48,781 nucleotides of DNA from Actinomycetota bacterium. Its GTDB lineage: Bacteria; Actinomycetota; Acidimicrobiia; Acidimicrobiales; JAJPHE01. Of the stretch, positions 1 to 48,781 are shown in pieces; within the stretch, counting starts at the first letter, position 1; each line of letters begins with the position of its first letter. The notes beneath the pieces are model-generated. The model had not been told where the DNA came from. It searched no databases and was given only the letters and a program-made list of their open reading frames with translations. The position numbers and the translations under genes were made by a program. The stretch is taken from positions 1 to 48,781 of the forward strand of contig JAJPHE010000068.1 in NCBI GenBank assembly GCA_021325435.1, written 5' to 3'.

Positions 1-2334
1 CGCACCCGTCGACCCGAAGAAGCGGGCGTCCCCGAAGCTGAAGATCCCCCCGTCCGCCGCCACCAACCAGTAACCCCCACCATCCGGGGTCGAAGCCATC
101 CCCACGACCGGCTGGGCCAACCGGATCGCCCCCGTCGAACCGAAGAACCGGGCGGCACCGAAGGTGAAGATGCCGCCGTCCGCCGCCACCAGGGTGTAGC
201 CCGAGCCCCCGCCCGGCTCGGAGGAGCCGGTGCCCACCAGGGAGACGCTCTGGGGGCTGCCCGGGGCGTTGTCGGCGAACACCAGGGCGGCGGTGCGGGT
301 GCCGGCCGCCGACGGGGTGAACGAGACCGACACCGAGCAGCTGGCCTGGGGGCCGACCCATCGGCCGGTGCAAGCGTCGGAGGTGACCTTGAAGTCGGAC
401 GCGTTCGGTCCGGTGATGCCGACCGCCGACACCTGCAGGGCGCCGGTGCCGCTGTCGTTCAGGGCGGCGACCTGAGCCGGTCCGGTGACACCGAGGATCT
501 GGGGGGAGAAGGACAGCGAGGTCGGATTCGGCGTGGCGCCGGCCGCCCCGCCGTGGGCGGCGACCGTGCCGGCGGCGGCGCAGATGTCGGCGGCCACCTG
601 AGCTCCGACGGGACTGCCGAGGCCGGTGGCGAGGTCGTACCCGGGTCCGGCCGGCCAGCGGCCGGCGTTGCTGGCGGTGAAGTCGTTGTTCCCCGAGGTG
701 ATGTCGTGAAAGGCGGAGGCACCGGCCTGGTAGAGGGCGGGGTCGACCATGCCGGCGCGAGATGAGTTGGTGCAGGACTGGTTGGCCAGGGTCACCAGGG
801 CGGAGACGACCGGGGTGGCGAGGCTGGTTCCTCCGGCCACGATCCACCCGACGCTGTTGCAGTCCCCCACGGTGCAGTAGCCCGGGTAGCCGTGGGCGGG
901 GTCGGCCGAGGCGACCACGTCGGGCACCTGCCGGCAGAACCCGGAGGAGGCGTGGCACGGCGCGCCCGACGACAGCCCGATCACCGCGCTCTGCTGCCAC
1001 GACGGCATGGGCCAGAACGCCGAGATGCCTCCGCCGCCTGCGCCCTGGGCGTTGTTCCACGCCGTCTCGGTGACCGGCGAGATGGAGCTGAGGGAGCTGC
1101 CCCCGACCGAGGTGACGTAGGGCTGCGAGCCCGGGTCGTCGACGGCGAGGACGGTGTTGCCGTTCTGGGGCGTGTAGCAGTCCTCCGAGCCGGTGTCGCC
1201 CGCCGCAGCCAGGACGGTTTGGCCCTGGGCGGCGGCCTGGGCGAAGAGCGACCGCTCGGCCACGGCGGCGTCGGGGCCGATGACGGGCTCGCACATCCCC
1301 CAGCTGGTGCTGATCACCTGGACCCGGTCCTCGTTCACCATGGCGGCGTAGGTGTCGTAGACGCCCCGCACCGTGTTGGGGCCCTCGTAGACGAGCACGG
1401 TGGCGCGGGGGGCGAGGCCGGTGAGGACCTCGAGGTCGATGGTGGACTCGGCCGTGCCGGTGCCGACCGGGGCGCCCCCGTCGATGGGCACCCGGGTGAG
1501 CGAGGTGGCCGGCAGCCCGAAGCACGACTGGTAGGAGGCGACGTCGGCGTCGGCGTAGTCGCCCAGCTCGAACATGCCGATGGTCTGGCCGGTGCCGTCG
1601 GCGCCTTGGGCGTACAGGTCGGACAGGCCGTAGGCCTTGGCGATGGAGGAGGGCGGCCAGTCGGCGGGGGACGATTTCACCGAGCTGCACCCCGACGCCG
1701 CCGTCGACGTGGCCCGGGCCGAGGATGGGCCTGCTGAGGACGTGACGTGGTGGGCCGAGGGAAGGTCGTCGAGGCCGAGCACCGCCTCCACCCCGGCGGG
1801 GAGGCGGGCCGGGCCCGTGTTGGCGTAGGCCAGCCGCCCGCCCAGCCGGTCGGCCCGGATCGGGGTGGAGAAGGCCCGCTCGACGGCGCCGGCGGGGCCG
1901 GTCGCCGTCAGCGACAGGCGGTTGGCCGCCAGGGGGCCGGGGCGGAGGCCGGCCGCGGCCAGCTGGGCCCGGACCCGGTCGACGGTGGCGGCGGGGGCCC
2001 CGAAACGGCGGGCGAACTGAGTGGGCGACAGGAACTGGTGATAGCTGGGAGACCCCGGCGTCGACACCTCATCCACGAACCGGTCGAGGCCGGCCGCCGG
2101 GGCGAGCTGCACCTCCACCGTCAGGGGCGTCGAAGCGGCCAGCGCTCCGGCGTCGGTGACACCGGCGGGCAAGCGGGGGGCGGCCTGGAGGGCGGCGGCC
2201 CCGGCGCTCGTGGCGGGCCGGCTGATGGTGGCGACCGCCGCGGAGGGCGCCGCCACCAAACCAGCGCACACCAGGGCGGCGGCCAGCAGAGCGCGCCGGG
2301 CGCGCCGAGCTAGAGCTGTCCGCGCCGCGAGCAT
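1..2334 (-). CDS. Secreted sedolisin (S53) protease with Ig-like and C-terminal propeller-like repeats, 3' end outside window
   Basis: Secreted acid-type serine-carboxyl endopeptidase, 778 codons visible and still open at the left edge. An Ala-rich signal peptide (about 1-34) is followed by a pro-kumamolisin domain (about 40-200, containing [14 protein letters not shown]). The S53 catalytic domain (about 225-590) has the expected residues: Glu296 and Asp300 (E-x3-D), oxyanion Asp380 in GDTGSED, and nucleophile Ser504 in GGTSLATP. A calcium-site motif [10 protein letters not shown] follows. Next comes an Ig-like domain of choice-of-anchor-D type (about 600-695), then repeats such as [15 protein letters not shown] and [15 protein letters not shown], which continue off the window and are typical of acidimicrobial secreted proteins. 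The start is ATG at 2334. It lies 128 nt after a PPOX gene on the same strand, so it may be a separate transcript. Family assignment is firm; substrate unknown. Confidence 0.93.
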
Positions 2335-2462
2335 TTGCCGTCCCATCGGCTGTCGAGCATGCCTCTTGAGCGGCCGGCCCGGCCCGTCAGCAGGCCCGCC
2401 CACCCAGGAACTGCGGGACAACCCGAGTGGCCGCCCTCGCTCGACGCCATCCGGAGCAACGC

Positions 2463-2921
2463 TCAGGTCCGCTCGACACTCCGCAGCCCCCGATCGGCCG
2501 TCCAGGACTCGACCACGAGCCTGGTGGCTTCGGGGTCGAGCCGGGTGATGACGACCTCGGCGATGTCAGCGACGAACATGTCGCCGTCGGGTTGCTCGCC
2601 GCCGGTCGCCCCCGCCGGCACGGCCCGGCCGCTGATCTTGGCTTCCCCGGGCCAGGCGGCCTCGTTTCCCTCCTCGGGGTGGAGGGTGGGCCCGTGCAGG
2701 GCGAAGCGGGGATCTCTCTTGAGGTCAGCCCCCTTGCGGGCGCCGCTCATCGAGCCGAACCGCAGCTCGCCCCCGACGAACTCGCACTCGATGCCGGAGA
2801 TGCGCGGCGAACCGTCGGCCCGCAACGTGGCGATCGTCTTGTGGCGGCCGGCGTCGAAGAGGCGGCGCACCCGCTCGGCGAAATCAGGCTCCGCTTCTTC
2901 GATCGCCTTCCACGCAGGCAC
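2463..2921 (-). CDS. Pyridoxamine 5'-phosphate oxidase (PPOX) family, FMN/F420-binding split-barrel protein
   Basis: A 152-residue protein of the split beta-barrel flavin-binding superfamily. The N-terminus [18 protein letters not shown] followed by [19 protein letters not shown] is the typical opening of actinobacterial PPOX proteins: a helix, then strands ending in the DGSPR turn near the cofactor phosphate. [11 protein letters not shown] is the usual second strand pair. The start is GTG at 2921, chosen because the family usually begins at this point. It lies 25 nt after the isochorismatase-like gene and closes a compact five-gene run (9411 to 2463). Whether the cofactor is FMN or F420, and what is reduced, cannot be told from sequence. 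Confidence 0.85.
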
Positions 2922-2946
2922 GACGCCAGAGCGTAGGTGCTAACGG

Positions 2947-3507
2947 TCAGCCGGCAGCGCCGAAGGTCACCTCGGCGGTGGGGACGGCACCCGCCCGACG
3001 ACCGGGAGCAGCCTGGCCCTGCCAGTAGAGGTTGGTGTGGGCGATCACCTGGTCGGGCGGTGGCGCGCCCCACCGGCTCAGGTCCTCGGTGGTGTGGGCG
3101 TCCGCCACCAGGGTCACGTCGTAGCCCCGCACGAAGGCGCCGTGGATGGTCGAGCGGATGCAAGCGTCGGTCTGGGCGCCGGTGACGACCAACCGGCCTA
3201 CCCCCCGCGCCGCCAGCAGCGACTCGAGGTCGGTGCCCTCGAAAGAGTCACCGAAGCTCTTGTGGACCAAGGGCTCAGACTCGAGCCGGGCCAGCTCCGG
3301 GACGTACTGCCAGCTGTCGCTCCCCTCGACCAGCTCGTCGTCGGAGTGTTGCACCCACACCACGGGCACGTCCTCGGCGCGGGCCTTGGCCACGAGCACG
3401 TTGATGTTCTCGATGACACCGTCGCGGTTGTGGGCGCCGGCCACCACGCCGTTCTGGACGTCTACGACGAGGAGAGCGGCGTGGGGCCGATCAGGCAGGG
3501 TCGTCAC
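2947..3507 (-). CDS. Isochorismatase-family cysteine hydrolase
   Basis: A 186-residue Rossmann-like cysteine hydrolase (isochorismatase/nicotinamidase superfamily). The catalytic triad is visible: Asp16 in LLVVDVQNG, Lys83 in VHKSFGDSF, and nucleophile Cys116 in TGAQTDACIRST. The start is GTG at 3507 (VTTLPDRPH), preceded by AAGGTGGG at suitable spacing. A longer open frame continues upstream but only overlaps the methyltransferase gene. It sits 11 nt after the methyltransferase stop and 25 nt before the PPOX gene, so co-transcription is likely. Members hydrolyse small amides or isochorismate-like ethers; no pathway genes here narrow the substrate. Confidence 0.9.
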   Translation of the reverse strand: MTTLPDRPHAALLVVDVQNGVVAGAHNRDGVIENINVLVAKARAEDVPVVWVQHSDDELVEGSDSWQYVPELARLESEPLVHKSFGDSFEGTDLESLLAARGVGRLVVTGAQTDACIRSTIHGAFVRGYDVTLVADAHTTEDLSRWGAPPPDQVIAHTNLYWQGQAAPGRRAGAVPTAEVTFGAAG

Positions 3508-3518
3508 GGAAACCCACC

Positions 3519-4769
3519 TTAGGCACCGCCGGTGCGGCGCCGGGCGGCGGCCAGCACGGTCACATACTCCTTGGTGACCGAGCCACCGAGGAGGTCGTCG
3601 ACCAACCGGCCCACCCCCGCCAGCAGCTCCTCTCGCCGCTCCGGCTCCATGAGGGCGTAGGAGGACTGGCTGGCCAGCATGTCGACGTAGGCGTCCCGGG
3701 TGTAGGTGGCCGTCCACGGGTAGGCGGTGACGACGGGCGGGTCGAACAGCTCCGACACGTCCGGCACGGCGCCGAGCTTGCGGTCCACCCGGGTCCACAC
3801 CGCGGCGATGTCTCCGCCGGCAAGGGCGGTCCGCTCGATGTCGGCGGCGGCCGCGAAGCTCCAGTCGCCGACCTCCGGGGCCAGCGACCGGTGCAGCTCC
3901 CTCACGGCGGGGGCGAACGGCTCGGAGTTGTGGCTGCCGCCCGAGGCGTGGGTGTTGGTGACCAGTCCCAGCCACCCTCCGGCCCGCAGCAGGGACGCCG
4001 CTTTGGGATAGCCGACGGCGGGGTCGATCCAGTGGAAGGCCGTGGCCGACACGACCAGGTCGTAGGTCGCCGCCTCGCCCTCGTAGGCCTCGAAGGCGAC
4101 GTTGACGATCTCGACGTCGGGGAAGGCCGCCAGGTTCGCCCCGGCCAGGCGGGCCAGCTCGGCGCCCAGCTCCAGGGCCACGATCGACGCCCCGGTGCCG
4201 GCCAGGTCGCGGGTGAGCTGGCCGGTGCCGCAGCCGATCTCGAGTACCCGCGACGACCGGTCGACCCGGCACCGCCGCACCAGGTCGGCCACCGCTTGGT
4301 CCGGGTAGCCCGGTCGGGCCCGGTCGTAGAGGGCGGCGATCCGGTCGAACACGGCGGCGGCGGTGACCCTCGGGTCGCCCAGGCCCCGGGGCAGCGGGAT
4401 GTACGGGGCCGGTGCGCCCACGCCGGCGGCGGCCACGGCGTCCTCGCGCCGCTCGTAGCCGCGGATGTCGGCGATCTTCCCGTCCACGACGGCGAGGACC
4501 TGCCACCGGTCGACCTCGGCTCCCCCCCCGGCGCTCACCTTCAGCCCGACGACGATCTTGTCGCCGGCGGCGAAGATCTCACCCACCCGGGCCCGCTGTC
4601 CCTCCGCCCTCCCCCGCCGGTACCAGGCGAGGACGTCGTCGCGCGTCCGGCACGGCGGCGAGGTATCACCCGGCGCGCCCCACTGCACGGCCGGGTGGAG
4701 CAGCTCGGCGTAGGCGTCCAGGTCCGCCGCCTCGAGGGCGTCGCGTATCCGGGCGGCCAGCTCCTCCAC
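3519..4769 (-). CDS. SnoaL-like domain fused to a class I SAM-dependent methyltransferase
   Basis: A 416-residue protein with two domains in one uninterrupted frame. Residues about 1-130 form an NTF2/SnoaL-like domain (LHPAVQWGAPGD, a conserved YERREDAV end). Residues about 150-416 form a class I methyltransferase: FDRIAALYDRARPGYP leads into the SAM-binding motif VLEIGCGTGQLT, then an acidic motif II (IVALELGAEL) and FHWIDPAVGYPKAA, as in Methyltransf_11-type enzymes. Each domain is normally a stand-alone protein, so the fusion is unusual. The start is GTG at 4769, 14 nt after the upstream gene's stop and without a clear ribosome-binding site, which suggests translational coupling. A small-molecule methyltransferase is likely; substrate unknown. 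Confidence 0.85.
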   Translation of the reverse strand: MEELAARIRDALEAADLDAYAELLHPAVQWGAPGDTSPPCRTRDDVLAWYRRGRAEGQRARVGEIFAAGDKIVVGLKVSAGGGAEVDRWQVLAVVDGKIADIRGYERREDAVAAAGVGAPAPYIPLPRGLGDPRVTAAAVFDRIAALYDRARPGYPDQAVADLVRRCRVDRSSRVLEIGCGTGQLTRDLAGTGASIVALELGAELARLAGANLAAFPDVEIVNVAFEAYEGEAATYDLVVSATAFHWIDPAVGYPKAASLLRAGGWLGLVTNTHASGGSHNSEPFAPAVRELHRSLAPEVGDWSFAAAADIERTALAGGDIAAVWTRVDRKLGAVPDVSELFDPPVVTAYPWTATYTRDAYVDMLASQSSYALMEPERREELLAGVGRLVDDLLGGSVTKEYVTVLAAARRRTGGA

Positions 4770-4783
4770 CGGCCCAGTGTGGC

Positions 4784-6706
4784 CTAGATGTGACGGATGT
4801 GGGCCCTCAGGTTCACCCAGTGCGGGTACCCCGCCGAGCCCAACCGTCCCGCTCCGGCCGAGGCGCCTCCGCTGCTCATCGCCACCAGCATGGCCCGGCT
4901 CGGCGACGCCGGCGGACCGGCGCAGCCGGTGGTCTGGTGGGCGACGAGGGTCTGGGTGAGCATGTTGGACCCGGACGGATAGGTGGCCTCTCGGGCGCTG
5001 GACGGAACGGCGTAGACGGCGCACCCCGACGAGTCGTAATCGACCGAGGCGAAGTCGAGCAGCGACCGGCCGTCGTCACCCTGCTGGGTGCAGAAGATCC
5101 CCGACACGCACACTTCGCCGTAGCGGATGGGCTCGGGGATGACGTAGCTGTAGGAGAACGCCGGCTTGCCGGGGCCGAACAGGTTGGTCGACACCGCCGT
5201 CTTCAGGTACCAGTTGGCGGTGGCGTCGTTGGGGTTGTCGCGGGTGGTCGACGCCACGTACCCGATGACCACGTGGCCGGGGCTGGGTGCGGCGATCCAG
5301 GGCAGCACCGCGCTTCCGTCCTGGGTCTGGCTCACGCTGACCGGGTGGGACCAGTGCTTGCCCCGGTCGGTGGACGATGACAGGTAGAGGGTGATCGGCC
5401 CTTCCGGGGCGCCGGAGTGGTCGGTGTCGTTCTGCTGGGACCAGACGGTGTAGAGGTTGCCCATCGGGTCGCCCGCCATCACCGGGAAGATGTTGGCCAC
5501 GCTGTCCCCGTCGGGCAGGGCGACGATCGGGTAGGACTTCCAGCTGCTGCCGTCCGGGCTCACCAGGGCGTAGAGGTGGTCCATCGGGCCGCTGGTGCCG
5601 TTGGCCAGGTTCTCGGCCGTGGTGCTGGTGGCGCCGGGCATGGCCACCCCCCCGCCGGGCAGGGCGACCTGGGGCCCGACGATCGTGTTGGTGGCCGAGG
5701 TGACGAACAGCCCCGGGTTGTTGGCCGGCACGATCGGGGCGCAGTCCTGCTCGGCCGCGCCGCTGGCCGGGCCCTGGCACTCCCAGAACTCCTGGGTGGC
5801 GAAGTCGTGATAGGCGAGGAACAGCGTCTGGGGCCCGACGGCGCCGCCCCCAAGGGCCAGCCACTCGCGGTCGGCGGTGGTGTTGCCGGCGGGCGGCATC
5901 TGGGAGAACGTCGCCCCCTCGTCGGTCGACTTGGCCAGGTTGATGTCGGCCGCCGCCAGGTCGGCGACGTACACGCCGCCGGCGCCGTCCACGATGACGT
6001 GGGAGTCCCCTCCGCCGTCGCCCAGCGACACGTTCTGGTACTGGTACCCGTGGGGCCCGGAGCGCCACAGGTCCACTCCCCCGCTGCCGTTGCCGGTGCT
6101 GATCGGGTTGAGCAGGGACGGCACGCCGACCGGCGCGGTGACGAACACGGTGTTGCGGGCCTTGGGGTTGTTGCGGTCGACGGCGATCGACGGCTCGCCG
6201 TCGCCGCTCTGGGGCAGCGTCACCGGCCCGTTGCCGAAGAAGGCGGTGCCGACCTTGGGGACGTCGCCGAGCGACACCGAGCCGGCGAAGCTCACCCCCT
6301 GGTCGACGCCGACGCCGGCCACGCTGGTCACCAGGGGCGAGGAGACGGTGATGCTGTAGGTGCTCTCGCGCACGTCAGCGAGGGCGACCCGCTGGATGGC
6401 GCCGGTCTTGGCCACCTTGGAGGAGCGCAGGTAGGTGCCGTCGGCCTTGTCGAGCTCGACGTTGACCGAGTCGGTCTTGGGGTTCTTGGGCCAGGCCCGC
6501 ACGTCGAGCAGGGAGTCGCGCCCGGCGGGGATCCCCACCAGGCAGACGGTCTTGGTGAACGACGTGGTGCCGCTGATCGGCACGGACTTGCCCCAGGCGA
6601 CCGTGAGGTCGCAGCTGCTGGCGGCGCCGGCGCTGATCGGGGCGCCGACGAGGGCTCCGACCAGGGCCGAGGTGCCGACGAGGGCGAGGGCGCCCCGCCT
6701 CCCCAT
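4784..6706 (-). CDS. Secreted Asp-box (BNR/sialidase-like) beta-propeller protein
   Basis: A 640-residue exported protein. The N-terminus MGRRGALALVG, then a hydrophobic run ending GAPISAGAASS, is a signal peptide (about 1-30). The body carries Asp-box (S-x-D-x-G-x-x-W/F) motifs: KSTDEGATFSQ, SPDGSSWKS and SSTDRGKHWSHP, the hallmark of BNR/sialidase-type propellers. It also has EPSIAVDRNNPKARNTVFV and DSHVIVDGAGGVYVAD, which look like blade strands. I cannot see the arginine triad and tyrosine that would establish sialidase activity, so catalysis is not claimed. ATG 6706 lies 2 nt after the stop of the upstream sedolisin, so the two are almost certainly co-translated. An in-frame GTG at 6712 is an alternative start. 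Confidence 0.82.
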   Translation of the reverse strand: MGRRGALALVGTSALVGALVGAPISAGAASSCDLTVAWGKSVPISGTTSFTKTVCLVGIPAGRDSLLDVRAWPKNPKTDSVNVELDKADGTYLRSSKVAKTGAIQRVALADVRESTYSITVSSPLVTSVAGVGVDQGVSFAGSVSLGDVPKVGTAFFGNGPVTLPQSGDGEPSIAVDRNNPKARNTVFVTAPVGVPSLLNPISTGNGSGGVDLWRSGPHGYQYQNVSLGDGGGDSHVIVDGAGGVYVADLAAADINLAKSTDEGATFSQMPPAGNTTADREWLALGGGAVGPQTLFLAYHDFATQEFWECQGPASGAAEQDCAPIVPANNPGLFVTSATNTIVGPQVALPGGGVAMPGATSTTAENLANGTSGPMDHLYALVSPDGSSWKSYPIVALPDGDSVANIFPVMAGDPMGNLYTVWSQQNDTDHSGAPEGPITLYLSSSTDRGKHWSHPVSVSQTQDGSAVLPWIAAPSPGHVVIGYVASTTRDNPNDATANWYLKTAVSTNLFGPGKPAFSYSYVIPEPIRYGEVCVSGIFCTQQGDDGRSLLDFASVDYDSSGCAVYAVPSSAREATYPSGSNMLTQTLVAHQTTGCAGPPASPSRAMLVAMSSGGASAGAGRLGSAGYPHWVNLRAHIRHI

Positions 6707-6708
6707 CC

Positions 6709-9411
6709 TCAACACCCGACCTGGGCCGACACGCCGAGCGACGGGTCGATGCCTCGCGGGGTGGCGGCGGAGTCGGCCACCAGCCCCAGCCCGGCCCACG
6801 TGTCGGTGGCCACGTTTGGATTGCCGACGTCCTCTTGGACGAGGGCGAACGGATAGGCGAGCTGGGCGCCGGGCGGCGGTGAGCCGACCTCGGACAGCGG
6901 AGCGGTGATCGTCAACGTGTTGGCCTTCACGGTGTAGGTCGCCTTGGTCGAAGGGTTGTTGGTGTAGGTGTAGGGCTGGTCGGCGCCCGACGAGGTCGAC
7001 GACCCGGACGAGACGGTGATGAGCCCGGCGTTGTCGAAGTGGGCGTTCAGGTACCACACGGTGGGTGTCTTGCCCGCCGGGCCCCAGGACCAAAGCAGGT
7101 ACAGGTCACGTCCCGCGGTCGCCGTGGGCGGGTTCAGGGCGGTCACGGCCGGGCCGGTGAAGGTGGCGGTGACCGTCGTGCGGCGGGCCGACAGGGTGGC
7201 CTGGTCGATGTCGAGGCCGGGGTCGTCACCGAGCTGAACGTCCACCGGGTCGGTGGCGTTGTTGGGCGGGCTGATCAGCACGGCCGTGCACTGCGGTTTG
7301 GCCGGCCCGGCCGACGCCGACCCCGACAGGGTCGGCAGCCCGCCGAGGATGGCCCGGATCAGCTTGGCCACGTCGGGGGCGCCCAGGCCGCTGGTGTAGT
7401 CCCATCCGGGGGCGGGCTGGTAGGCGCCGTTGCCGGCCGGGGTCTCGGCCGCGGTGACGTCGTAGAAGGTGCCCGGGTGGTGGGCGGCGGCGGCGTAGAG
7501 GACGGGGTCGGCGAAGCCGAGGTTCCCCTGGTGGGCGGCGGCGGCCGCCGCCTGGATGCGGCTCCACATGCCGACCCACAGCGGGCTCGACAGCGAGGTG
7601 CCGCCCTGGGCGGACAGGTTGCCGTCGATGTAGATGGAATAGCCGTTGCTCGGGTTGTTGACGGCGTCGGGGCTGAGGTTGGCCACGTTGCCGGACAGTG
7701 AGGCGACGTCGGGCACCCCCCGGCAGATGGTGCCGGACGGGTAGGGGCTGCCGTTGGGCTGGCTGAGGCAGGGTTGGTCCACGGCCTTGACGCCCTTCTG
7801 GAAGGACGGCTCGGCGATGAAGTGGCTGGGGCCGCCGCCGGTGAACGTCCAGCTCACCTCGGACTGGCGCTGGGTGCGGTTGGGGTCGCCGACGGTGACG
7901 ACCGTGCCGCCGACACCGACGGCGTAGTCGCTGGCCGCCGGGTAGTTGACCATCGGCACCGGCTGGATGGCGACGCCGTTGCCGGCCCCGCCGACAGGCA
8001 CGACGACCTGCGGGCAGCCGCTGCCGGTGTCGCCGGCGGAGGTGAACAGGGTACGTCCCTCGATGGCGGCCTGGCGCAGGATGGCCTCCCCTCCGAGCTG
8101 AACCTCGAGGTCGTTGCCCATCTCGGTGCCGTAGGGCTGCTGGGCCAGGGGGCCGAGAAGGGCGTTGAGGGGGTCGGTCTCGCACTCGCCGAAGCTGGCG
8201 TTCATCTGGGCCGGGCCCTTGAGGTCGTTCACCCAGCTGGCGAAGTCGGCGTAGACGTCGGCGTCGTAGAGGCTCTTGGCGAAGTACATGTCGAGGCGGG
8301 CCAGGTTGGGCGCCATGCCGGTGATGGCCTGGGTGTCGATGTACCACTCGATGTTTCCGGCATTGTCGGAGTACGCCGAGCGGGGGCCCTTCTCGGTGAA
8401 GACGGTCCGCACCGGCACCTTCGGGAAGCCGAAGTGCTGCTCGAACAGCCGCAGGTTGTTGATCACCGGCGACGGGTCACCCTCGCCGAACATGCCGGCG
8501 GTCTGGCCCTGGCCCAGGTCGCCCGCCGGCAGGTCGTACACGCCCCACAGGTCGGACGGCGTGAGCGTGCCGGCGAAGCTGCCGGCCGTGCTGGCCGCCG
8601 GCGCCACCCGGGCCACGGCCGCCGCCGGGCCGGTCGACGCTGGGGCGGGGGCCGAATGGGTCGCCGGCGAGGTGGCCGGGCTGGCCGCCGCCGGCACCGA
8701 GGCAGCGCGGGCCGGCGCCGGTGCCGACGTCGGCGTCGGCGTCGGCGTCAAGGACGGAAGGGGCGGCACGGTCAGGCCGGCGGTGGTGAACCGGTGCAGC
8801 GTGTCCAGCCCCACGACCGAGGCGACGGGCAGGTCCACCGGCACCCGGGGGGCCCGGTCGTTGGCCACGAAGGCGACCCGGCCGACCTGGTAGCGGCCGA
8901 TGTGGACGACGAAGAGCCGGTCCAGGGCGGCGACGGTGCCGTGGGCGGTCACGTAGTCGCCGGCCACGCCGTCGACCTTCACCCCGGCGTGGGCCAGCCA
9001 CGACTCGACCGCCTTGGTCTGAGCGGCGGGCACCCCGAAGCGGGCGGCGAACTGGGCCGGGGTGAGGAAGCGATGGAACAGCGGGCTGGACGGGTCGTAG
9101 ACGGCGTCGTAGTAGGCCTGCTCCCCCGCCGGGTCGGGGCGGTTGAGGAAGAGGCCGATGGTCCGCACGGCTCCGGCCCGGGCCGGGCCCAGATAGGTGG
9201 TCCGATTCAACCCGCGCAGGGCAAGGGGCACCGAGTGGGTGGCGCTGGTGCGGTTGGCGGCCATGGCCGCCGCCCCCGAGGCCAGGGTGCCCACGACTGT
9301 GGCCGCCGCCAGGGCCAGGGCGCCGAGCCGGCGGGGGCGGGCTCGTCCCCCGAGGCTCAGGGAGACCGCCCCCACCCGGGACGTGCTGGGACCCGCTGAT
9401 TTCTGCACCAC
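6709..9411 (-). CDS. Secreted sedolisin (S53) protease with Pro/Ala/Thr linker and C-terminal extension
   Basis: A 900-residue pre-pro-protease. Signal region about 1-52, pro-kumamolisin domain about 60-210 (HRFLTPAQFAARFG), then an extended Pro/Ala/Thr/Ser-rich linker (about 215-290) containing TPTPTPTSAPAPA. The catalytic domain runs about 295-690 with Glu355 and Asp359 (EWYID), oxyanion Asp461 (SAGDTGSGC) and Ser606 (GGTSLSSP). A C-terminal domain of about 200 residues is not recognised. It is a paralogue of the protease at the left edge but lacks the Ig and propeller-like repeats. The start is GTG at 9411 with AGGAG upstream (GTG 9408 also possible). It probably heads the operon that includes the Asp-box protein. 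Activity at low pH is the family norm; autocatalytic activation is inferred. Confidence 0.93.
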   Translation of the reverse strand: MVQKSAGPSTSRVGAVSLSLGGRARPRRLGALALAAATVVGTLASGAAAMAANRTSATHSVPLALRGLNRTTYLGPARAGAVRTIGLFLNRPDPAGEQAYYDAVYDPSSPLFHRFLTPAQFAARFGVPAAQTKAVESWLAHAGVKVDGVAGDYVTAHGTVAALDRLFVVHIGRYQVGRVAFVANDRAPRVPVDLPVASVVGLDTLHRFTTAGLTVPPLPSLTPTPTPTSAPAPARAASVPAAASPATSPATHSAPAPASTGPAAAVARVAPAASTAGSFAGTLTPSDLWGVYDLPAGDLGQGQTAGMFGEGDPSPVINNLRLFEQHFGFPKVPVRTVFTEKGPRSAYSDNAGNIEWYIDTQAITGMAPNLARLDMYFAKSLYDADVYADFASWVNDLKGPAQMNASFGECETDPLNALLGPLAQQPYGTEMGNDLEVQLGGEAILRQAAIEGRTLFTSAGDTGSGCPQVVVPVGGAGNGVAIQPVPMVNYPAASDYAVGVGGTVVTVGDPNRTQRQSEVSWTFTGGGPSHFIAEPSFQKGVKAVDQPCLSQPNGSPYPSGTICRGVPDVASLSGNVANLSPDAVNNPSNGYSIYIDGNLSAQGGTSLSSPLWVGMWSRIQAAAAAAHQGNLGFADPVLYAAAAHHPGTFYDVTAAETPAGNGAYQPAPGWDYTSGLGAPDVAKLIRAILGGLPTLSGSASAGPAKPQCTAVLISPPNNATDPVDVQLGDDPGLDIDQATLSARRTTVTATFTGPAVTALNPPTATAGRDLYLLWSWGPAGKTPTVWYLNAHFDNAGLITVSSGSSTSSGADQPYTYTNNPSTKATYTVKANTLTITAPLSEVGSPPPGAQLAYPFALVQEDVGNPNVATDTWAGLGLVADSAATPRGIDPSLGVSAQVGC

Positions 9412-9426
9412 CGCCGCTCCTGCTCC

Positions 9427-9456
9427 GAATAAGGCTCCAACTGGTGTGCCTTGTAA
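9427..9456 (-). promoter_or_regulatory. Candidate promoter of the sedolisin operon
   Basis: On the minus strand, TTACAA (9456-9451) and TTATTC (9432-9427) are separated by 18 bp and lie in the 71-nt gap between vapC and the sedolisin start, upstream of a Shine-Dalgarno site. Weak consensus match; inference only. Confidence 0.3.
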
Positions 9457-9482
9457 TTCGACGCCGGCGGCCGGCGGTCCTG

Positions 9483-9881
9483 TCAGGGCTCGAGGGCGGG
9501 CGTCACGTCGGTCTGGGAGAAGTCGTCGCCCTTGAAAAGCAAGGGCCGTCCGGTGGCTCGGGCCAGGGCGTAAGAGAAGCAGTCGCCGAGGTTCAGGCGG
9601 GCGGGGTGGCCGCTGCCCCGCCCGAAGTTGCGGTACGCCTGGCGGGCCAGCTCCGCCTGGGCGGGGGTGAAGGGCACCACCTCGATGCCGGCGGCGGCGA
9701 GCAGGTCGTCAAAGCGCCCGCCGAGCACGGGGTCCCCGTTGGCGTCGACGACTACGGCGGCCTCGAGGTAGCTGGCGGCTGACATGGAGATTTCGCCGTT
9801 GCCGGCCAGGGCGGCGGTGTAGCGGTCAGCGTCCGCCTCCTGGCGCAGGATGGCGAACAGCGCCGAGGTGTCGACGATCAA
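9483..9881 (-). CDS. vapC: VapC-type PIN-domain toxin
   Basis: A 132-residue PIN-domain endoribonuclease, toxin of a type II pair. The acidic metal-binding set is visible: Asp4 (LIVDTSALFAIL), Glu40 (SAASYLEAAVV), Asp100 (LNLGDCFSYALA) and Asp119/Asp120 (LLFKGDDFSQTD). The length is normal for VapC. The start is TTG at 9881, whose last two bases are the first two of the antitoxin TGA stop (TTGA overlap); it gives the standard short N-terminus before the first catalytic Asp. VapC toxins of this group cleave tRNA or rRNA, but the target here is unknown. Confidence 0.92.
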   Translation of the reverse strand: MIVDTSALFAILRQEADADRYTAALAGNGEISMSAASYLEAAVVVDANGDPVLGGRFDDLLAAAGIEVVPFTPAQAELARQAYRNFGRGSGHPARLNLGDCFSYALARATGRPLLFKGDDFSQTDVTPALEP

Positions 9882-10141
9882 CGGGGCAGGCCCTGCTCGT
9901 CGTAGAGCAGCTGACCATGGTCGGCACTGCGGTAAGGCTCGACCCAACGGGGCGCGGCGTCACGGGAGATCGCCGTGATCCGGGCGACCCGCTCCTCGAA
10001 GGCCCCACTGCCCCCGTGTTCGAGCTGATCGAGGCGCTCACGGACGGCGACGGTGACGGCCTGGGTGACGCTCTCCCCCGTCAGCGAGGCCAGGCGGCGG
10101 ACCAGCCGCTCCGCCTCCGCGTTCTTGATGTTCAAAGCCAT
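9878..10141 (-). CDS. vapB: VapB-type antitoxin (Rv0623/PSK family)
   Basis: An 87-residue antitoxin. MALNIKNAEAERLVRRLA then TGESVTQAVTVAVRERL is the characteristic DNA-binding N-terminus of Rv0623-like VapB proteins. The acidic/aromatic C-terminal part (PYRSADHGQLLYDEQGLPR) would bind and inhibit the PIN toxin encoded immediately downstream. The start is ATG 10141 with no Shine-Dalgarno site. TAGACT (10154-10149) lies 7 nt before the ATG, so a leaderless mRNA is likely. Two AGGAAGA direct repeats upstream suggest autoregulation. Confidence 0.92.
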   Translation of the reverse strand: MALNIKNAEAERLVRRLASLTGESVTQAVTVAVRERLDQLEHGGSGAFEERVARITAISRDAAPRWVEPYRSADHGQLLYDEQGLPR

Positions 10142-10174
10142 AGGAAGAAGTCTACCCTAGAGAGGAAGATCTTC
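10142..10174 (-). promoter_or_regulatory. vapB promoter with candidate autoregulatory repeats
   Basis: On the plus strand AGGAAGA occurs at 10142-10148 and again at 10163-10169, exactly 21 bp (two helical turns) apart. The second copy sits in the perfect palindrome GAAGATCTTC (10165-10174). The two copies flank the minus-strand -10 candidate TAGACT (10154-10149). This is the expected geometry for a VapBC-bound operator. The repeats are seen directly; their role is inferred. Confidence 0.45.
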
Positions 10175-10250
10175 TGCCTCGCCCGGAGCGCGGGAGCGGT
10201 ACCAGCAGGAACCGCCCGGCAGCATCTGGAAGTAGTGGCGGGGGGAAACC

Positions 10251-12629
10251 ATGACCATCCGTCGTCGCTCGACGCTGGCACGCGCCGTGCCGCTCCTGGG
10301 GTGCATCGCCGCCATCTCGTTCTGGGTCGCGCCCGCCGGCCGGGCCGCCACCCCGCCGGTCGACATCGTGGTGTCGCCCGCCGGGCAGGGAGCCGCCTGC
10401 AACCAGGCCCAACCGTGCTCGCTGGGCACCGGCCAGCAGACCGTGCGCCGGTGGGCCGGCACCACCCCGGTCACCGTCACCCTGCTCGACGGCACCTATC
10501 AGATGTCCGAGCCCCTGCACTTCGGGGCGCAGGACTCGGGTACGCCGTCCGACCCGGTCGTGTACCAAGCGGCGCCGGGCGCCCATCCGGTCCTGTCCGG
10601 CGGCATGACCGTGTCGGGCTGGTCCCCGGTGCCGGGCACCCCCGGGCTGTGGTCGGCCTCGGTGCCGGCGGGCACCCAGAGCCGCCAGCTCTACGTCAAC
10701 GGCCAGCGGGCGCCCCGCACCACCGGGTCCCTCCCCGGGGTGTGGCACCAGACCGCCGACGGCTACACGACCACCGACTCGTCGGTGGCGTCGTGGCGCA
10801 ACCCGGGGTCGCTCGAGCTGGTGTTCACCCAGGGCAACGGCTTCTGGACCGAGCCCCGCTGCGACGTGGCGTCGGTGACGCCGGCGACCGGCGGCGGCAC
10901 CAACGTCACCGTGCGCCAGCCGTGCTGGTCGAACCTCCACATCCCGGACGGGCCGGCGTCGGTGGGCGTCCCGTCCGAGGACCACGACGACAACGCCATG
11001 GGTGGGTTCGAGGGCATCTCGGCCGCCACCAACCCGTCGGCCATCGAGAACGCCTACGAGCTGCTCTCCACCCCGGGCCAGTGGTATCTCGACAACCAGC
11101 GCAGCACCGTGTTCTACCTGGCTCACCCCGGCGAGGACCCCAACCAGGACCGCGTGGTCATGCCGGTGGCCCAGACGCTCGTCGAGGCCGACGGCACCCC
11201 GGACAGCCCGGTGCACGACATCCAGCTGCGCGGCCTCACCTTCGCCTACACCACCTGGTTGCAGCCGAGCAGCGACGACGGGTTCGCCGAGATGCAGGCC
11301 AACGTCACCCTCACCGGCGAGAACGCATCGGGTTCGGACACGACGTCGACCAAGCCGCCCGAGGGCACGTGTCACTACTCGGACCCCCAGACCGGCACCT
11401 GTCCCTTCGCCGCCTGGACCAAGGAGCCGGCGGCGGTCACCTTCCACGGCGCCCACGACGTGGTCGTCACCGGGGACACCTTCACCCACCTGGGGGCGGC
11501 CGGGCTCAACTTCGACCTCGGCAGCCAGGACAACCTCATCCAGGGCAACGAGGTCACCGACACCTCGGGCAACGGCATCCAGCTGGGCGGCACCAACGAC
11601 CCGCAGCCGCTCAACGGCGACCCCAACGAGATCAACGACGGCAACCGCATCGCCGACAACTGGGTCCACGACATCGCCGCCGAGTTCCACGGCGGCGTCG
11701 GCATCTGGGTGGGCTACACCCGCCACACCTCCGTCGACCACAACGAGATCGACCGCACCCCGTACACGGCGATCAGCATCGGCTGGGGCGGGTGGCACAC
11801 CGACACCCTCCACGCCGACAACCCCTCCATCGTCGGAGACAACAGCATCACCGACAACCTGATCTACGACTACCTCACCACGCTGGCTGACGGAGGGGCC
11901 ATCTACACCAACGGCGTCCAGGGACCTGCCGACCCGTCCGGCCCGGCCGCCGACCCGTTCCTCACCGCCACCGCCTCCGACTCCCAGATGGCAGCGGGCC
12001 TGACCATCACCGGCAACGTCGCTCTGGTCGCCACCTGGTCGGAGTTCGCCTACTACAACGACGAGGGGGCCGACTACGTCACCTGGTACAACAACGTCGA
12101 GTACCAGAACCACGCCCTGGCCACCGGCGGGTGCAACACCGTGGGCCACATCCGCATCGACTCCAACTTCTGGGCCCAACCCGTCGAGGGCTACGGCGGC
12201 TACATCTGCCCCCCGCCACCGGTCGACGTGGTCGTCACCAACCACCACGTGATACCGGACCACCCGGGGCCGGGCGACATCCCGGTCCCCATCCTGCAGA
12301 ACGCCGGCCTGCAGGACGGCTTCCGCTACCTGGTGACCGACCACCCCCCGATCGTCACCGGCGTCGGCCCCGGCGGGCCCGACTACGCGGCGGGGCCCGC
12401 AACCTCCGAGGTGTTGGTGAGCGGCAGCGGGTTCACCCCCGATTCCACCGTCTACTTCGGAACGCCGGGACCATCCACCCGCTCCCCTTCGGTCACGGTG
12501 CTGTCAGCCAACTACCTGACCGCCGCCCCCCCGCCGGGGGCCAGCGGCCAGGTCGACATCTTCGTCACCACGCCGTCCGGCACCAGCCCGGCCTCCAGCG
12601 CCGACCAGTACACCGTGCTGCCCGGCTGA
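10251..12629 (+). CDS. Secreted right-handed parallel beta-helix protein with C-terminal TIG/IPT domain
   Basis: A 792-residue exported protein. Signal peptide about 1-33 (RRRSTLARAVPLLGC, hydrophobic run, AGRAA). The opening IVVSPAGQGAACNQAQPCSL, then VTVTLLDGTYQMSEPLHFG, matches the start of right-handed beta-helix carbohydrate-active proteins. The middle has coil-type motifs such as GNEVTDTSGNGIQLGG, DNWVHDIAAEFHGGVGIW and DNLIYDYLTTLADGGAIYTNG. The last ~85 residues (SEVLVSGSGFTPDSTVYFG) are a TIG/IPT Ig-like domain. It may be a polysaccharide-acting enzyme of the GH120/GH141-like or lyase type; which one cannot be decided here. The start is ATG 10251 with GGGGGAAA upstream. It converges with the ABC permease gene (13 nt gap). 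Confidence 0.85.
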   Translation: MTIRRRSTLARAVPLLGCIAAISFWVAPAGRAATPPVDIVVSPAGQGAACNQAQPCSLGTGQQTVRRWAGTTPVTVTLLDGTYQMSEPLHFGAQDSGTPSDPVVYQAAPGAHPVLSGGMTVSGWSPVPGTPGLWSASVPAGTQSRQLYVNGQRAPRTTGSLPGVWHQTADGYTTTDSSVASWRNPGSLELVFTQGNGFWTEPRCDVASVTPATGGGTNVTVRQPCWSNLHIPDGPASVGVPSEDHDDNAMGGFEGISAATNPSAIENAYELLSTPGQWYLDNQRSTVFYLAHPGEDPNQDRVVMPVAQTLVEADGTPDSPVHDIQLRGLTFAYTTWLQPSSDDGFAEMQANVTLTGENASGSDTTSTKPPEGTCHYSDPQTGTCPFAAWTKEPAAVTFHGAHDVVVTGDTFTHLGAAGLNFDLGSQDNLIQGNEVTDTSGNGIQLGGTNDPQPLNGDPNEINDGNRIADNWVHDIAAEFHGGVGIWVGYTRHTSVDHNEIDRTPYTAISIGWGGWHTDTLHADNPSIVGDNSITDNLIYDYLTTLADGGAIYTNGVQGPADPSGPAADPFLTATASDSQMAAGLTITGNVALVATWSEFAYYNDEGADYVTWYNNVEYQNHALATGGCNTVGHIRIDSNFWAQPVEGYGGYICPPPPVDVVVTNHHVIPDHPGPGDIPVPILQNAGLQDGFRYLVTDHPPIVTGVGPGGPDYAAGPATSEVLVSGSGFTPDSTVYFGTPGPSTRSPSVTVLSANYLTAAPPPGASGQVDIFVTTPSGTSPASSADQYTVLPG

Positions 12630-12642
12630 CCGGGTCGACGGG

Positions 12643-13446
12643 CTACGTCAGCACGTCGCGGCGGCGGAAGCTGGCGGTGGCCAGCCCCACCAGCACGGCG
12701 ATGCTGAGCACCGACACCAGCACCGCCGTGGGTGACAGTCCGGTGCGCAGCGGGTCGCGGCCGATGTACTGGTAGAAGGGCGACGAGGCGCGGATGGGAC
12801 CGAGCCAGGAGACGATCGAGGCGAAGCCGTTGACCAGGTAGGCGGCCACCGCCACCCCCGCCGGCACGGCCCGGGCCAGCGCCAGCCGCCCGGTCAGCGC
12901 CCCGACCAGCAGGGCCAGGGCGCCGAACTCGACGCCCAGCAGTCCCAGGTGCAGCACGGCGGCGGCGGCGTGGGCGAGGGGGACGTCCATGCCGGCGGCC
13001 GAGCCCTCGACCAGCAGGGCCAGCCACAGGGCGGTCATGAGAACGGCGACGCCGGCGGCCAGGGCGGCGAACTTCTCGAGCAGGACCCGGGCCCGGCCGA
13101 TCGGGTTGGCCAGGAGCAGGTCGAGGGTGCCCCGGTCCTCCTCGCCGGCCAGGGCCGAGCCGGCGCCGATGGCGTACACCAGGACCAGCATCGGCCCCAT
13201 GAAGGTCAGCAGCTCGGTGTTGAGGTATCCGGCCGGGGTGGTGAAGTCGACCCCGCCGCCGGTGGTGAACAGGGCCCGGAAGGTCTTCGGCATCTGGTCG
13301 ATCAGCTTGGTGAAGGACGAGCCGCTGCCCTTCACCGACGGGTACACGCCCACGTACATGCCGACCAGCAGCACCAGCCCGATGGCCCACGCCACCATGG
13401 AGCGACGCTGGTCGCGGGCGGTGCGGGCGAACACGCTAAGCCGCAT
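12643..13446 (-). CDS. ABC-2 type exporter permease
   Basis: A 267-residue integral membrane protein with about six hydrophobic segments (for example MVAWAIGLVLLVGMYVGVYP near residue 18 and ELLTFMGPMLVLVYAIGAGSA). It has the loop GEEDRGTLDLLLANPIGR, the conserved cytoplasmic signature of ABC-2 permeases that contacts the ATPase. The ATG at 13446 overlaps the end of the ATPase gene by 11 nt, so the two form one exporter. The substrate (drug, lipid or peptide) is not predictable. Confidence 0.92.
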   Translation of the reverse strand: MRLSVFARTARDQRRSMVAWAIGLVLLVGMYVGVYPSVKGSGSSFTKLIDQMPKTFRALFTTGGGVDFTTPAGYLNTELLTFMGPMLVLVYAIGAGSALAGEEDRGTLDLLLANPIGRARVLLEKFAALAAGVAVLMTALWLALLVEGSAAGMDVPLAHAAAAVLHLGLLGVEFGALALLVGALTGRLALARAVPAGVAVAAYLVNGFASIVSWLGPIRASSPFYQYIGRDPLRTGLSPTAVLVSVLSIAVLVGLATASFRRRDVLT

Positions 13447-14386
13447 CGGCGCTCGCCTCCGAGTAGTAGGCGAGGAACAGCTCCTCGAGGTCGGCCTCGG
13501 TCACCGACAGGTCGGCCACCGGGTAACGGCCCAGCGCCTTGATCAGCCCGTCGAGTGACGGGCGGGGAACGCCGCAGCGCAGCACACCATCCTCGACGGT
13601 GAGATCGCGCACCCCGTCGAGGCTGCGGAAGGGGCCGAGGTCGACCGGTCCGGTGATCCGGGCCTCGACCCGGTGGAGGGCCTTGGCCCGGAGGTCGGCG
13701 AGGTGCTCGACGGCGACCAGCCGGCCCTGGCGGATGATCCCCACCCGGTCGGCGACCCGGTCGACCTCGTTGAGGACGTGGGAGGAGAACAGCACGGTGG
13801 CGCCCCGGGCCGTGGTCTCGCCCAGCAGCTGGTGGAACTCCTGCTGGACCAGGGGGTCGAGCCCGGAGGTGGGCTCGTCCAGGACGACCAGGTCGGGGTC
13901 GGACATGAAGGCCTGGACGATGGCGAGCTTCTGCCGGTTCCCACGCGACAGGGCCCGGATGCGCCGGTCGAGGTCGAGGTCGAAGCGGTCGGCCAGCCCG
14001 GTGGCGGATGTGACGTCGGCGGGGCGGCGGCGGAGGGCGGCGAAGTAGGAGACGAGCTCACGCCCGGTCAGGCGCCCGTTCATGGTGGGCTCGCCGGGCA
14101 GGTAGCCGGCGCGGGCGTGGACGGCGGTGCTGTCGCGCCACGAGTCGAGGCCGAGCACGGTGGCCCGCCCGGCGGTGGGCCTCAGCAGGCCCAGGAGGAG
14201 ACGGATGGTGGTGGTCTTGCCCGCCCCGTTGGGGCCGAGGTATCCGAAGATCTCCCCCGGCCCCACCGTGAGGTCGATGCCGTCGAGCGCCCGGTGGCGC
14301 CCGTAGTCCTTGGTCAGTCCCTCGAGGCGGACCACGGGGTCCGGGGGCGGGTGATCGACGCCAGCCTCACCCCCGACCACACCCAT
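13436..14386 (-). CDS. ABC transporter ATP-binding protein
   Basis: A 316-residue ATPase of the DrrA/CcmA-like ABC-2 exporter group. Walker A is GPNGAGKT (51-58), the signature is LSRGN (146-150) rather than canonical LSGGQ, Walker B is LVVLDEP (166-172), and the switch histidine is in VLFSSHVLNEVD. The C-terminal ~80 residues form the accessory domain typical of such exporters (VEARITGPVDLG onward). The start is ATG 14386 with AGGAGG upstream. The gene overlaps the permease start by 11 nt. Confidence 0.95.
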   Translation of the reverse strand: MGVVGGEAGVDHPPPDPVVRLEGLTKDYGRHRALDGIDLTVGPGEIFGYLGPNGAGKTTTIRLLLGLLRPTAGRATVLGLDSWRDSTAVHARAGYLPGEPTMNGRLTGRELVSYFAALRRRPADVTSATGLADRFDLDLDRRIRALSRGNRQKLAIVQAFMSDPDLVVLDEPTSGLDPLVQQEFHQLLGETTARGATVLFSSHVLNEVDRVADRVGIIRQGRLVAVEHLADLRAKALHRVEARITGPVDLGPFRSLDGVRDLTVEDGVLRCGVPRPSLDGLIKALGRYPVADLSVTEADLEELFLAYYSEASADAA

Positions 14387-14451
14387 GACCGCCTCCTGAC
14401 GTGCCTGGCCTCATGGTCGGCACGCCCGTCAACAGGCGCTAGGGCCGAAGG

Positions 14452-14628
14452 TCAATCGGCGCCCAGCGCGTCCTTCACCTTCTCGCCGGCCTGCTTCAGG
14501 TTGCCGGAGACCTCCTTGGCCTTGCCCTCGGCCTCCATCGAGCGGTCGCCGGTGGCGGCCCCGACGGTGTTCTTGACCTTGCCTTCTGCCTGCTCGAGCT
14601 TGTCCTTGGCCTTGTCTGTGGCGCCCAT
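14452..14628 (-). CDS. CsbD-like general-stress protein
   Basis: A 58-residue, Lys/Glu/Ala-rich hydrophilic protein: MGATDKAKDKLEQAEGKVK, then GDRSMEAEGKAKEVSGNLKQ. This is the CsbD family pattern, small stress-induced helical proteins of unknown mechanism. ATG 14628 is chosen over longer in-frame extensions because AAGGGAG lies just upstream and the family starts here. Stress-linked expression is known for the family; nothing in this sequence shows it directly. Confidence 0.9.
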   Translation of the reverse strand: MGATDKAKDKLEQAEGKVKNTVGAATGDRSMEAEGKAKEVSGNLKQAGEKVKDALGAD

Positions 14629-14659
14629 GGGGGCTCCCTTCCTGGTTGGCTTGTCAGCT

Positions 14660-15160
14660 CTATGTACCCGGAAGGGGGGTCGGGCCACTCGCGCCCACCT
14701 CGAGCAGGGCGTCCTGGTCGCCGGGGCCCCGCACCACCCGGACGTCGCGGGCCGACAGGGCGCCACCGCAGGCCGAGCAGGTCATGACCGCTTCGGACAC
14801 CTGGCCGCAGTCCTTGTGCACCACCTGGATGGGGGGGCCGTCGGGGGCGGCGTAGCGGTCCCCCCACTGGCGCATGGCGGTGAGGACGGGCCACAGGTCG
14901 CGGCCCTTCTTCGTCAGCCGGTACTCGTGACGGGGCGGGCGCTCGGAGTAGGGCACCTTCTCGAACACCCCCGCCGCCACCAGGTGGGCGAGGCGCTGGT
15001 TGAGCACGTTGCGGGAGATCCCCAGCCGCTCCTGGAACTGGTCGAACCGCCTCACCCCCAGGAAGGCGTCGCGCACGATGAGCATCGACCACCACTCCCC
15101 CACCACCTCGAGGCACTGGGCCACCGAGCAGTGCATGTCGGCGAAGCTCTTGCGTTCCAC
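14660..15160 (-). CDS. HxlR-family winged-helix transcriptional regulator
   Basis: A 166-residue MarR-like winged-helix regulator. VERKSFADMHCSVAQCLEVV then GEWWSMLIVRDAFLGVRRF and ISRNVLNQRLAHLVAAGVFE are the HxlR core. An N-terminal Cys (Cys11) and a C-terminal Cys cluster (HKDCGQVSEAVMTCSACGG) could sense redox or metal. GTG 15160 is preferred to the in-frame ATG 15187 because family members begin (M/V)ERKSFADM and because a good promoter (TTGAGT, 17 bp, TATTTT) ends 7 nt before this GTG. It is divergent from an MFS exporter and probably controls it. Confidence 0.88.
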   Translation of the reverse strand: MERKSFADMHCSVAQCLEVVGEWWSMLIVRDAFLGVRRFDQFQERLGISRNVLNQRLAHLVAAGVFEKVPYSERPPRHEYRLTKKGRDLWPVLTAMRQWGDRYAAPDGPPIQVVHKDCGQVSEAVMTCSACGGALSARDVRVVRGPGDQDALLEVGASGPTPLPGT

Positions 15161-15167
15161 CCCAACC

Positions 15168-15196
15168 AAAATAGTGGGTTGCGTCATAGAACTCAA
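15168..15196 (-). promoter_or_regulatory. HxlR gene promoter (leaderless)
   Basis: Minus strand: -35 TTGAGT (15196-15191), 17-bp spacer, -10 TATTTT (15173-15168), then 7 nt to GTG 15160. There is no Shine-Dalgarno site. It overlaps the opposing MFS promoter completely. Confidence 0.6.
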
Positions 15197-15208
15197 GGGC
15201 ACTACAGT
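15179..15208 (+). promoter_or_regulatory. MFS exporter promoter (leaderless) with TAGTG/CACTA half-sites
   Basis: Plus strand: -35 TTGCGT (15179-15184), 18-bp spacer, -10 TACAGT (15203-15208), then 7 nt to ATG 15216. An inverted pair TAGTG (15172-15176) and CACTA (15200-15204), centres 28 bp apart, overlaps both -10 regions and is a candidate operator. Confidence 0.55.
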
Positions 15209-15215
15209 CAGTCCC

Positions 15216-16667
15216 ATGACAGGACCCACCGTCGAGCCCTCCCTCTCTGCCGACCGCCGGGCCGTGTTCGCGGTGACGGCCCTGGGCGCCTTCATGGCGT
15301 CGCTCGACCTGTCGATCGTCAACGTCGCCTTCCCGGCCCTGGCCCGCTCCTTCCCCACCGCCCCCCGGGCTGGCCTGGCCTGGGTGATCACCGCCTACGC
15401 CATCGTCTACGCCGCCCTGCTGGTGACGGCGGGCCGCACCGCCGACCGCCTCGGCCGCCGCAAGGTCTTCTTCATCGGCCTCGGCGTGTTCACCACCGGC
15501 TCGGCCCTGTGCGGGCTGGCCCCCAGCCTGGCCCTGCTGGTCGCCGGGCGGGTGGGACAGGGCGCCGGCGCCGCTCTGCTGCTGCCCGCCTCCCTCGGCC
15601 TGCTGCTCGAGGCCTACCCCGGCGAGTCACGCTCCCAGGCGGTGGCGCTGTGGGGCGGGGTCGGAGCCCTGGCCGTGGCCACCGGGCCGTCGCTGGGGGC
15701 GGCGCTGATCACTGCGGCCGGGTGGCGCTCCGCCTTCTTCGTCAACCTGCCCGTGGGCCTGGTCGCCTGGGCGGTGGGACGGCGGGTCCTCCCCGCCGAC
15801 GAGCCCAGCGGACGCCCGGCGCCGCCCGACTACCCGGGGGTTCTCCTCGTGACCGCCTCTCTGGCCGGGCTGGTGCTCGCCGTCTCCGAGGGATCCGACT
15901 GGGGCTGGACCGACCCCCGCATCCTGGGCGCCGCCCTGGGGGCGCTGGCGCTGGGGGCCGTGTTCATCCGGCGGTGCCTCCGCCACGCCGAGCCGGTGCT
16001 GGACCTGTCGCTGTTCCGCCACCGCTCCTTCAGCGTGGCCAACGCCGCCACCCTCGTATACGCCATGGGCTTTTTCGCCATGCTGCTCGGCAACATCCTT
16101 TTCCTGACAGGGGTGTGGCACTACTCGATCCTGCGGGCCGGCCTCGCCGTCACCCCCGGCCCCCTCGTGGTGGCCGTCGTCTCGGGGCCGGCCGGTCGGG
16201 TGGCCAGCCGCCGCGGCTTTCGCCCGGTGCTGCTCGCCGGCTTCGCCGTGTTCGCCGCCGGGTTGTCGTGGTACGCGACCCAGATCGGGCTGCGGCCCGA
16301 ATACCTGGCCCGGTGGCTGCCGGCCACCCTCATCACCGGGCTGGGCATCGGCCTCACCTTCCCGGTGCTCAGCGCCACGGCCGTGGCCAGCCTGCACGCC
16401 TCGCGCTTCGCGGTAGGCAGCGCCGTCAACCAGACCTCCCGCCAGGTCGGAGGAGCCCTGGGCGTGGCCGTTCTCGTGGCCATCCTGGCCAGCAGCACCG
16501 GCCCCGCCTCGGCCCTCCAGCACTTCCGCCACCTGTGGACCTACGCCGCGGCCATGGCCGCCCTGGCCGGGGGCATCACCTTCCTCTTGCGCCCGCTGCG
16601 CAGCCCCGCCCCCCTGCCGGTGGTGGTGCCGGCGCCGGCCGCCCCCGCCGCCGCCGTCCCCCGCTAG
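15216..16667 (+). CDS. MFS drug exporter, DHA2 (EmrB/QacA) family
   Basis: A 483-residue proton-antiport exporter of the 14-TM DHA2 group. LDLSIVNVAFPAL in TM1 and the loop motif A GRTADRLGRRK (73-83) are diagnostic, and GPSLGAALITAAGWRSAFFVN in TM5 matches antiporter motif C and the following loop. ATG 15216 follows a -10 element by only 7 nt. It is divergent from an HxlR regulator, the usual arrangement for an inducible efflux pump, and is followed 18 nt later by a PaaI-type thioesterase gene. Confidence 0.93.
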   Translation: MTGPTVEPSLSADRRAVFAVTALGAFMASLDLSIVNVAFPALARSFPTAPRAGLAWVITAYAIVYAALLVTAGRTADRLGRRKVFFIGLGVFTTGSALCGLAPSLALLVAGRVGQGAGAALLLPASLGLLLEAYPGESRSQAVALWGGVGALAVATGPSLGAALITAAGWRSAFFVNLPVGLVAWAVGRRVLPADEPSGRPAPPDYPGVLLVTASLAGLVLAVSEGSDWGWTDPRILGAALGALALGAVFIRRCLRHAEPVLDLSLFRHRSFSVANAATLVYAMGFFAMLLGNILFLTGVWHYSILRAGLAVTPGPLVVAVVSGPAGRVASRRGFRPVLLAGFAVFAAGLSWYATQIGLRPEYLARWLPATLITGLGIGLTFPVLSATAVASLHASRFAVGSAVNQTSRQVGGALGVAVLVAILASSTGPASALQHFRHLWTYAAAMAALAGGITFLLRPLRSPAPLPVVVPAPAAPAAAVPR

Positions 16668-16685
16668 CCCGACGAAAGGACCCCT

Positions 16686-17123
16686 ATGAGCGAGACCACG
16701 ACCACCACTCCCCGCCTCGACCCCGAGTCGTTGCAGTCATCGGGCGCGTTCCTCCAAGGGGCCGGGCTCGTACTCGACGAGATCTCCGGCCAGCGGGTCA
16801 CCGGCCACATCGACCTCGGTCCGGACCATCACACCCCCTGGGGGATCGTCCACGGCGGCGTCTACGCCACCGCCATCGAAAGCGCGGCCAGCATCGGCGC
16901 CAGCGCCGCCGTCGGCGACCAGGGTCTCGTAGCCGTCGGCCTCACCAACACCACCCACTTCCTCCGGTCACGGCGCGACGGCACCGTCCGGGTGGAGGCG
17001 GTGGCCCTGAACCAGGGCCGCACCCAGCAGCTGTGGCGGGTCGACATCAAAGACGACACCGGCCGGCTGGTGGCCCACGGCGAGCTCCGGCTGCAGAACG
17101 TTCCGGCCAGCGGCGCCGGCTGA
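16686..17123 (+). CDS. PaaI-family hotdog-fold thioesterase
   Basis: A 145-residue single hotdog domain. GIVHGGVYATAIESAAS carries the HGG motif (56-58) at the start of the central helix and Glu65, the usual acidic catalytic position. TNTTHFLRSRRDGTVRVEA is the conserved active-site strand region. It would hydrolyse an acyl-CoA (often aryl-CoA). It begins 18 nt after the MFS gene with AAAGGA before ATG 16686, so it is probably co-transcribed. Substrate unknown. Confidence 0.9.
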   Translation: MSETTTTTPRLDPESLQSSGAFLQGAGLVLDEISGQRVTGHIDLGPDHHTPWGIVHGGVYATAIESAASIGASAAVGDQGLVAVGLTNTTHFLRSRRDGTVRVEAVALNQGRTQQLWRVDIKDDTGRLVAHGELRLQNVPASGAG

Positions 17124-17127
17124 GGCC

Positions 17128-17148
17128 GCCCGCCCGCTGAGGGCGGGC
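17128..17148 (+). terminator. GC-rich hairpin after thioesterase gene
   Basis: GCCCGCCC and GGGCGGGC pair perfectly around a 5-nt GCTGA loop, 4 nt after the stop codon. There is no T-tract, so it is a terminator in the loose actinobacterial sense only. Confidence 0.5.
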
Positions 17149-17170
17149 CGGGGCGAGCAATGTTGCCCTG

Positions 17171-18400
17171 ATGGGTTCCCCGCCGAGGTCCAAGCCCACC
17201 CGCCGGTGGCGCATCGGCGTGGTGCTCGCCATCGTCGCCCTCGGCGTGCTGGCGTCCCTGGTCAGCGTCCCCGGCCACCAGCAGGTCGTGCTGTTGGACC
17301 AGCTGGCCGCATCCGACGCCGCCGCCGCCGTTCGCTACCTACCCCCTCTCCGACCCCGGCCCGCCGGCCCGTGCGACCGGATCGAATCGGAGTACGAGGC
17401 GGGCAACGACCTGTTGAAGGGCCGCCGCGTCGGCTTCTACGCCCGGGCGTGGCCGAGCTACCAGGCCCTCCAGGCGCTCTACATCGCCTCGCTGTCCCCG
17501 GGGGCACGGTCGTGCCGGGCCGACCTCACCGACAACATGCGGGCCCTCGACGCCCACTACTGGGACGACACTTACGCCAGCCCGGCTGCCTTCGACCAGG
17601 GCCCGCACGCCTTCCACCTGCCGTGGGACGCACCCCGGGTGGACGACAGCCTCTGGCTGGGGCTGGCGGCGACCCGGGCCTACACCCTGACCCACGACCG
17701 GGCTTTCCTCGAAAGAGCAGAGGCGGTCTTCCGGTTGGCGGTGGGCAACTGGGACCCGAGGAAGGGCGGCGTCTACTGGGAGTACCACACGTCAGGGGCG
17801 ACCAACCACGACAAGACGGTCGTGTCCAACGCCCCCGCCGCCCTGCTGGGGGCGGCCCTGTACTCGCAGACCGGCGACCAGATCTACCTGGCCTGGAGCG
17901 AGCGGATGGTGGACTGGGCGGAGGCGAACCTGCTCGACGCCCAGACCGGCCTCTACAACGACCACGTCGACGACGACGCCCGTCCGGCCAGCGTCGGCAC
18001 CGCCAAGTTCACCTACAACCAGGGCGTCATGGTCGGCGCCATCGCCGCCCTCTCCGTGCTGGACCCCGGCAGGTACCGGCTCAGCGACGCCGTCGACCTG
18101 GCCCGGCGATCGATGTCGTACTTCGCCGCCCATCACGCCTACGGCCAGCCCAGCTTCGACGCCATCTGGGCCGACAACCTGCTGGCGACCGCCGGCCTCT
18201 ACCGCAACGCCGCTTTCACCAACGAGGCCCGGTCAGCGGTCGAGCTGGCGTTGAAGGCGGAGCCCGGCGGCGGCAGCCTCATCGCCGACGGCAGCGACAC
18301 CGCTCTCACGGAGTTGGCCCACCTGTCGGCCAATCGCTACCTGCAGCTGTCCTATGTGAGCTCAGGCCCGGTCCCGAGATCCGTCAGCCAGGCTGGCTGA
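17171..18400 (+). CDS. Glycoside hydrolase family 76 (alpha-1,6-mannanase-like) protein
   Basis: A 409-residue protein with an N-terminal membrane anchor or signal (RRWRIGVVLAIVALGVLASL, about 11-31). The remainder resembles a GH76 (alpha/alpha)6 barrel: the adjacent aspartates Asp158-Asp159 in RVDDSLWLGLA match the catalytic pair, followed by GGVYWEY, NAPAALLGAALY and the aromatic YNQGVMVGAIAAL. GH76 enzymes cut alpha-1,6-linked mannan, which in actinobacteria may be envelope lipomannan or fungal-type mannan; either role is possible. No clear Shine-Dalgarno precedes ATG 17171. The 3' end overlaps the convergent VC0807-like gene by 17 bp. Confidence 0.85.
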   Translation: MGSPPRSKPTRRWRIGVVLAIVALGVLASLVSVPGHQQVVLLDQLAASDAAAAVRYLPPLRPRPAGPCDRIESEYEAGNDLLKGRRVGFYARAWPSYQALQALYIASLSPGARSCRADLTDNMRALDAHYWDDTYASPAAFDQGPHAFHLPWDAPRVDDSLWLGLAATRAYTLTHDRAFLERAEAVFRLAVGNWDPRKGGVYWEYHTSGATNHDKTVVSNAPAALLGAALYSQTGDQIYLAWSERMVDWAEANLLDAQTGLYNDHVDDDARPASVGTAKFTYNQGVMVGAIAALSVLDPGRYRLSDAVDLARRSMSYFAAHHAYGQPSFDAIWADNLLATAGLYRNAAFTNEARSAVELALKAEPGGGSLIADGSDTALTELAHLSANRYLQLSYVSSGPVPRSVSQAG

Positions 18401-19136
18401 CGTTCTCCTGAACCGCCACGGGAGCGACGGCAACTGAGGGGTACACCAGCCCTTCCTCCTCGTACAGCTGCTCCCCGATCCGGCGGGCGCGCTTGCTGAA
18501 CCAGATGGTGAAAGCGAACAGCCCGCCGAAGACGGTGCCGGCCAGGGCAGGCGACGCGGCCAGGAACGGGCCGGTCGGCAACACGACCGCCAGCACGACC
18601 CGCAGCCCCGCCTCGACCATCAGCCCCACGCCCCAGCAGGCGGTGATGATGGCGAACGTCCGGGGGGCGGTGGGCATCTCATAGAGCTCGTCGTAGGCCC
18701 GGAGCTTGTCGGGGTCGTTGCCGGCGGACAGGGCCCGGCCGATGAAGAACATGATCGGGCGCGGCCAGAACAGTGACGCCAGGCACGCCACCCCGAACAT
18801 GGCGGTGAACGCCGAATCCCTCACCTTGAGGACGAAGGCGCTGCCGCCCAGCGCTACCGAGGCGATGATGCCGGCCACGAAGCCGAACAGGACGATCAGC
18901 CCGATGGGGTCCACCCGTCTTTTGCGCAGCCACTCGATGAGCACCCAGGCGGCGGCCGGGGCGCCGGCGATCATCAACGCCGGCGCGTCACCGTGAACGT
19001 GGCTGCGCACCATGTAATAGACGACCAGGGGGACGATGGCCCCGCCCACCACGCTCGGCGCCATGGCCCGGGGCGACGGCGCCCCCGGCTCCCACGCCGG
19101 CTCTGCGACGGCTTCGGGCCCACGTGGTTGCATCAT
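18384..19136 (-). CDS. VC0807-family integral membrane protein
   Basis: A 250-residue membrane protein with about five to six hydrophobic segments. The stretch VDPIGLIVLFGFVAGIIASV, then VRDSAFTAMFGVACLASLFW and PRPIMFFIGRALSAG, fits the VC0807-like family of uncharacterised inner-membrane proteins. ATG 19136 is chosen because AGGAG lies 6 nt upstream; a second ATG follows immediately. The C-terminal tail is hydrophilic. No function is established for the family. Confidence 0.72.
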   Translation of the reverse strand: MMQPRGPEAVAEPAWEPGAPSPRAMAPSVVGGAIVPLVVYYMVRSHVHGDAPALMIAGAPAAAWVLIEWLRKRRVDPIGLIVLFGFVAGIIASVALGGSAFVLKVRDSAFTAMFGVACLASLFWPRPIMFFIGRALSAGNDPDKLRAYDELYEMPTAPRTFAIITACWGVGLMVEAGLRVVLAVVLPTGPFLAASPALAGTVFGGLFAFTIWFSKRARRIGEQLYEEEGLVYPSVAVAPVAVQENVSQPG

Positions 19137-19278
19137 GTCTCTCCTAAGCTGGGCGCCGGGGCCCATCATGAGACATTTCGGGGGCGTGCCTCACACCTCC
19201 TGCCCTGGTCAGAGGCCAGATCCCCCGAATGACCACACTCTGCCACCAACACCTGCACACCCGACCAGGCTCGCGGTC

Positions 19279-20271
19279 ATGGTTGCGGCGGTTGCCACCT
19301 ATGTTCTCTTGGTGATCCGAACGGGCCGCCTGCGGTCCGCCGCAGCCGTAGTGATTGCGGCGGTGACGTTCAGCGGCTGTTCGTCCGGGGCCATCCCCCA
19401 GGCATCCACCAGCCCACCGGGGACGGCCGCCTGTGCCCGTCCCCTTCCTCATTCCGCCGGCCAGTCGTCCCAGTCCATCTCCTTCGAGAGCGTGACCCGC
19501 ACCTACCAGCTCTACGTGCCGACCTCATACGACGGCCGCCGCCGGGTGCCGGTGGTGTTCGAGTTCCACAGCTACGGCTCCAACGCCAGCCAGCAGATCC
19601 TCTACGGCAACTTCGAGCCGCTCGCCGACCGCCACGACTTCCTCGTCGTCGCCCCCGACGGCCAGGGATCTCCCCGCCAGTGGGGACTGGTGGGCGGTCT
19701 CGTGCCGGGCGGCCAGGACGACGTGGTGTTCACCCTCGCCCTTCTCAGCCACCTCGAGCACCAGCTGTGCGTCGACAGCGGCCGGGTCTACGCCACCGGC
19801 ATGTCCGACGGCGGTGTGATGACCTCGGTGCTGGCCTGCCGGGCTCCGAGGCAGTTCGCCGCCTTCGCCACCGTGGCCGGCAACCTCTACGGCATCGGCT
19901 GCACCACCTCGAGCCCTCCGGTGCCGATGCTGATGTTCCACGGCACCGCCGACCCGACCATCCCCTACGCCGGGGGCCGGGTGACCTGCTGTGGCAACCC
20001 CACCTTTCCGTCGGTGGCGTCGGTAACGGCCTCGTGGGCCTCACACGACCACTGCAACCCGTCGCCCACGACCTCGTCACCGTCGGCCGACGTCAAGCTC
20101 ACGTCCTATTCGGCATGCGCGCCAGGGTCGACGGTCGAGCTCTACACCCTGGTGGGGGACGGCCACACCTGGCCGGGGTCCTCCTTCCCGCTGCCGGTGC
20201 TCGGCGCCACCAGCACGGAACTCAACGCCTCGGCGACGATCTGGTCGTTCTTCGCCGCTCACCGCATCTGA
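19279..20271 (+). CDS. Lipoprotein esterase, PHB depolymerase/feruloyl esterase (LpqC-like) family
   Basis: An alpha/beta hydrolase of about 330 residues. Numbering from ATG 19279, the nucleophile is Ser176 in GMSDGG, the acid is Asp225 in HGTADPTIPY and the base is His296 in GDGHTWPG. RTYQLYVPTSYDGRRRVPVV and FEFHSYGSN are the usual opening and oxyanion strands. The N-terminal segment VIRTGRLRSAAAVVIAAVTF ends in SGC, a lipobox-like site, so the enzyme is probably membrane-anchored. The in-frame GTG 19312 would give a classic lipoprotein signal peptide and may be the true start. Substrates in the family are short polyhydroxyalkanoates, acetylxylan or feruloyl esters. Confidence 0.83.
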   Translation: MVAAVATYVLLVIRTGRLRSAAAVVIAAVTFSGCSSGAIPQASTSPPGTAACARPLPHSAGQSSQSISFESVTRTYQLYVPTSYDGRRRVPVVFEFHSYGSNASQQILYGNFEPLADRHDFLVVAPDGQGSPRQWGLVGGLVPGGQDDVVFTLALLSHLEHQLCVDSGRVYATGMSDGGVMTSVLACRAPRQFAAFATVAGNLYGIGCTTSSPPVPMLMFHGTADPTIPYAGGRVTCCGNPTFPSVASVTASWASHDHCNPSPTTSSPSADVKLTSYSACAPGSTVELYTLVGDGHTWPGSSFPLPVLGATSTELNASATIWSFFAAHRI

Positions 20272-20297
20272 ATCCGGACGCCGTGGGCGGTGGGGCC

Positions 20298-20328
20298 GGC
20301 CCCGGGGTGTTAGGGCACCGCCGGGGCC
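20298..20328. terminator. Bidirectional terminator hairpin
   Basis: GGCCCCGG (20298-20305) pairs with CCGGGGCC (20321-20328), and inside it GGTG (20306-20309) pairs with CACC (20316-20319). It lies between two convergent stops (20271 and 20346) and can serve both genes. Confidence 0.75.
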
Positions 20329-20345
20329 AAAGCACCGTGGCCGAC

Positions 20346-20660
20346 TCAGCCGTTGATGTACTCCATCCCCTTGAGGATGCCCGGCATCGCCGTCTCGAGT
20401 TCGAGGACGACTCTCGATTCGAGCTCGAGGAACTCGCTCAGAGCCAGGCTGATCTCGAGGCTGAACTGGTGGGCGGCGTCACCGTCAGCCGCTCTGACGA
20501 CCGTCGACCCGCCTGACGCGTCAGCGTTGATGTACCAGTTGATCCGCTCAAGATTGGGGTCCTCGGCCATCCGAGCCTCGATCTTGCCCCAGGTGCTCAT
20601 CATTCGGTTCGCCTGCTCCGGAGAGAGCGGGCGCGACTTCCACGTGGTCTGAACCAGCAT
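20346..20660 (-). CDS. Small conserved-looking protein of unknown function (possible DUF3303-like)
   Basis: A 104-residue soluble protein. It begins MLVQTTWKSRPLSPEQANRM, contains RINWYINADASGGSTVVRAA and ends in an acidic helical region (SEFLELESRVVLELETAMPG). Alternating strands and helices suggest a ferredoxin-like (dimeric alpha/beta barrel) fold, as in DUF3303-type proteins, but I cannot confirm the family. ATG 20660 is preceded by AAGGA. Codon use looks normal, supporting a real gene. No functional context. Confidence 0.65.
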   Translation of the reverse strand: MLVQTTWKSRPLSPEQANRMMSTWGKIEARMAEDPNLERINWYINADASGGSTVVRAADGDAAHQFSLEISLALSEFLELESRVVLELETAMPGILKGMEYING

Positions 20661-21027
20661 CTTGCTGTCCTTCCCGGGCCGCCGGGTGCGGGCCTCAGGA
20701 CCCGAGTGTGCAAGGTGGTCGTCGCTGCCTCAATGGCTCGTTCTAGGCATGACAGCCGACGAATGGAGCCGACGGACCGTTGACGCCGCCTCCGACGCGA
20801 GGCCGGCGCCGGCACGACTCACGAGACGACCGCGGCCCCGCCAGGGTCAGACCGGGGTGCCCTTTTTCTGCCGGGCTGCTCCTCTCGGCCCCATGTACCG
20901 GAAGGCGTAGTCATCACCGACCAGGCCAAAACGGTCACTTCTCGCTATGGCGATATCCGCCCGAACGGTTGATGGTTACTTCCGGGCGGGACCGGGCGTC
21001 TCGCGTCTATTCGACACGGAGGACCGG
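20661..21027. other. 367-nt divergent intergenic region
   Basis: No convincing coding sequence. It contains a hairpin CCGCCCG (20957-20963)/CGGGCGG (20983-20989) about 40 nt upstream of the LPXTG gene and in its 5' leader, and a Shine-Dalgarno GGAGG just before ATG 21028. No promoter stands out. Confidence 0.5.
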
Positions 21028-23061
21028 ATGAGGCGGCGCGTATTGCAGAAGCGGGCGGGAGTGGCTTGTCTGGCGGCGGGAGCGGTCATATTGGCCCAAC
21101 CGGTCGTCGGGATGACGGCAAGCGCCCCCCAGAACGGGACGGGCACCTCGTCGGTCGTGGTGTCCCTGCCCCAGGCGACCGTCACCGATCCGACCGGCGC
21201 CAGCCACAGCGTCAACCTCGGCAGCCTGACGGTGTCGGCGGCCTCGGCGCCCAAGCTGCTCAGCTCGCTGGGCTTCTCGGGTGCGGCCGCCCTCGGCCAG
21301 GCCGTCCCGGGCAAGGCCATGGACTCCTCCCAGGGGACCGTCTCGGGCAGCGTCACCGTGCCGGTCAGCGCCGGGCCGGTGACGGGGTCGGTCAACCTCG
21401 CCAGCTACCTGCTCCAGTCGGCATCGGGCACGGCGACCGGCCAGCTGTCGGCCCTTACCGGCGGCCTCAACGTGGCCCCGCTCAGCCTCACCACCACCCT
21501 CGGCCAGCACGGGCTGTCGAGCCAGGTCAGCCCGACCCAGGCGGTGTCGTCGCTCGGTGTCAACAGCCCGGCGGTCTCCCTGAAGCTGTCGGACCTGCTG
21601 CCGGCGAACGTGCTCAACGGGCTGCCCCTCGGGGAGATCCTCGCTCTGATCAGCAGCCTTCACCTCAACGTGGGCGCCACCTTGCAGTCGGAGATCTCCC
21701 AGGTCCAGGCGACTCTCACCACGCTGCAGCAGCTGTCGACCGACACGGCACAGCTGTCGAGCGCCGAGAGCCAGCTGAACTCGCTGATCGCCTCCAACAC
21801 CCAGATCCAGCAGGCTCAGGCGGCGGTGACCAGCAACCAGACCGCGCTCACCACGGCGCAGAACGCCCTCAGCGCCGCCCAGAACACCCTCTCGGTCGAC
21901 CAGACGGCGGCGCAGACCGCGTGCGCCGGCCCGCTGAACGGCACCCCGGGCTGCACCACCGCCCAGCAGCTGGTGGCGACCCAGCAGGCCACCGTCACCA
22001 CCGACCAGGCCAACGTGACCAGCGCCCAGAACCAGCTGGCCACCGACCAGGCCACCCTCAACAGCCTGCTCAACGCCTCGCCGGGGTCGACGCTGGCCAC
22101 CGTGCAGGCTCAGGTGAACAGCCTGACCACGACCATCAACGGACTGCTCAGCACCCTCAGCGGCCAGCTCGGCTCGCTGCCGGACCTCACCAGCCTGGTG
22201 AAGAACCTGGTGGCGGCACTGGGCAACGCCCCGCTGGTCAGCCTGGGCAGCGTCGGGATGACCATCACATCGACGGCCAACAGCCTGTCGGGGTCGTCCT
22301 CGGTGACCTGCACCCCGGGCGGTCTCACCGTGCTCGGTAGCACGCTGCCGGTGCCCGACTGCCAGACCCTCTCCAACCTGCTCGCCTCGGTCAGCAGCCA
22401 GGTAGCCGGCGCCCTGGCCGTCCTACCCGCCGCCGTGCGTCCCTCGGTGACGCTCAGCGGGCTGGCCCCGACCAGCACGGGCACGTCGGCGCCCAATGCC
22501 AAGGGCGTCACCTCCTCGAGCGCCGGGCTGTCCCCGCTCCACCTGGCCATCGGGGCCATCAGCCTCAAGGGCCTGGCTGACCAACTCACCTCTCAGCTGG
22601 AAGGCGCCCTGTCCCAGGTGCAGGCGGTGAACAGCCTGATGGTCCGGGCTCCGAGGCTGGCCGCCAGGGCCCATGCCGTCACCGTGCCGGCCGGGCTCAG
22701 CGCGCTGGTGAGCAGCGTCCAGACCCAGCTTCAAGCTCTGCCCACCGGCAGCGCCCTGGCCGGCCTCTCCACCGTCGGCCTGGACACCACCATGGTCGGC
22801 ATCGGCACCCAGTCGAGCTTCCAGCCCCTGCCCGCCACGGCGGCTCCTTCGTCTGCGCCCACCCCGGGCGCCTCGGGTGGGACGGGCTCGCCCGTCGCCC
22901 CCGGCTCCCTCCCCCACACGGGCAGCAACAGCCTGGCCGACCTGGCCGCCGGCCTGCTTCTGATGGTGGTCGGGGCAGAGCTGCTCACCATCACCCGGCT
23001 GCGGGAGGCCGCCGCCCAGCGGCGCCTGGCCCGGGTGACGGCCCGCAACCTGACCAGCTGA
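21028..23061 (+). CDS. LPXTG-type surface protein with Gln/Ala/Thr-rich coiled-coil stalk
   Basis: A 677-residue exported protein. Signal peptide about 1-36 (RRRVLQKRAG, hydrophobic run, VVGMTASA). The N-terminal 200 residues are Ser/Gly/Thr/Leu-rich beta-type sequence. From about 215 to 375 there is low-complexity helical heptad-like sequence (TLTTLQQLSTDTAQLSSAES, VTSNQTALTTAQNALSAAQN). The C-terminus is a sorting signal: LPHTG at 628-632, a hydrophobic segment (LADLAAGLLLMVVGAELLTI) and a basic tail. It should be covalently attached to the wall by a sortase, none of which is encoded here. ATG 21028 is chosen because GGAGG lies 7 nt upstream. Adhesion or stalk function is only a guess. Confidence 0.85.
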   Translation: MRRRVLQKRAGVACLAAGAVILAQPVVGMTASAPQNGTGTSSVVVSLPQATVTDPTGASHSVNLGSLTVSAASAPKLLSSLGFSGAAALGQAVPGKAMDSSQGTVSGSVTVPVSAGPVTGSVNLASYLLQSASGTATGQLSALTGGLNVAPLSLTTTLGQHGLSSQVSPTQAVSSLGVNSPAVSLKLSDLLPANVLNGLPLGEILALISSLHLNVGATLQSEISQVQATLTTLQQLSTDTAQLSSAESQLNSLIASNTQIQQAQAAVTSNQTALTTAQNALSAAQNTLSVDQTAAQTACAGPLNGTPGCTTAQQLVATQQATVTTDQANVTSAQNQLATDQATLNSLLNASPGSTLATVQAQVNSLTTTINGLLSTLSGQLGSLPDLTSLVKNLVAALGNAPLVSLGSVGMTITSTANSLSGSSSVTCTPGGLTVLGSTLPVPDCQTLSNLLASVSSQVAGALAVLPAAVRPSVTLSGLAPTSTGTSAPNAKGVTSSSAGLSPLHLAIGAISLKGLADQLTSQLEGALSQVQAVNSLMVRAPRLAARAHAVTVPAGLSALVSSVQTQLQALPTGSALAGLSTVGLDTTMVGIGTQSSFQPLPATAAPSSAPTPGASGGTGSPVAPGSLPHTGSNSLADLAAGLLLMVVGAELLTITRLREAAAQRRLARVTARNLTS

Positions 23062-23080
23062 CATAGAAAAGACCCCACGG

Positions 23081-23108
23081 AGGCGGCCTGGCGTACGCCA
23101 GGCCGCCT
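23081..23108 (+). terminator. Perfect 28-nt palindromic terminator
   Basis: AGGCGGCCTGGCGT and its exact reverse complement meet at 23094/23095, 20 nt after the LPXTG gene stop, giving a 14-bp stem (minus loop-closing pairs) preceded by an A-rich stretch. The downstream gene is convergent, so it may serve both. Confidence 0.8.
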
Positions 23109-23244
23109 TCGACGCGCCTTGCCCAGGTGGAGCCCACCCAGGCGCCGCCGATCTAGTGGGACGGCACCGGGCCGCTCGTCAGCGTGCGCCCCGTCGATGC
23201 GCCTCAGGGCCCGTACCGCTATTGGGTCCTCCGACGCTGGGGTC

Positions 23245-25134
23245 CTACCGAGGTTGAGGTCCCTCCGCCCGGGCGGCGAGAGAGACCAGAGACGGCGACA
23301 GGGCCAGCCCCAGCTCGTCCATGGCCGACCGGGCCCGCCTAACCATCAGCACCGCCTTTGACAACCAGCCCCGCTCCACGAGGAGCCGGGCGGCGAGGTC
23401 GTAATGAGCCTCGTTGTAGCGGTCCAACTCGATGCTCTGTTCGAGGAGCCGAACGGCCTCACGGACGTCGTCAGCGTCAACGGCGGCGGCGACGAGAATC
23501 TGGAGCATGTCGATGTGGCGGCGAAGCAGCCGCTCACGGATGACAGTCGTCCACCCGGCGTAACGGTCGGCCGGCAGGAACTCTCCGCGGTAAAGCTCGA
23601 TGGCGCGCTGAGCGAAGCTCGCGGCCGGCCGCCCGGCGGCGAACTCCGCCGCGGCCTGGTTCACCACCGTTTCCAGCTCGAGGACATCGACGACGACGTC
23701 GGGGGAGATCTGGAGCATCTCGCCGTCGCGCAGAACCACCTCACCGCAGGCGGCCCGGGCCCGACTGAGCACGTTGCGCAGGCGCCGACGCGCCTCACCG
23801 GGCTCGCCGTTGGGCCACAGCTCTTCTCCCACTTGGTCGAGCGAGACCTTCTCGAGGGCACAGACCATCTTGACCAGAAGGCCGGCGGACCCTCTGGGGG
23901 TGCAGTCGGACTCGCCCCGGAGGACGGCGAAGTCACCCAGCAGGCGGACTTCCGTCGTCGAGCCGGGCGCCGGTGATGGCCCGGGGACCCCCTGCCCACG
24001 AGCATGAGACGGGACGGCGGCCTGTCCGTTGCTGGCGACGGCGATCTTCACCTGGCGGTGCTGGCTCGGGGTGAGCCGGTACTGAAGAGCCGGCCCGATC
24101 AGGGGATGGGCGAGCTGGGCCCCTCCTATGCCGTTGCGAACGAGGCCCCGGTGGTTGGCCTCGTCCAGGGCTTCATCGCCAACGCCCAGGGTGCCGAGCA
24201 CCGAGCTCAGCGCGTCCGGATCGCGTTCGGTCATGGCGACGGCCAGAGTGGCCAAGCCGGTGGAATCATCGATTTGGGCAAGATCGAAGGCCGTGGTCAC
24301 TCGTTCGCCGACCGGCAGGGGGTCAGGAATGGGAGCCACGCCGGCGAGAACGGCGGGGGTGAGGCGGCTGACGACCTCGACGATTCCGAGCGGGTTGGCC
24401 CCCGTCAGGTTGATCAGCTGGTTCGCCACCGCCGGTGCCACCCTCGAGCCGGCGGTTGACTGGAGGAGGGCGTACACCGCCGAACTCGGCAGCGGACCGA
24501 GCGTTATCTGCTCAAGACCTTCCAGCAGACCCCGTCGGCCGTCTTCGCTGGCGGTCACGACCATGGCCACCGGCCGACCATGGAGTCGCCGGGCAGCCAG
24601 GGCGAGCACTTCCGCCGAGACGTAGTCCAAGTGGTGGAAGTCGTCCACCGCCACCAGGCACGGCTGACCGTCGGCCGACCAGCATTCGACGAGGGACTCG
24701 GCGCAACGCAACCGTGCCACCTCGTCGCCCGAGTCCGAGCTGGCTAGCTCGGGGCCGCAGTCCCATCCGCCGGGCGGCCCGGCCATGTCGGCCCGCAGTC
24801 TGCTCAGGCCGGCGCCGGGCACACCGGCCTCGGACCGGATGCCATCGAGCCGCAGCAGATAGGAGCAGACCCCAGAGGCCACCAAGGCGTCGAGCAGGGT
24901 GGTTCGGCCAGATCCCGGAGCACCGACGACGGTGATCGCCGCCCCGTCGCCGGCCGCGGCCCGGCGGACGAAATGTTGCAGCCGGGCTAGCTCCTCCCGT
25001 CGGCAAGCAAGGGTCGGCGCGCCAAGCTCAGGTTCTGTCCCCACTGGCACTCCCACCTTGGTCGCCGGCTCTCTCGCCGGCCGACGCCTTCCCTCTCCCA
25101 CGTCACCTCTCGATGCCGGGGACCGCGCCTCCAT
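23245..25134 (-). CDS. AAA-ATPase/SARP-type regulator (ATPase first, winged helix and BTAD last)
   Basis: A 629-residue predicted regulator. The N-terminal half is a STAND/AAA-type ATPase: Walker A GAPGSGRTT (71-79), Walker B LVAVDD (160-165), and sensor-like VVTASEDGRRG. The C-terminal half reads EVRLLGDFAVLRG (from about 395), an OmpR-like winged helix (LWPNGEPGEARRRLRNVLSR), then a BTAD domain (about 487-620: FAQRAIELYRGEFLPADRYA, LLEQSIELDRYNEAHYDLAA). SARP proteins of AfsR type carry these parts in the opposite order. ATG 25134 has GAGG upstream. It sits at the downstream edge of the CWB2 cluster and may control it, which is inference. Confidence 0.86.
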   Translation of the reverse strand: MEARSPASRGDVGEGRRRPAREPATKVGVPVGTEPELGAPTLACRREELARLQHFVRRAAAGDGAAITVVGAPGSGRTTLLDALVASGVCSYLLRLDGIRSEAGVPGAGLSRLRADMAGPPGGWDCGPELASSDSGDEVARLRCAESLVECWSADGQPCLVAVDDFHHLDYVSAEVLALAARRLHGRPVAMVVTASEDGRRGLLEGLEQITLGPLPSSAVYALLQSTAGSRVAPAVANQLINLTGANPLGIVEVVSRLTPAVLAGVAPIPDPLPVGERVTTAFDLAQIDDSTGLATLAVAMTERDPDALSSVLGTLGVGDEALDEANHRGLVRNGIGGAQLAHPLIGPALQYRLTPSQHRQVKIAVASNGQAAVPSHARGQGVPGPSPAPGSTTEVRLLGDFAVLRGESDCTPRGSAGLLVKMVCALEKVSLDQVGEELWPNGEPGEARRRLRNVLSRARAACGEVVLRDGEMLQISPDVVVDVLELETVVNQAAAEFAAGRPAASFAQRAIELYRGEFLPADRYAGWTTVIRERLLRRHIDMLQILVAAAVDADDVREAVRLLEQSIELDRYNEAHYDLAARLLVERGWLSKAVLMVRRARSAMDELGLALSPSLVSLAARAEGPQPR

Positions 25135-25242
25135 TTTGACCTCTGCTCGTAGCGGATGCCTGGACGATGGTGATCATTTTTGAGCCATTGACAGCTGGGG
25201 CTGATCTGTGTGTCGACCGCAGCTTGCGTCTGGAGCGACGCT

Positions 25243-28200
25243 CTAGGCGGCGGCACCCGCGGCGGCGGCCACCGTCGGGCTCACCGCCGCCGGCCCTCCA
25301 TAGACGTCGACGGCGGTGATGCTGGACTGGTTGGCGGCCAGGTAGGAGGCGACCGCCGACGGCAGCGACGACGGGTCGGTCAACAGCATCGGCCCTCCAG
25401 CCGCTCCGATCTGCGCACCGCCCGACAGGGCGTCAGGGAAGTTGAGGCCCGAGGCCAGGCCTACCTGCGTGGGGGCGGAGAAGAAGGCGGCGGCCGTCTT
25501 CACCGCCGTCTGGTACCTGTCCGCTCCCACGATGGCGATGGCCCCGGGGTCGGCGGTGGCCGCCGGGCCGCCGAGGGCGTAGACGGTGGCGCCGGGGTGG
25601 GCGGCCAGGTAGGAGGCGGTGGTCGGGGCCATGGTGGACCCGTCGGTGAGAAGGACGGCTCCGTGGACCCGGGAGGCGGCGGCCCCGGCGGACAGCGCGT
25701 CGGGGAAGTCGATCCCGCTGGCCAGCAGCACGGTGGTGGGGTCGCCGAGAGCGGCGGCGATGGCGGCGGCGGTGCCGTAGCGGTCGGCGCCGGCCAGCCG
25801 GACCGCTTGGAAGCCGGCCGAGCTGAGCGCTGACTGCACGGCCGGGCTGAGGGCGCTCGTGCCTCCCAGCAGGTAGACGGTCCCCCCGGCCGGGAGGACC
25901 CGCTCGATCTCGGTCTGTGTCTCGGCGTCGAGGGAAGAAGAGGAACTGAGTAGGACGGGGGCGTGGTGGGCCACCGCTAGCGGGGTGCCGGCCAAGGCGT
26001 CGGCGTACTGGTCGGAGCGGCTGAGCACCACCGCTCCGGCGCTGCCGGCGGTGGGAAATGACGCCTGCGAGACCAGCACAGCCGTATCGACGCGGGTGGA
26101 CCCGGCGTACACGGTCGGGGTGATCCCCGAGCCGGCGGGGGTGACGGTGACGGTGTTGGACGGGGGTCCTGTCCCGGAGCTGTTGGCTGCCGCCACCGCG
26201 CAGCTGTATGCCGTGCCGTTGGTGAGCCCGGTGACGGTGGTGGTCGTCGGGGGCGGGGTGCCCGTCACCACTTTGGACGCCGCCGGCGAGCAGGAGACGG
26301 TGTAGGAAGTGACCGGCGAGGAACCGGTCGGCGCCGCCCAGGTGAAGGTGGCGGATCCGTTCCCGGGCGTGGCGGTCAGCCCGCTGGGAGCGCCAGGTGC
26401 GGACCCGGTTCCACCCGCGCCGCCCCCGCCGCCTCCTCCACCCCCGCCGCCCCCGCCGCCTCCACCCCCGCTACCGCCCGTGGAGGCGGCGGAGTTGGTG
26501 AGCGAGAAGGTCGCCTGGTTGGCGACACCCGACACCCGTCCCGACACGGCGTAGGTGCCGGTGGTGGCGTTGGCAGTGAAGGCCGGGGCGGTGGCGACCC
26601 CGGAAGCCGAGGTCACCCCGGCGGCCGTGTTGGTATTGGTGCCGGCGAACGTGCCGCTGGCGCCGGAGGAAGGGGCGGTGAAGGTGACGGTCGCGCCCTG
26701 GATCGGGTTGCCGAAGGAGTCGGTCACCGTGGCTTGCAGGTTGGTGGCGAAGGCGGAACCGATCGTCGCCGACTGGGGCGTGCCCCCGCTGGCGGTCACC
26801 ACCGAGGCGGTGGTGGTGTTGGTCAGCGTGTAGCTGGCGGGGGTGGTGACTCCAGCCACCCGCCCGGTCACGGTGTAGGTGCCCGGGGTTGTGTCAGCCG
26901 TCAGGGGCGGGGCGGTTGCCACCCCGGAGGTGTTGGTGACGGCGGTGGCGGCGTTGGTGTTGGTGGTGCTGAACGTTCCGCCGGCGCCCGAGGACGGAGC
27001 GGTGAAGGTGACCGTGGTCCCGTCGACCGGGTTACCGAAGGCGTCGGTCACCGTCGCTTCCAGGTTGGTGGCGAAGGCGGAGGTCAGCGGGCTCGACTGT
27101 CCACTACCAGCCGTGGCTGCCACCGTCGCCGGGGCGCCGGCCACGATCGTGTAGGGCGGTGACTGGGCGGGGAAGGTGTCCGCCGACGTCGTGACGGTGA
27201 GCGGGTAGGCGCCGACCGCCGTCGGGTTCGCCACCGAGTTCGCCGTCACCGTCACCGGGTCCGAGTTGGCGATGGTCGACGTCGACAGGGTGATCGTCAC
27301 CTGATTGTTGGTGGCGCTGCCCCCGGTCTTGGCCAGCTGGACGGCGGAGACGCCGTCAGTCGGGGCGGCGGAACCGTCGGTCACCGCGTAGTCGCCCCCC
27401 GTGCTGGGGAAGTCGGTGCCGGCCGGGCCGGTAAGGGTGATGGTGCCGGTCGCCGGGACGATTCCCGTGGCGCTGGTGGTGAAGTCGACCGTATAGGTGG
27501 CGCTCGCCCCGGCCGAGTCCGGCACCGGGCTGGCCGATACCGCCGCCACCGAGTTGGGAGCGCTGTAGGTGAAGACGTCGTTCGGGCCGGTGGCGCTGGT
27601 GCCGTTGACCGTGGTGACGGTGATGTCGACCGGTCCGGCGAAGGTCGACGCCGGGCTGGTGGCGGTGATCGACGTCGGAGAGCTCACCGTCACCGATGCA
27701 GCGGGCACACCGCCGAAGCTGACCGCCGAAGTGGGAGTGAACTCGGACCCGGTGATGATGACGCTGGTGCCTCCGGCGGCCGGCCCCGTGGCCGGGCTGA
27801 CCGAGGTCACCACGGGCGGAGCGAAGGTGGCCCGGGCCGCGCCCGTCGCCCAGGAGCAGCCGGTCGTGGTGAACCCGGCGCTGTCAGGGCTGGCGCCAGT
27901 GACGGCGTACTCCCCCGACACCCAGACATCGGAGGGATCGGCCGGATCGGTGGCGGCAAAGGAGTAGTCACCCCAGCGGCTGCCGGTAGAGCTGGCCGAG
28001 AAGCCGCAGCTGGTGTCGGTGTAGGTGTCGGTGCCCGCCTCCACCGTGGCCTGCGGACGGAGCGTCCCCGCCGGGTCGCCCACTCTCTGGCCGGCGACCT
28101 CGAAGCTGGGGTAGGCGCCCGAGGTCGAAGCGGAGGTGCCGTAGCCGACGAAGAGGTCGCCGGCCGCGTCCATGCCCACGGCCGGGTAGTAGAGGTCGGC

Positions 28201-29457
28201 GCCCGAGACTCCCAGGGTGAAGTCCTGCAGGACGGTGGGCGTCGAGCCTGAGGTAGAGAGTTGGACCAGGTCCAGGCAGGGCCGGTTGGTCGTGTCTCCC
28301 GACGGCTTGCACCCGGCGTTGCCGCCCACCCAAAGGACCCCGGACTGCCAGACCGCGTTCAAGAAACGGTCGTCGCCCGTGTCCAGGGATGCCGGCTTGC
28401 CCGGCTGATCGGCAGTGGGCGAGGCCGTGGTGGCATGGATGGCGGGGTCGGCCTCGGCCTTGGCCACATTGGCCGCCGACGGTGTTCCGGTCACCGAAAC
28501 CACCCCAATGGTCGGAACCGACTGGTTCTCGACCAGGTTGGTCGGGTCGGCATTGTCGTACACGAGGTATTGGGTTGTGGTGGAGGTGAGCGACTGCACC
28601 GGCACCAGCCCGAACCAGGAGCTGGTCGGCCCGAAGTGGGCTGACGCCGGCGCCGTGCCGGCGACCAGGTCGGATTTCTGCAGGACCCAGACCTCCTCAC
28701 CGGCGACGGTCTCGCCCGGGAGGGCGTAGTCGTCCCAGGCCAGGGTGACCTTGTCGTCGGAGAGCCCCAAGCGCGGCTGATCGAACAGCTCCGACGTGCT
28801 CGACGCCACGCTGAACACGTCCCAGGTGCCGGTGGGGTCGGAAGATGTCGACACCGCCACCTTCACGGCGCTGGCGGTGACCACCCCTCGACCGCTGATC
28901 TGGAACGAGGTGATGGAGGCGAACCACCGCCCAGAGGCGGCGTCATACAAGACCCTGGGGTCGGAGGCGGAGAATCCGGTACCCACGGCGAAGAAGGCGG
29001 TCAGGTCGAACTTCGTCAGCAGCGTGCCGGACTTGGTCCAGACCGATCCGCTCGAGTTGAGCATCTCCACGACGTCGGAGGTGCCGACGGCGGTGCCGTT
29101 GTCGGGCGGCTCGAGGAACTGGCCACTGCCGAACCATCCCAGCTGGGTGTCGAGCCCGTCGAGGGGAAGGTTGGTCAGTGACCCCACCGGGCTCGCCGGC
29201 GTCTGGGGTAACGACATGGGCTGAGCCGACGCCGCCGTGACCGGGCTGGTCGACTTGGTCGAGTAACGGTGCAGGCTCGGTGGGGCCACCGCAAGGGGAG
29301 CGGACGAGGCTGGCAGAGCCAAGGGATCGACTCGCACCGGGGCGGGAAGGGTGGCGTACTGGGCGCCGCCGCCGACGGCTGACGCCGGGGCGGCCATCGG
29401 CAGGGCGGAGGCTGCGGCGGTGACCGCCAGCACCGCCACCAGCCTGGACAACCTCAT
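25243..29457 (-). CDS. Giant secreted protein: propeller-like head, TIG, two invasin-like Ig domains, poly-Gly, FN3, CWB2 anchor
   Basis: A 1404-residue wall-bound protein. Signal peptide about 1-30 (RLSRLVAVLAVTAAASAL). Residues about 60-540 form a propeller-like head (RVLYDAASGRWFASITSFQI, LGLSDDKVTLAWDDY). A TIG domain follows (about 545-635, VTSVSPATGPAAGGTSVIIT), then a beta-rich segment, and two Big_1/invasin-like Ig domains (about 784-980, each with TVTDxFGNPxxGxTVTFTAPSSGA). A pure Gly linker (about 992-1012) leads to an FN3 domain (about 1017-1114) and three CWB2 units (about 1115-1404, LAGADRYGTA, IVGADRYQTA). ATG 29457 has GGGAGA upstream. CWB2 binds anionic wall polymers non-covalently in clostridia; the same is inferred here. 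Confidence 0.88.
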   Translation of the reverse strand: MRLSRLVAVLAVTAAASALPMAAPASAVGGGAQYATLPAPVRVDPLALPASSAPLAVAPPSLHRYSTKSTSPVTAASAQPMSLPQTPASPVGSLTNLPLDGLDTQLGWFGSGQFLEPPDNGTAVGTSDVVEMLNSSGSVWTKSGTLLTKFDLTAFFAVGTGFSASDPRVLYDAASGRWFASITSFQISGRGVVTASAVKVAVSTSSDPTGTWDVFSVASSTSELFDQPRLGLSDDKVTLAWDDYALPGETVAGEEVWVLQKSDLVAGTAPASAHFGPTSSWFGLVPVQSLTSTTTQYLVYDNADPTNLVENQSVPTIGVVSVTGTPSAANVAKAEADPAIHATTASPTADQPGKPASLDTGDDRFLNAVWQSGVLWVGGNAGCKPSGDTTNRPCLDLVQLSTSGSTPTVLQDFTLGVSGADLYYPAVGMDAAGDLFVGYGTSASTSGAYPSFEVAGQRVGDPAGTLRPQATVEAGTDTYTDTSCGFSASSTGSRWGDYSFAATDPADPSDVWVSGEYAVTGASPDSAGFTTTGCSWATGAARATFAPPVVTSVSPATGPAAGGTSVIITGSEFTPTSAVSFGGVPAASVTVSSPTSITATSPASTFAGPVDITVTTVNGTSATGPNDVFTYSAPNSVAAVSASPVPDSAGASATYTVDFTTSATGIVPATGTITLTGPAGTDFPSTGGDYAVTDGSAAPTDGVSAVQLAKTGGSATNNQVTITLSTSTIANSDPVTVTANSVANPTAVGAYPLTVTTSADTFPAQSPPYTIVAGAPATVAATAGSGQSSPLTSAFATNLEATVTDAFGNPVDGTTVTFTAPSSGAGGTFSTTNTNAATAVTNTSGVATAPPLTADTTPGTYTVTGRVAGVTTPASYTLTNTTTASVVTASGGTPQSATIGSAFATNLQATVTDSFGNPIQGATVTFTAPSSGASGTFAGTNTNTAAGVTSASGVATAPAFTANATTGTYAVSGRVSGVANQATFSLTNSAASTGGSGGGGGGGGGGGGGGGGGAGGTGSAPGAPSGLTATPGNGSATFTWAAPTGSSPVTSYTVSCSPAASKVVTGTPPPTTTTVTGLTNGTAYSCAVAAANSSGTGPPSNTVTVTPAGSGITPTVYAGSTRVDTAVLVSQASFPTAGSAGAVVLSRSDQYADALAGTPLAVAHHAPVLLSSSSSLDAETQTEIERVLPAGGTVYLLGGTSALSPAVQSALSSAGFQAVRLAGADRYGTAAAIAAALGDPTTVLLASGIDFPDALSAGAAASRVHGAVLLTDGSTMAPTTASYLAAHPGATVYALGGPAATADPGAIAIVGADRYQTAVKTAAAFFSAPTQVGLASGLNFPDALSGGAQIGAAGGPMLLTDPSSLPSAVASYLAANQSSITAVDVYGGPAAVSPTVAAAAGAAA
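26419..26471. repeat. GGC/GGN codon run encoding the poly-glycine linker
   Basis: On the plus strand a run of CCN triplets (ccgccgcccccgccgcctcc-type) encodes an uninterrupted Gly stretch on the minus strand, joining the Ig domains to the FN3/CWB2 anchor. It is prone to slippage in units of three. Confidence 0.75.
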
Positions 29458-29586
29458 CAATTCTCCCAATCGGTGTGAAGACTGACTATGGGCATCTATC
29501 GGCAACTCGGCCCGATCATCGAGGCCCAACTGTTGCCAGCCGCAACATAGGGCCGTGGTCCGTCCGATGGGCGGCGGCCGAGCGCG

Positions 29587-29618
29587 AAGCGGCCCCCCGG
29601 GATTCCGGGGGGCCGCTT
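29587..29618 (-). terminator. Strong terminator after the 2048-aa gene
   Basis: AAGCGGCCCCCCGG (29587-29600) and CCGGGGGGCCGCTT (29605-29618) form a perfect 14-bp stem with a 4-nt loop, about 25 nt beyond the stop at 29644. It separates the 2048-aa and 1404-aa genes into different transcripts. Confidence 0.85.
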
Positions 29619-29643
29619 ACGAGATGCTGGCTCGTCACCGCCG

Positions 29644-32600
29644 CTAGGCGGCAGCCCCTGCGGCCGAAACCACGGCCGGGCTGATGGCGGCGGAACCGCC
29701 ATAAACGTTGAGCGCCTGGATGGTGCTCTTGTTGGCCGTCAGGTAGTTCGACACCACCGTCGGGAGGGTGTTCGGATCGGTGAGCAGCATCGGCCCACCG
29801 AGGGCCCCCATCTGAGCCCCGCCGGACAGAGCGTCCGGGAAGTTCAGGCCGGAGGCGAGACCGACCACCGTCGGGTTGGTGAAGAACGTCTGGGCGACCA
29901 TGACCGCCGTTGCATACCGGTCGGCACCGACGATCGGCGTGGCCGACGGGTCAGCCGCTGCGGCTGGCCCGCCCAGGGCGAACAGGGTGTCGGACGGATG
30001 GCCCGCCAGGTAGGAGGCGGTGGTGGAGTTCATGGAGCTCCCGTTGGTGAGCAGGATCGCCCCACCGACCTTGGCCGCCGCCGCCCCGCCCGCCAGGGCG
30101 TCGGGGAAGTTGGTGCCGCTGGCCAGCAGGATCGTGCCCGGGTTGCCCAGGGCCCCGGCGATCGCCGTGGCTGTCCCGTACCGGTCGGCCCCGGCCAGGC
30201 GCACGGTGTGGAAGCCGAGCGAGGTCAGGGACGACTCGACGTTCGAGCTGAGGGCGCTGGTGCCGCCGAGGAGGACCACCGTCCCGCCAGCAGGTAGCAC
30301 CCGCTGGATCTCGGCCTGGGTCTCGGGGTCGAGGCTAGCCGTCGGCGTCAGCAGGATCGGGGCGTGGTTGGCCACGGCCAACGGCGTCCCTGCCAGCGCG
30401 TCGGGGTAGTCATCGGACCGGGAGAGGACCACGGCGCCGGCGCTGCCCGGATTCGGGAACGACGCCTTCGACACCAGGACGGCAGTGTCGATTCGGTTGG
30501 TGCCGGCGTACACCGTCGGGGTCACCCCGGCCTGCGGCGTGACAGTTACCGCCGGGCTGGAAGAAGGTCCAGATCCGTTGGCGTTTGCCGCGCTAACTGT
30601 GCAGGTGTAGGTGTTCCCGTTGGTGAGGCCATTGATGGTCGTGCTGGTCGGCGGCGGGTTGCCGGTGACCGTGCTGGTCGCAGTGGGCGAGCAGCTCACC
30701 GTGTAGGAGGTGACCGGCGACCCGCTGGTGTTGGTCGGGGCCGTCCAGGTGAAGCTGGCGGACCCGTTACCCGGTGTTGCCTGCAGATTGGTCGGGGCGC
30801 CGAGGGCACCTGAGGTTCCGCCACCGCCGCCGCCACCACCACCGCCGCCGGTCCCGCCGGTCCCGCCGGTCCCGCCGGTCCCGCCGGTCCCACCGGTCCC
30901 ACCAGTGCCGCCGGTCGTCCCACCACCGCCTGGGGCGCTGATGAACGTGGGCGACGTCGGGTAGCTGCAGGTCGGCGGGCCGTTGAGTGCGGGGGCCGTG
31001 GTGACCGATCCACCACCGGTGTCACTCACCTTGTTCTGGATGTCGGTCTGGTCGGAGGCGGGGTATCCCCACCAGTTGTTGGTTGCGTCGGTCACGCCCG
31101 TGTTGTTGGTAACCAGGTCGTAGGGGTTGTTGGTCCACGAGGGGCTCGGAGCCGTCTCGCCCGGATTGGTGAAGCTGTTCTGGTTCGTCGTCGGGTCCTC
31201 GTCGCTCGGATTGCCGCTATACCGGATCCCGTTGACGTTGTTCCAGATGGCGTTGCACTGGACAGTGCCCTGGGCCGGGGCGTTCCTGACGAAAAGGCCG
31301 TTGCCGGCCGCGGAGACCGTCACCCCGGAAGTAGACACGCTGTTGTTGGCGATGTTCGGCGTCACACCGGAGGTGTCGATGCCGTTCGAGCCCGAACCTG
31401 ACACCCAGTTGCCGGTGATGACCGGTCCGTAGGTGCCGGACGGGGTGACCGCATTGCCGGTCGCGTTGTAGCTGATCCCCTCGTAGCCACTGTCGGTCAC
31501 CGTGTTGTTGGTGACCTTCGTGTCGGGGACTGCTGTACCCGTGGCCGTGGTATTGGCCTGCAGGTTCACGGCAACCCCGTTACCGGAGCCGCCCTGCATG
31601 CCATTTACGTCGTTGCCAGTGATGGTTGCGGTGTTGTCGGCAACCTGGTTGGTGTTGGTGTTGTAGCTGTTGGCATACGCCTGGGTCGAGTCGTAGATGC
31701 CGTCGATGTTCGAGTTACTCCAGGCGTTGTCGACCAGGTTGTTGCTGAACGTGGCGTCGTTGGTGGCATTACCGCTGTCCGAGCTGACGTCGTGGTAGAT
31801 GCCTCCTGAGTAACCCGTGACATGGGCGCCGGTCACCGAGAACGTGTCCATTGCCGGCGCTTTGTCTCCGTATGTCTGGGCGTAGCCCTCGACGCCGTAA
31901 CCGTCGGAGCCCTCCCAGTTGCCGATCGGGCTGTTGGTGATGCTGGCAGCCAGCGTCGCCCCAGCGGGATTGGCAGAGCCGCTGGTCTGCTGCCCGGAGT
32001 GGGAGTCGAAATAGGCACCAGCGTCATACCCGTAGCCCGTGGAGTTGGTCACCGCCATGTCATTGGTGGCGCCGCCTCCGCAGTAACCGCAGTAGGCGTT
32101 GGCGTCGAGTGCATCCCCGTCAATGGAGGTCAGGCTGGTGCCACTCACCGTGCCGCCGGCATGAACCGAGCCCGGCCACGAGGCCGACGAATTGTCGTAG
32201 GCGTCGGTGTATAGGGCGTCGTCATAACCCCTGACCGTGTCACTGGTCAGCGAAGGCGTGACGGCGATCACGTCGGCGTTGCCGGCCGGGGCAGCGGCTC
32301 CGTAACCGTCACCGTACAGGTAGATGCCATAGCCCCATGCGGCGCTGATATCCGTGTTCTGGATCGTCGGAGCCGAGGTGAGGGCCGCACCCGAGTTGGT
32401 GAAGTTCTCGGTGTAGATACCGTCGCCGACGGTGCTCGTCAGCTGGTCATTGGAGAACGTGGTATCGAACGTGGCCGGCTGCGAGCCGCTGCCGTACAGC
32501 TCGAGGTACACGCCGTCGCTGTAGCTGTTGATGGCCGACCCGGAGATGGTGCCGCCGACGTGGGTGCTTCCTGTGCCGCCGGGTTCGGCGTAGATAATCA

Positions 32601-35600
32601 AGCCCTCGTCGCCACTGGAGTCCGGCGCGTTGAGAGTCGACGTGGAGACGTTGGGCAGGATCCGGGTCTGGCCCGTTCCCTCGCTGTAGGCCTCGGTGTC
32701 GACGGCGGTGCTGTAGGTGCTGGTGATCTGGGCCTTGTTGGCGGTGAACGATGCGTCCGCATCACTGTCGCCGTTGACGGCGTCGGCGTAGTTGTACAGC
32801 CCGTCACTGGTGGCCGTCACGGTCGACGAGTCGATGACCGGATTGGCTAGGGCCGTTCCAGACCCTCCGGAGCCGGCGCTGTACGAGTAGTTCTCAATGC
32901 CGTATTCGTCAGCGCTGGCGTCTCCGCCCACCAGGCTCGACCCGTTCGTCACCGACGGGTCCGCCGTTGACGCCCCGTAGTACGACTCGGCCTCGTTGTA
33001 GAGAGCGTCGTAATAGGCATTGATGCTCACCGCCGACAGTGACGGGTTGGCGATGGCCGTGCCCGGGGAGGTGGAGTGGTCCGAACCGAAGGCGTAGTTC
33101 TCGATGCCGTAGCCGCTCGAGTCGCCGACGGCCGACAGGTTCGAGCTGGTGATCTGCGGGCTGGCGGTGCCGTTCCCGTAATAGCCTTCACCTTCGTTGT
33201 AGATGGCGTCGTAATAGCCGGCCGTCAACGTGGAATTGCTGATGACCGGGTTGGCAGTGCCGTCGCCGGGGGCACCGGAGTCCGACCCGTACGCTTCGTT
33301 GTCGAGCGCGTAGTCGGTGGCCGAAGTCAGTGTCGATCCGCTAATGGTCGGGTTGGCATTGGCTGTCCCGTAGTACGCCTCAGCGAAGTTGTAGAACGCC
33401 TCGTCTGAGCTGTCTCCAGCCTGGAGGGTCGAGTTGGTGATGCTGCCGTTGGCGTTGGCATCGCCAGGGGCGGCGCTCTCCGATCCGTACACCTCGTTGT
33501 CGAGCGCGTATTCATCGTAGGACTGGATGTTCGAACCGGACACCGACAGATTGCCCGTGCCATTGCCGTAATAGCTCTCGACGTCGTTGTAGACGCCGTA
33601 CTCGTAGGCGTTCACGGTCGAGTTCGTGAGGCTGGGTGAGCTGACCGCATCACCCGACGCACCGTATTCCGACGCGTAGGTGCAGATGTATAGGCCGTCG
33701 CCTCCGGCGCCATTCAGCTTTGAGCCGGTCACACTGATATTGCTGGTGGCTGCTCCGACGTAGGATTCGTTGCAGTCAACATCGATGGCATTGCTGTCAT
33801 ACGAGTCGAGGGTTGACCCGCTGACCGGCATGTTCAGCGTGGCGGCGCCGGTGCCAGTCTCGATGTCGGTCGCATAGTTCTCGATGTAGATGGCGTCGTC
33901 GCCGCCCTGGCCAGCGTTGACGGTCGAGTTGGTCACCGGCACGTTGGCGGTGGCGCTCCCCGAGTACGAGTAGTCGCCCAGATCGAGGCCGTAGTAGTAG
34001 GCGTTGACCGTCATCCCGACGATCGGGGCGCTTGTCTGCACGTCCCCGCTGGTGCCCTTGGTCTCGTTGTAAACATACCAACCGTCGTCGAGGGCGGACC
34101 GGAGGCTGTCGCCGCCGCTGCCGGTGTTGATGCTGAGCAGGCTGTTACCCGGGCCGGCGTCGACGTAGTTCTTGGTGTCTAGCGCGTCGTATTCGGAGGA
34201 GATGGCGTCGTTGGTCAGGCTCAGGTCGTCGCAGGCGGCGAACGATCCGCTGGCGCAGCTGGTCGCTGTGCTGGCCCCGTTGGGGGTGGCCGAGTCCCCG
34301 GTCTCCGTGTACAGGTAAGCGCCGTAGCTGCTCCCGTCGCCGGACAGGGTGTCGTTGGAAATGCTACCGGTCAGGGTGGCGGTGCCCGGCACCGACGTGC
34401 TGCTCGAGTAGGCGGATAGGTAGAGCTCGTTCCCCGAGCGGGTCTCGGTGAGCGTGTCACCAGTGATGTTGGCAGTGACGCCGGCATTGTTCAGGCTGGG
34501 CTGGGAGCTGCCGGTCTCGCTGTAGAGGTAGAGCGGGTAGTAGCCGGTGATGGAGGAGTTCGTCACCGTGGCGCTGAACGGGTTGCCCATGATGGGGTTA
34601 CCAGCGAAGTTGGTGTCGTTATAGACCGACTGCGCCCCGACGCCGGTCCCGCTCGACGTGCCGTCGTACGTCAGGTTCGAGATCTGGACGTTGGCGCCGC
34701 TGGGCACATCCCAGTAGAGGATGCCCTCTGATTGGCTGTGGTAGTTGCCGGCCATGTGCTCGACCACGGAGTTCGAGATCGGCTCCGCGTAGGTGTCGGC
34801 GGCCAGGGTGTCGCCGTAGCTGAGGGCGAGCCAGCTGATGGAGCCCGAAGGAGTGTGGCCGACCCCGTCGTAGAGGATGTCGCCCCAGGCGCCATCGGTA
34901 GGAGCGGTGCTGGAGCCGGGAGCGGCGTCGGCGGAGGTGATCGTCACCGGCGACGACTGGGTGCCGGCCACGGTGAAGCCACCCTGGACAATGATGTCGG
35001 TGTTCGACGACGGGTCTGACCCGACCGTGGCCGTGTCTGACGACGTGTCGACGTAGACGACCGTGCCCGGGGCCAGGGTCAGGGAGGCCCCGTCGGGGAT
35101 GGTCAGGTCGCCCTGGAGCTCGTACCCGTTGGGGCACGAGGCCGGCGACCAAACAACATTTCCGGACAGGGTGCCGGGGGCAACCTGGCAGGATCCGGTG
35201 ATGGTCGAGATTGTCTGAGGCGTCAGCGGGACGCTGGCCACCAACGGCGTCTGGCGCAGTGGCTTGGTCACCTGGGCCTTGCTAGGGGCCGCCTTGCTGA
35301 CGTGAGGCGCGGCAGAGATCTTGGCCTTGGAGGGAGGCCCGGCGTTGAGCGTGGCGCTGGCAGAGCCGAGGGCCTGGCCAGCGGAGGCTTGCGGCAGCGC
35401 TGCCTTGCCCGGCTGGGAGGCGCCCACCGACGCCACCGTCACCGAGTAGGTGTAGCTGACGTTCGGCTGCGCGGTCTTGTCCAGGAAGGAGTGGGCGGGG
35501 GTGGGCGTGGGGGTCAGGTTGACGGTGGTCGTCCCGTCGCTGCGGCTGACGGTGAACGTTCTGGCGTTGTTGGGCGCGTTACGCCACTGGACGCGGATGC

Positions 35601-35790
35601 TCTTGCCACTGGATGCCGCCAAGACCTGCGGGGCCAGCGGCGTGGGTGCACTTGTGGATGTGGCGGTCGCCGCGCCGGCGATGCTGGGCCGTACTGCCCC
35701 CAACCCGCTCAGCAACAACGCCGACATGCCGGCTGCAGCAGCTTGGTAGAGCCGCCGCCGAGTAGCCGTAATCCTTCGGCTCTCCATCAT
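29644..35790 (-). CDS. Giant wall-bound parallel beta-helix protein with Tyr/Asp/Glu-rich repeats and CWB2 anchor
   Basis: A 2048-residue exported protein, the largest gene in the window. Basic signal peptide (RRITATRRRLYQAAAAG, hydrophobic run, about 1-42), an FN3-like domain (about 48-135), then about 1400 residues of beta-helix coils. Between about 550 and 1200 these become long regular repeats with alternating blocks such as YALDNEVYGSESAAPGD and AIYNEGEGYYGNGTASPQI, each closed by an I-x-x-S-x-L strand. The repeats are rich in Tyr, Asp, Glu, Asn and Ser and nearly free of Lys and Arg. A Gly/Gly-Thr linker (about 1620-1658), an FN3 domain (about 1660-1755) and three CWB2 units (about 1757-2048) end the protein. 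ATG 35790 has AAGGGGAG upstream and overlaps the previous gene by ATGA. Adhesin, surface fibre or metal-binding roles are all possible. Confidence 0.87.
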   Translation of the reverse strand: MMESRRITATRRRLYQAAAAGMSALLLSGLGAVRPSIAGAATATSTSAPTPLAPQVLAASSGKSIRVQWRNAPNNARTFTVSRSDGTTTVNLTPTPTPAHSFLDKTAQPNVSYTYSVTVASVGASQPGKAALPQASAGQALGSASATLNAGPPSKAKISAAPHVSKAAPSKAQVTKPLRQTPLVASVPLTPQTISTITGSCQVAPGTLSGNVVWSPASCPNGYELQGDLTIPDGASLTLAPGTVVYVDTSSDTATVGSDPSSNTDIIVQGGFTVAGTQSSPVTITSADAAPGSSTAPTDGAWGDILYDGVGHTPSGSISWLALSYGDTLAADTYAEPISNSVVEHMAGNYHSQSEGILYWDVPSGANVQISNLTYDGTSSGTGVGAQSVYNDTNFAGNPIMGNPFSATVTNSSITGYYPLYLYSETGSSQPSLNNAGVTANITGDTLTETRSGNELYLSAYSSSTSVPGTATLTGSISNDTLSGDGSSYGAYLYTETGDSATPNGASTATSCASGSFAACDDLSLTNDAISSEYDALDTKNYVDAGPGNSLLSINTGSGGDSLRSALDDGWYVYNETKGTSGDVQTSAPIVGMTVNAYYYGLDLGDYSYSGSATANVPVTNSTVNAGQGGDDAIYIENYATDIETGTGAATLNMPVSGSTLDSYDSNAIDVDCNESYVGAATSNISVTGSKLNGAGGDGLYICTYASEYGASGDAVSSPSLTNSTVNAYEYGVYNDVESYYGNGTGNLSVSGSNIQSYDEYALDNEVYGSESAAPGDANANGSITNSTLQAGDSSDEAFYNFAEAYYGTANANPTISGSTLTSATDYALDNEAYGSDSGAPGDGTANPVISNSTLTAGYYDAIYNEGEGYYGNGTASPQITSSNLSAVGDSSGYGIENYAFGSDHSTSPGTAIANPSLSAVSINAYYDALYNEAESYYGASTADPSVTNGSSLVGGDASADEYGIENYSYSAGSGGSGTALANPVIDSSTVTATSDGLYNYADAVNGDSDADASFTANKAQITSTYSTAVDTEAYSEGTGQTRILPNVSTSTLNAPDSSGDEGLIIYAEPGGTGSTHVGGTISGSAINSYSDGVYLELYGSGSQPATFDTTFSNDQLTSTVGDGIYTENFTNSGAALTSAPTIQNTDISAAWGYGIYLYGDGYGAAAPAGNADVIAVTPSLTSDTVRGYDDALYTDAYDNSSASWPGSVHAGGTVSGTSLTSIDGDALDANAYCGYCGGGATNDMAVTNSTGYGYDAGAYFDSHSGQQTSGSANPAGATLAASITNSPIGNWEGSDGYGVEGYAQTYGDKAPAMDTFSVTGAHVTGYSGGIYHDVSSDSGNATNDATFSNNLVDNAWSNSNIDGIYDSTQAYANSYNTNTNQVADNTATITGNDVNGMQGGSGNGVAVNLQANTTATGTAVPDTKVTNNTVTDSGYEGISYNATGNAVTPSGTYGPVITGNWVSGSGSNGIDTSGVTPNIANNSVSTSGVTVSAAGNGLFVRNAPAQGTVQCNAIWNNVNGIRYSGNPSDEDPTTNQNSFTNPGETAPSPSWTNNPYDLVTNNTGVTDATNNWWGYPASDQTDIQNKVSDTGGGSVTTAPALNGPPTCSYPTSPTFISAPGGGGTTGGTGGTGGTGGTGGTGGTGGTGGGGGGGGGGGTSGALGAPTNLQATPGNGSASFTWTAPTNTSGSPVTSYTVSCSPTATSTVTGNPPPTSTTINGLTNGNTYTCTVSAANANGSGPSSSPAVTVTPQAGVTPTVYAGTNRIDTAVLVSKASFPNPGSAGAVVLSRSDDYPDALAGTPLAVANHAPILLTPTASLDPETQAEIQRVLPAGGTVVLLGGTSALSSNVESSLTSLGFHTVRLAGADRYGTATAIAGALGNPGTILLASGTNFPDALAGGAAAAKVGGAILLTNGSSMNSTTASYLAGHPSDTLFALGGPAAAADPSATPIVGADRYATAVMVAQTFFTNPTVVGLASGLNFPDALSGGAQMGALGGPMLLTDPNTLPTVVSNYLTANKSTIQALNVYGGSAAISPAVVSAAGAAA
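30847..30909. repeat. 9-bp tandem repeat (five exact copies plus two variants)
   Basis: gccggtccc is repeated five times exactly at 30847-30891, then as accggtccc and accagtgcc. On the minus strand it encodes the Gly-Gly-Thr linker. The unit length keeps the frame, so copy-number change would alter linker length only. Confidence 0.9.
32300..34100. repeat. Degenerate long repeats encoding Tyr/Asp/Glu-rich beta-helix coils
   Basis: Within the 2048-aa gene, blocks of about 100-115 bp recur, visible as repeated tcgttgtagatggcgtcgta-like and gcgtcgccgg-like segments and in the protein as YALDNE.YGS and YNE.E.YYG motifs. Boundaries are approximate. Base composition is noticeably less GC-rich than in neighbouring genes. 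Confidence 0.65.
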
Positions 35791-36011
35791 GAATATGACT
35801 CCCCTTCACGCGGGTTGGGCTGCCGCACCTGGCGGCCTTCCTGGTGCCGCGTCACTGCCATGCCCGTGGGCAGCCCGGTCCGTTGGCAGAAGCTCAGGAG
35901 ATCGTCGATACCTCGGATCTCCTGGCGCTGCCCGGTGGCTACCGCCTCTACCTCGCCGACGAACCGGCCCGCGGCCAACTGATCGTCGACGAGGCGCACG
36001 ACATACGACAC
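35787..36011 (-). CDS. Small protein of unknown function, translationally coupled to the 2048-aa surface protein
   Basis: About 74 residues from GTG 36011: VSYVVRLVDDQLAAGRFVG then EVEAVATGQRQEIRGIDDLL. The pattern (strand, LAAGR turn, GEVE..ATG strand pair, acidic helix) resembles small actinobacterial proteins of unknown function that I recall but cannot name. Its TGA stop overlaps the ATG of the giant gene (ATGA, 35787-35790), strong support for a real, coupled gene. A longer version from GTG 36047 (86 aa) is possible. There is no signal peptide, so it is probably cytoplasmic, perhaps regulatory; function not known. Confidence 0.58.
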   Translation of the reverse strand: MSYVVRLVDDQLAAGRFVGEVEAVATGQRQEIRGIDDLLSFCQRTGLPTGMAVTRHQEGRQVRQPNPREGESYS

Positions 36012-36068
36012 CAGCACAGGGGCGAGGCTAAGGACGCCGCGTACCACCTGCGCACCAGCGCTGTACCG

Positions 36069-36096
36069 GATAGGCCCATTTTTGGACAGCCCTATC
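36069..36096 (-). terminator. Hairpin downstream of the lipoprotein gene
   Basis: GATAGG (36069-36074) pairs with CCTATC (36091-36096), with CCA/TGG pairing inside. It lies 33 nt past the stop at 36129. A second small hairpin GGACT-AGTC-AGTCC (36097-36110) adjoins it. Together they may end the lipoprotein transcript before the small-protein/giant-gene unit. Confidence 0.5.
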
Positions 36097-36128
36097 GGAC
36101 TAGTCAGTCCACCCGGACGGTTGGGGGA

Positions 36129-36575
36129 CTACTTGATGCTGAAGCCGTTGAGCGAGTTCTGGACGTCAGACTTGCCGTATTTCCCGCTGGGGAAGACACA
36201 CACCGCCCAGTAGCTACCTTCGGCGCATCCGCCCATCTTCGCCACGTTCAGCTGAGCGATGATCCACTTGTCGCGTGACAGAGCGTTCACGAACACTGCC
36301 AGATGGCCCAGGTCACAGCTACCCACGTCGCGCACCCCGCCCGAGGCGAAGAACTGGGGCTGCTCGGGAACCTGCTTGTAGTCGGAGCACCCCAACTTGT
36401 CGGCCTGCAGCTTCTGGGCAAGGAAGTTCGCCGACCCGTCGCCCGTCCGGGCGGGCAGGGCCGTGCCCGCGCTGCTCGTCGGGGTGCTAGCGGGGCTCGA
36501 CGCCGGTTGGCTGCTTCCGCAGCCAGCCAAGACCAGGGCAGCCGTGCACAGACCCGGTACCACTGTTCGACGCAC
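36129..36575 (-). CDS. Small secreted lipoprotein of unknown function
   Basis: A 148-residue lipoprotein: RRTVVPGLCTAALVL then the lipobox LAGC (lipidated Cys19), followed by a Ser/Pro/Ala/Thr-rich tether and a compact domain with four Cys (LGCSDYKQ, VGSCDLGHL, MGGCAEGSYWAVC) that could form two disulfides. The GTG start at 36575 has AAGGAG upstream. It lies between two CWB2 surface-protein genes on the same strand. The domain is not recognised; WIIAQLNVAKMGGCAEGSYW near the C-terminus recalls small secreted actinobacterial proteins of unknown role. Confidence 0.75.
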   Translation of the reverse strand: MRRTVVPGLCTAALVLAGCGSSQPASSPASTPTSSAGTALPARTGDGSANFLAQKLQADKLGCSDYKQVPEQPQFFASGGVRDVGSCDLGHLAVFVNALSRDKWIIAQLNVAKMGGCAEGSYWAVCVFPSGKYGKSDVQNSLNGFSIK

Positions 36576-36638
36576 CCAGCGCTCCTTCGCTCGCCAACCG
36601 TCGCAAGCTATCCGCTCGGCAAGAGGCCGGAGGAAAGA

Positions 36639-36676
36639 GGAAGGCCCCGGCCCCCTTGCGGGGACCGGGGCCTTCC
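36639..36676 (-). terminator. Strong terminator after the S-layer-like gene
   Basis: GGAAGGCCCCGG (36639-36650) pairs perfectly with CCGGGGCCTTCC (36665-36676), and inside it CCCC pairs with GGGG. It is followed on the minus strand by a T/C-rich tail (TCTTTCCTCC) and lies 30 nt past the stop at 36707. Confidence 0.88.
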
Positions 36677-36706
36677 GGTCACGACTCGAACTAGCGAGAC
36701 GTTGGA

Positions 36707-39700
36707 TTAGGTGTTCTGGTCACCCTCGGGGTTGCCGACGGTGAAGCCAGTCGCCGTACCAGTGACGGCGTCCTGGTCAACGGTGCCCAGGACAGCGCTG
36801 GTGATCGCCGACTGGGTAGCAGCCGCAGCCGTGCCCAGATCCTGATAGCCCGAGCAGACCACCGTGGTGTTGGCGTTGCTGGTGGTGTTGGTGGCGCTCG
36901 TGGAACCGTTGCTGCAGCTGGTGGCCGTCAGCTCATCGCCGTTGGCCTCGTACAGGTGGAACTTGCCCACGTTGGCAACGGTGAAGAACACAGGATGGCT
37001 GAACGTGTACGTCGCCACCTCCTGAGTTCCGAACCCAGTCGCCTGCTGGCTAAGAGCCACGCTGACCAGCTGCGGGGCGTTGACCGTGCCCGGCGTGATC
37101 GACGTCGATGCCGATCCGGACGGGGTGGTCCCGAGCTCGTCAGGCTGGTTCGCCTGCGAGGCCGGCGTAGACGTGGCGGTGCTGGTCACAGCGCCGCCCT
37201 GAACGAAGGCGCCGGTGGCGTCGGCCAGCGTGCCAGCCGGGTAGTAGACGAGGACAGCGTTGTTGGTTCCGCTGCCATTGCTACCGAGGGTGCTGGTGCA
37301 CGTAGCCGGTCCAGCACAGGTGGCGGCGCCGCCGAACGTCGAGGTGGCGTTGGTGCCGTGGAACACGCCGAACTTACCTACCGTGCCGGCAGCAGCCAGC
37401 GACTGGTCGAACACGTACAGCACGGCGTCATTGGCCGTCGTGTTCGAGGAGGTGTTGGCGGGCTCCAGGGTGACGCTGACCAGGTCCGGGGCCGATGTAT
37501 TCGGCCCGGCGGTGGTGCTTGCGGCCAGCGTTCCGTTGCCAGCTTGGTGGGCAGCCTGCAGCGGGTTGCAGTAGGTGCTGCTGGCTGTGACCAGGCCGCC
37601 GTTGCTCGGGCACGCCTGAGCGCCCGTCAGTGCCGCCGACGACACAGTGTCGGGGCCGACGAAGGCTCGGCCGACCTGCGATGACGTCATAGCGGTGCTG
37701 CTGGGCGTGGCCGCCCCGGTCACTGCCGTGCCGGTGGCGGTCGGATTGGTGCACAGAACGGTGACACTGCTCTGGCCGTTGCCGCCACCAGCGACAGTCC
37801 CGTCGGGGGCGACCGTGTTACCAGCGGCCGGCCCGGAGCAAGACTCTGCCGAGTCATCCGGGAAGACCAGGTAGAAGCCAGCAGTTGCCCCGGATTCCGG
37901 CGTACCCGTCGGAGGCGGAGCCACACCGGCACCGGTGGTTGCCGCTGCGTTGGTCACGTAGGCCGGCTGGTCGAACGTGAACGTCACCGGAGTCTGACCA
38001 GCTGCCGTATTAGCGGAGCTGGGCGTTCCGAAGGTGACCGTGCGCAGGTCAGGAGCCGGCGTGGTGTTAGCCGTGAAGCTGCCGCTGCCGGTGGTCTGCG
38101 CCGTGCCGATGGCCGCCGATCCGTCTGGGTTGGTGGTGCCCGAGGCGGTCGTAACCGCGTTCGGACGCACCGTCGCCAGCGTGTAGTTCGGAGCCACGGT
38201 GTAGGCCGAGTTGGTGGTAGTGACGTTGTTGTTCGTCGTGGTGCTGCTGGTGTTGTTGACCAAGTTGTAGAAGGCGGTCACCTGGTTGCTGCCCGGAGTG
38301 AACGTCACCGAGCAGGCATCCAACTTGGGTGCGCTGGTCGCAGTCAGAGCCCCGCCGCCGGCGGTGTTGCCCGGACCTGACACCGTATAGGTGGTGGTAG
38401 CCGCGCAGCTGCTGGTCTCTCCACCATCCCAGTTGTAGGGATAGATGAGGAAGTCGCTAGCCGTCGCCGAGGTAACCGGCTGGGAGAACGTGTAGGTCAC
38501 CGGCGTCCCCGGGGTGGCCCCGGTGTTGTTGTTGGCCGGGACCGTGGTCCCCATCTGAGCCGATACGAGTTCGGGAAGGCTGGTCAGGGCCTGATGGCCC
38601 CCCTGGCCCGTGACGCTGAAGGTCGTCGAGCTGACGACCGGCGTCGTGCTACCAGGCATGGTGGCGCTGAAGGTCAGTGTGCAACTGCCGGCAGCCTGGT
38701 TGGACGGGATGGTGAAGCTGAAGGTGCTCGTGCTCCCGCCCGTCGTGTTGCCCGAACCGGGAGTGGTGCTGGCGTTGCTCAGACCGCAGCCTGACACGGT
38801 GACCGATGTCGGCGTACCGGTGAAGGTGGCCGTCACTGTGCTCCCGCCCGGCCCGGAGGTCGGGCTGATGCTGGAGACCGTACCCGCGCTACCCGGAGCC
38901 GTACCGCCACCGGCGGTGATGACCGAGTTCACGCAAGCCGCCGGCATCGGGCTCTGGCCACCGAACAGCGGCGAGTTGCCGTGCAGAGTCGCCTTCTCGC
39001 TGCTGGCGAAATCCGCAGCGGCGGCGCAGTCGGTCGGGTTGTTGCTCACCAGCAGCGGGATGAACGATCCGACGTTGGAGCCGGTGGGCGGAGAAGCCAC
39101 CGCGTTGTTCGCAGCCCACGCGGGAGCGTTACCGACCAGCGAAGCCGAAGCCAGGGCGTCGGCACCGTCGTTCTGGACGGTGGTGGTGTTGCCCACATAT
39201 GTGGCGCCAGCAGCCAGGCCCATGAACTGGTTGGAGCCGCCATAGTTGGCGACCTCATCCTTGGCCAGCAGCTCGGCCGTGGCGGCACGGTTGGCACCGG
39301 TGGTGGCCGAGGTGTCGGCGTTCTTGCCCGAGTACTGGCAGGCCGGAATCGCGGCAGTGCCGCCGACCACGATGTACTTGGTGATCCCGAGCTTGGTGAT
39401 CACGTCCTGGGTCGCAGCCGGGATGGTGCAGCCCGTCGAGGTGGTCACCAGGATTGGGAACTTCAGGGCATACGACAGGGGACCGGCACCGAGGGCGTCA
39501 ACCAGGTGGTTGTCGTCGCCCGAGGCCAGGATCCCGGTCGTGGCTGCCCCGACGCCCGGGGTCTCGTCGATCCGGCGGGCGGTGTCGTAACGGTCAGTCC
39601 CGGCGTAGGTGGTGTTGTCCACCGTGTAACCGGCCTGCTGGAGGGCGGTCACCTGAGCGGAGGACACCGCGTTGGTACCGCCGATCACGATGATGTTCTT

Positions 39701-40057
39701 CACCTTGTTGGTGGAAAGACACGTCATCGTGTTCGACGGGACAGTGTTGGTGTTGTCGGTGAGCAGGATCGGGGCGCCCTTGGCCTGCTCAAGGATCGGG
39801 GACGCCAACGGGTCGGACTGGTGGCCGGGAAGACCGTCAGCCAGAAGGACCGTGGCGATAGAGCCCGTCCCTTGGGGGTTGTAACGAGCGGTGGCGATCT
39901 GACATGCCGTCCCGTAGCGGTCAGCACCCGACTGCCGATTGAACCCGAAGGTCGAATCAGCGTGGGCTGCTACCGCCAGGACCGACAAGCCCAGAGTCGC
40001 CGAAAGGCCGGCGATTACGCCGACCCCCGCTCTCTTGAACCATGCGGTTCCTGACAA
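36707..40057 (-). CDS. S-layer-like protein with N-terminal CWB2 wall-binding domains
   Basis: A 1116-residue exported protein. Signal peptide about 1-33 (KRAGVGVIAGLSATLGLSVL, cleavage near AHA-DS). Three CWB2 units occupy about 40-382, marked by GADRYGT (44-50), GTDRYDT (153-159) and the degenerate TGANRAATA (about 253-261). The C-terminal ~720 residues are Thr/Ser/Asn/Ala-rich with at least four copies of a beta-domain opening (P-x-L-x-S-V, then TYTFSQPV, TFTFDQPA, LYVFDQSL, TYTFSHPV). This layout resembles clostridial CWB2 S-layer proteins. The start is TTG at 40057, supported by AGGAGG 5 nt upstream; no in-frame ATG serves. It is preceded by a 459-nt leader and followed by a strong terminator, consistent with an abundant, separately transcribed protein. 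Confidence 0.88.
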   Translation of the reverse strand: MSGTAWFKRAGVGVIAGLSATLGLSVLAVAAHADSTFGFNRQSGADRYGTACQIATARYNPQGTGSIATVLLADGLPGHQSDPLASPILEQAKGAPILLTDNTNTVPSNTMTCLSTNKVKNIIVIGGTNAVSSAQVTALQQAGYTVDNTTYAGTDRYDTARRIDETPGVGAATTGILASGDDNHLVDALGAGPLSYALKFPILVTTSTGCTIPAATQDVITKLGITKYIVVGGTAAIPACQYSGKNADTSATTGANRAATAELLAKDEVANYGGSNQFMGLAAGATYVGNTTTVQNDGADALASASLVGNAPAWAANNAVASPPTGSNVGSFIPLLVSNNPTDCAAAADFASSEKATLHGNSPLFGGQSPMPAACVNSVITAGGGTAPGSAGTVSSISPTSGPGGSTVTATFTGTPTSVTVSGCGLSNASTTPGSGNTTGGSTSTFSFTIPSNQAAGSCTLTFSATMPGSTTPVVSSTTFSVTGQGGHQALTSLPELVSAQMGTTVPANNNTGATPGTPVTYTFSQPVTSATASDFLIYPYNWDGGETSSCAATTTYTVSGPGNTAGGGALTATSAPKLDACSVTFTPGSNQVTAFYNLVNNTSSTTTNNNVTTTNSAYTVAPNYTLATVRPNAVTTASGTTNPDGSAAIGTAQTTGSGSFTANTTPAPDLRTVTFGTPSSANTAAGQTPVTFTFDQPAYVTNAAATTGAGVAPPPTGTPESGATAGFYLVFPDDSAESCSGPAAGNTVAPDGTVAGGGNGQSSVTVLCTNPTATGTAVTGAATPSSTAMTSSQVGRAFVGPDTVSSAALTGAQACPSNGGLVTASSTYCNPLQAAHQAGNGTLAASTTAGPNTSAPDLVSVTLEPANTSSNTTANDAVLYVFDQSLAAAGTVGKFGVFHGTNATSTFGGAATCAGPATCTSTLGSNGSGTNNAVLVYYPAGTLADATGAFVQGGAVTSTATSTPASQANQPDELGTTPSGSASTSITPGTVNAPQLVSVALSQQATGFGTQEVATYTFSHPVFFTVANVGKFHLYEANGDELTATSCSNGSTSATNTTSNANTTVVCSGYQDLGTAAAATQSAITSAVLGTVDQDAVTGTATGFTVGNPEGDQNT

Positions 40058-40516
40058 ATTTGCCTCCTGAAGGCTTTAAGTCGCCCGACCAGGTGCGACC
40101 TGGCCGGTTGTTTGTTTATCCGTGCGTTGCTTCGTTGCTACTCGGATGGAAAACAGCCGTGAGACCGAGCCGAAGCCGGTCAACCCGTTGTTACAGATCC
40201 ACCGGTTCCTGCCTGGATGCCCTCCTTCCGCCGAAGGCTTGACTTCTCACCGCTGTCTCGACCCCGCCCAGGAGGCCGAGGATCGCCCGTCGTACCTGGG
40301 GGTCCGGCGAACAGCGGGGCAGCGTAGCCCCACCGGTGCCCTCTGCATAGCCTTTCCGCTTCGGGTCACTAGTCCGCCTTCCCGGGAGTTCGGGCCATTA
40401 GCTAGACGGACCTTCGGGGCCGGTGTCACAACGATTCCCCAACGTCCCGCCGGGCCGGGGCCGACGATACCCGCGTCTGACCTGGGATAACCGCAAATCG
40501 TCCAAAACGGACGGGG
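40058..40516 (-). promoter_or_regulatory. 459-nt structured 5' region of the S-layer-like gene
   Basis: No coding sequence is convincing in either strand. On the minus strand several stems are visible: GUCCGUC/GGCGGAC around AGCTAATGGCCCGAA (about 40372-40410), GGGGC-TACGCT-GCCCC (about 40316-40331), UCGCC/GGCGA (about 40283-40311), a UUCG-capped GACCG/CGGTC hairpin (40163-40181) followed by a TGTTTTCC tract, and CCAGGT-CGC-ACCTGG (about 40089-40103). GCCT/AGGC could fold over the AGGAGG Shine-Dalgarno site (about 40061-40073). I could not match it to a known riboswitch class. Confidence 0.45.
40163..40181 (-). terminator. Possible attenuator hairpin in the S-layer-like leader
   Basis: On the minus strand GACCG-GC-TTCG-GC-T-CGGTC forms a UUCG-capped stem; a T-rich stretch follows about 10 nt later. 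It would lie inside the mRNA leader about 105 nt before the start codon. Structure seen by eye; function inferred. Confidence 0.35.
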
Positions 40517-41461
40517 CTAGGAGCCCGAAGTCGAGGTCGTGGTGGAGGTCGAGGTGGTGGTGGAACCGTTGTCGCCACCGCCGTTGTTGGTGTGGATGAT
40601 CCCGGTCCGCTGACCCGGCGGGGTGCCACCCGTAGTGGTGGTGGTGACCGTCGTAGTGGTCGTCGGCGGGATCGACGTGGTCGTGCTCGTGGTCGACCCG
40701 GTGGTGGTCGTCGTCTTGGCGGTGGTGCTCGTCGTGCTGCTCGGCGCCGACGAGGTCGTGCTGCTCGAGGCCACCGGACCGGCCGCGCTCGTGGTGGAGA
40801 CCGGCTGGGCTAGGGCGTTCTGAGGAACCTGGGGCAGCTGCTCGGTGATGGTCAGCTGGAGCTGCTGGACCAGGGCCTCGAGCTGGGCGATCTTCTGCAG
40901 GGCCGCCTGGAGCAGGAAGTCCTTGAGGGGGTTGTCGGGCGAAAGCTGCTGGGCCGAGGCCTGGGCCTGCAAAGCATCCCTGGCGGCGTTGTTGGCCGAG
41001 GTCTGAGCGGCGCCCCGGTCGCCGGCCTGGGCGGCCCGGGTGGCCTGGGCGATCTGGTCGTTGACCATCTGCAGGGACTGGGCGACCTGGATGCCCTGCA
41101 GCGACGCCGGGGCCAGGCCCGGCTGCTGCCCACCGTTTCCATTGAGCCCCACGAACAGCACCAGGCCCACGACCACGGCGGCCGCGGCACCGGGCATCCC
41201 CTGCTGCCAGCGCCGGCGCCGGTGGTCGCGCTGGGCGGCCCGCTTGGCAGCCAGGCCCGCCCGCAGGGCGACCAGCGGCTCGTGGGGAACCGGCTCGAGG
41301 CGGGCGGAACGGGCCAGGGCCCGGGCCGCGGCCATCTCGGCCTCGAAGTTGTCCACGCCGGCGTCGATCTGCTGGAGCACGGCCTCGAGGGCGGCGTCGA
41401 GCTGCTCGCCCCGCTGCTGGAGCTTGCGGCGGCGGTCCGACAGGTGGCGGATGACGCTCAT
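40517..41461 (-). CDS. Membrane-anchored candidate anti-sigma factor with Ser/Thr-rich exterior
   Basis: A 314-residue single-pass protein. The N-terminal ~85 residues are charged and helical (HLSDRRRKLQQRGEQLDAAL, ARALARSARLEPVPHEPL). One transmembrane segment follows (about 91-106, GAAAAVVVGLVLFVGL), then an Ala/Gln-rich helical region (about 115-220) resembling DUF5667-type extracytoplasmic domains, and a very Ser/Thr-rich tail (about 227-314). The ATG at 41461 overlaps the sigma factor stop by 4 nt, the standard arrangement for a cognate anti-sigma factor. No zinc-finger HxxxCxxC motif is present, so it would be an atypical one. Alternative: a wall-stress sensor or heavily glycosylated surface protein. 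Confidence 0.7.
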   Translation of the reverse strand: MSVIRHLSDRRRKLQQRGEQLDAALEAVLQQIDAGVDNFEAEMAAARALARSARLEPVPHEPLVALRAGLAAKRAAQRDHRRRRWQQGMPGAAAAVVVGLVLFVGLNGNGGQQPGLAPASLQGIQVAQSLQMVNDQIAQATRAAQAGDRGAAQTSANNAARDALQAQASAQQLSPDNPLKDFLLQAALQKIAQLEALVQQLQLTITEQLPQVPQNALAQPVSTTSAAGPVASSSTTSSAPSSTTSTTAKTTTTTGSTTSTTTSIPPTTTTTVTTTTTGGTPPGQRTGIIHTNNGGGDNGSTTTSTSTTTSTSGS

Positions 41462-42192
41462 GGCGACTCCCCCATCAGGCGGGCCAGGTTGGCCAGGGCG
41501 CGCTGCTGCTGCATGCGCACCGCTCCGGGTCGCTTGCCCACGATCTCACCGACCTCCGCCGAGGACAGCCGGGCGCAGACGCGCAGCCACAGCACCTCGC
41601 GGTCGTCGGGCTCCAAGGCCATGAGGGCCTGGCGCACCCGGCCAGCGTCCTCGGCGGCGATTATCCGGTCGTCGGCGTTCGGCACGACCAGGTCCGCCGG
41701 GTCCACGTCGTGATCGCCCCTCGGTGTCCGTTGCACGATCCGCAGCCGGTCGTTGGCCACGTTGCGGGCGATGCGGAACAGCCAGGCCCGGAACGACTCC
41801 GCCCCACCCCGCAGCGACTCGGCCCGGTCGATGGCCCGCAGGAAGGTCTCCGACAGCGCCTCGGCGGCGTCGTCGCGGTTGCCCAGGCGCAGCACTAGGA
41901 AGCCAGTCAGCCCCCTGGCGTAGGCCTGGTACGCAGCCTCCCATGCCCATGTCTCTCCGCGCTTGGTCGCCTCGACGACCTCGTCGCCGAGTGGTGCGGG
42001 CGTTTCCGCCCGCGCGGGTAGACGGGTGCCGGGCAGGGGTGTCACAGGGTTGCCAGCCGGCGGGCGGGCCGCGGGGTCGTTGGGGAGCTCGGCGCCCTCT
42101 GCCACTAGGCCACCCCCTCCCGCCGGAATCTGCCGTCCGCCGTCGGACGAGCCAGGTCCACCGTACCCGTCGGGAGTGTCCCCCAATGCCAT
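41458..42192 (-). CDS. ECF-type RNA polymerase sigma factor with long Pro/Gly-rich N-terminus
   Basis: A 244-residue sigma-70 family protein. Region 2 spans about 86-152 (YQAYARGLTGFLVLRLGNRD, DAAEALSETFLRAIDR, FRAWLFRIARNVANDRLR) and region 4 about 185-240 (LEPDDREVLWLRVCARLSSA, EVGEIVGKRPGAVRMQQQRA). No region 3 is present, as expected for ECF factors. The first ~70 residues are low-complexity Gly/Pro/Ala, so an internal start is possible. ATG 42192 is used. It overlaps the membrane protein gene by ATGA and lies upstream of the S-layer-like gene on the same strand. Target promoters are unknown. Confidence 0.9.
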   Translation of the reverse strand: MALGDTPDGYGGPGSSDGGRQIPAGGGGLVAEGAELPNDPAARPPAGNPVTPLPGTRLPARAETPAPLGDEVVEATKRGETWAWEAAYQAYARGLTGFLVLRLGNRDDAAEALSETFLRAIDRAESLRGGAESFRAWLFRIARNVANDRLRIVQRTPRGDHDVDPADLVVPNADDRIIAAEDAGRVRQALMALEPDDREVLWLRVCARLSSAEVGEIVGKRPGAVRMQQQRALANLARLMGESP

Positions 42193-42380
42193 ATCTGCCG
42201 CCCCTATCGGCGGCGCCGCTTGCCGGCTGAGATTCCGTCACCGTCGGACACGAGTTTTCCCAGTTGATGGGAGAACCGGGCCGCTCGGGCGACCCTCAAG
42301 CTCAACTTCACCCAAGTACTGCCTGAACCTGCAGCTCAGCAAGAATCAGATCGTGAACTAGAGGGTCGAGTGGAGCGAGC

Positions 42381-43586
42381 ATGACGGCGAGAGTGGTGGT
42401 CATCGGCGGAGGCATCATCGGCCTGGCCACCGCCCTGGCCTTGACCCGCCAGCGGCCCGACGCCGGCGTGACGGTCCTGGAGAAGGAGAAGCAGCTCGCC
42501 TCCCACCAGACCGGGCGCAACTCGGGGGTGATCCACTCCGGCATCTACTACCGGCCCGGCTCGGCCAAAGCGACCCTCGGGGTGAAGGGTCACGCCAGCA
42601 TGATCCGGTTCTGCTCGGAGCACGGAATCCGCTACGAGCAGTGCGGCAAGCTCATCGTCGCCGTCACCGAGCTCGAGCAGGAGCGGCTGGGCGGCCTGGC
42701 CGAGCGGGCGGCGTCCAACGGGGTGCGCTGCCGGCTGGTGGATCGCCAGGAGATGGCAGAGCTGGAGCCGAACGTCACCGGCCGGGCCGCCCTCGAGGTG
42801 CCGGGCACGGCCATCGTCGACTACCGCCAGGTGGGCCAGGGGATGGCCGACCTGCTGCGGGCGGCGGGGGTGGACATCCGCCTCGGCCAGGCCGGCGTGG
42901 GCCTGGCCGAGGGACCGGCCGGGGTGACGGTGAAGACGAATGACGGCCCCCTGGCCGCATCGGCCGTGGTCAACTGCGCCGGCCTGTGGTCCGACCGGGT
43001 CGCCCGCCTCCACCAGCGCACCCGCCGGCAGGTGGTCATCGCCCCCTTCCGGGGCGAGTACTACGACGTCGTGAGGCCGCCCGGCGCCCCGCCGCTCATC
43101 AGCCGGCTGATCTATCCGGTGCCCGACCCCGTCTACCCCTTCCTCGGGGTGCACCTGACCCGCGGCATCCACGGCCACCTGCACGCCGGCCCCAACGCCG
43201 TACTGGCCCTGGCCCGCCACGGCTACTCCTGGCGCGACGTGGACGCCCGCGACCTGGCCGAGCTGGCCACCTTCCCCGGCATGTGGCGGCTGGGGGCCCG
43301 CCACTGGCGCGAGGGCGGCCGCGAGCTCTACCGGTCCCTGCGCCGGCACGCCTTCGGGGAGGCGGTGCGCCGGATGGTGCCGGTCATCGAGGACGACCAG
43401 CTGGTCCGGGCCCCGTCCGGGGTGCGGGCCCAGGCCCTGTCGCGGCGGGGGGAGCTGCTCGACGACTTCGTCATCGAGACCAGCGGCCGGGTGGTCGACG
43501 TGATCAACGCCCCCTCCCCCGGCGCCACCGCCTCCCTCGAGATCGGCGAGGTGGTGGCGGCGAGAGCGGCGGCCCTGCTCGATTGA
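42381..43586 (+). CDS. lhgO: L-2-hydroxyglutarate oxidase
   Basis: A 401-residue FAD-dependent oxidoreductase of the DAO superfamily. The dinucleotide-binding motif VVVIGGGIIGLATALAL (GxGxxG at 9-14) opens the protein, and SHQTGRNSGVIHSGIYYRPG is the LhgO/YgaF signature that positions the flavin. PFLGVHLTRGIHG and GPNAVLALARHGYSW are also characteristic. It oxidises L-2-hydroxyglutarate, a metabolic by-product, to 2-oxoglutarate, passing electrons to the membrane quinone pool in E. coli. ATG 42381 has GGAGCGAG upstream. It stands apart from the envelope genes and is divergent from the sigma factor. Confidence 0.92.
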   Translation: MTARVVVIGGGIIGLATALALTRQRPDAGVTVLEKEKQLASHQTGRNSGVIHSGIYYRPGSAKATLGVKGHASMIRFCSEHGIRYEQCGKLIVAVTELEQERLGGLAERAASNGVRCRLVDRQEMAELEPNVTGRAALEVPGTAIVDYRQVGQGMADLLRAAGVDIRLGQAGVGLAEGPAGVTVKTNDGPLAASAVVNCAGLWSDRVARLHQRTRRQVVIAPFRGEYYDVVRPPGAPPLISRLIYPVPDPVYPFLGVHLTRGIHGHLHAGPNAVLALARHGYSWRDVDARDLAELATFPGMWRLGARHWREGGRELYRSLRRHAFGEAVRRMVPVIEDDQLVRAPSGVRAQALSRRGELLDDFVIETSGRVVDVINAPSPGATASLEIGEVVAARAAALLD

Positions 43587-43656
43587 CCCCGACGAGGCCG
43601 ACTGAAGCGGGGCCGGAGGACGGATTCTCGGCCCGGCAAGCGGGTAGGTGGCCGCC

Positions 43657-44112
43657 ATGAACCCCATCCGATATATGGCGCGACCGCTGATGGGCGGCCT
43701 CTTCGTCATGAGCGGCGTCGACGTGCTGCGCAACCCCGAGCCCCGGGCCAAGGCGGCGGCCCCGCTCCTGGACGAGATCTCCGACCGGGTGGGCAAGCTG
43801 CCCGCCGACTCGGTCCAGCTGGTGCAGGCCAACGCCGCCGTCCACGTGGTCGCCGGCACCATGCTGACCATCGGCCGGGCCCCCCGGCTGGCGGCCGCCG
43901 CCCTGGCGGCGTCGCTGGTGCCCACGACCCTCGGCGGCCACCGGTTCTGGGAGTTCGAGGACCCCCAGCAGGCCAGCCAGCAGCGGGTCCACTTCATGAA
44001 GAACGCCGCCATCCTGGGCGGCCTCCTCTTCGCCGCCACCGACCGCCGGCGGTCGAGGAGAAAGTCCTGGCCGGGAGCAACCTTGGTGGCCCGGGCCCTC
44101 CGCCGAGGTTGA
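43657..44112 (+). CDS. DoxX-family membrane protein
   Basis: A 151-residue membrane protein: NPIRYMARPLMGGLFVMSGV then VLRNPEPRAKAAAPLLDEIS, with further hydrophobic stretches (VQANAAVHVVAGTMLTIGRA, LAAAALAASLVPTTLGG, FMKNAAILGGLLFA). This is the common actinobacterial DoxX pattern of four transmembrane helices. ATG 43657 is preferred over the in-frame GTG 43648. In mycobacteria a DoxX protein works with a superoxide dismutase and a thiosulfate sulfurtransferase; neither is here, so the role is open. Confidence 0.87.
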   Translation: MNPIRYMARPLMGGLFVMSGVDVLRNPEPRAKAAAPLLDEISDRVGKLPADSVQLVQANAAVHVVAGTMLTIGRAPRLAAAALAASLVPTTLGGHRFWEFEDPQQASQQRVHFMKNAAILGGLLFAATDRRRSRRKSWPGATLVARALRRG

Positions 44113-44131
44113 TGTATGATAGTGGTGTATG
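44113..44131 (+). promoter_or_regulatory. Leaderless promoter of the RHH/PIN-like pair with direct repeats
   Basis: -10 TATGAT at 44115-44120 lies 8 nt before ATG 44129 and no Shine-Dalgarno site is present. TGTATG is repeated at 44113-44118 and 44126-44131, 13 bp apart, a possible site for the RHH antitoxin. No clear -35. Confidence 0.5.
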
Positions 44132-44365
44132 CACCGGACGAATCTCTACCTGACGGAGGAGCAGGAAGAGAAGCTTGACGCCAGGGCCCGGGCAGCCGGC
44201 GTCTCCCGCAGCGCCCTCGTCCGGTCGATCATCGACCGCGAGCTGGACCGGCCCCTGCCGGTAGACGAGTCGGTGGCTGAGACTCTCGGCCATCTGGCCG
44301 ACCGGTACCACGCAGCGGTCCAAGGCCTGTTCGGCGACGACCCGGACCTCCGCGTCGATCGGTGA
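44129..44365 (+). CDS. Ribbon-helix-helix antitoxin
   Basis: A 78-residue CopG/RHH protein. RTNLYLTEEQEEKLDARARA then GVSRSALVRSIIDREL is the ribbon strand and two-helix DNA-binding core; the C-terminal part (SVAETLGHLADRYHAAVQGL) would neutralise the toxin. Its stop overlaps the toxin GTG start by 4 nt (GTGA). ATG 44129 lies 8 nt after a -10 hexamer, so translation is probably leaderless. Confidence 0.88.
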   Translation: MHRTNLYLTEEQEEKLDARARAAGVSRSALVRSIIDRELDRPLPVDESVAETLGHLADRYHAAVQGLFGDDPDLRVDR

Positions 44366-44754
44366 TCATCGTCGACGACAAGCTGGCCCTCGACGCCTTG
44401 GCGCGCCGTCTCGTCGTCGGGGAGACCGTGGCCACCACATGGGGCTTCCATTTCCGCCTGTTACGGGCCCTGGAGGACGAGAGCAGGTGGGGGCCGCTCG
44501 GCCGCTCGGCCACCGCCGACGCCCGCCGGGTGGCGGCCGACCCGCCCGAGGCGACGCTGCGGGTGCTCGACCCCCGGTCGGTCACGGACGAAGCGGCGAG
44601 GCTGGCAGTCCGTCACCAGCTGAACCTCTTGGCCGCCGAGCTCGTGGCCTCAGCCCGGCGGTACCGCGCCGCCGTCCACCTGAGCGAACCGAACGTCGGG
44701 CGGCGTTGGCGCGAGGTGCTGGCCGAAGAGGGGATCACCCTCACCATCGTTTGA
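44362..44754 (+). CDS. PIN-like toxin partner of the RHH antitoxin
   Basis: A 130-residue protein beginning VIIVDDKLALDALARRL, with paired Asp5/Asp6 where PIN domains have their first catalytic Asp, then VATTWGFHFRLLRALEDESR and LNLLAAELVASARRYRAAVH. This fits a divergent actinobacterial PIN-like group ('VDD..L' start, TT..(W/F)..RL.RAL motif) that differs from classical VapC: I do not see the standard DxxF/DxD third and fourth acidic motifs. The GTG start at 44362 overlaps the antitoxin stop. A nuclease toxin is inferred from context and the first strand; the missing acids leave some doubt about activity. Confidence 0.7.
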   Translation: MIIVDDKLALDALARRLVVGETVATTWGFHFRLLRALEDESRWGPLGRSATADARRVAADPPEATLRVLDPRSVTDEAARLAVRHQLNLLAAELVASARRYRAAVHLSEPNVGRRWREVLAEEGITLTIV

Positions 44755-44817
44755 CCGCTCCGGCGGCTGGCCGCTGCGGCCCACCGGTAGGGTCGAGGCC
44801 AGACCGGGAGGGCGGCC

Positions 44818-46842
44818 ATGTCCAACACCAGGAAGCAGGCCCGCCGCCAGAAGGAGGCCAAGCGGGCCGAGGCCGAGCTGCGCAAGGAGCGGGGGGCGCA
44901 CCGCCGGGCCAGCGAGAAGGCGGCGGCCGAGGGCCGGCGCCGGGCTCTGTCCTTTCTCGACCCCGACACGCCACCCGAGCGGGCGGCCCGGGTGGTCATC
45001 GAGGACCACGCCCAGGGCCTGCTGCCCGCCGGGGTCGGTTACCTGCTGGCCACCAAGGTGTCGCCCGACCACGCCCGGGCGGTGTCGGCCGTCGCCCTCG
45101 AGCAGGCCCCGGAGCTGCCCGCCGCCCTTACCCTGGCCGCCGAGGTGGCCGCCCTGGTCGACGAGGACCCGGTCCGGGCCGACGAGCTGCTGGGCTCGGC
45201 CGCCCTGGTCATCCAGCGCTCCCATCCCGGACTGCGGGCGGGGCTGGCCGACTGCTACCGGGTGGCGGGACGGCCGGCCGACGCCGCCGATCTGCTGTGG
45301 CCCCTGGCCGTCGCCAACCCCGCCGACCAGGAGGCCGTCTTCAACTTGGCCGCGGCCGTGCAGGACGCCTTCCAGCGGACCAGCGGCGAGGGGCCCGACG
45401 GCCGCTGCCCGTGCGGAGCCGACCTGGACTGGTCCGAGTGCTGCCGCCCCCGCGAGGAGGACCTGCTGGTGCGCTTCGCCGACCGCCAGTCCCTCGACCG
45501 GTTGGGCGAGGCGGTCAACGACTGGCTGGAGCGGACCGGCGTCATGGCACAGGTGGAAGACACCGCCTCGGAGTGGATCGGCCAGGCTCGCCTGTCGGTC
45601 GGCGACCCGCTGCTGGACCAGCTCATTCCCATGTCGGTCCTGTGGGGGTGGCGCATCAACGCCGCCGACGAGTCCCAGGACGCCCCCATCGTCGCCTTCG
45701 CCTCCGACCCCGCCACCCCGCCCGACCTGGCGGCGGCGGCCCGGGTGTGGGCCGATCACGTGACGTGCGGGCTGTGGCTGGTGGCCGACCCCCGCCCGTC
45801 TCCGGGTCTGCTCCTGCGTGACGTCGTCACCGGTGTCACCCGTTACGCGGCCGTGCCGGCCGGCCAGGTCGAGCACCTCCCCCGCTGGTCGGTCCTGGCC
45901 GGCTCACTGGTGCCGGTGGACGGGGTGTGGCGGCCGCCGGTGCCGTTGATCCGGCTCAGCCCCGACGAGGGTGACTTCCTCACCGGCTACGTGCGGGCCT
46001 CCGCCGAGGCGGTGGCCAGCGAGATGAGCGGCAAGGGTCCCCGGGCCAGTACCGACCCCGCCGAGCGGGTGCCCTACGGCGTCCTCATCGCCGAGCAGGG
46101 GGCGCCCAGCGAAGTGGCCGGCTTCGTCTCGGTGGTGGCCAACAGCCTCCTGCCCCAGCTGATCTCCGATGTCGACGAGCAGCGCCACGAGCCCATCACC
46201 CTCACCAACACCGACGGCCACCCCATGGTCCAGATCACCGCGCGGATCGGCCTCACCGACCCCGACCGACTGCTCGACCGGCTGGCCAACCACCCCGACT
46301 TCAGCCGGACCGACGACGGCGACATCAACTGGTGGGGGCGGGCGATGACTGGGGCTGAGGTCGAGACCACCCTGGCCGAGCTGGAGTCACAGACCGGTCA
46401 GCTCCCCCGCCTCGACCAGCCGTTGCGGTGGCTGCGAGGAAAGGTCATCCCCGAAGCCGGCGGGCTCAGAGTGGAGGTGAACTCCGAGGAGCGCTACGGG
46501 CAGTTCCTCGCCGTCCTGCACCGCCTGGGCGAGCCCAAGCCCCAGGTGACGGAGATGACCTCGTTCGACTACGCCCAGGACACCGTCCTCCCCACCGGAG
46601 CTCCCCTACCGGCGGCCATGTCGGCCGAGGCGGCCGAGGCGTGGCAGCGCAGTTGGCTCGACGAGGAGGTGCCCGGCCTCGGTGGGCTGACTCCCCGCCA
46701 AGCGGCCCAGGACCCGGACGAGTGGGCCTATCTGGAGGCGATGCTGCGCCGTTTCGAGCACGAGTTCGACGTCGCCCACTTCGCCGGCGCCGAGGGCCAC
46801 CGCCCCGACGTGGCGTGGATCCGCCAGCAGCTCGGGCTCTAG
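44818..46842 (+). CDS. SEC-C zinc-motif protein with TPR-like N-terminus
   Basis: A 674-residue cytoplasmic protein. A basic Lys/Arg-rich head (RKQARRQKEAKRAEAELRKE) precedes helical repeats (about 55-185) of TPR type (AGLADCYRVAGRPADAADLL). The SEC-C motif CPCGADLDWSECC has the metal-binding pattern C-x-C-x8-C-C (Cys197, 199, 208, 209), as in SecA tails. Roughly 400 unrecognised residues follow. The end carries LGGLTPRQAAQDPDEWAYLE and AMLRRFE, a short C-terminal motif often seen with SEC-C proteins. ATG 44818 follows GGGAGG. No function is established; nucleic-acid or ribosome association is only a guess. Confidence 0.78.
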   Translation: MSNTRKQARRQKEAKRAEAELRKERGAHRRASEKAAAEGRRRALSFLDPDTPPERAARVVIEDHAQGLLPAGVGYLLATKVSPDHARAVSAVALEQAPELPAALTLAAEVAALVDEDPVRADELLGSAALVIQRSHPGLRAGLADCYRVAGRPADAADLLWPLAVANPADQEAVFNLAAAVQDAFQRTSGEGPDGRCPCGADLDWSECCRPREEDLLVRFADRQSLDRLGEAVNDWLERTGVMAQVEDTASEWIGQARLSVGDPLLDQLIPMSVLWGWRINAADESQDAPIVAFASDPATPPDLAAAARVWADHVTCGLWLVADPRPSPGLLLRDVVTGVTRYAAVPAGQVEHLPRWSVLAGSLVPVDGVWRPPVPLIRLSPDEGDFLTGYVRASAEAVASEMSGKGPRASTDPAERVPYGVLIAEQGAPSEVAGFVSVVANSLLPQLISDVDEQRHEPITLTNTDGHPMVQITARIGLTDPDRLLDRLANHPDFSRTDDGDINWWGRAMTGAEVETTLAELESQTGQLPRLDQPLRWLRGKVIPEAGGLRVEVNSEERYGQFLAVLHRLGEPKPQVTEMTSFDYAQDTVLPTGAPLPAAMSAEAAEAWQRSWLDEEVPGLGGLTPRQAAQDPDEWAYLEAMLRRFEHEFDVAHFAGAEGHRPDVAWIRQQLGL

Positions 46843-46843
46843 A

Positions 46844-46858
46844 CGCGGCTCCGCCGCG
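46844..46858 (+). terminator. Weak hairpin after SEC-C gene
   Basis: CGCGGC-TCC-GCCGCG lies 1 nt after the stop codon. It has a 6-bp GC stem and no T-tract. The following ~185 nt up to the MazEF operator hold no convincing gene. Confidence 0.3.
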
Positions 46859-47009
46859 CACCAGCCGCACCGCTGGTGACGCCGACGAGCTCAACGGCCC
46901 GTCGCCGAAGGGTGTAGGCCCACCCGTCCTGGCGGAGGGTCCACTAGCCCCCGCCATCCGCGGTCGGGGTGATCGCCACGACTTGGGACCCACATCCCAG
47001 TCCCCCGGG

Positions 47010-47039
47010 TTACTACTGGACTACTACCTTGAGTAGTAT
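47010..47039 (+). promoter_or_regulatory. mazEF promoter/operator with three ACTACT half-sites
   Basis: -10 TAGTAT (47034-47039) lies 6 nt before ATG 47046 with a weak -35 TTACTA (47010-47015) 18 bp upstream. ACTACT occurs at 47012-47017 and 47020-47025, and inverted as AGTAGT at 47032-47037, all overlapping the promoter. A candidate autorepression site; leaderless start. Confidence 0.55.
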
Positions 47040-47045
47040 CGAAGT

Positions 47046-47279
47046 ATGAAGCTCAGCGTCAGCCTCCCCGACGAGGACGTCGAGTTCCTGGACGCCTACG
47101 CCCGGGCCCAGGGGTACGCCTCGCGCTCAGCCGTCCTTAAGCGGGCGGTGCGCCTGCTGCGCGGCACCGAGCTGGGAGCCGCCTACGAGGACGCCTTCGC
47201 CGAATGGGAGGACACCGGCGAAGCCGACGCCTGGGAGGTCACGAGTAGCGACGGTGTCGATTCTGATGCGCCGAGGTGA
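47046..47279 (+). CDS. RHH antitoxin (MazE/ParD-like)
   Basis: A 77-residue protein. MKLSVSLPDEDVEFLDAYAR then GYASRSAVLKRAVRLLR is a ribbon-helix-helix DNA-binding domain; an acidic tail (AYEDAFAEWEDTGEADAWEV) would bind the MazF toxin. ATG 47046 follows a -10 element by 6 nt. The last 14 bp overlap the MazF start. Mycobacterial MazEF pairs have the same size and tail, so the call is firm. Confidence 0.92.
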   Translation: MKLSVSLPDEDVEFLDAYARAQGYASRSAVLKRAVRLLRGTELGAAYEDAFAEWEDTGEADAWEVTSSDGVDSDAPR

Positions 47280-47613
47280 GATCCGACTCGTCGACTTCGA
47301 CCCGACTCGAGGCGCCGAGGCGAACAAGGTCCGACCGGCGATCATCGTGAGCAACGACGCCGCCAACTCCACCGCCGCCCGCCTCGGCCGAGGGGTCGTC
47401 ACCGTCGTTCCAGTGACTTCGAACATCGAGAGGATCCACCCCTTCCAGGTCTTGTTGCCGGTTGATTCGACCGGCTTGCCGGCCAGCTCGAAGGCGCAGG
47501 CCGAGCAGGTGCGCTCGATCGCGGTCGAGCGTGTAGGGGCGCGGGTGGGCTCGGTGTCCCAGCCTCTGATGAACGAGCTGAACGAGGCCCTGCGCCTTCA
47601 CCTGGGTCTCTGA
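47266..47613 (+). CDS. mazF: MazF-family mRNA interferase toxin
   Basis: A 115-residue MazF/PemK toxin, a ribosome-independent sequence-specific endoribonuclease. MRRGEIRLVDFDPTRGAEAN then KVRPAIIVSNDAAN is the conserved loop and strand with the catalytic Arg; VVPVTSNIERIHPFQVLLP and KAQAEQVRSIAVERV are the core with the conserved Thr/Ser and dimer surface. ATG 47266 gives the standard N-terminus; GTG 47254 would add four residues. It is translated with the antitoxin (14-bp overlap). The cleaved sequence cannot be predicted. Confidence 0.93.
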   Translation: MRRGEIRLVDFDPTRGAEANKVRPAIIVSNDAANSTAARLGRGVVTVVPVTSNIERIHPFQVLLPVDSTGLPASSKAQAEQVRSIAVERVGARVGSVSQPLMNELNEALRLHLGL

Positions 47614-47659
47614 CCTCTCGACGGCTTACACTGCGCTCGCCTAGCGCTGGGGGTGTGGG

Positions 47660-48781
47660 GTGGCCGAGATCCAGGGAACCTACGAGGACCGCTTCGCGGC
47701 CGTGGCCGAGGTCCTGTCGGCCAACTTGGACTCCGGGGCGGATGTGGGCGCCTCGGTCGCCGTGTTCTTGAACGGCGAGCCGGTGGTCGACATCTGGGGC
47801 GGCCACACCGACCCGGAACGCACGACGCCGTGGCAGCGCGACACCATCACCAACGTCTTCTCGACGACCAAGACCATGACGGCGCTGTGCGCCCTCATCC
47901 TGGCCGACCGGGGCGAGCTCGACCTCCACGCCCCCGTGGCCAACTACTGGCCGGAGTTCAAGGCCGGCGGCAAGGAGTCGGTGGAGGTCCGCCACCTGCT
48001 CGGCCACACCGCCGGGCTGGCGGGGTGGACCGAACCCCTCGAACCCGAGGACCTGGCCGACTGGGAGAAGTGCACCGACCTGTTGGCCGCCCAGGAGCCG
48101 TGGTGGGAGCCGGGGACCGCGTCGGGCTACCACGCCGTCACCCAGGGCTACCTGGTGGGCGAGGTGGTGCGGAGGATCACCGATCGCTCCCTCGGCACGT
48201 TCTTCCGGGAGGAGGTGGCCGAGCCGCTGGGCGCCGACTTCCACATCGGCCTTCCCGCCCAGCACGACGCCCGGGTGGCCCGGTTGATACCGCATTCACC
48301 GCTCGACGTCGAGGAGCAGGCCCAAGGTCGTGACCTGGCCCTCCGGTCGTTGGCCAACCCGGTGATCACCGGCGAGACCTCGTGGGAGGAGTGGTGGCGG
48401 CGGGCAGAGATACCCGCCGCCAACGGCCACGGCAACGCCCGCTCGGTGGCGACCGTCCAGTCGGTGATGGCCTGCGGCGGGGAGGTGGGCGGCGTGCGGC
48501 TGCTGTCGGAGGCTGGGTGCCGCGCCGTGTTCGAAGGACAGTCGAACGGGATGGATCTGGTGCTCGGCATCCCCATCCGCTTCGGCCTCGGCTACGGCCT
48601 GGCCAGCGAGTTCATGCCGATTGGCCCTGGCGCCTGCTTCTGGGGCGGCTACGGCGGCTCGCTCATCTACGTGGACATGGACACCCGGCTCTGCGTCTCC
48701 TACGTGATGAACCGGATGGAAGGGAACCTGGTCGGCGACCAGCGCGGCGCCACCATCCTCCTCACCGCCGCCACCGCCTGA
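47660..48781 (+). CDS. Beta-lactamase-fold serine hydrolase (EstB/class C-like esterase)
   Basis: A 373-residue cytoplasmic enzyme of the serine beta-lactamase superfamily. The nucleophile motif STTK (Ser68-Lys71) and Tyr157 in SGYHAVTQGY, the YxN-equivalent, are present. Near the C-terminus GACFWGGYGGS replaces the KTG/HxG box. No signal peptide is visible, so a cytoplasmic carboxylesterase is more likely than a penicillin-binding protein. GTG 47660 is used; it ends exactly at the window edge. Substrate unknown. Confidence 0.9.
   Translation: MAEIQGTYEDRFAAVAEVLSANLDSGADVGASVAVFLNGEPVVDIWGGHTDPERTTPWQRDTITNVFSTTKTMTALCALILADRGELDLHAPVANYWPEFKAGGKESVEVRHLLGHTAGLAGWTEPLEPEDLADWEKCTDLLAAQEPWWEPGTASGYHAVTQGYLVGEVVRRITDRSLGTFFREEVAEPLGADFHIGLPAQHDARVARLIPHSPLDVEEQAQGRDLALRSLANPVITGETSWEEWWRRAEIPAANGHGNARSVATVQSVMACGGEVGGVRLLSEAGCRAVFEGQSNGMDLVLGIPIRFGLGYGLASEFMPIGPGACFWGGYGGSLIYVDMDTRLCVSYVMNRMEGNLVGDQRGATILLTAATA

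Follow-up and report, generated by a model that had tools for sequence, protein, structure and literature searches.

In proteins of the beta-helix fold, like residues are usually stacked on like from coil to coil, giving ladders of asparagine, aromatic residues or threonine. For ice nucleation proteins, two papers propose that an exposed tyrosine ladder serves as a dimer interface, parallel in one proposal (PMC3196904) and antiparallel in the other (PMC10727499). The beta-solenoid adhesin SRRP from L. reuteri recognises acidic polysaccharides under acid conditions (PMC6973325). Here we describe a 2048-aa protein of an uncultured actinobacterium in which aromatic and acidic residues alternate along the outward face of a predicted beta-helix. 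All coordinates refer to the window, the whole 48,781-nt stretch analysed from contig JAJPHE010000068.1 (GCA_021325435.1).

Judged from its translation, the protein would be secreted and anchored to the wall through three tandem CWB2 repeats (PF04122), with a signal peptide recognised by eye (Table 1); the repeats bear out the original prediction of a wall protein. A match to the SlpA-type S-layer model NF033435 was confined to the CWB2 part (aa 1760-1908) and reached 58.5 bits against an equivalog cut-off of 650, and PHROGs matches covered only the CWB2 part and its flank. The N-terminal cap is conserved in three homologues. In G001, a genome of the same family that carries a full-length orthologue, the counterpart of the FN3-like N-terminal region matched RGI_lyase (PF18370) weakly (21.4 bits, cut-off 27.8). 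The residues that follow the Tyr/acid coils (aa 1351-1600) are aromatic or acidic at 3 of 21 outward positions by motif count, and the G001 region orthologous to aa 1351-1580 gave a sub-threshold match to Beta_helix (PF13229, E 0.0043). The window also contains a GH76 gene.

Table 1. Features of the gene and its product, with positions in the window
Feature	Position	Strand	Basis
Gene for wall-anchored beta-helix protein, 2048 aa	29644..35790	(-)	ORF; full-length orthologue in G001
Signal peptide, aa 1 to ~40	35671..35790	(-)	translation, by eye
Putative FN3-like N-terminal domain, aa ~47-150	35341..35652	(-)	conserved in G001
N-terminal cap and irregular helix start, aa 195-403	34582..35208	(-)	predicted beta, partly low confidence
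28 Tyr/acid coils, aa 404-1350	31741..34581	(-)	AF2 model; strand register and counts
Central ten coils, aa 718-1045	32656..33639	(-)	aromatic/acid alternation, inward Asn ladder; AF2
Final ordinary coils with C-terminal cap (NWWG, aa 1572), aa 1351-1580	31051..31740	(-)	motif count
Gly/Thr linker, aa 1621-1660	30811..30930	(-)	translation
FN3 domain, aa 1665-1749	30544..30798	(-)	PF00041, E 2.8e-16
Three CWB2 wall-binding repeats	29671..30507	(-)	PF04122, E 1.9e-47, 160.2 bits, 3 stretches

The AF2 model of aa 718-1045 is a beta-helix with a pLDDT of 91.3 and a pTM of 0.91. A second model (m82be852e8ab7), spanning aa 195-1394, has a mean pLDDT of 75.4 and places coil upon coil across aa 404-1350; confidence in this 28-coil model is moderate. 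Solved beta-helices were matched by structure with VIA Z values of up to 25.3, in agreement with the fold originally predicted, among them Vag8 (Z 25.3, rmsd 2.5, 245 aligned residues), the SRRP structure 5ny0 (22.3, 2.6, 251), pertactin 2iou (21.9, 2.8, 243), PfbA 4mr0 (20.1, 3.8, 277) and the calcium-bound Cthe_2159 (19.4, 2.8 A, 217). The predicted fold is hence a right-handed parallel beta-helix, a known class, with the handedness taken from these structural matches. Foldseek by itself returned no match at E <= 0.001, and a viral fold search with the long model gave six matches at that threshold with TM-scores of at most 0.21 by query, those with names being an uncharacterised phage protein and collagen-like proteins.

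The repeat had not been recognised as one from a described family. This holds for the coils, which have no match in Pfam, NCBIfam or PDB sequences, but not for the fold itself, which is known. The sole match in a profile search with the repeat coils was at chance level (E 1.5), phmmer found nothing among PDB sequences up to E 1, and PF13229 was absent up to E 1 for the 2048-aa protein, the G001 orthologue scoring 17.1 bits (cut-off 25.9).

Besides bacterial surface proteins, the structural matches include tailspikes and enzymes, namely epimerases, lyases and hydrolases. A wall-fixed enzyme that degrades or modifies polysaccharide, as a lyase, hydrolase or epimerase, would suit the latter part of this list, the weak RGI_lyase match in G001 and the GH76 gene in the window. 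Lyases of the beta-helix fold use a basic residue, and the coils have 9 Lys and Arg among 947 residues, which counts against a lyase but not against an Asp-based hydrolase; overall we regard an enzyme as highly improbable.

The alternating tandem blocks described earlier are real and correspond to a two-coil unit: coils of the central block, compared in pairs, score 61.4 on average at offset 2 but 21.8 at offset 1. With coil limits cut by hand, the unit measures 64-68 aa and occurs in four copies (718-781, 782-847, 848-915 and 916-983), and coil lengths, cut in the same way, run from 23 to 50, with 30 of 33 between 29 and 41. Across aa 404-1511 the periodicity at lag 31 (z = 4.5) exceeds the 99th percentile of the shuffled maximum (3.94), and that at lag 66 (z = 3.9) is borderline. 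The repeat had been placed at 32300-34100 (aa 564-1164; Tyr 9.2%, D+E 12.0%, K+R 0.8%, pI 4.05), where it is present, but the pattern is wider and takes in aa 404-1350. The central block arose by two-coil duplication. Its copies are old, with identical codons at 103 of 179 identical residues, where 0.53 is expected at saturation.

Composition separates tyrosine from the other two traits. Tyr makes up 8.3% of the coils, compared with 1.7-3.2% in six further CWB2 proteins from this genome, 3.3% in a canonical beta-helix neighbour, 1.9% in the G001 orthologue and 10.4% in G012, a homologue from another family of the order. Hence Tyr is specifically enriched, unlike acidity or Lys/Arg poverty. The coils are poor in Lys/Arg, as had been noticed, with 1.0% K+R, but this poverty is partly general, with 2.0-5.0% in the six other CWB2 proteins. 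D+E amounts to 11.4% in the coils and 4.8-8.6% in those six, and is not unique either, at 9.6% in the canonical neighbour and 11.3% in the Tyr-poor G001 orthologue. Loop 1 has 24.3% D+E and 17.6% Tyr.

On the long strand, 74 of 84 outward positions over the 28 coils are aromatic or acidic, as against 4 of 84 inward positions, and in the central ten coils all 30 outward positions are so occupied; the Tyr/Asp/Glu-rich surface foreseen by the original prediction is therefore present. The strip has 232 of the 947 coil residues and contains 64 of the 79 Tyr and 69 of the 108 acids. Inward there is an Asn ladder through nine consecutive coils together with an aliphatic stack. The unusual part is thus the outward surface and not the fold.

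Aromatic and acidic residues alternate from coil to coil in 50 of 81 steps (31.5 in shuffles), and aromatic-over-aromatic neighbours number 10 (19.0 in shuffles). Residue classes and strand register were picked after the sequence had been seen, and steps in the central block are not independent of one another owing to the two-coil duplication. Outside that block alternation is still found in 23 of 48 steps (15.4 in shuffles, P 0.005), being weak in the C part alone (P 0.036) and not significant in the N part alone (P 0.07). Along the strand itself it is at chance in the central block (10/20 against 10.3), and the arrangement is therefore one of ladders, not a complete checkerboard. Long acidic ladders had also been proposed. 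On the long strand these are rejected, since acid over acid is avoided there, with 4 such pairs among 81 vertical neighbours where shuffles give 12.3. The outcome named as refuting the original prediction, a structure without stacked acidic loops, thus applies to this strand.

With 9 Lys and Arg against 108 Asp and Glu, the coils carry a net charge of -99 over 13.4 nm, or ~0.74 charges per angstrom for an assumed rise of 4.8 A. The charge density of DNA is close to this value. A polyanionic rod of this sort might gather cations such as Ca, Mg or Fe at the cell surface, either in defined sites or through condensation, and the calcium-bound Cthe_2159 is among the structural matches. However, the strand acids are spaced apart and not stacked, and a motif scan for Ca sites gave no RTX-like and only two EF/dockerin-like strings; cation or mineral binding as the function seems to us quite unlikely.

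The strip could instead be a self-assembly zipper, the interface between two identical rods, comparable to the role proposed for the tyrosine ladders of ice nucleation proteins. A parallel two-fold dimer would set each aromatic of column 1 opposite an acid of column 5, and all ten central coils do show these columns in antiphase (P 0.004; shuffles average 5.0), while over the whole set the columns are complementary in 17 of 28 coils (11.1 in shuffles, P 0.009). The column in the middle, which reads D,E,F,E,E,Y,E,Y,Y,E in the ten central coils, would face itself, however, with acid on acid in six of the ten, two such rods should repel each other at neutral pH, and G012 is without alternation, all of which make the zipper doubtful.

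The homologues bear on how far the strip is conserved. In the G001 orthologue aromatic or acidic residues occupy only 16 of 39 outward positions, and Lys, Arg or His occupy 7, although it is as acidic overall as the 2048-aa protein; the strip is therefore not invariant within the family. The G012 homologue is paved too, at 41 of 51 outward positions, but shows no alternation (13 of 48 steps, where 14.2 are expected). Profile matches in G017, G022 and G090 were limited to the N-cap part, the G017 and G090 loci resembling other beta-helix proteins by eye, and L010 and L011 matched over ~100 residues near the cap. G099 was rejected as a homologue, as by eye the reading frame at the matching locus resembles a short-chain dehydrogenase. 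The central coils had no match in plasmids or phages, none of 47 stretches fitting a pattern in viral contigs was confirmed, and 395 other genomes of the phylum sample gave no match in a search that scored few first-look candidates per genome and may have missed some.

That most of the paving is absent in G001 would also suit a strip without specific surface function, its exposed positions having drifted, following internal duplication, in a secretome poor in K/R. Lys/Arg poverty extends to other CWB2 proteins of the genome, the Tyr-poor orthologue is equally acidic, and the central block is a duplication. Against drift, the outward face is paved despite a window GC content of 70.5%, the Tyr content stands well apart from that of the six other CWB2 proteins, paving recurs in another family (G012), and residue classes persist while synonymous sites look saturated. 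Hence we consider drift very unlikely.

Our preferred reading, to which we give about an even chance (0.5), is that the protein serves as a rod for adhesion or assembly, anchored to the wall and bearing on one side an aromatic, polyanionic strip that would bind in a pH- or cation-dependent way. The three CWB2 repeats would hold the secreted protein on the cell wall, and the right-handed parallel beta-helix would extend ~13 nm over its 28 Tyr/acid coils. In the predicted structure the longest strand, with its outward face, and the preceding loop make up a single unbroken strip rich in Tyr and Asp/Glu, aromatic and acid alternating along the rod; this strip is probably a broad binding surface for polysaccharide, mineral surfaces or a second rod. 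Contacts may be made through aromatic stacking and Tyr-carboxylate hydrogen bonds, and low pH or multivalent cations should strengthen them because the coils bear ~99 net negative charges with almost no Lys/Arg. Alternation would allow many carboxylates on one sheet without stacking like charges.

The acid-pH recognition of acidic polysaccharides by SRRP and the fold matches to bacterial surface proteins count for the adhesion or assembly reading; the scarcity of paving in G001 and the missing alternation in G012 count against it. A more elaborate version, which we think unlikely, is that the outward sheet evolved as a ~13 nm array of alternating Tyr/carboxylate ladders, extended by two-coil duplication, and works as a zipper, switched by pH and cations, that joins rods laterally at the cell surface, or else as an array of tyrosines through which protons or electrons could move down the rod. 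What the strip does can be tested by comparison, as two related proteins are paved (G000 and G012) and one of the same overall plan largely is not (G001). The alternation of unlike residues across the 28-coil face suggests how a rod can bear a high charge density without stacked charges, and could be a natural template for the design of sticky, switchable protein surfaces.

In the open-access literature searched, we found no beta-helix face of alternating Tyr and acid. With right-handed parallel beta-helix proteins of the pectate-lyase-C-like type (PF13229, PbH1) the 2048-aa protein shares the predicted fold, the inward aliphatic stack, the Asn ladder, the N-cap and the NWWG C-terminal region; unlike them, it has no Pfam match in its coils and a long-strand outward face that is almost all aromatic and acidic. 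The L. reuteri SRRP binding region and S. pneumoniae PfbA are Gram-positive beta-helix surface adhesins that share the fold only, with no sequence match to the 2048-aa protein (PDB, phmmer, up to E 1), and their anchors differ from its CWB2 repeats. Three CWB2 repeats are common to it and the Cwp/SlpA-type wall proteins of C. difficile, but it lacks the SlpA-type S-layer region. An ice-binding face was rejected, as regular TxT is missing (4 of 28 coils have T at the two outward S2 positions), and no ice nucleation family is among the Pfam matches of the protein. With bacterial ice nucleation proteins it nevertheless shares a beta-solenoid, an exposed aromatic ladder and acidic positions of the sort proposed for assembly; they have 16-residue coils with Tyr over Tyr, whereas here, in coils of ~33 residues, aromatic alternates with acid.

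The 2048-aa wall protein was flagged at 32300-34100 (aa 564-1164) for β-helix coils rich in tyrosine and acid, and analysis of the 28 coils (aa 404-1350) confirms that richness (Tyr 8.3%, D+E 11.4%). AlphaFold2 modelling of aa 718-1045 with two homologues gave an all-β structure (mean pLDDT 91.3, pTM 0.91), which together with the three CWB2 repeats bears out a wall protein of β-helix fold. Structural comparison of this model using VIA-align found Vag8 (Z 25.3, rmsd 2.5, 245 aligned), SRRP 5ny0 (Z 22.3; 2.6, 251), pertactin (Z 21.9; 2.8, 243) and alginate epimerases (Z 20.5-21.8), with Z >= 8 in 381 of 418 chains. Foldseek was weak, with Pel9A (1ru4, E 4e-3, TM-score 0.34 by query) as its best match and none at E <= 0.001. 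A second model (aa 195-1394; pLDDT 75.4, pTM 0.74, one of five models only 47.8) shows successive coils from aa 404 to about 1350; the cap, several loops and the end are modelled with low confidence. Here too Vag8 was the top VIA match (Z 27.3, 3.7 Å, 388 aligned). On these predictions, the fold class can be taken as secure for the central part of the helix and as likely for the rest. Inward position 2 of the long strand of each coil (S3) is Asn in nine coils running (733-998) and in 6/13 strands of the orthologue in G001, a genome of the same family; we take this run to be the typical asparagine ladder of β-helices.

The long region between the N-terminal part and the linker gave no match in Pfam, NCBIfam or PDB sequences, and a three-homologue profile gave a single PDB match at chance level (E 1.5). 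The fold itself is already known; what is unusual is the aromatic/acid strip.

Features of the wall protein and its neighbourhood
Feature	Position	Strand	Basis or content
ORF of 2048-aa protein (middle CWB2 gene)	29644-35790	minus	translation
Signal peptide	N-terminus	minus	by eye from translation
FN3-like N-terminal part		minus	inference
Gly/Thr linker, before FN3 and CWB2		minus	
FN3 domain			PF00041, E 2.8e-16
Three CWB2 repeats			PF04122, E 1.9e-47
Large CWB2 wall protein	36707-40057	minus	N-terminal CWB2
Large CWB2 wall protein	25243-29529	minus	TIG, Big_1-like (below cut-off), FN3, C-terminal CWB2
Sigma-70-family (ECF-like) gene	41458-42192	minus	upstream of CWB2 cluster
Next gene, few bases overlap	40517-41461	minus	one hydrophobic stretch, Thr/Ser-rich tail
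AAA_16/BTAD regulator	23245-25134	minus	downstream of β-helix gene
AAA_16/BTAD regulator, G001 (L007)	1316-3106	plus	upstream of β-helix gene
Canonical β-helix protein	10251-12629	plus	PF13229, 30.3 bits; TIG domain; no Tyr/acid face
Large ORF	6709-9411	minus	pro-kumamolisin activation domain (PF09286)

We then read S3 of all 28 coils from the second model, shifting the start by two residues in three coils with parity kept. The outward positions 1, 3 and 5 (n=84) held 41 aromatic, 33 acidic, 2 basic/His and 8 other residues; the inward positions 0, 2 and 4 (n=84) held 3, 1, 1 and 79, respectively. In the central ten coils (aa 718-1045) every one of the 30 outward positions carries an aromatic or acidic residue. 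Loop 1, which precedes S3, contains 24.3% D+E and 17.6% Tyr, against 7.2% and 4.2% in the remaining loop and strands sampled. Loop 1 and the outward positions form a strip of 232/947 residues that contains 64/79 Tyr and 69/108 acids. A motif scan independent of the model, which also catches non-S3 strings, agrees with these outward counts (64/84 aromatic/acidic in aa 404-1350 vs 74/84); it found 3/21 in this protein's final coils, 6/24 in the canonical β-helix neighbour, 22/66 in G001 and 21/39 in G012, a genome of another family of the order. Five additional loci chosen as controls for the scan contained no qualifying ORF.

The original prediction of acidic ladders gives way, on S3, to ladders in which aromatic and acid alternate. 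In tests of paving and alternation designed post hoc, with the data already seen, 50/81 vertical neighbours were aromatic-acid (31.5 in shuffles) and only 4 acid-acid (12.3), each with 0/5000 shuffles as extreme; aromatic-aromatic pairs numbered 10 (19.0). The central block alternates in 24/27 steps (13.9 in shuffles, P 5e-5). In columns 1 and 5 every step alternates (9/9 each, within-column P 0.007); for the centre column the count is 6/9 (P 0.31). Alternation along S3 itself is at chance there (10/20 vs 10.3), hence 'checkerboard' is strictly true of the outer columns only. Because the central block is made up of two-coil duplicates, the other 18 coils were tested separately: alternation was 23/48 (15.4 in shuffles, P 0.005) and acid-acid 2 (4.6, P 0.08), with 11/24 (7.6, P 0.07) in the N part alone and 12/24 (8.0, P 0.036) in the C part. 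At aligned codons, 55-65% of nucleotides match between the two-coil copies. Where residues are identical the codon is the same in 103/179 cases, near the 0.53 that the codon usage of this gene predicts; the copies are therefore old, with residue classes retained and synonymous sites nearly randomised.

Tyr is the specific enrichment of the coils. Six further CWB2 proteins from this genome (those at 25243 and 36707 minus their first 50 and 35 residues, plus four stop-to-stop frames at loci L024-L026) have 1.7-3.2% Tyr, 4.8-8.6% D+E and 2.0-5.0% K+R; the canonical β-helix neighbour has 3.3%, 9.6% and 3.0%, G001 coils 1.9%, 11.3% and 3.3%, and G012 coils 10.4%, 13.0% and 2.9%. Acid content is thus not specific, being common to the Tyr-poor G001 orthologue. 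The Lys/Arg poverty first noted holds for the coils (K+R 1.0%) but is partly general, since the six CWB2 proteins share it. Base composition does not account for the Tyr enrichment, given a GC of 70.5% in the window and Tyr codons of TAC 73 and TAT 12 (aa 404-1511).

As judged by sequence searches, relatives are rare. Among 397 genomes of the order there were four matches: its own genome, G001, G012 and G099, the last spurious and dehydrogenase-like. G002, one of the family's three genomes, gave no match. A class sample (395 genomes) gave four, the three besides its own through the profile's N-cap part only (two of three read); in a phylum sample (396), where a few first-pass candidates per genome were scored, its own genome was the sole match, and the viral contigs, plasmids and phages searched gave none. 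The G001 orthologue is full-length (CWB2 61%, N-terminal half 30% identical), and the regulators near the two genes are 31% identical. With S3 placed by eye in both relatives, 16/39 outward positions are aromatic/acidic in G001, with 7 Lys/Arg/His (Fisher P 1.2e-7 vs the window protein), and 41/51 in G012 (P 1.6e-4 vs G001), whose protein is cut off by the contig end (public record JAUTXA010000079.1, isolate BP_101; 8367 bases of the record found in the G012 contig). Paving therefore occurs in two families yet is not fixed. Alternation is absent from G012 (13/48 vs 14.2 in shuffles) and has so far been seen only in the window protein.

The genome (4.0 Mb, 160 contigs) contains 20 CWB2 repeats over seven reading frames, three of them the large wall proteins side by side on one strand of the window. 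Another, L024 (G000:C24), is an 1803-residue frame with a long TIG/IPT-like array (by eye), a very long poly-Gly linker and then the wall-binding part. The sigma-70-family gene and its overlapping neighbour are possibly a sigma/anti-sigma pair. The canonical β-helix protein is the genome's sole PF13229 match. The 6709-9411 ORF may encode the precursor of a sedolisin-like protease, a type of enzyme that prefers acid conditions and would fit an acid-exposed surface.

The 28 coils carry a net charge of -99, or 0.74 per angstrom (rise of 4.8 Å assumed), so that pH or cation dependence is likely. Alternation would keep stacked carboxylates ~9.6 Å apart with an aromatic in between. Columns 1 and 5 are in antiphase in 10/10 central coils, an arrangement suited to a parallel face-to-face dimer of rods via the strip; in such a dimer, however, the centre column would lie opposite its own copy. 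Exposed tyrosine ladders of ice nucleation proteins are described as proposed assembly interfaces (PMC3196904, PMC10727499), and CWB2 repeats as the units through which wall proteins of C. difficile are anchored on an anionic polymer (PMC4973711). SRRP of L. reuteri is described as a Gram-positive β-solenoid adhesin whose ligands vary with pH, with acidic polysaccharides bound at acid pH (PMC6973325). By analogy, the function may be adhesin-like, surface adhesins of β-helix fold being the best likeness for a wall-anchored rod with a one-sided aromatic-acidic strip.
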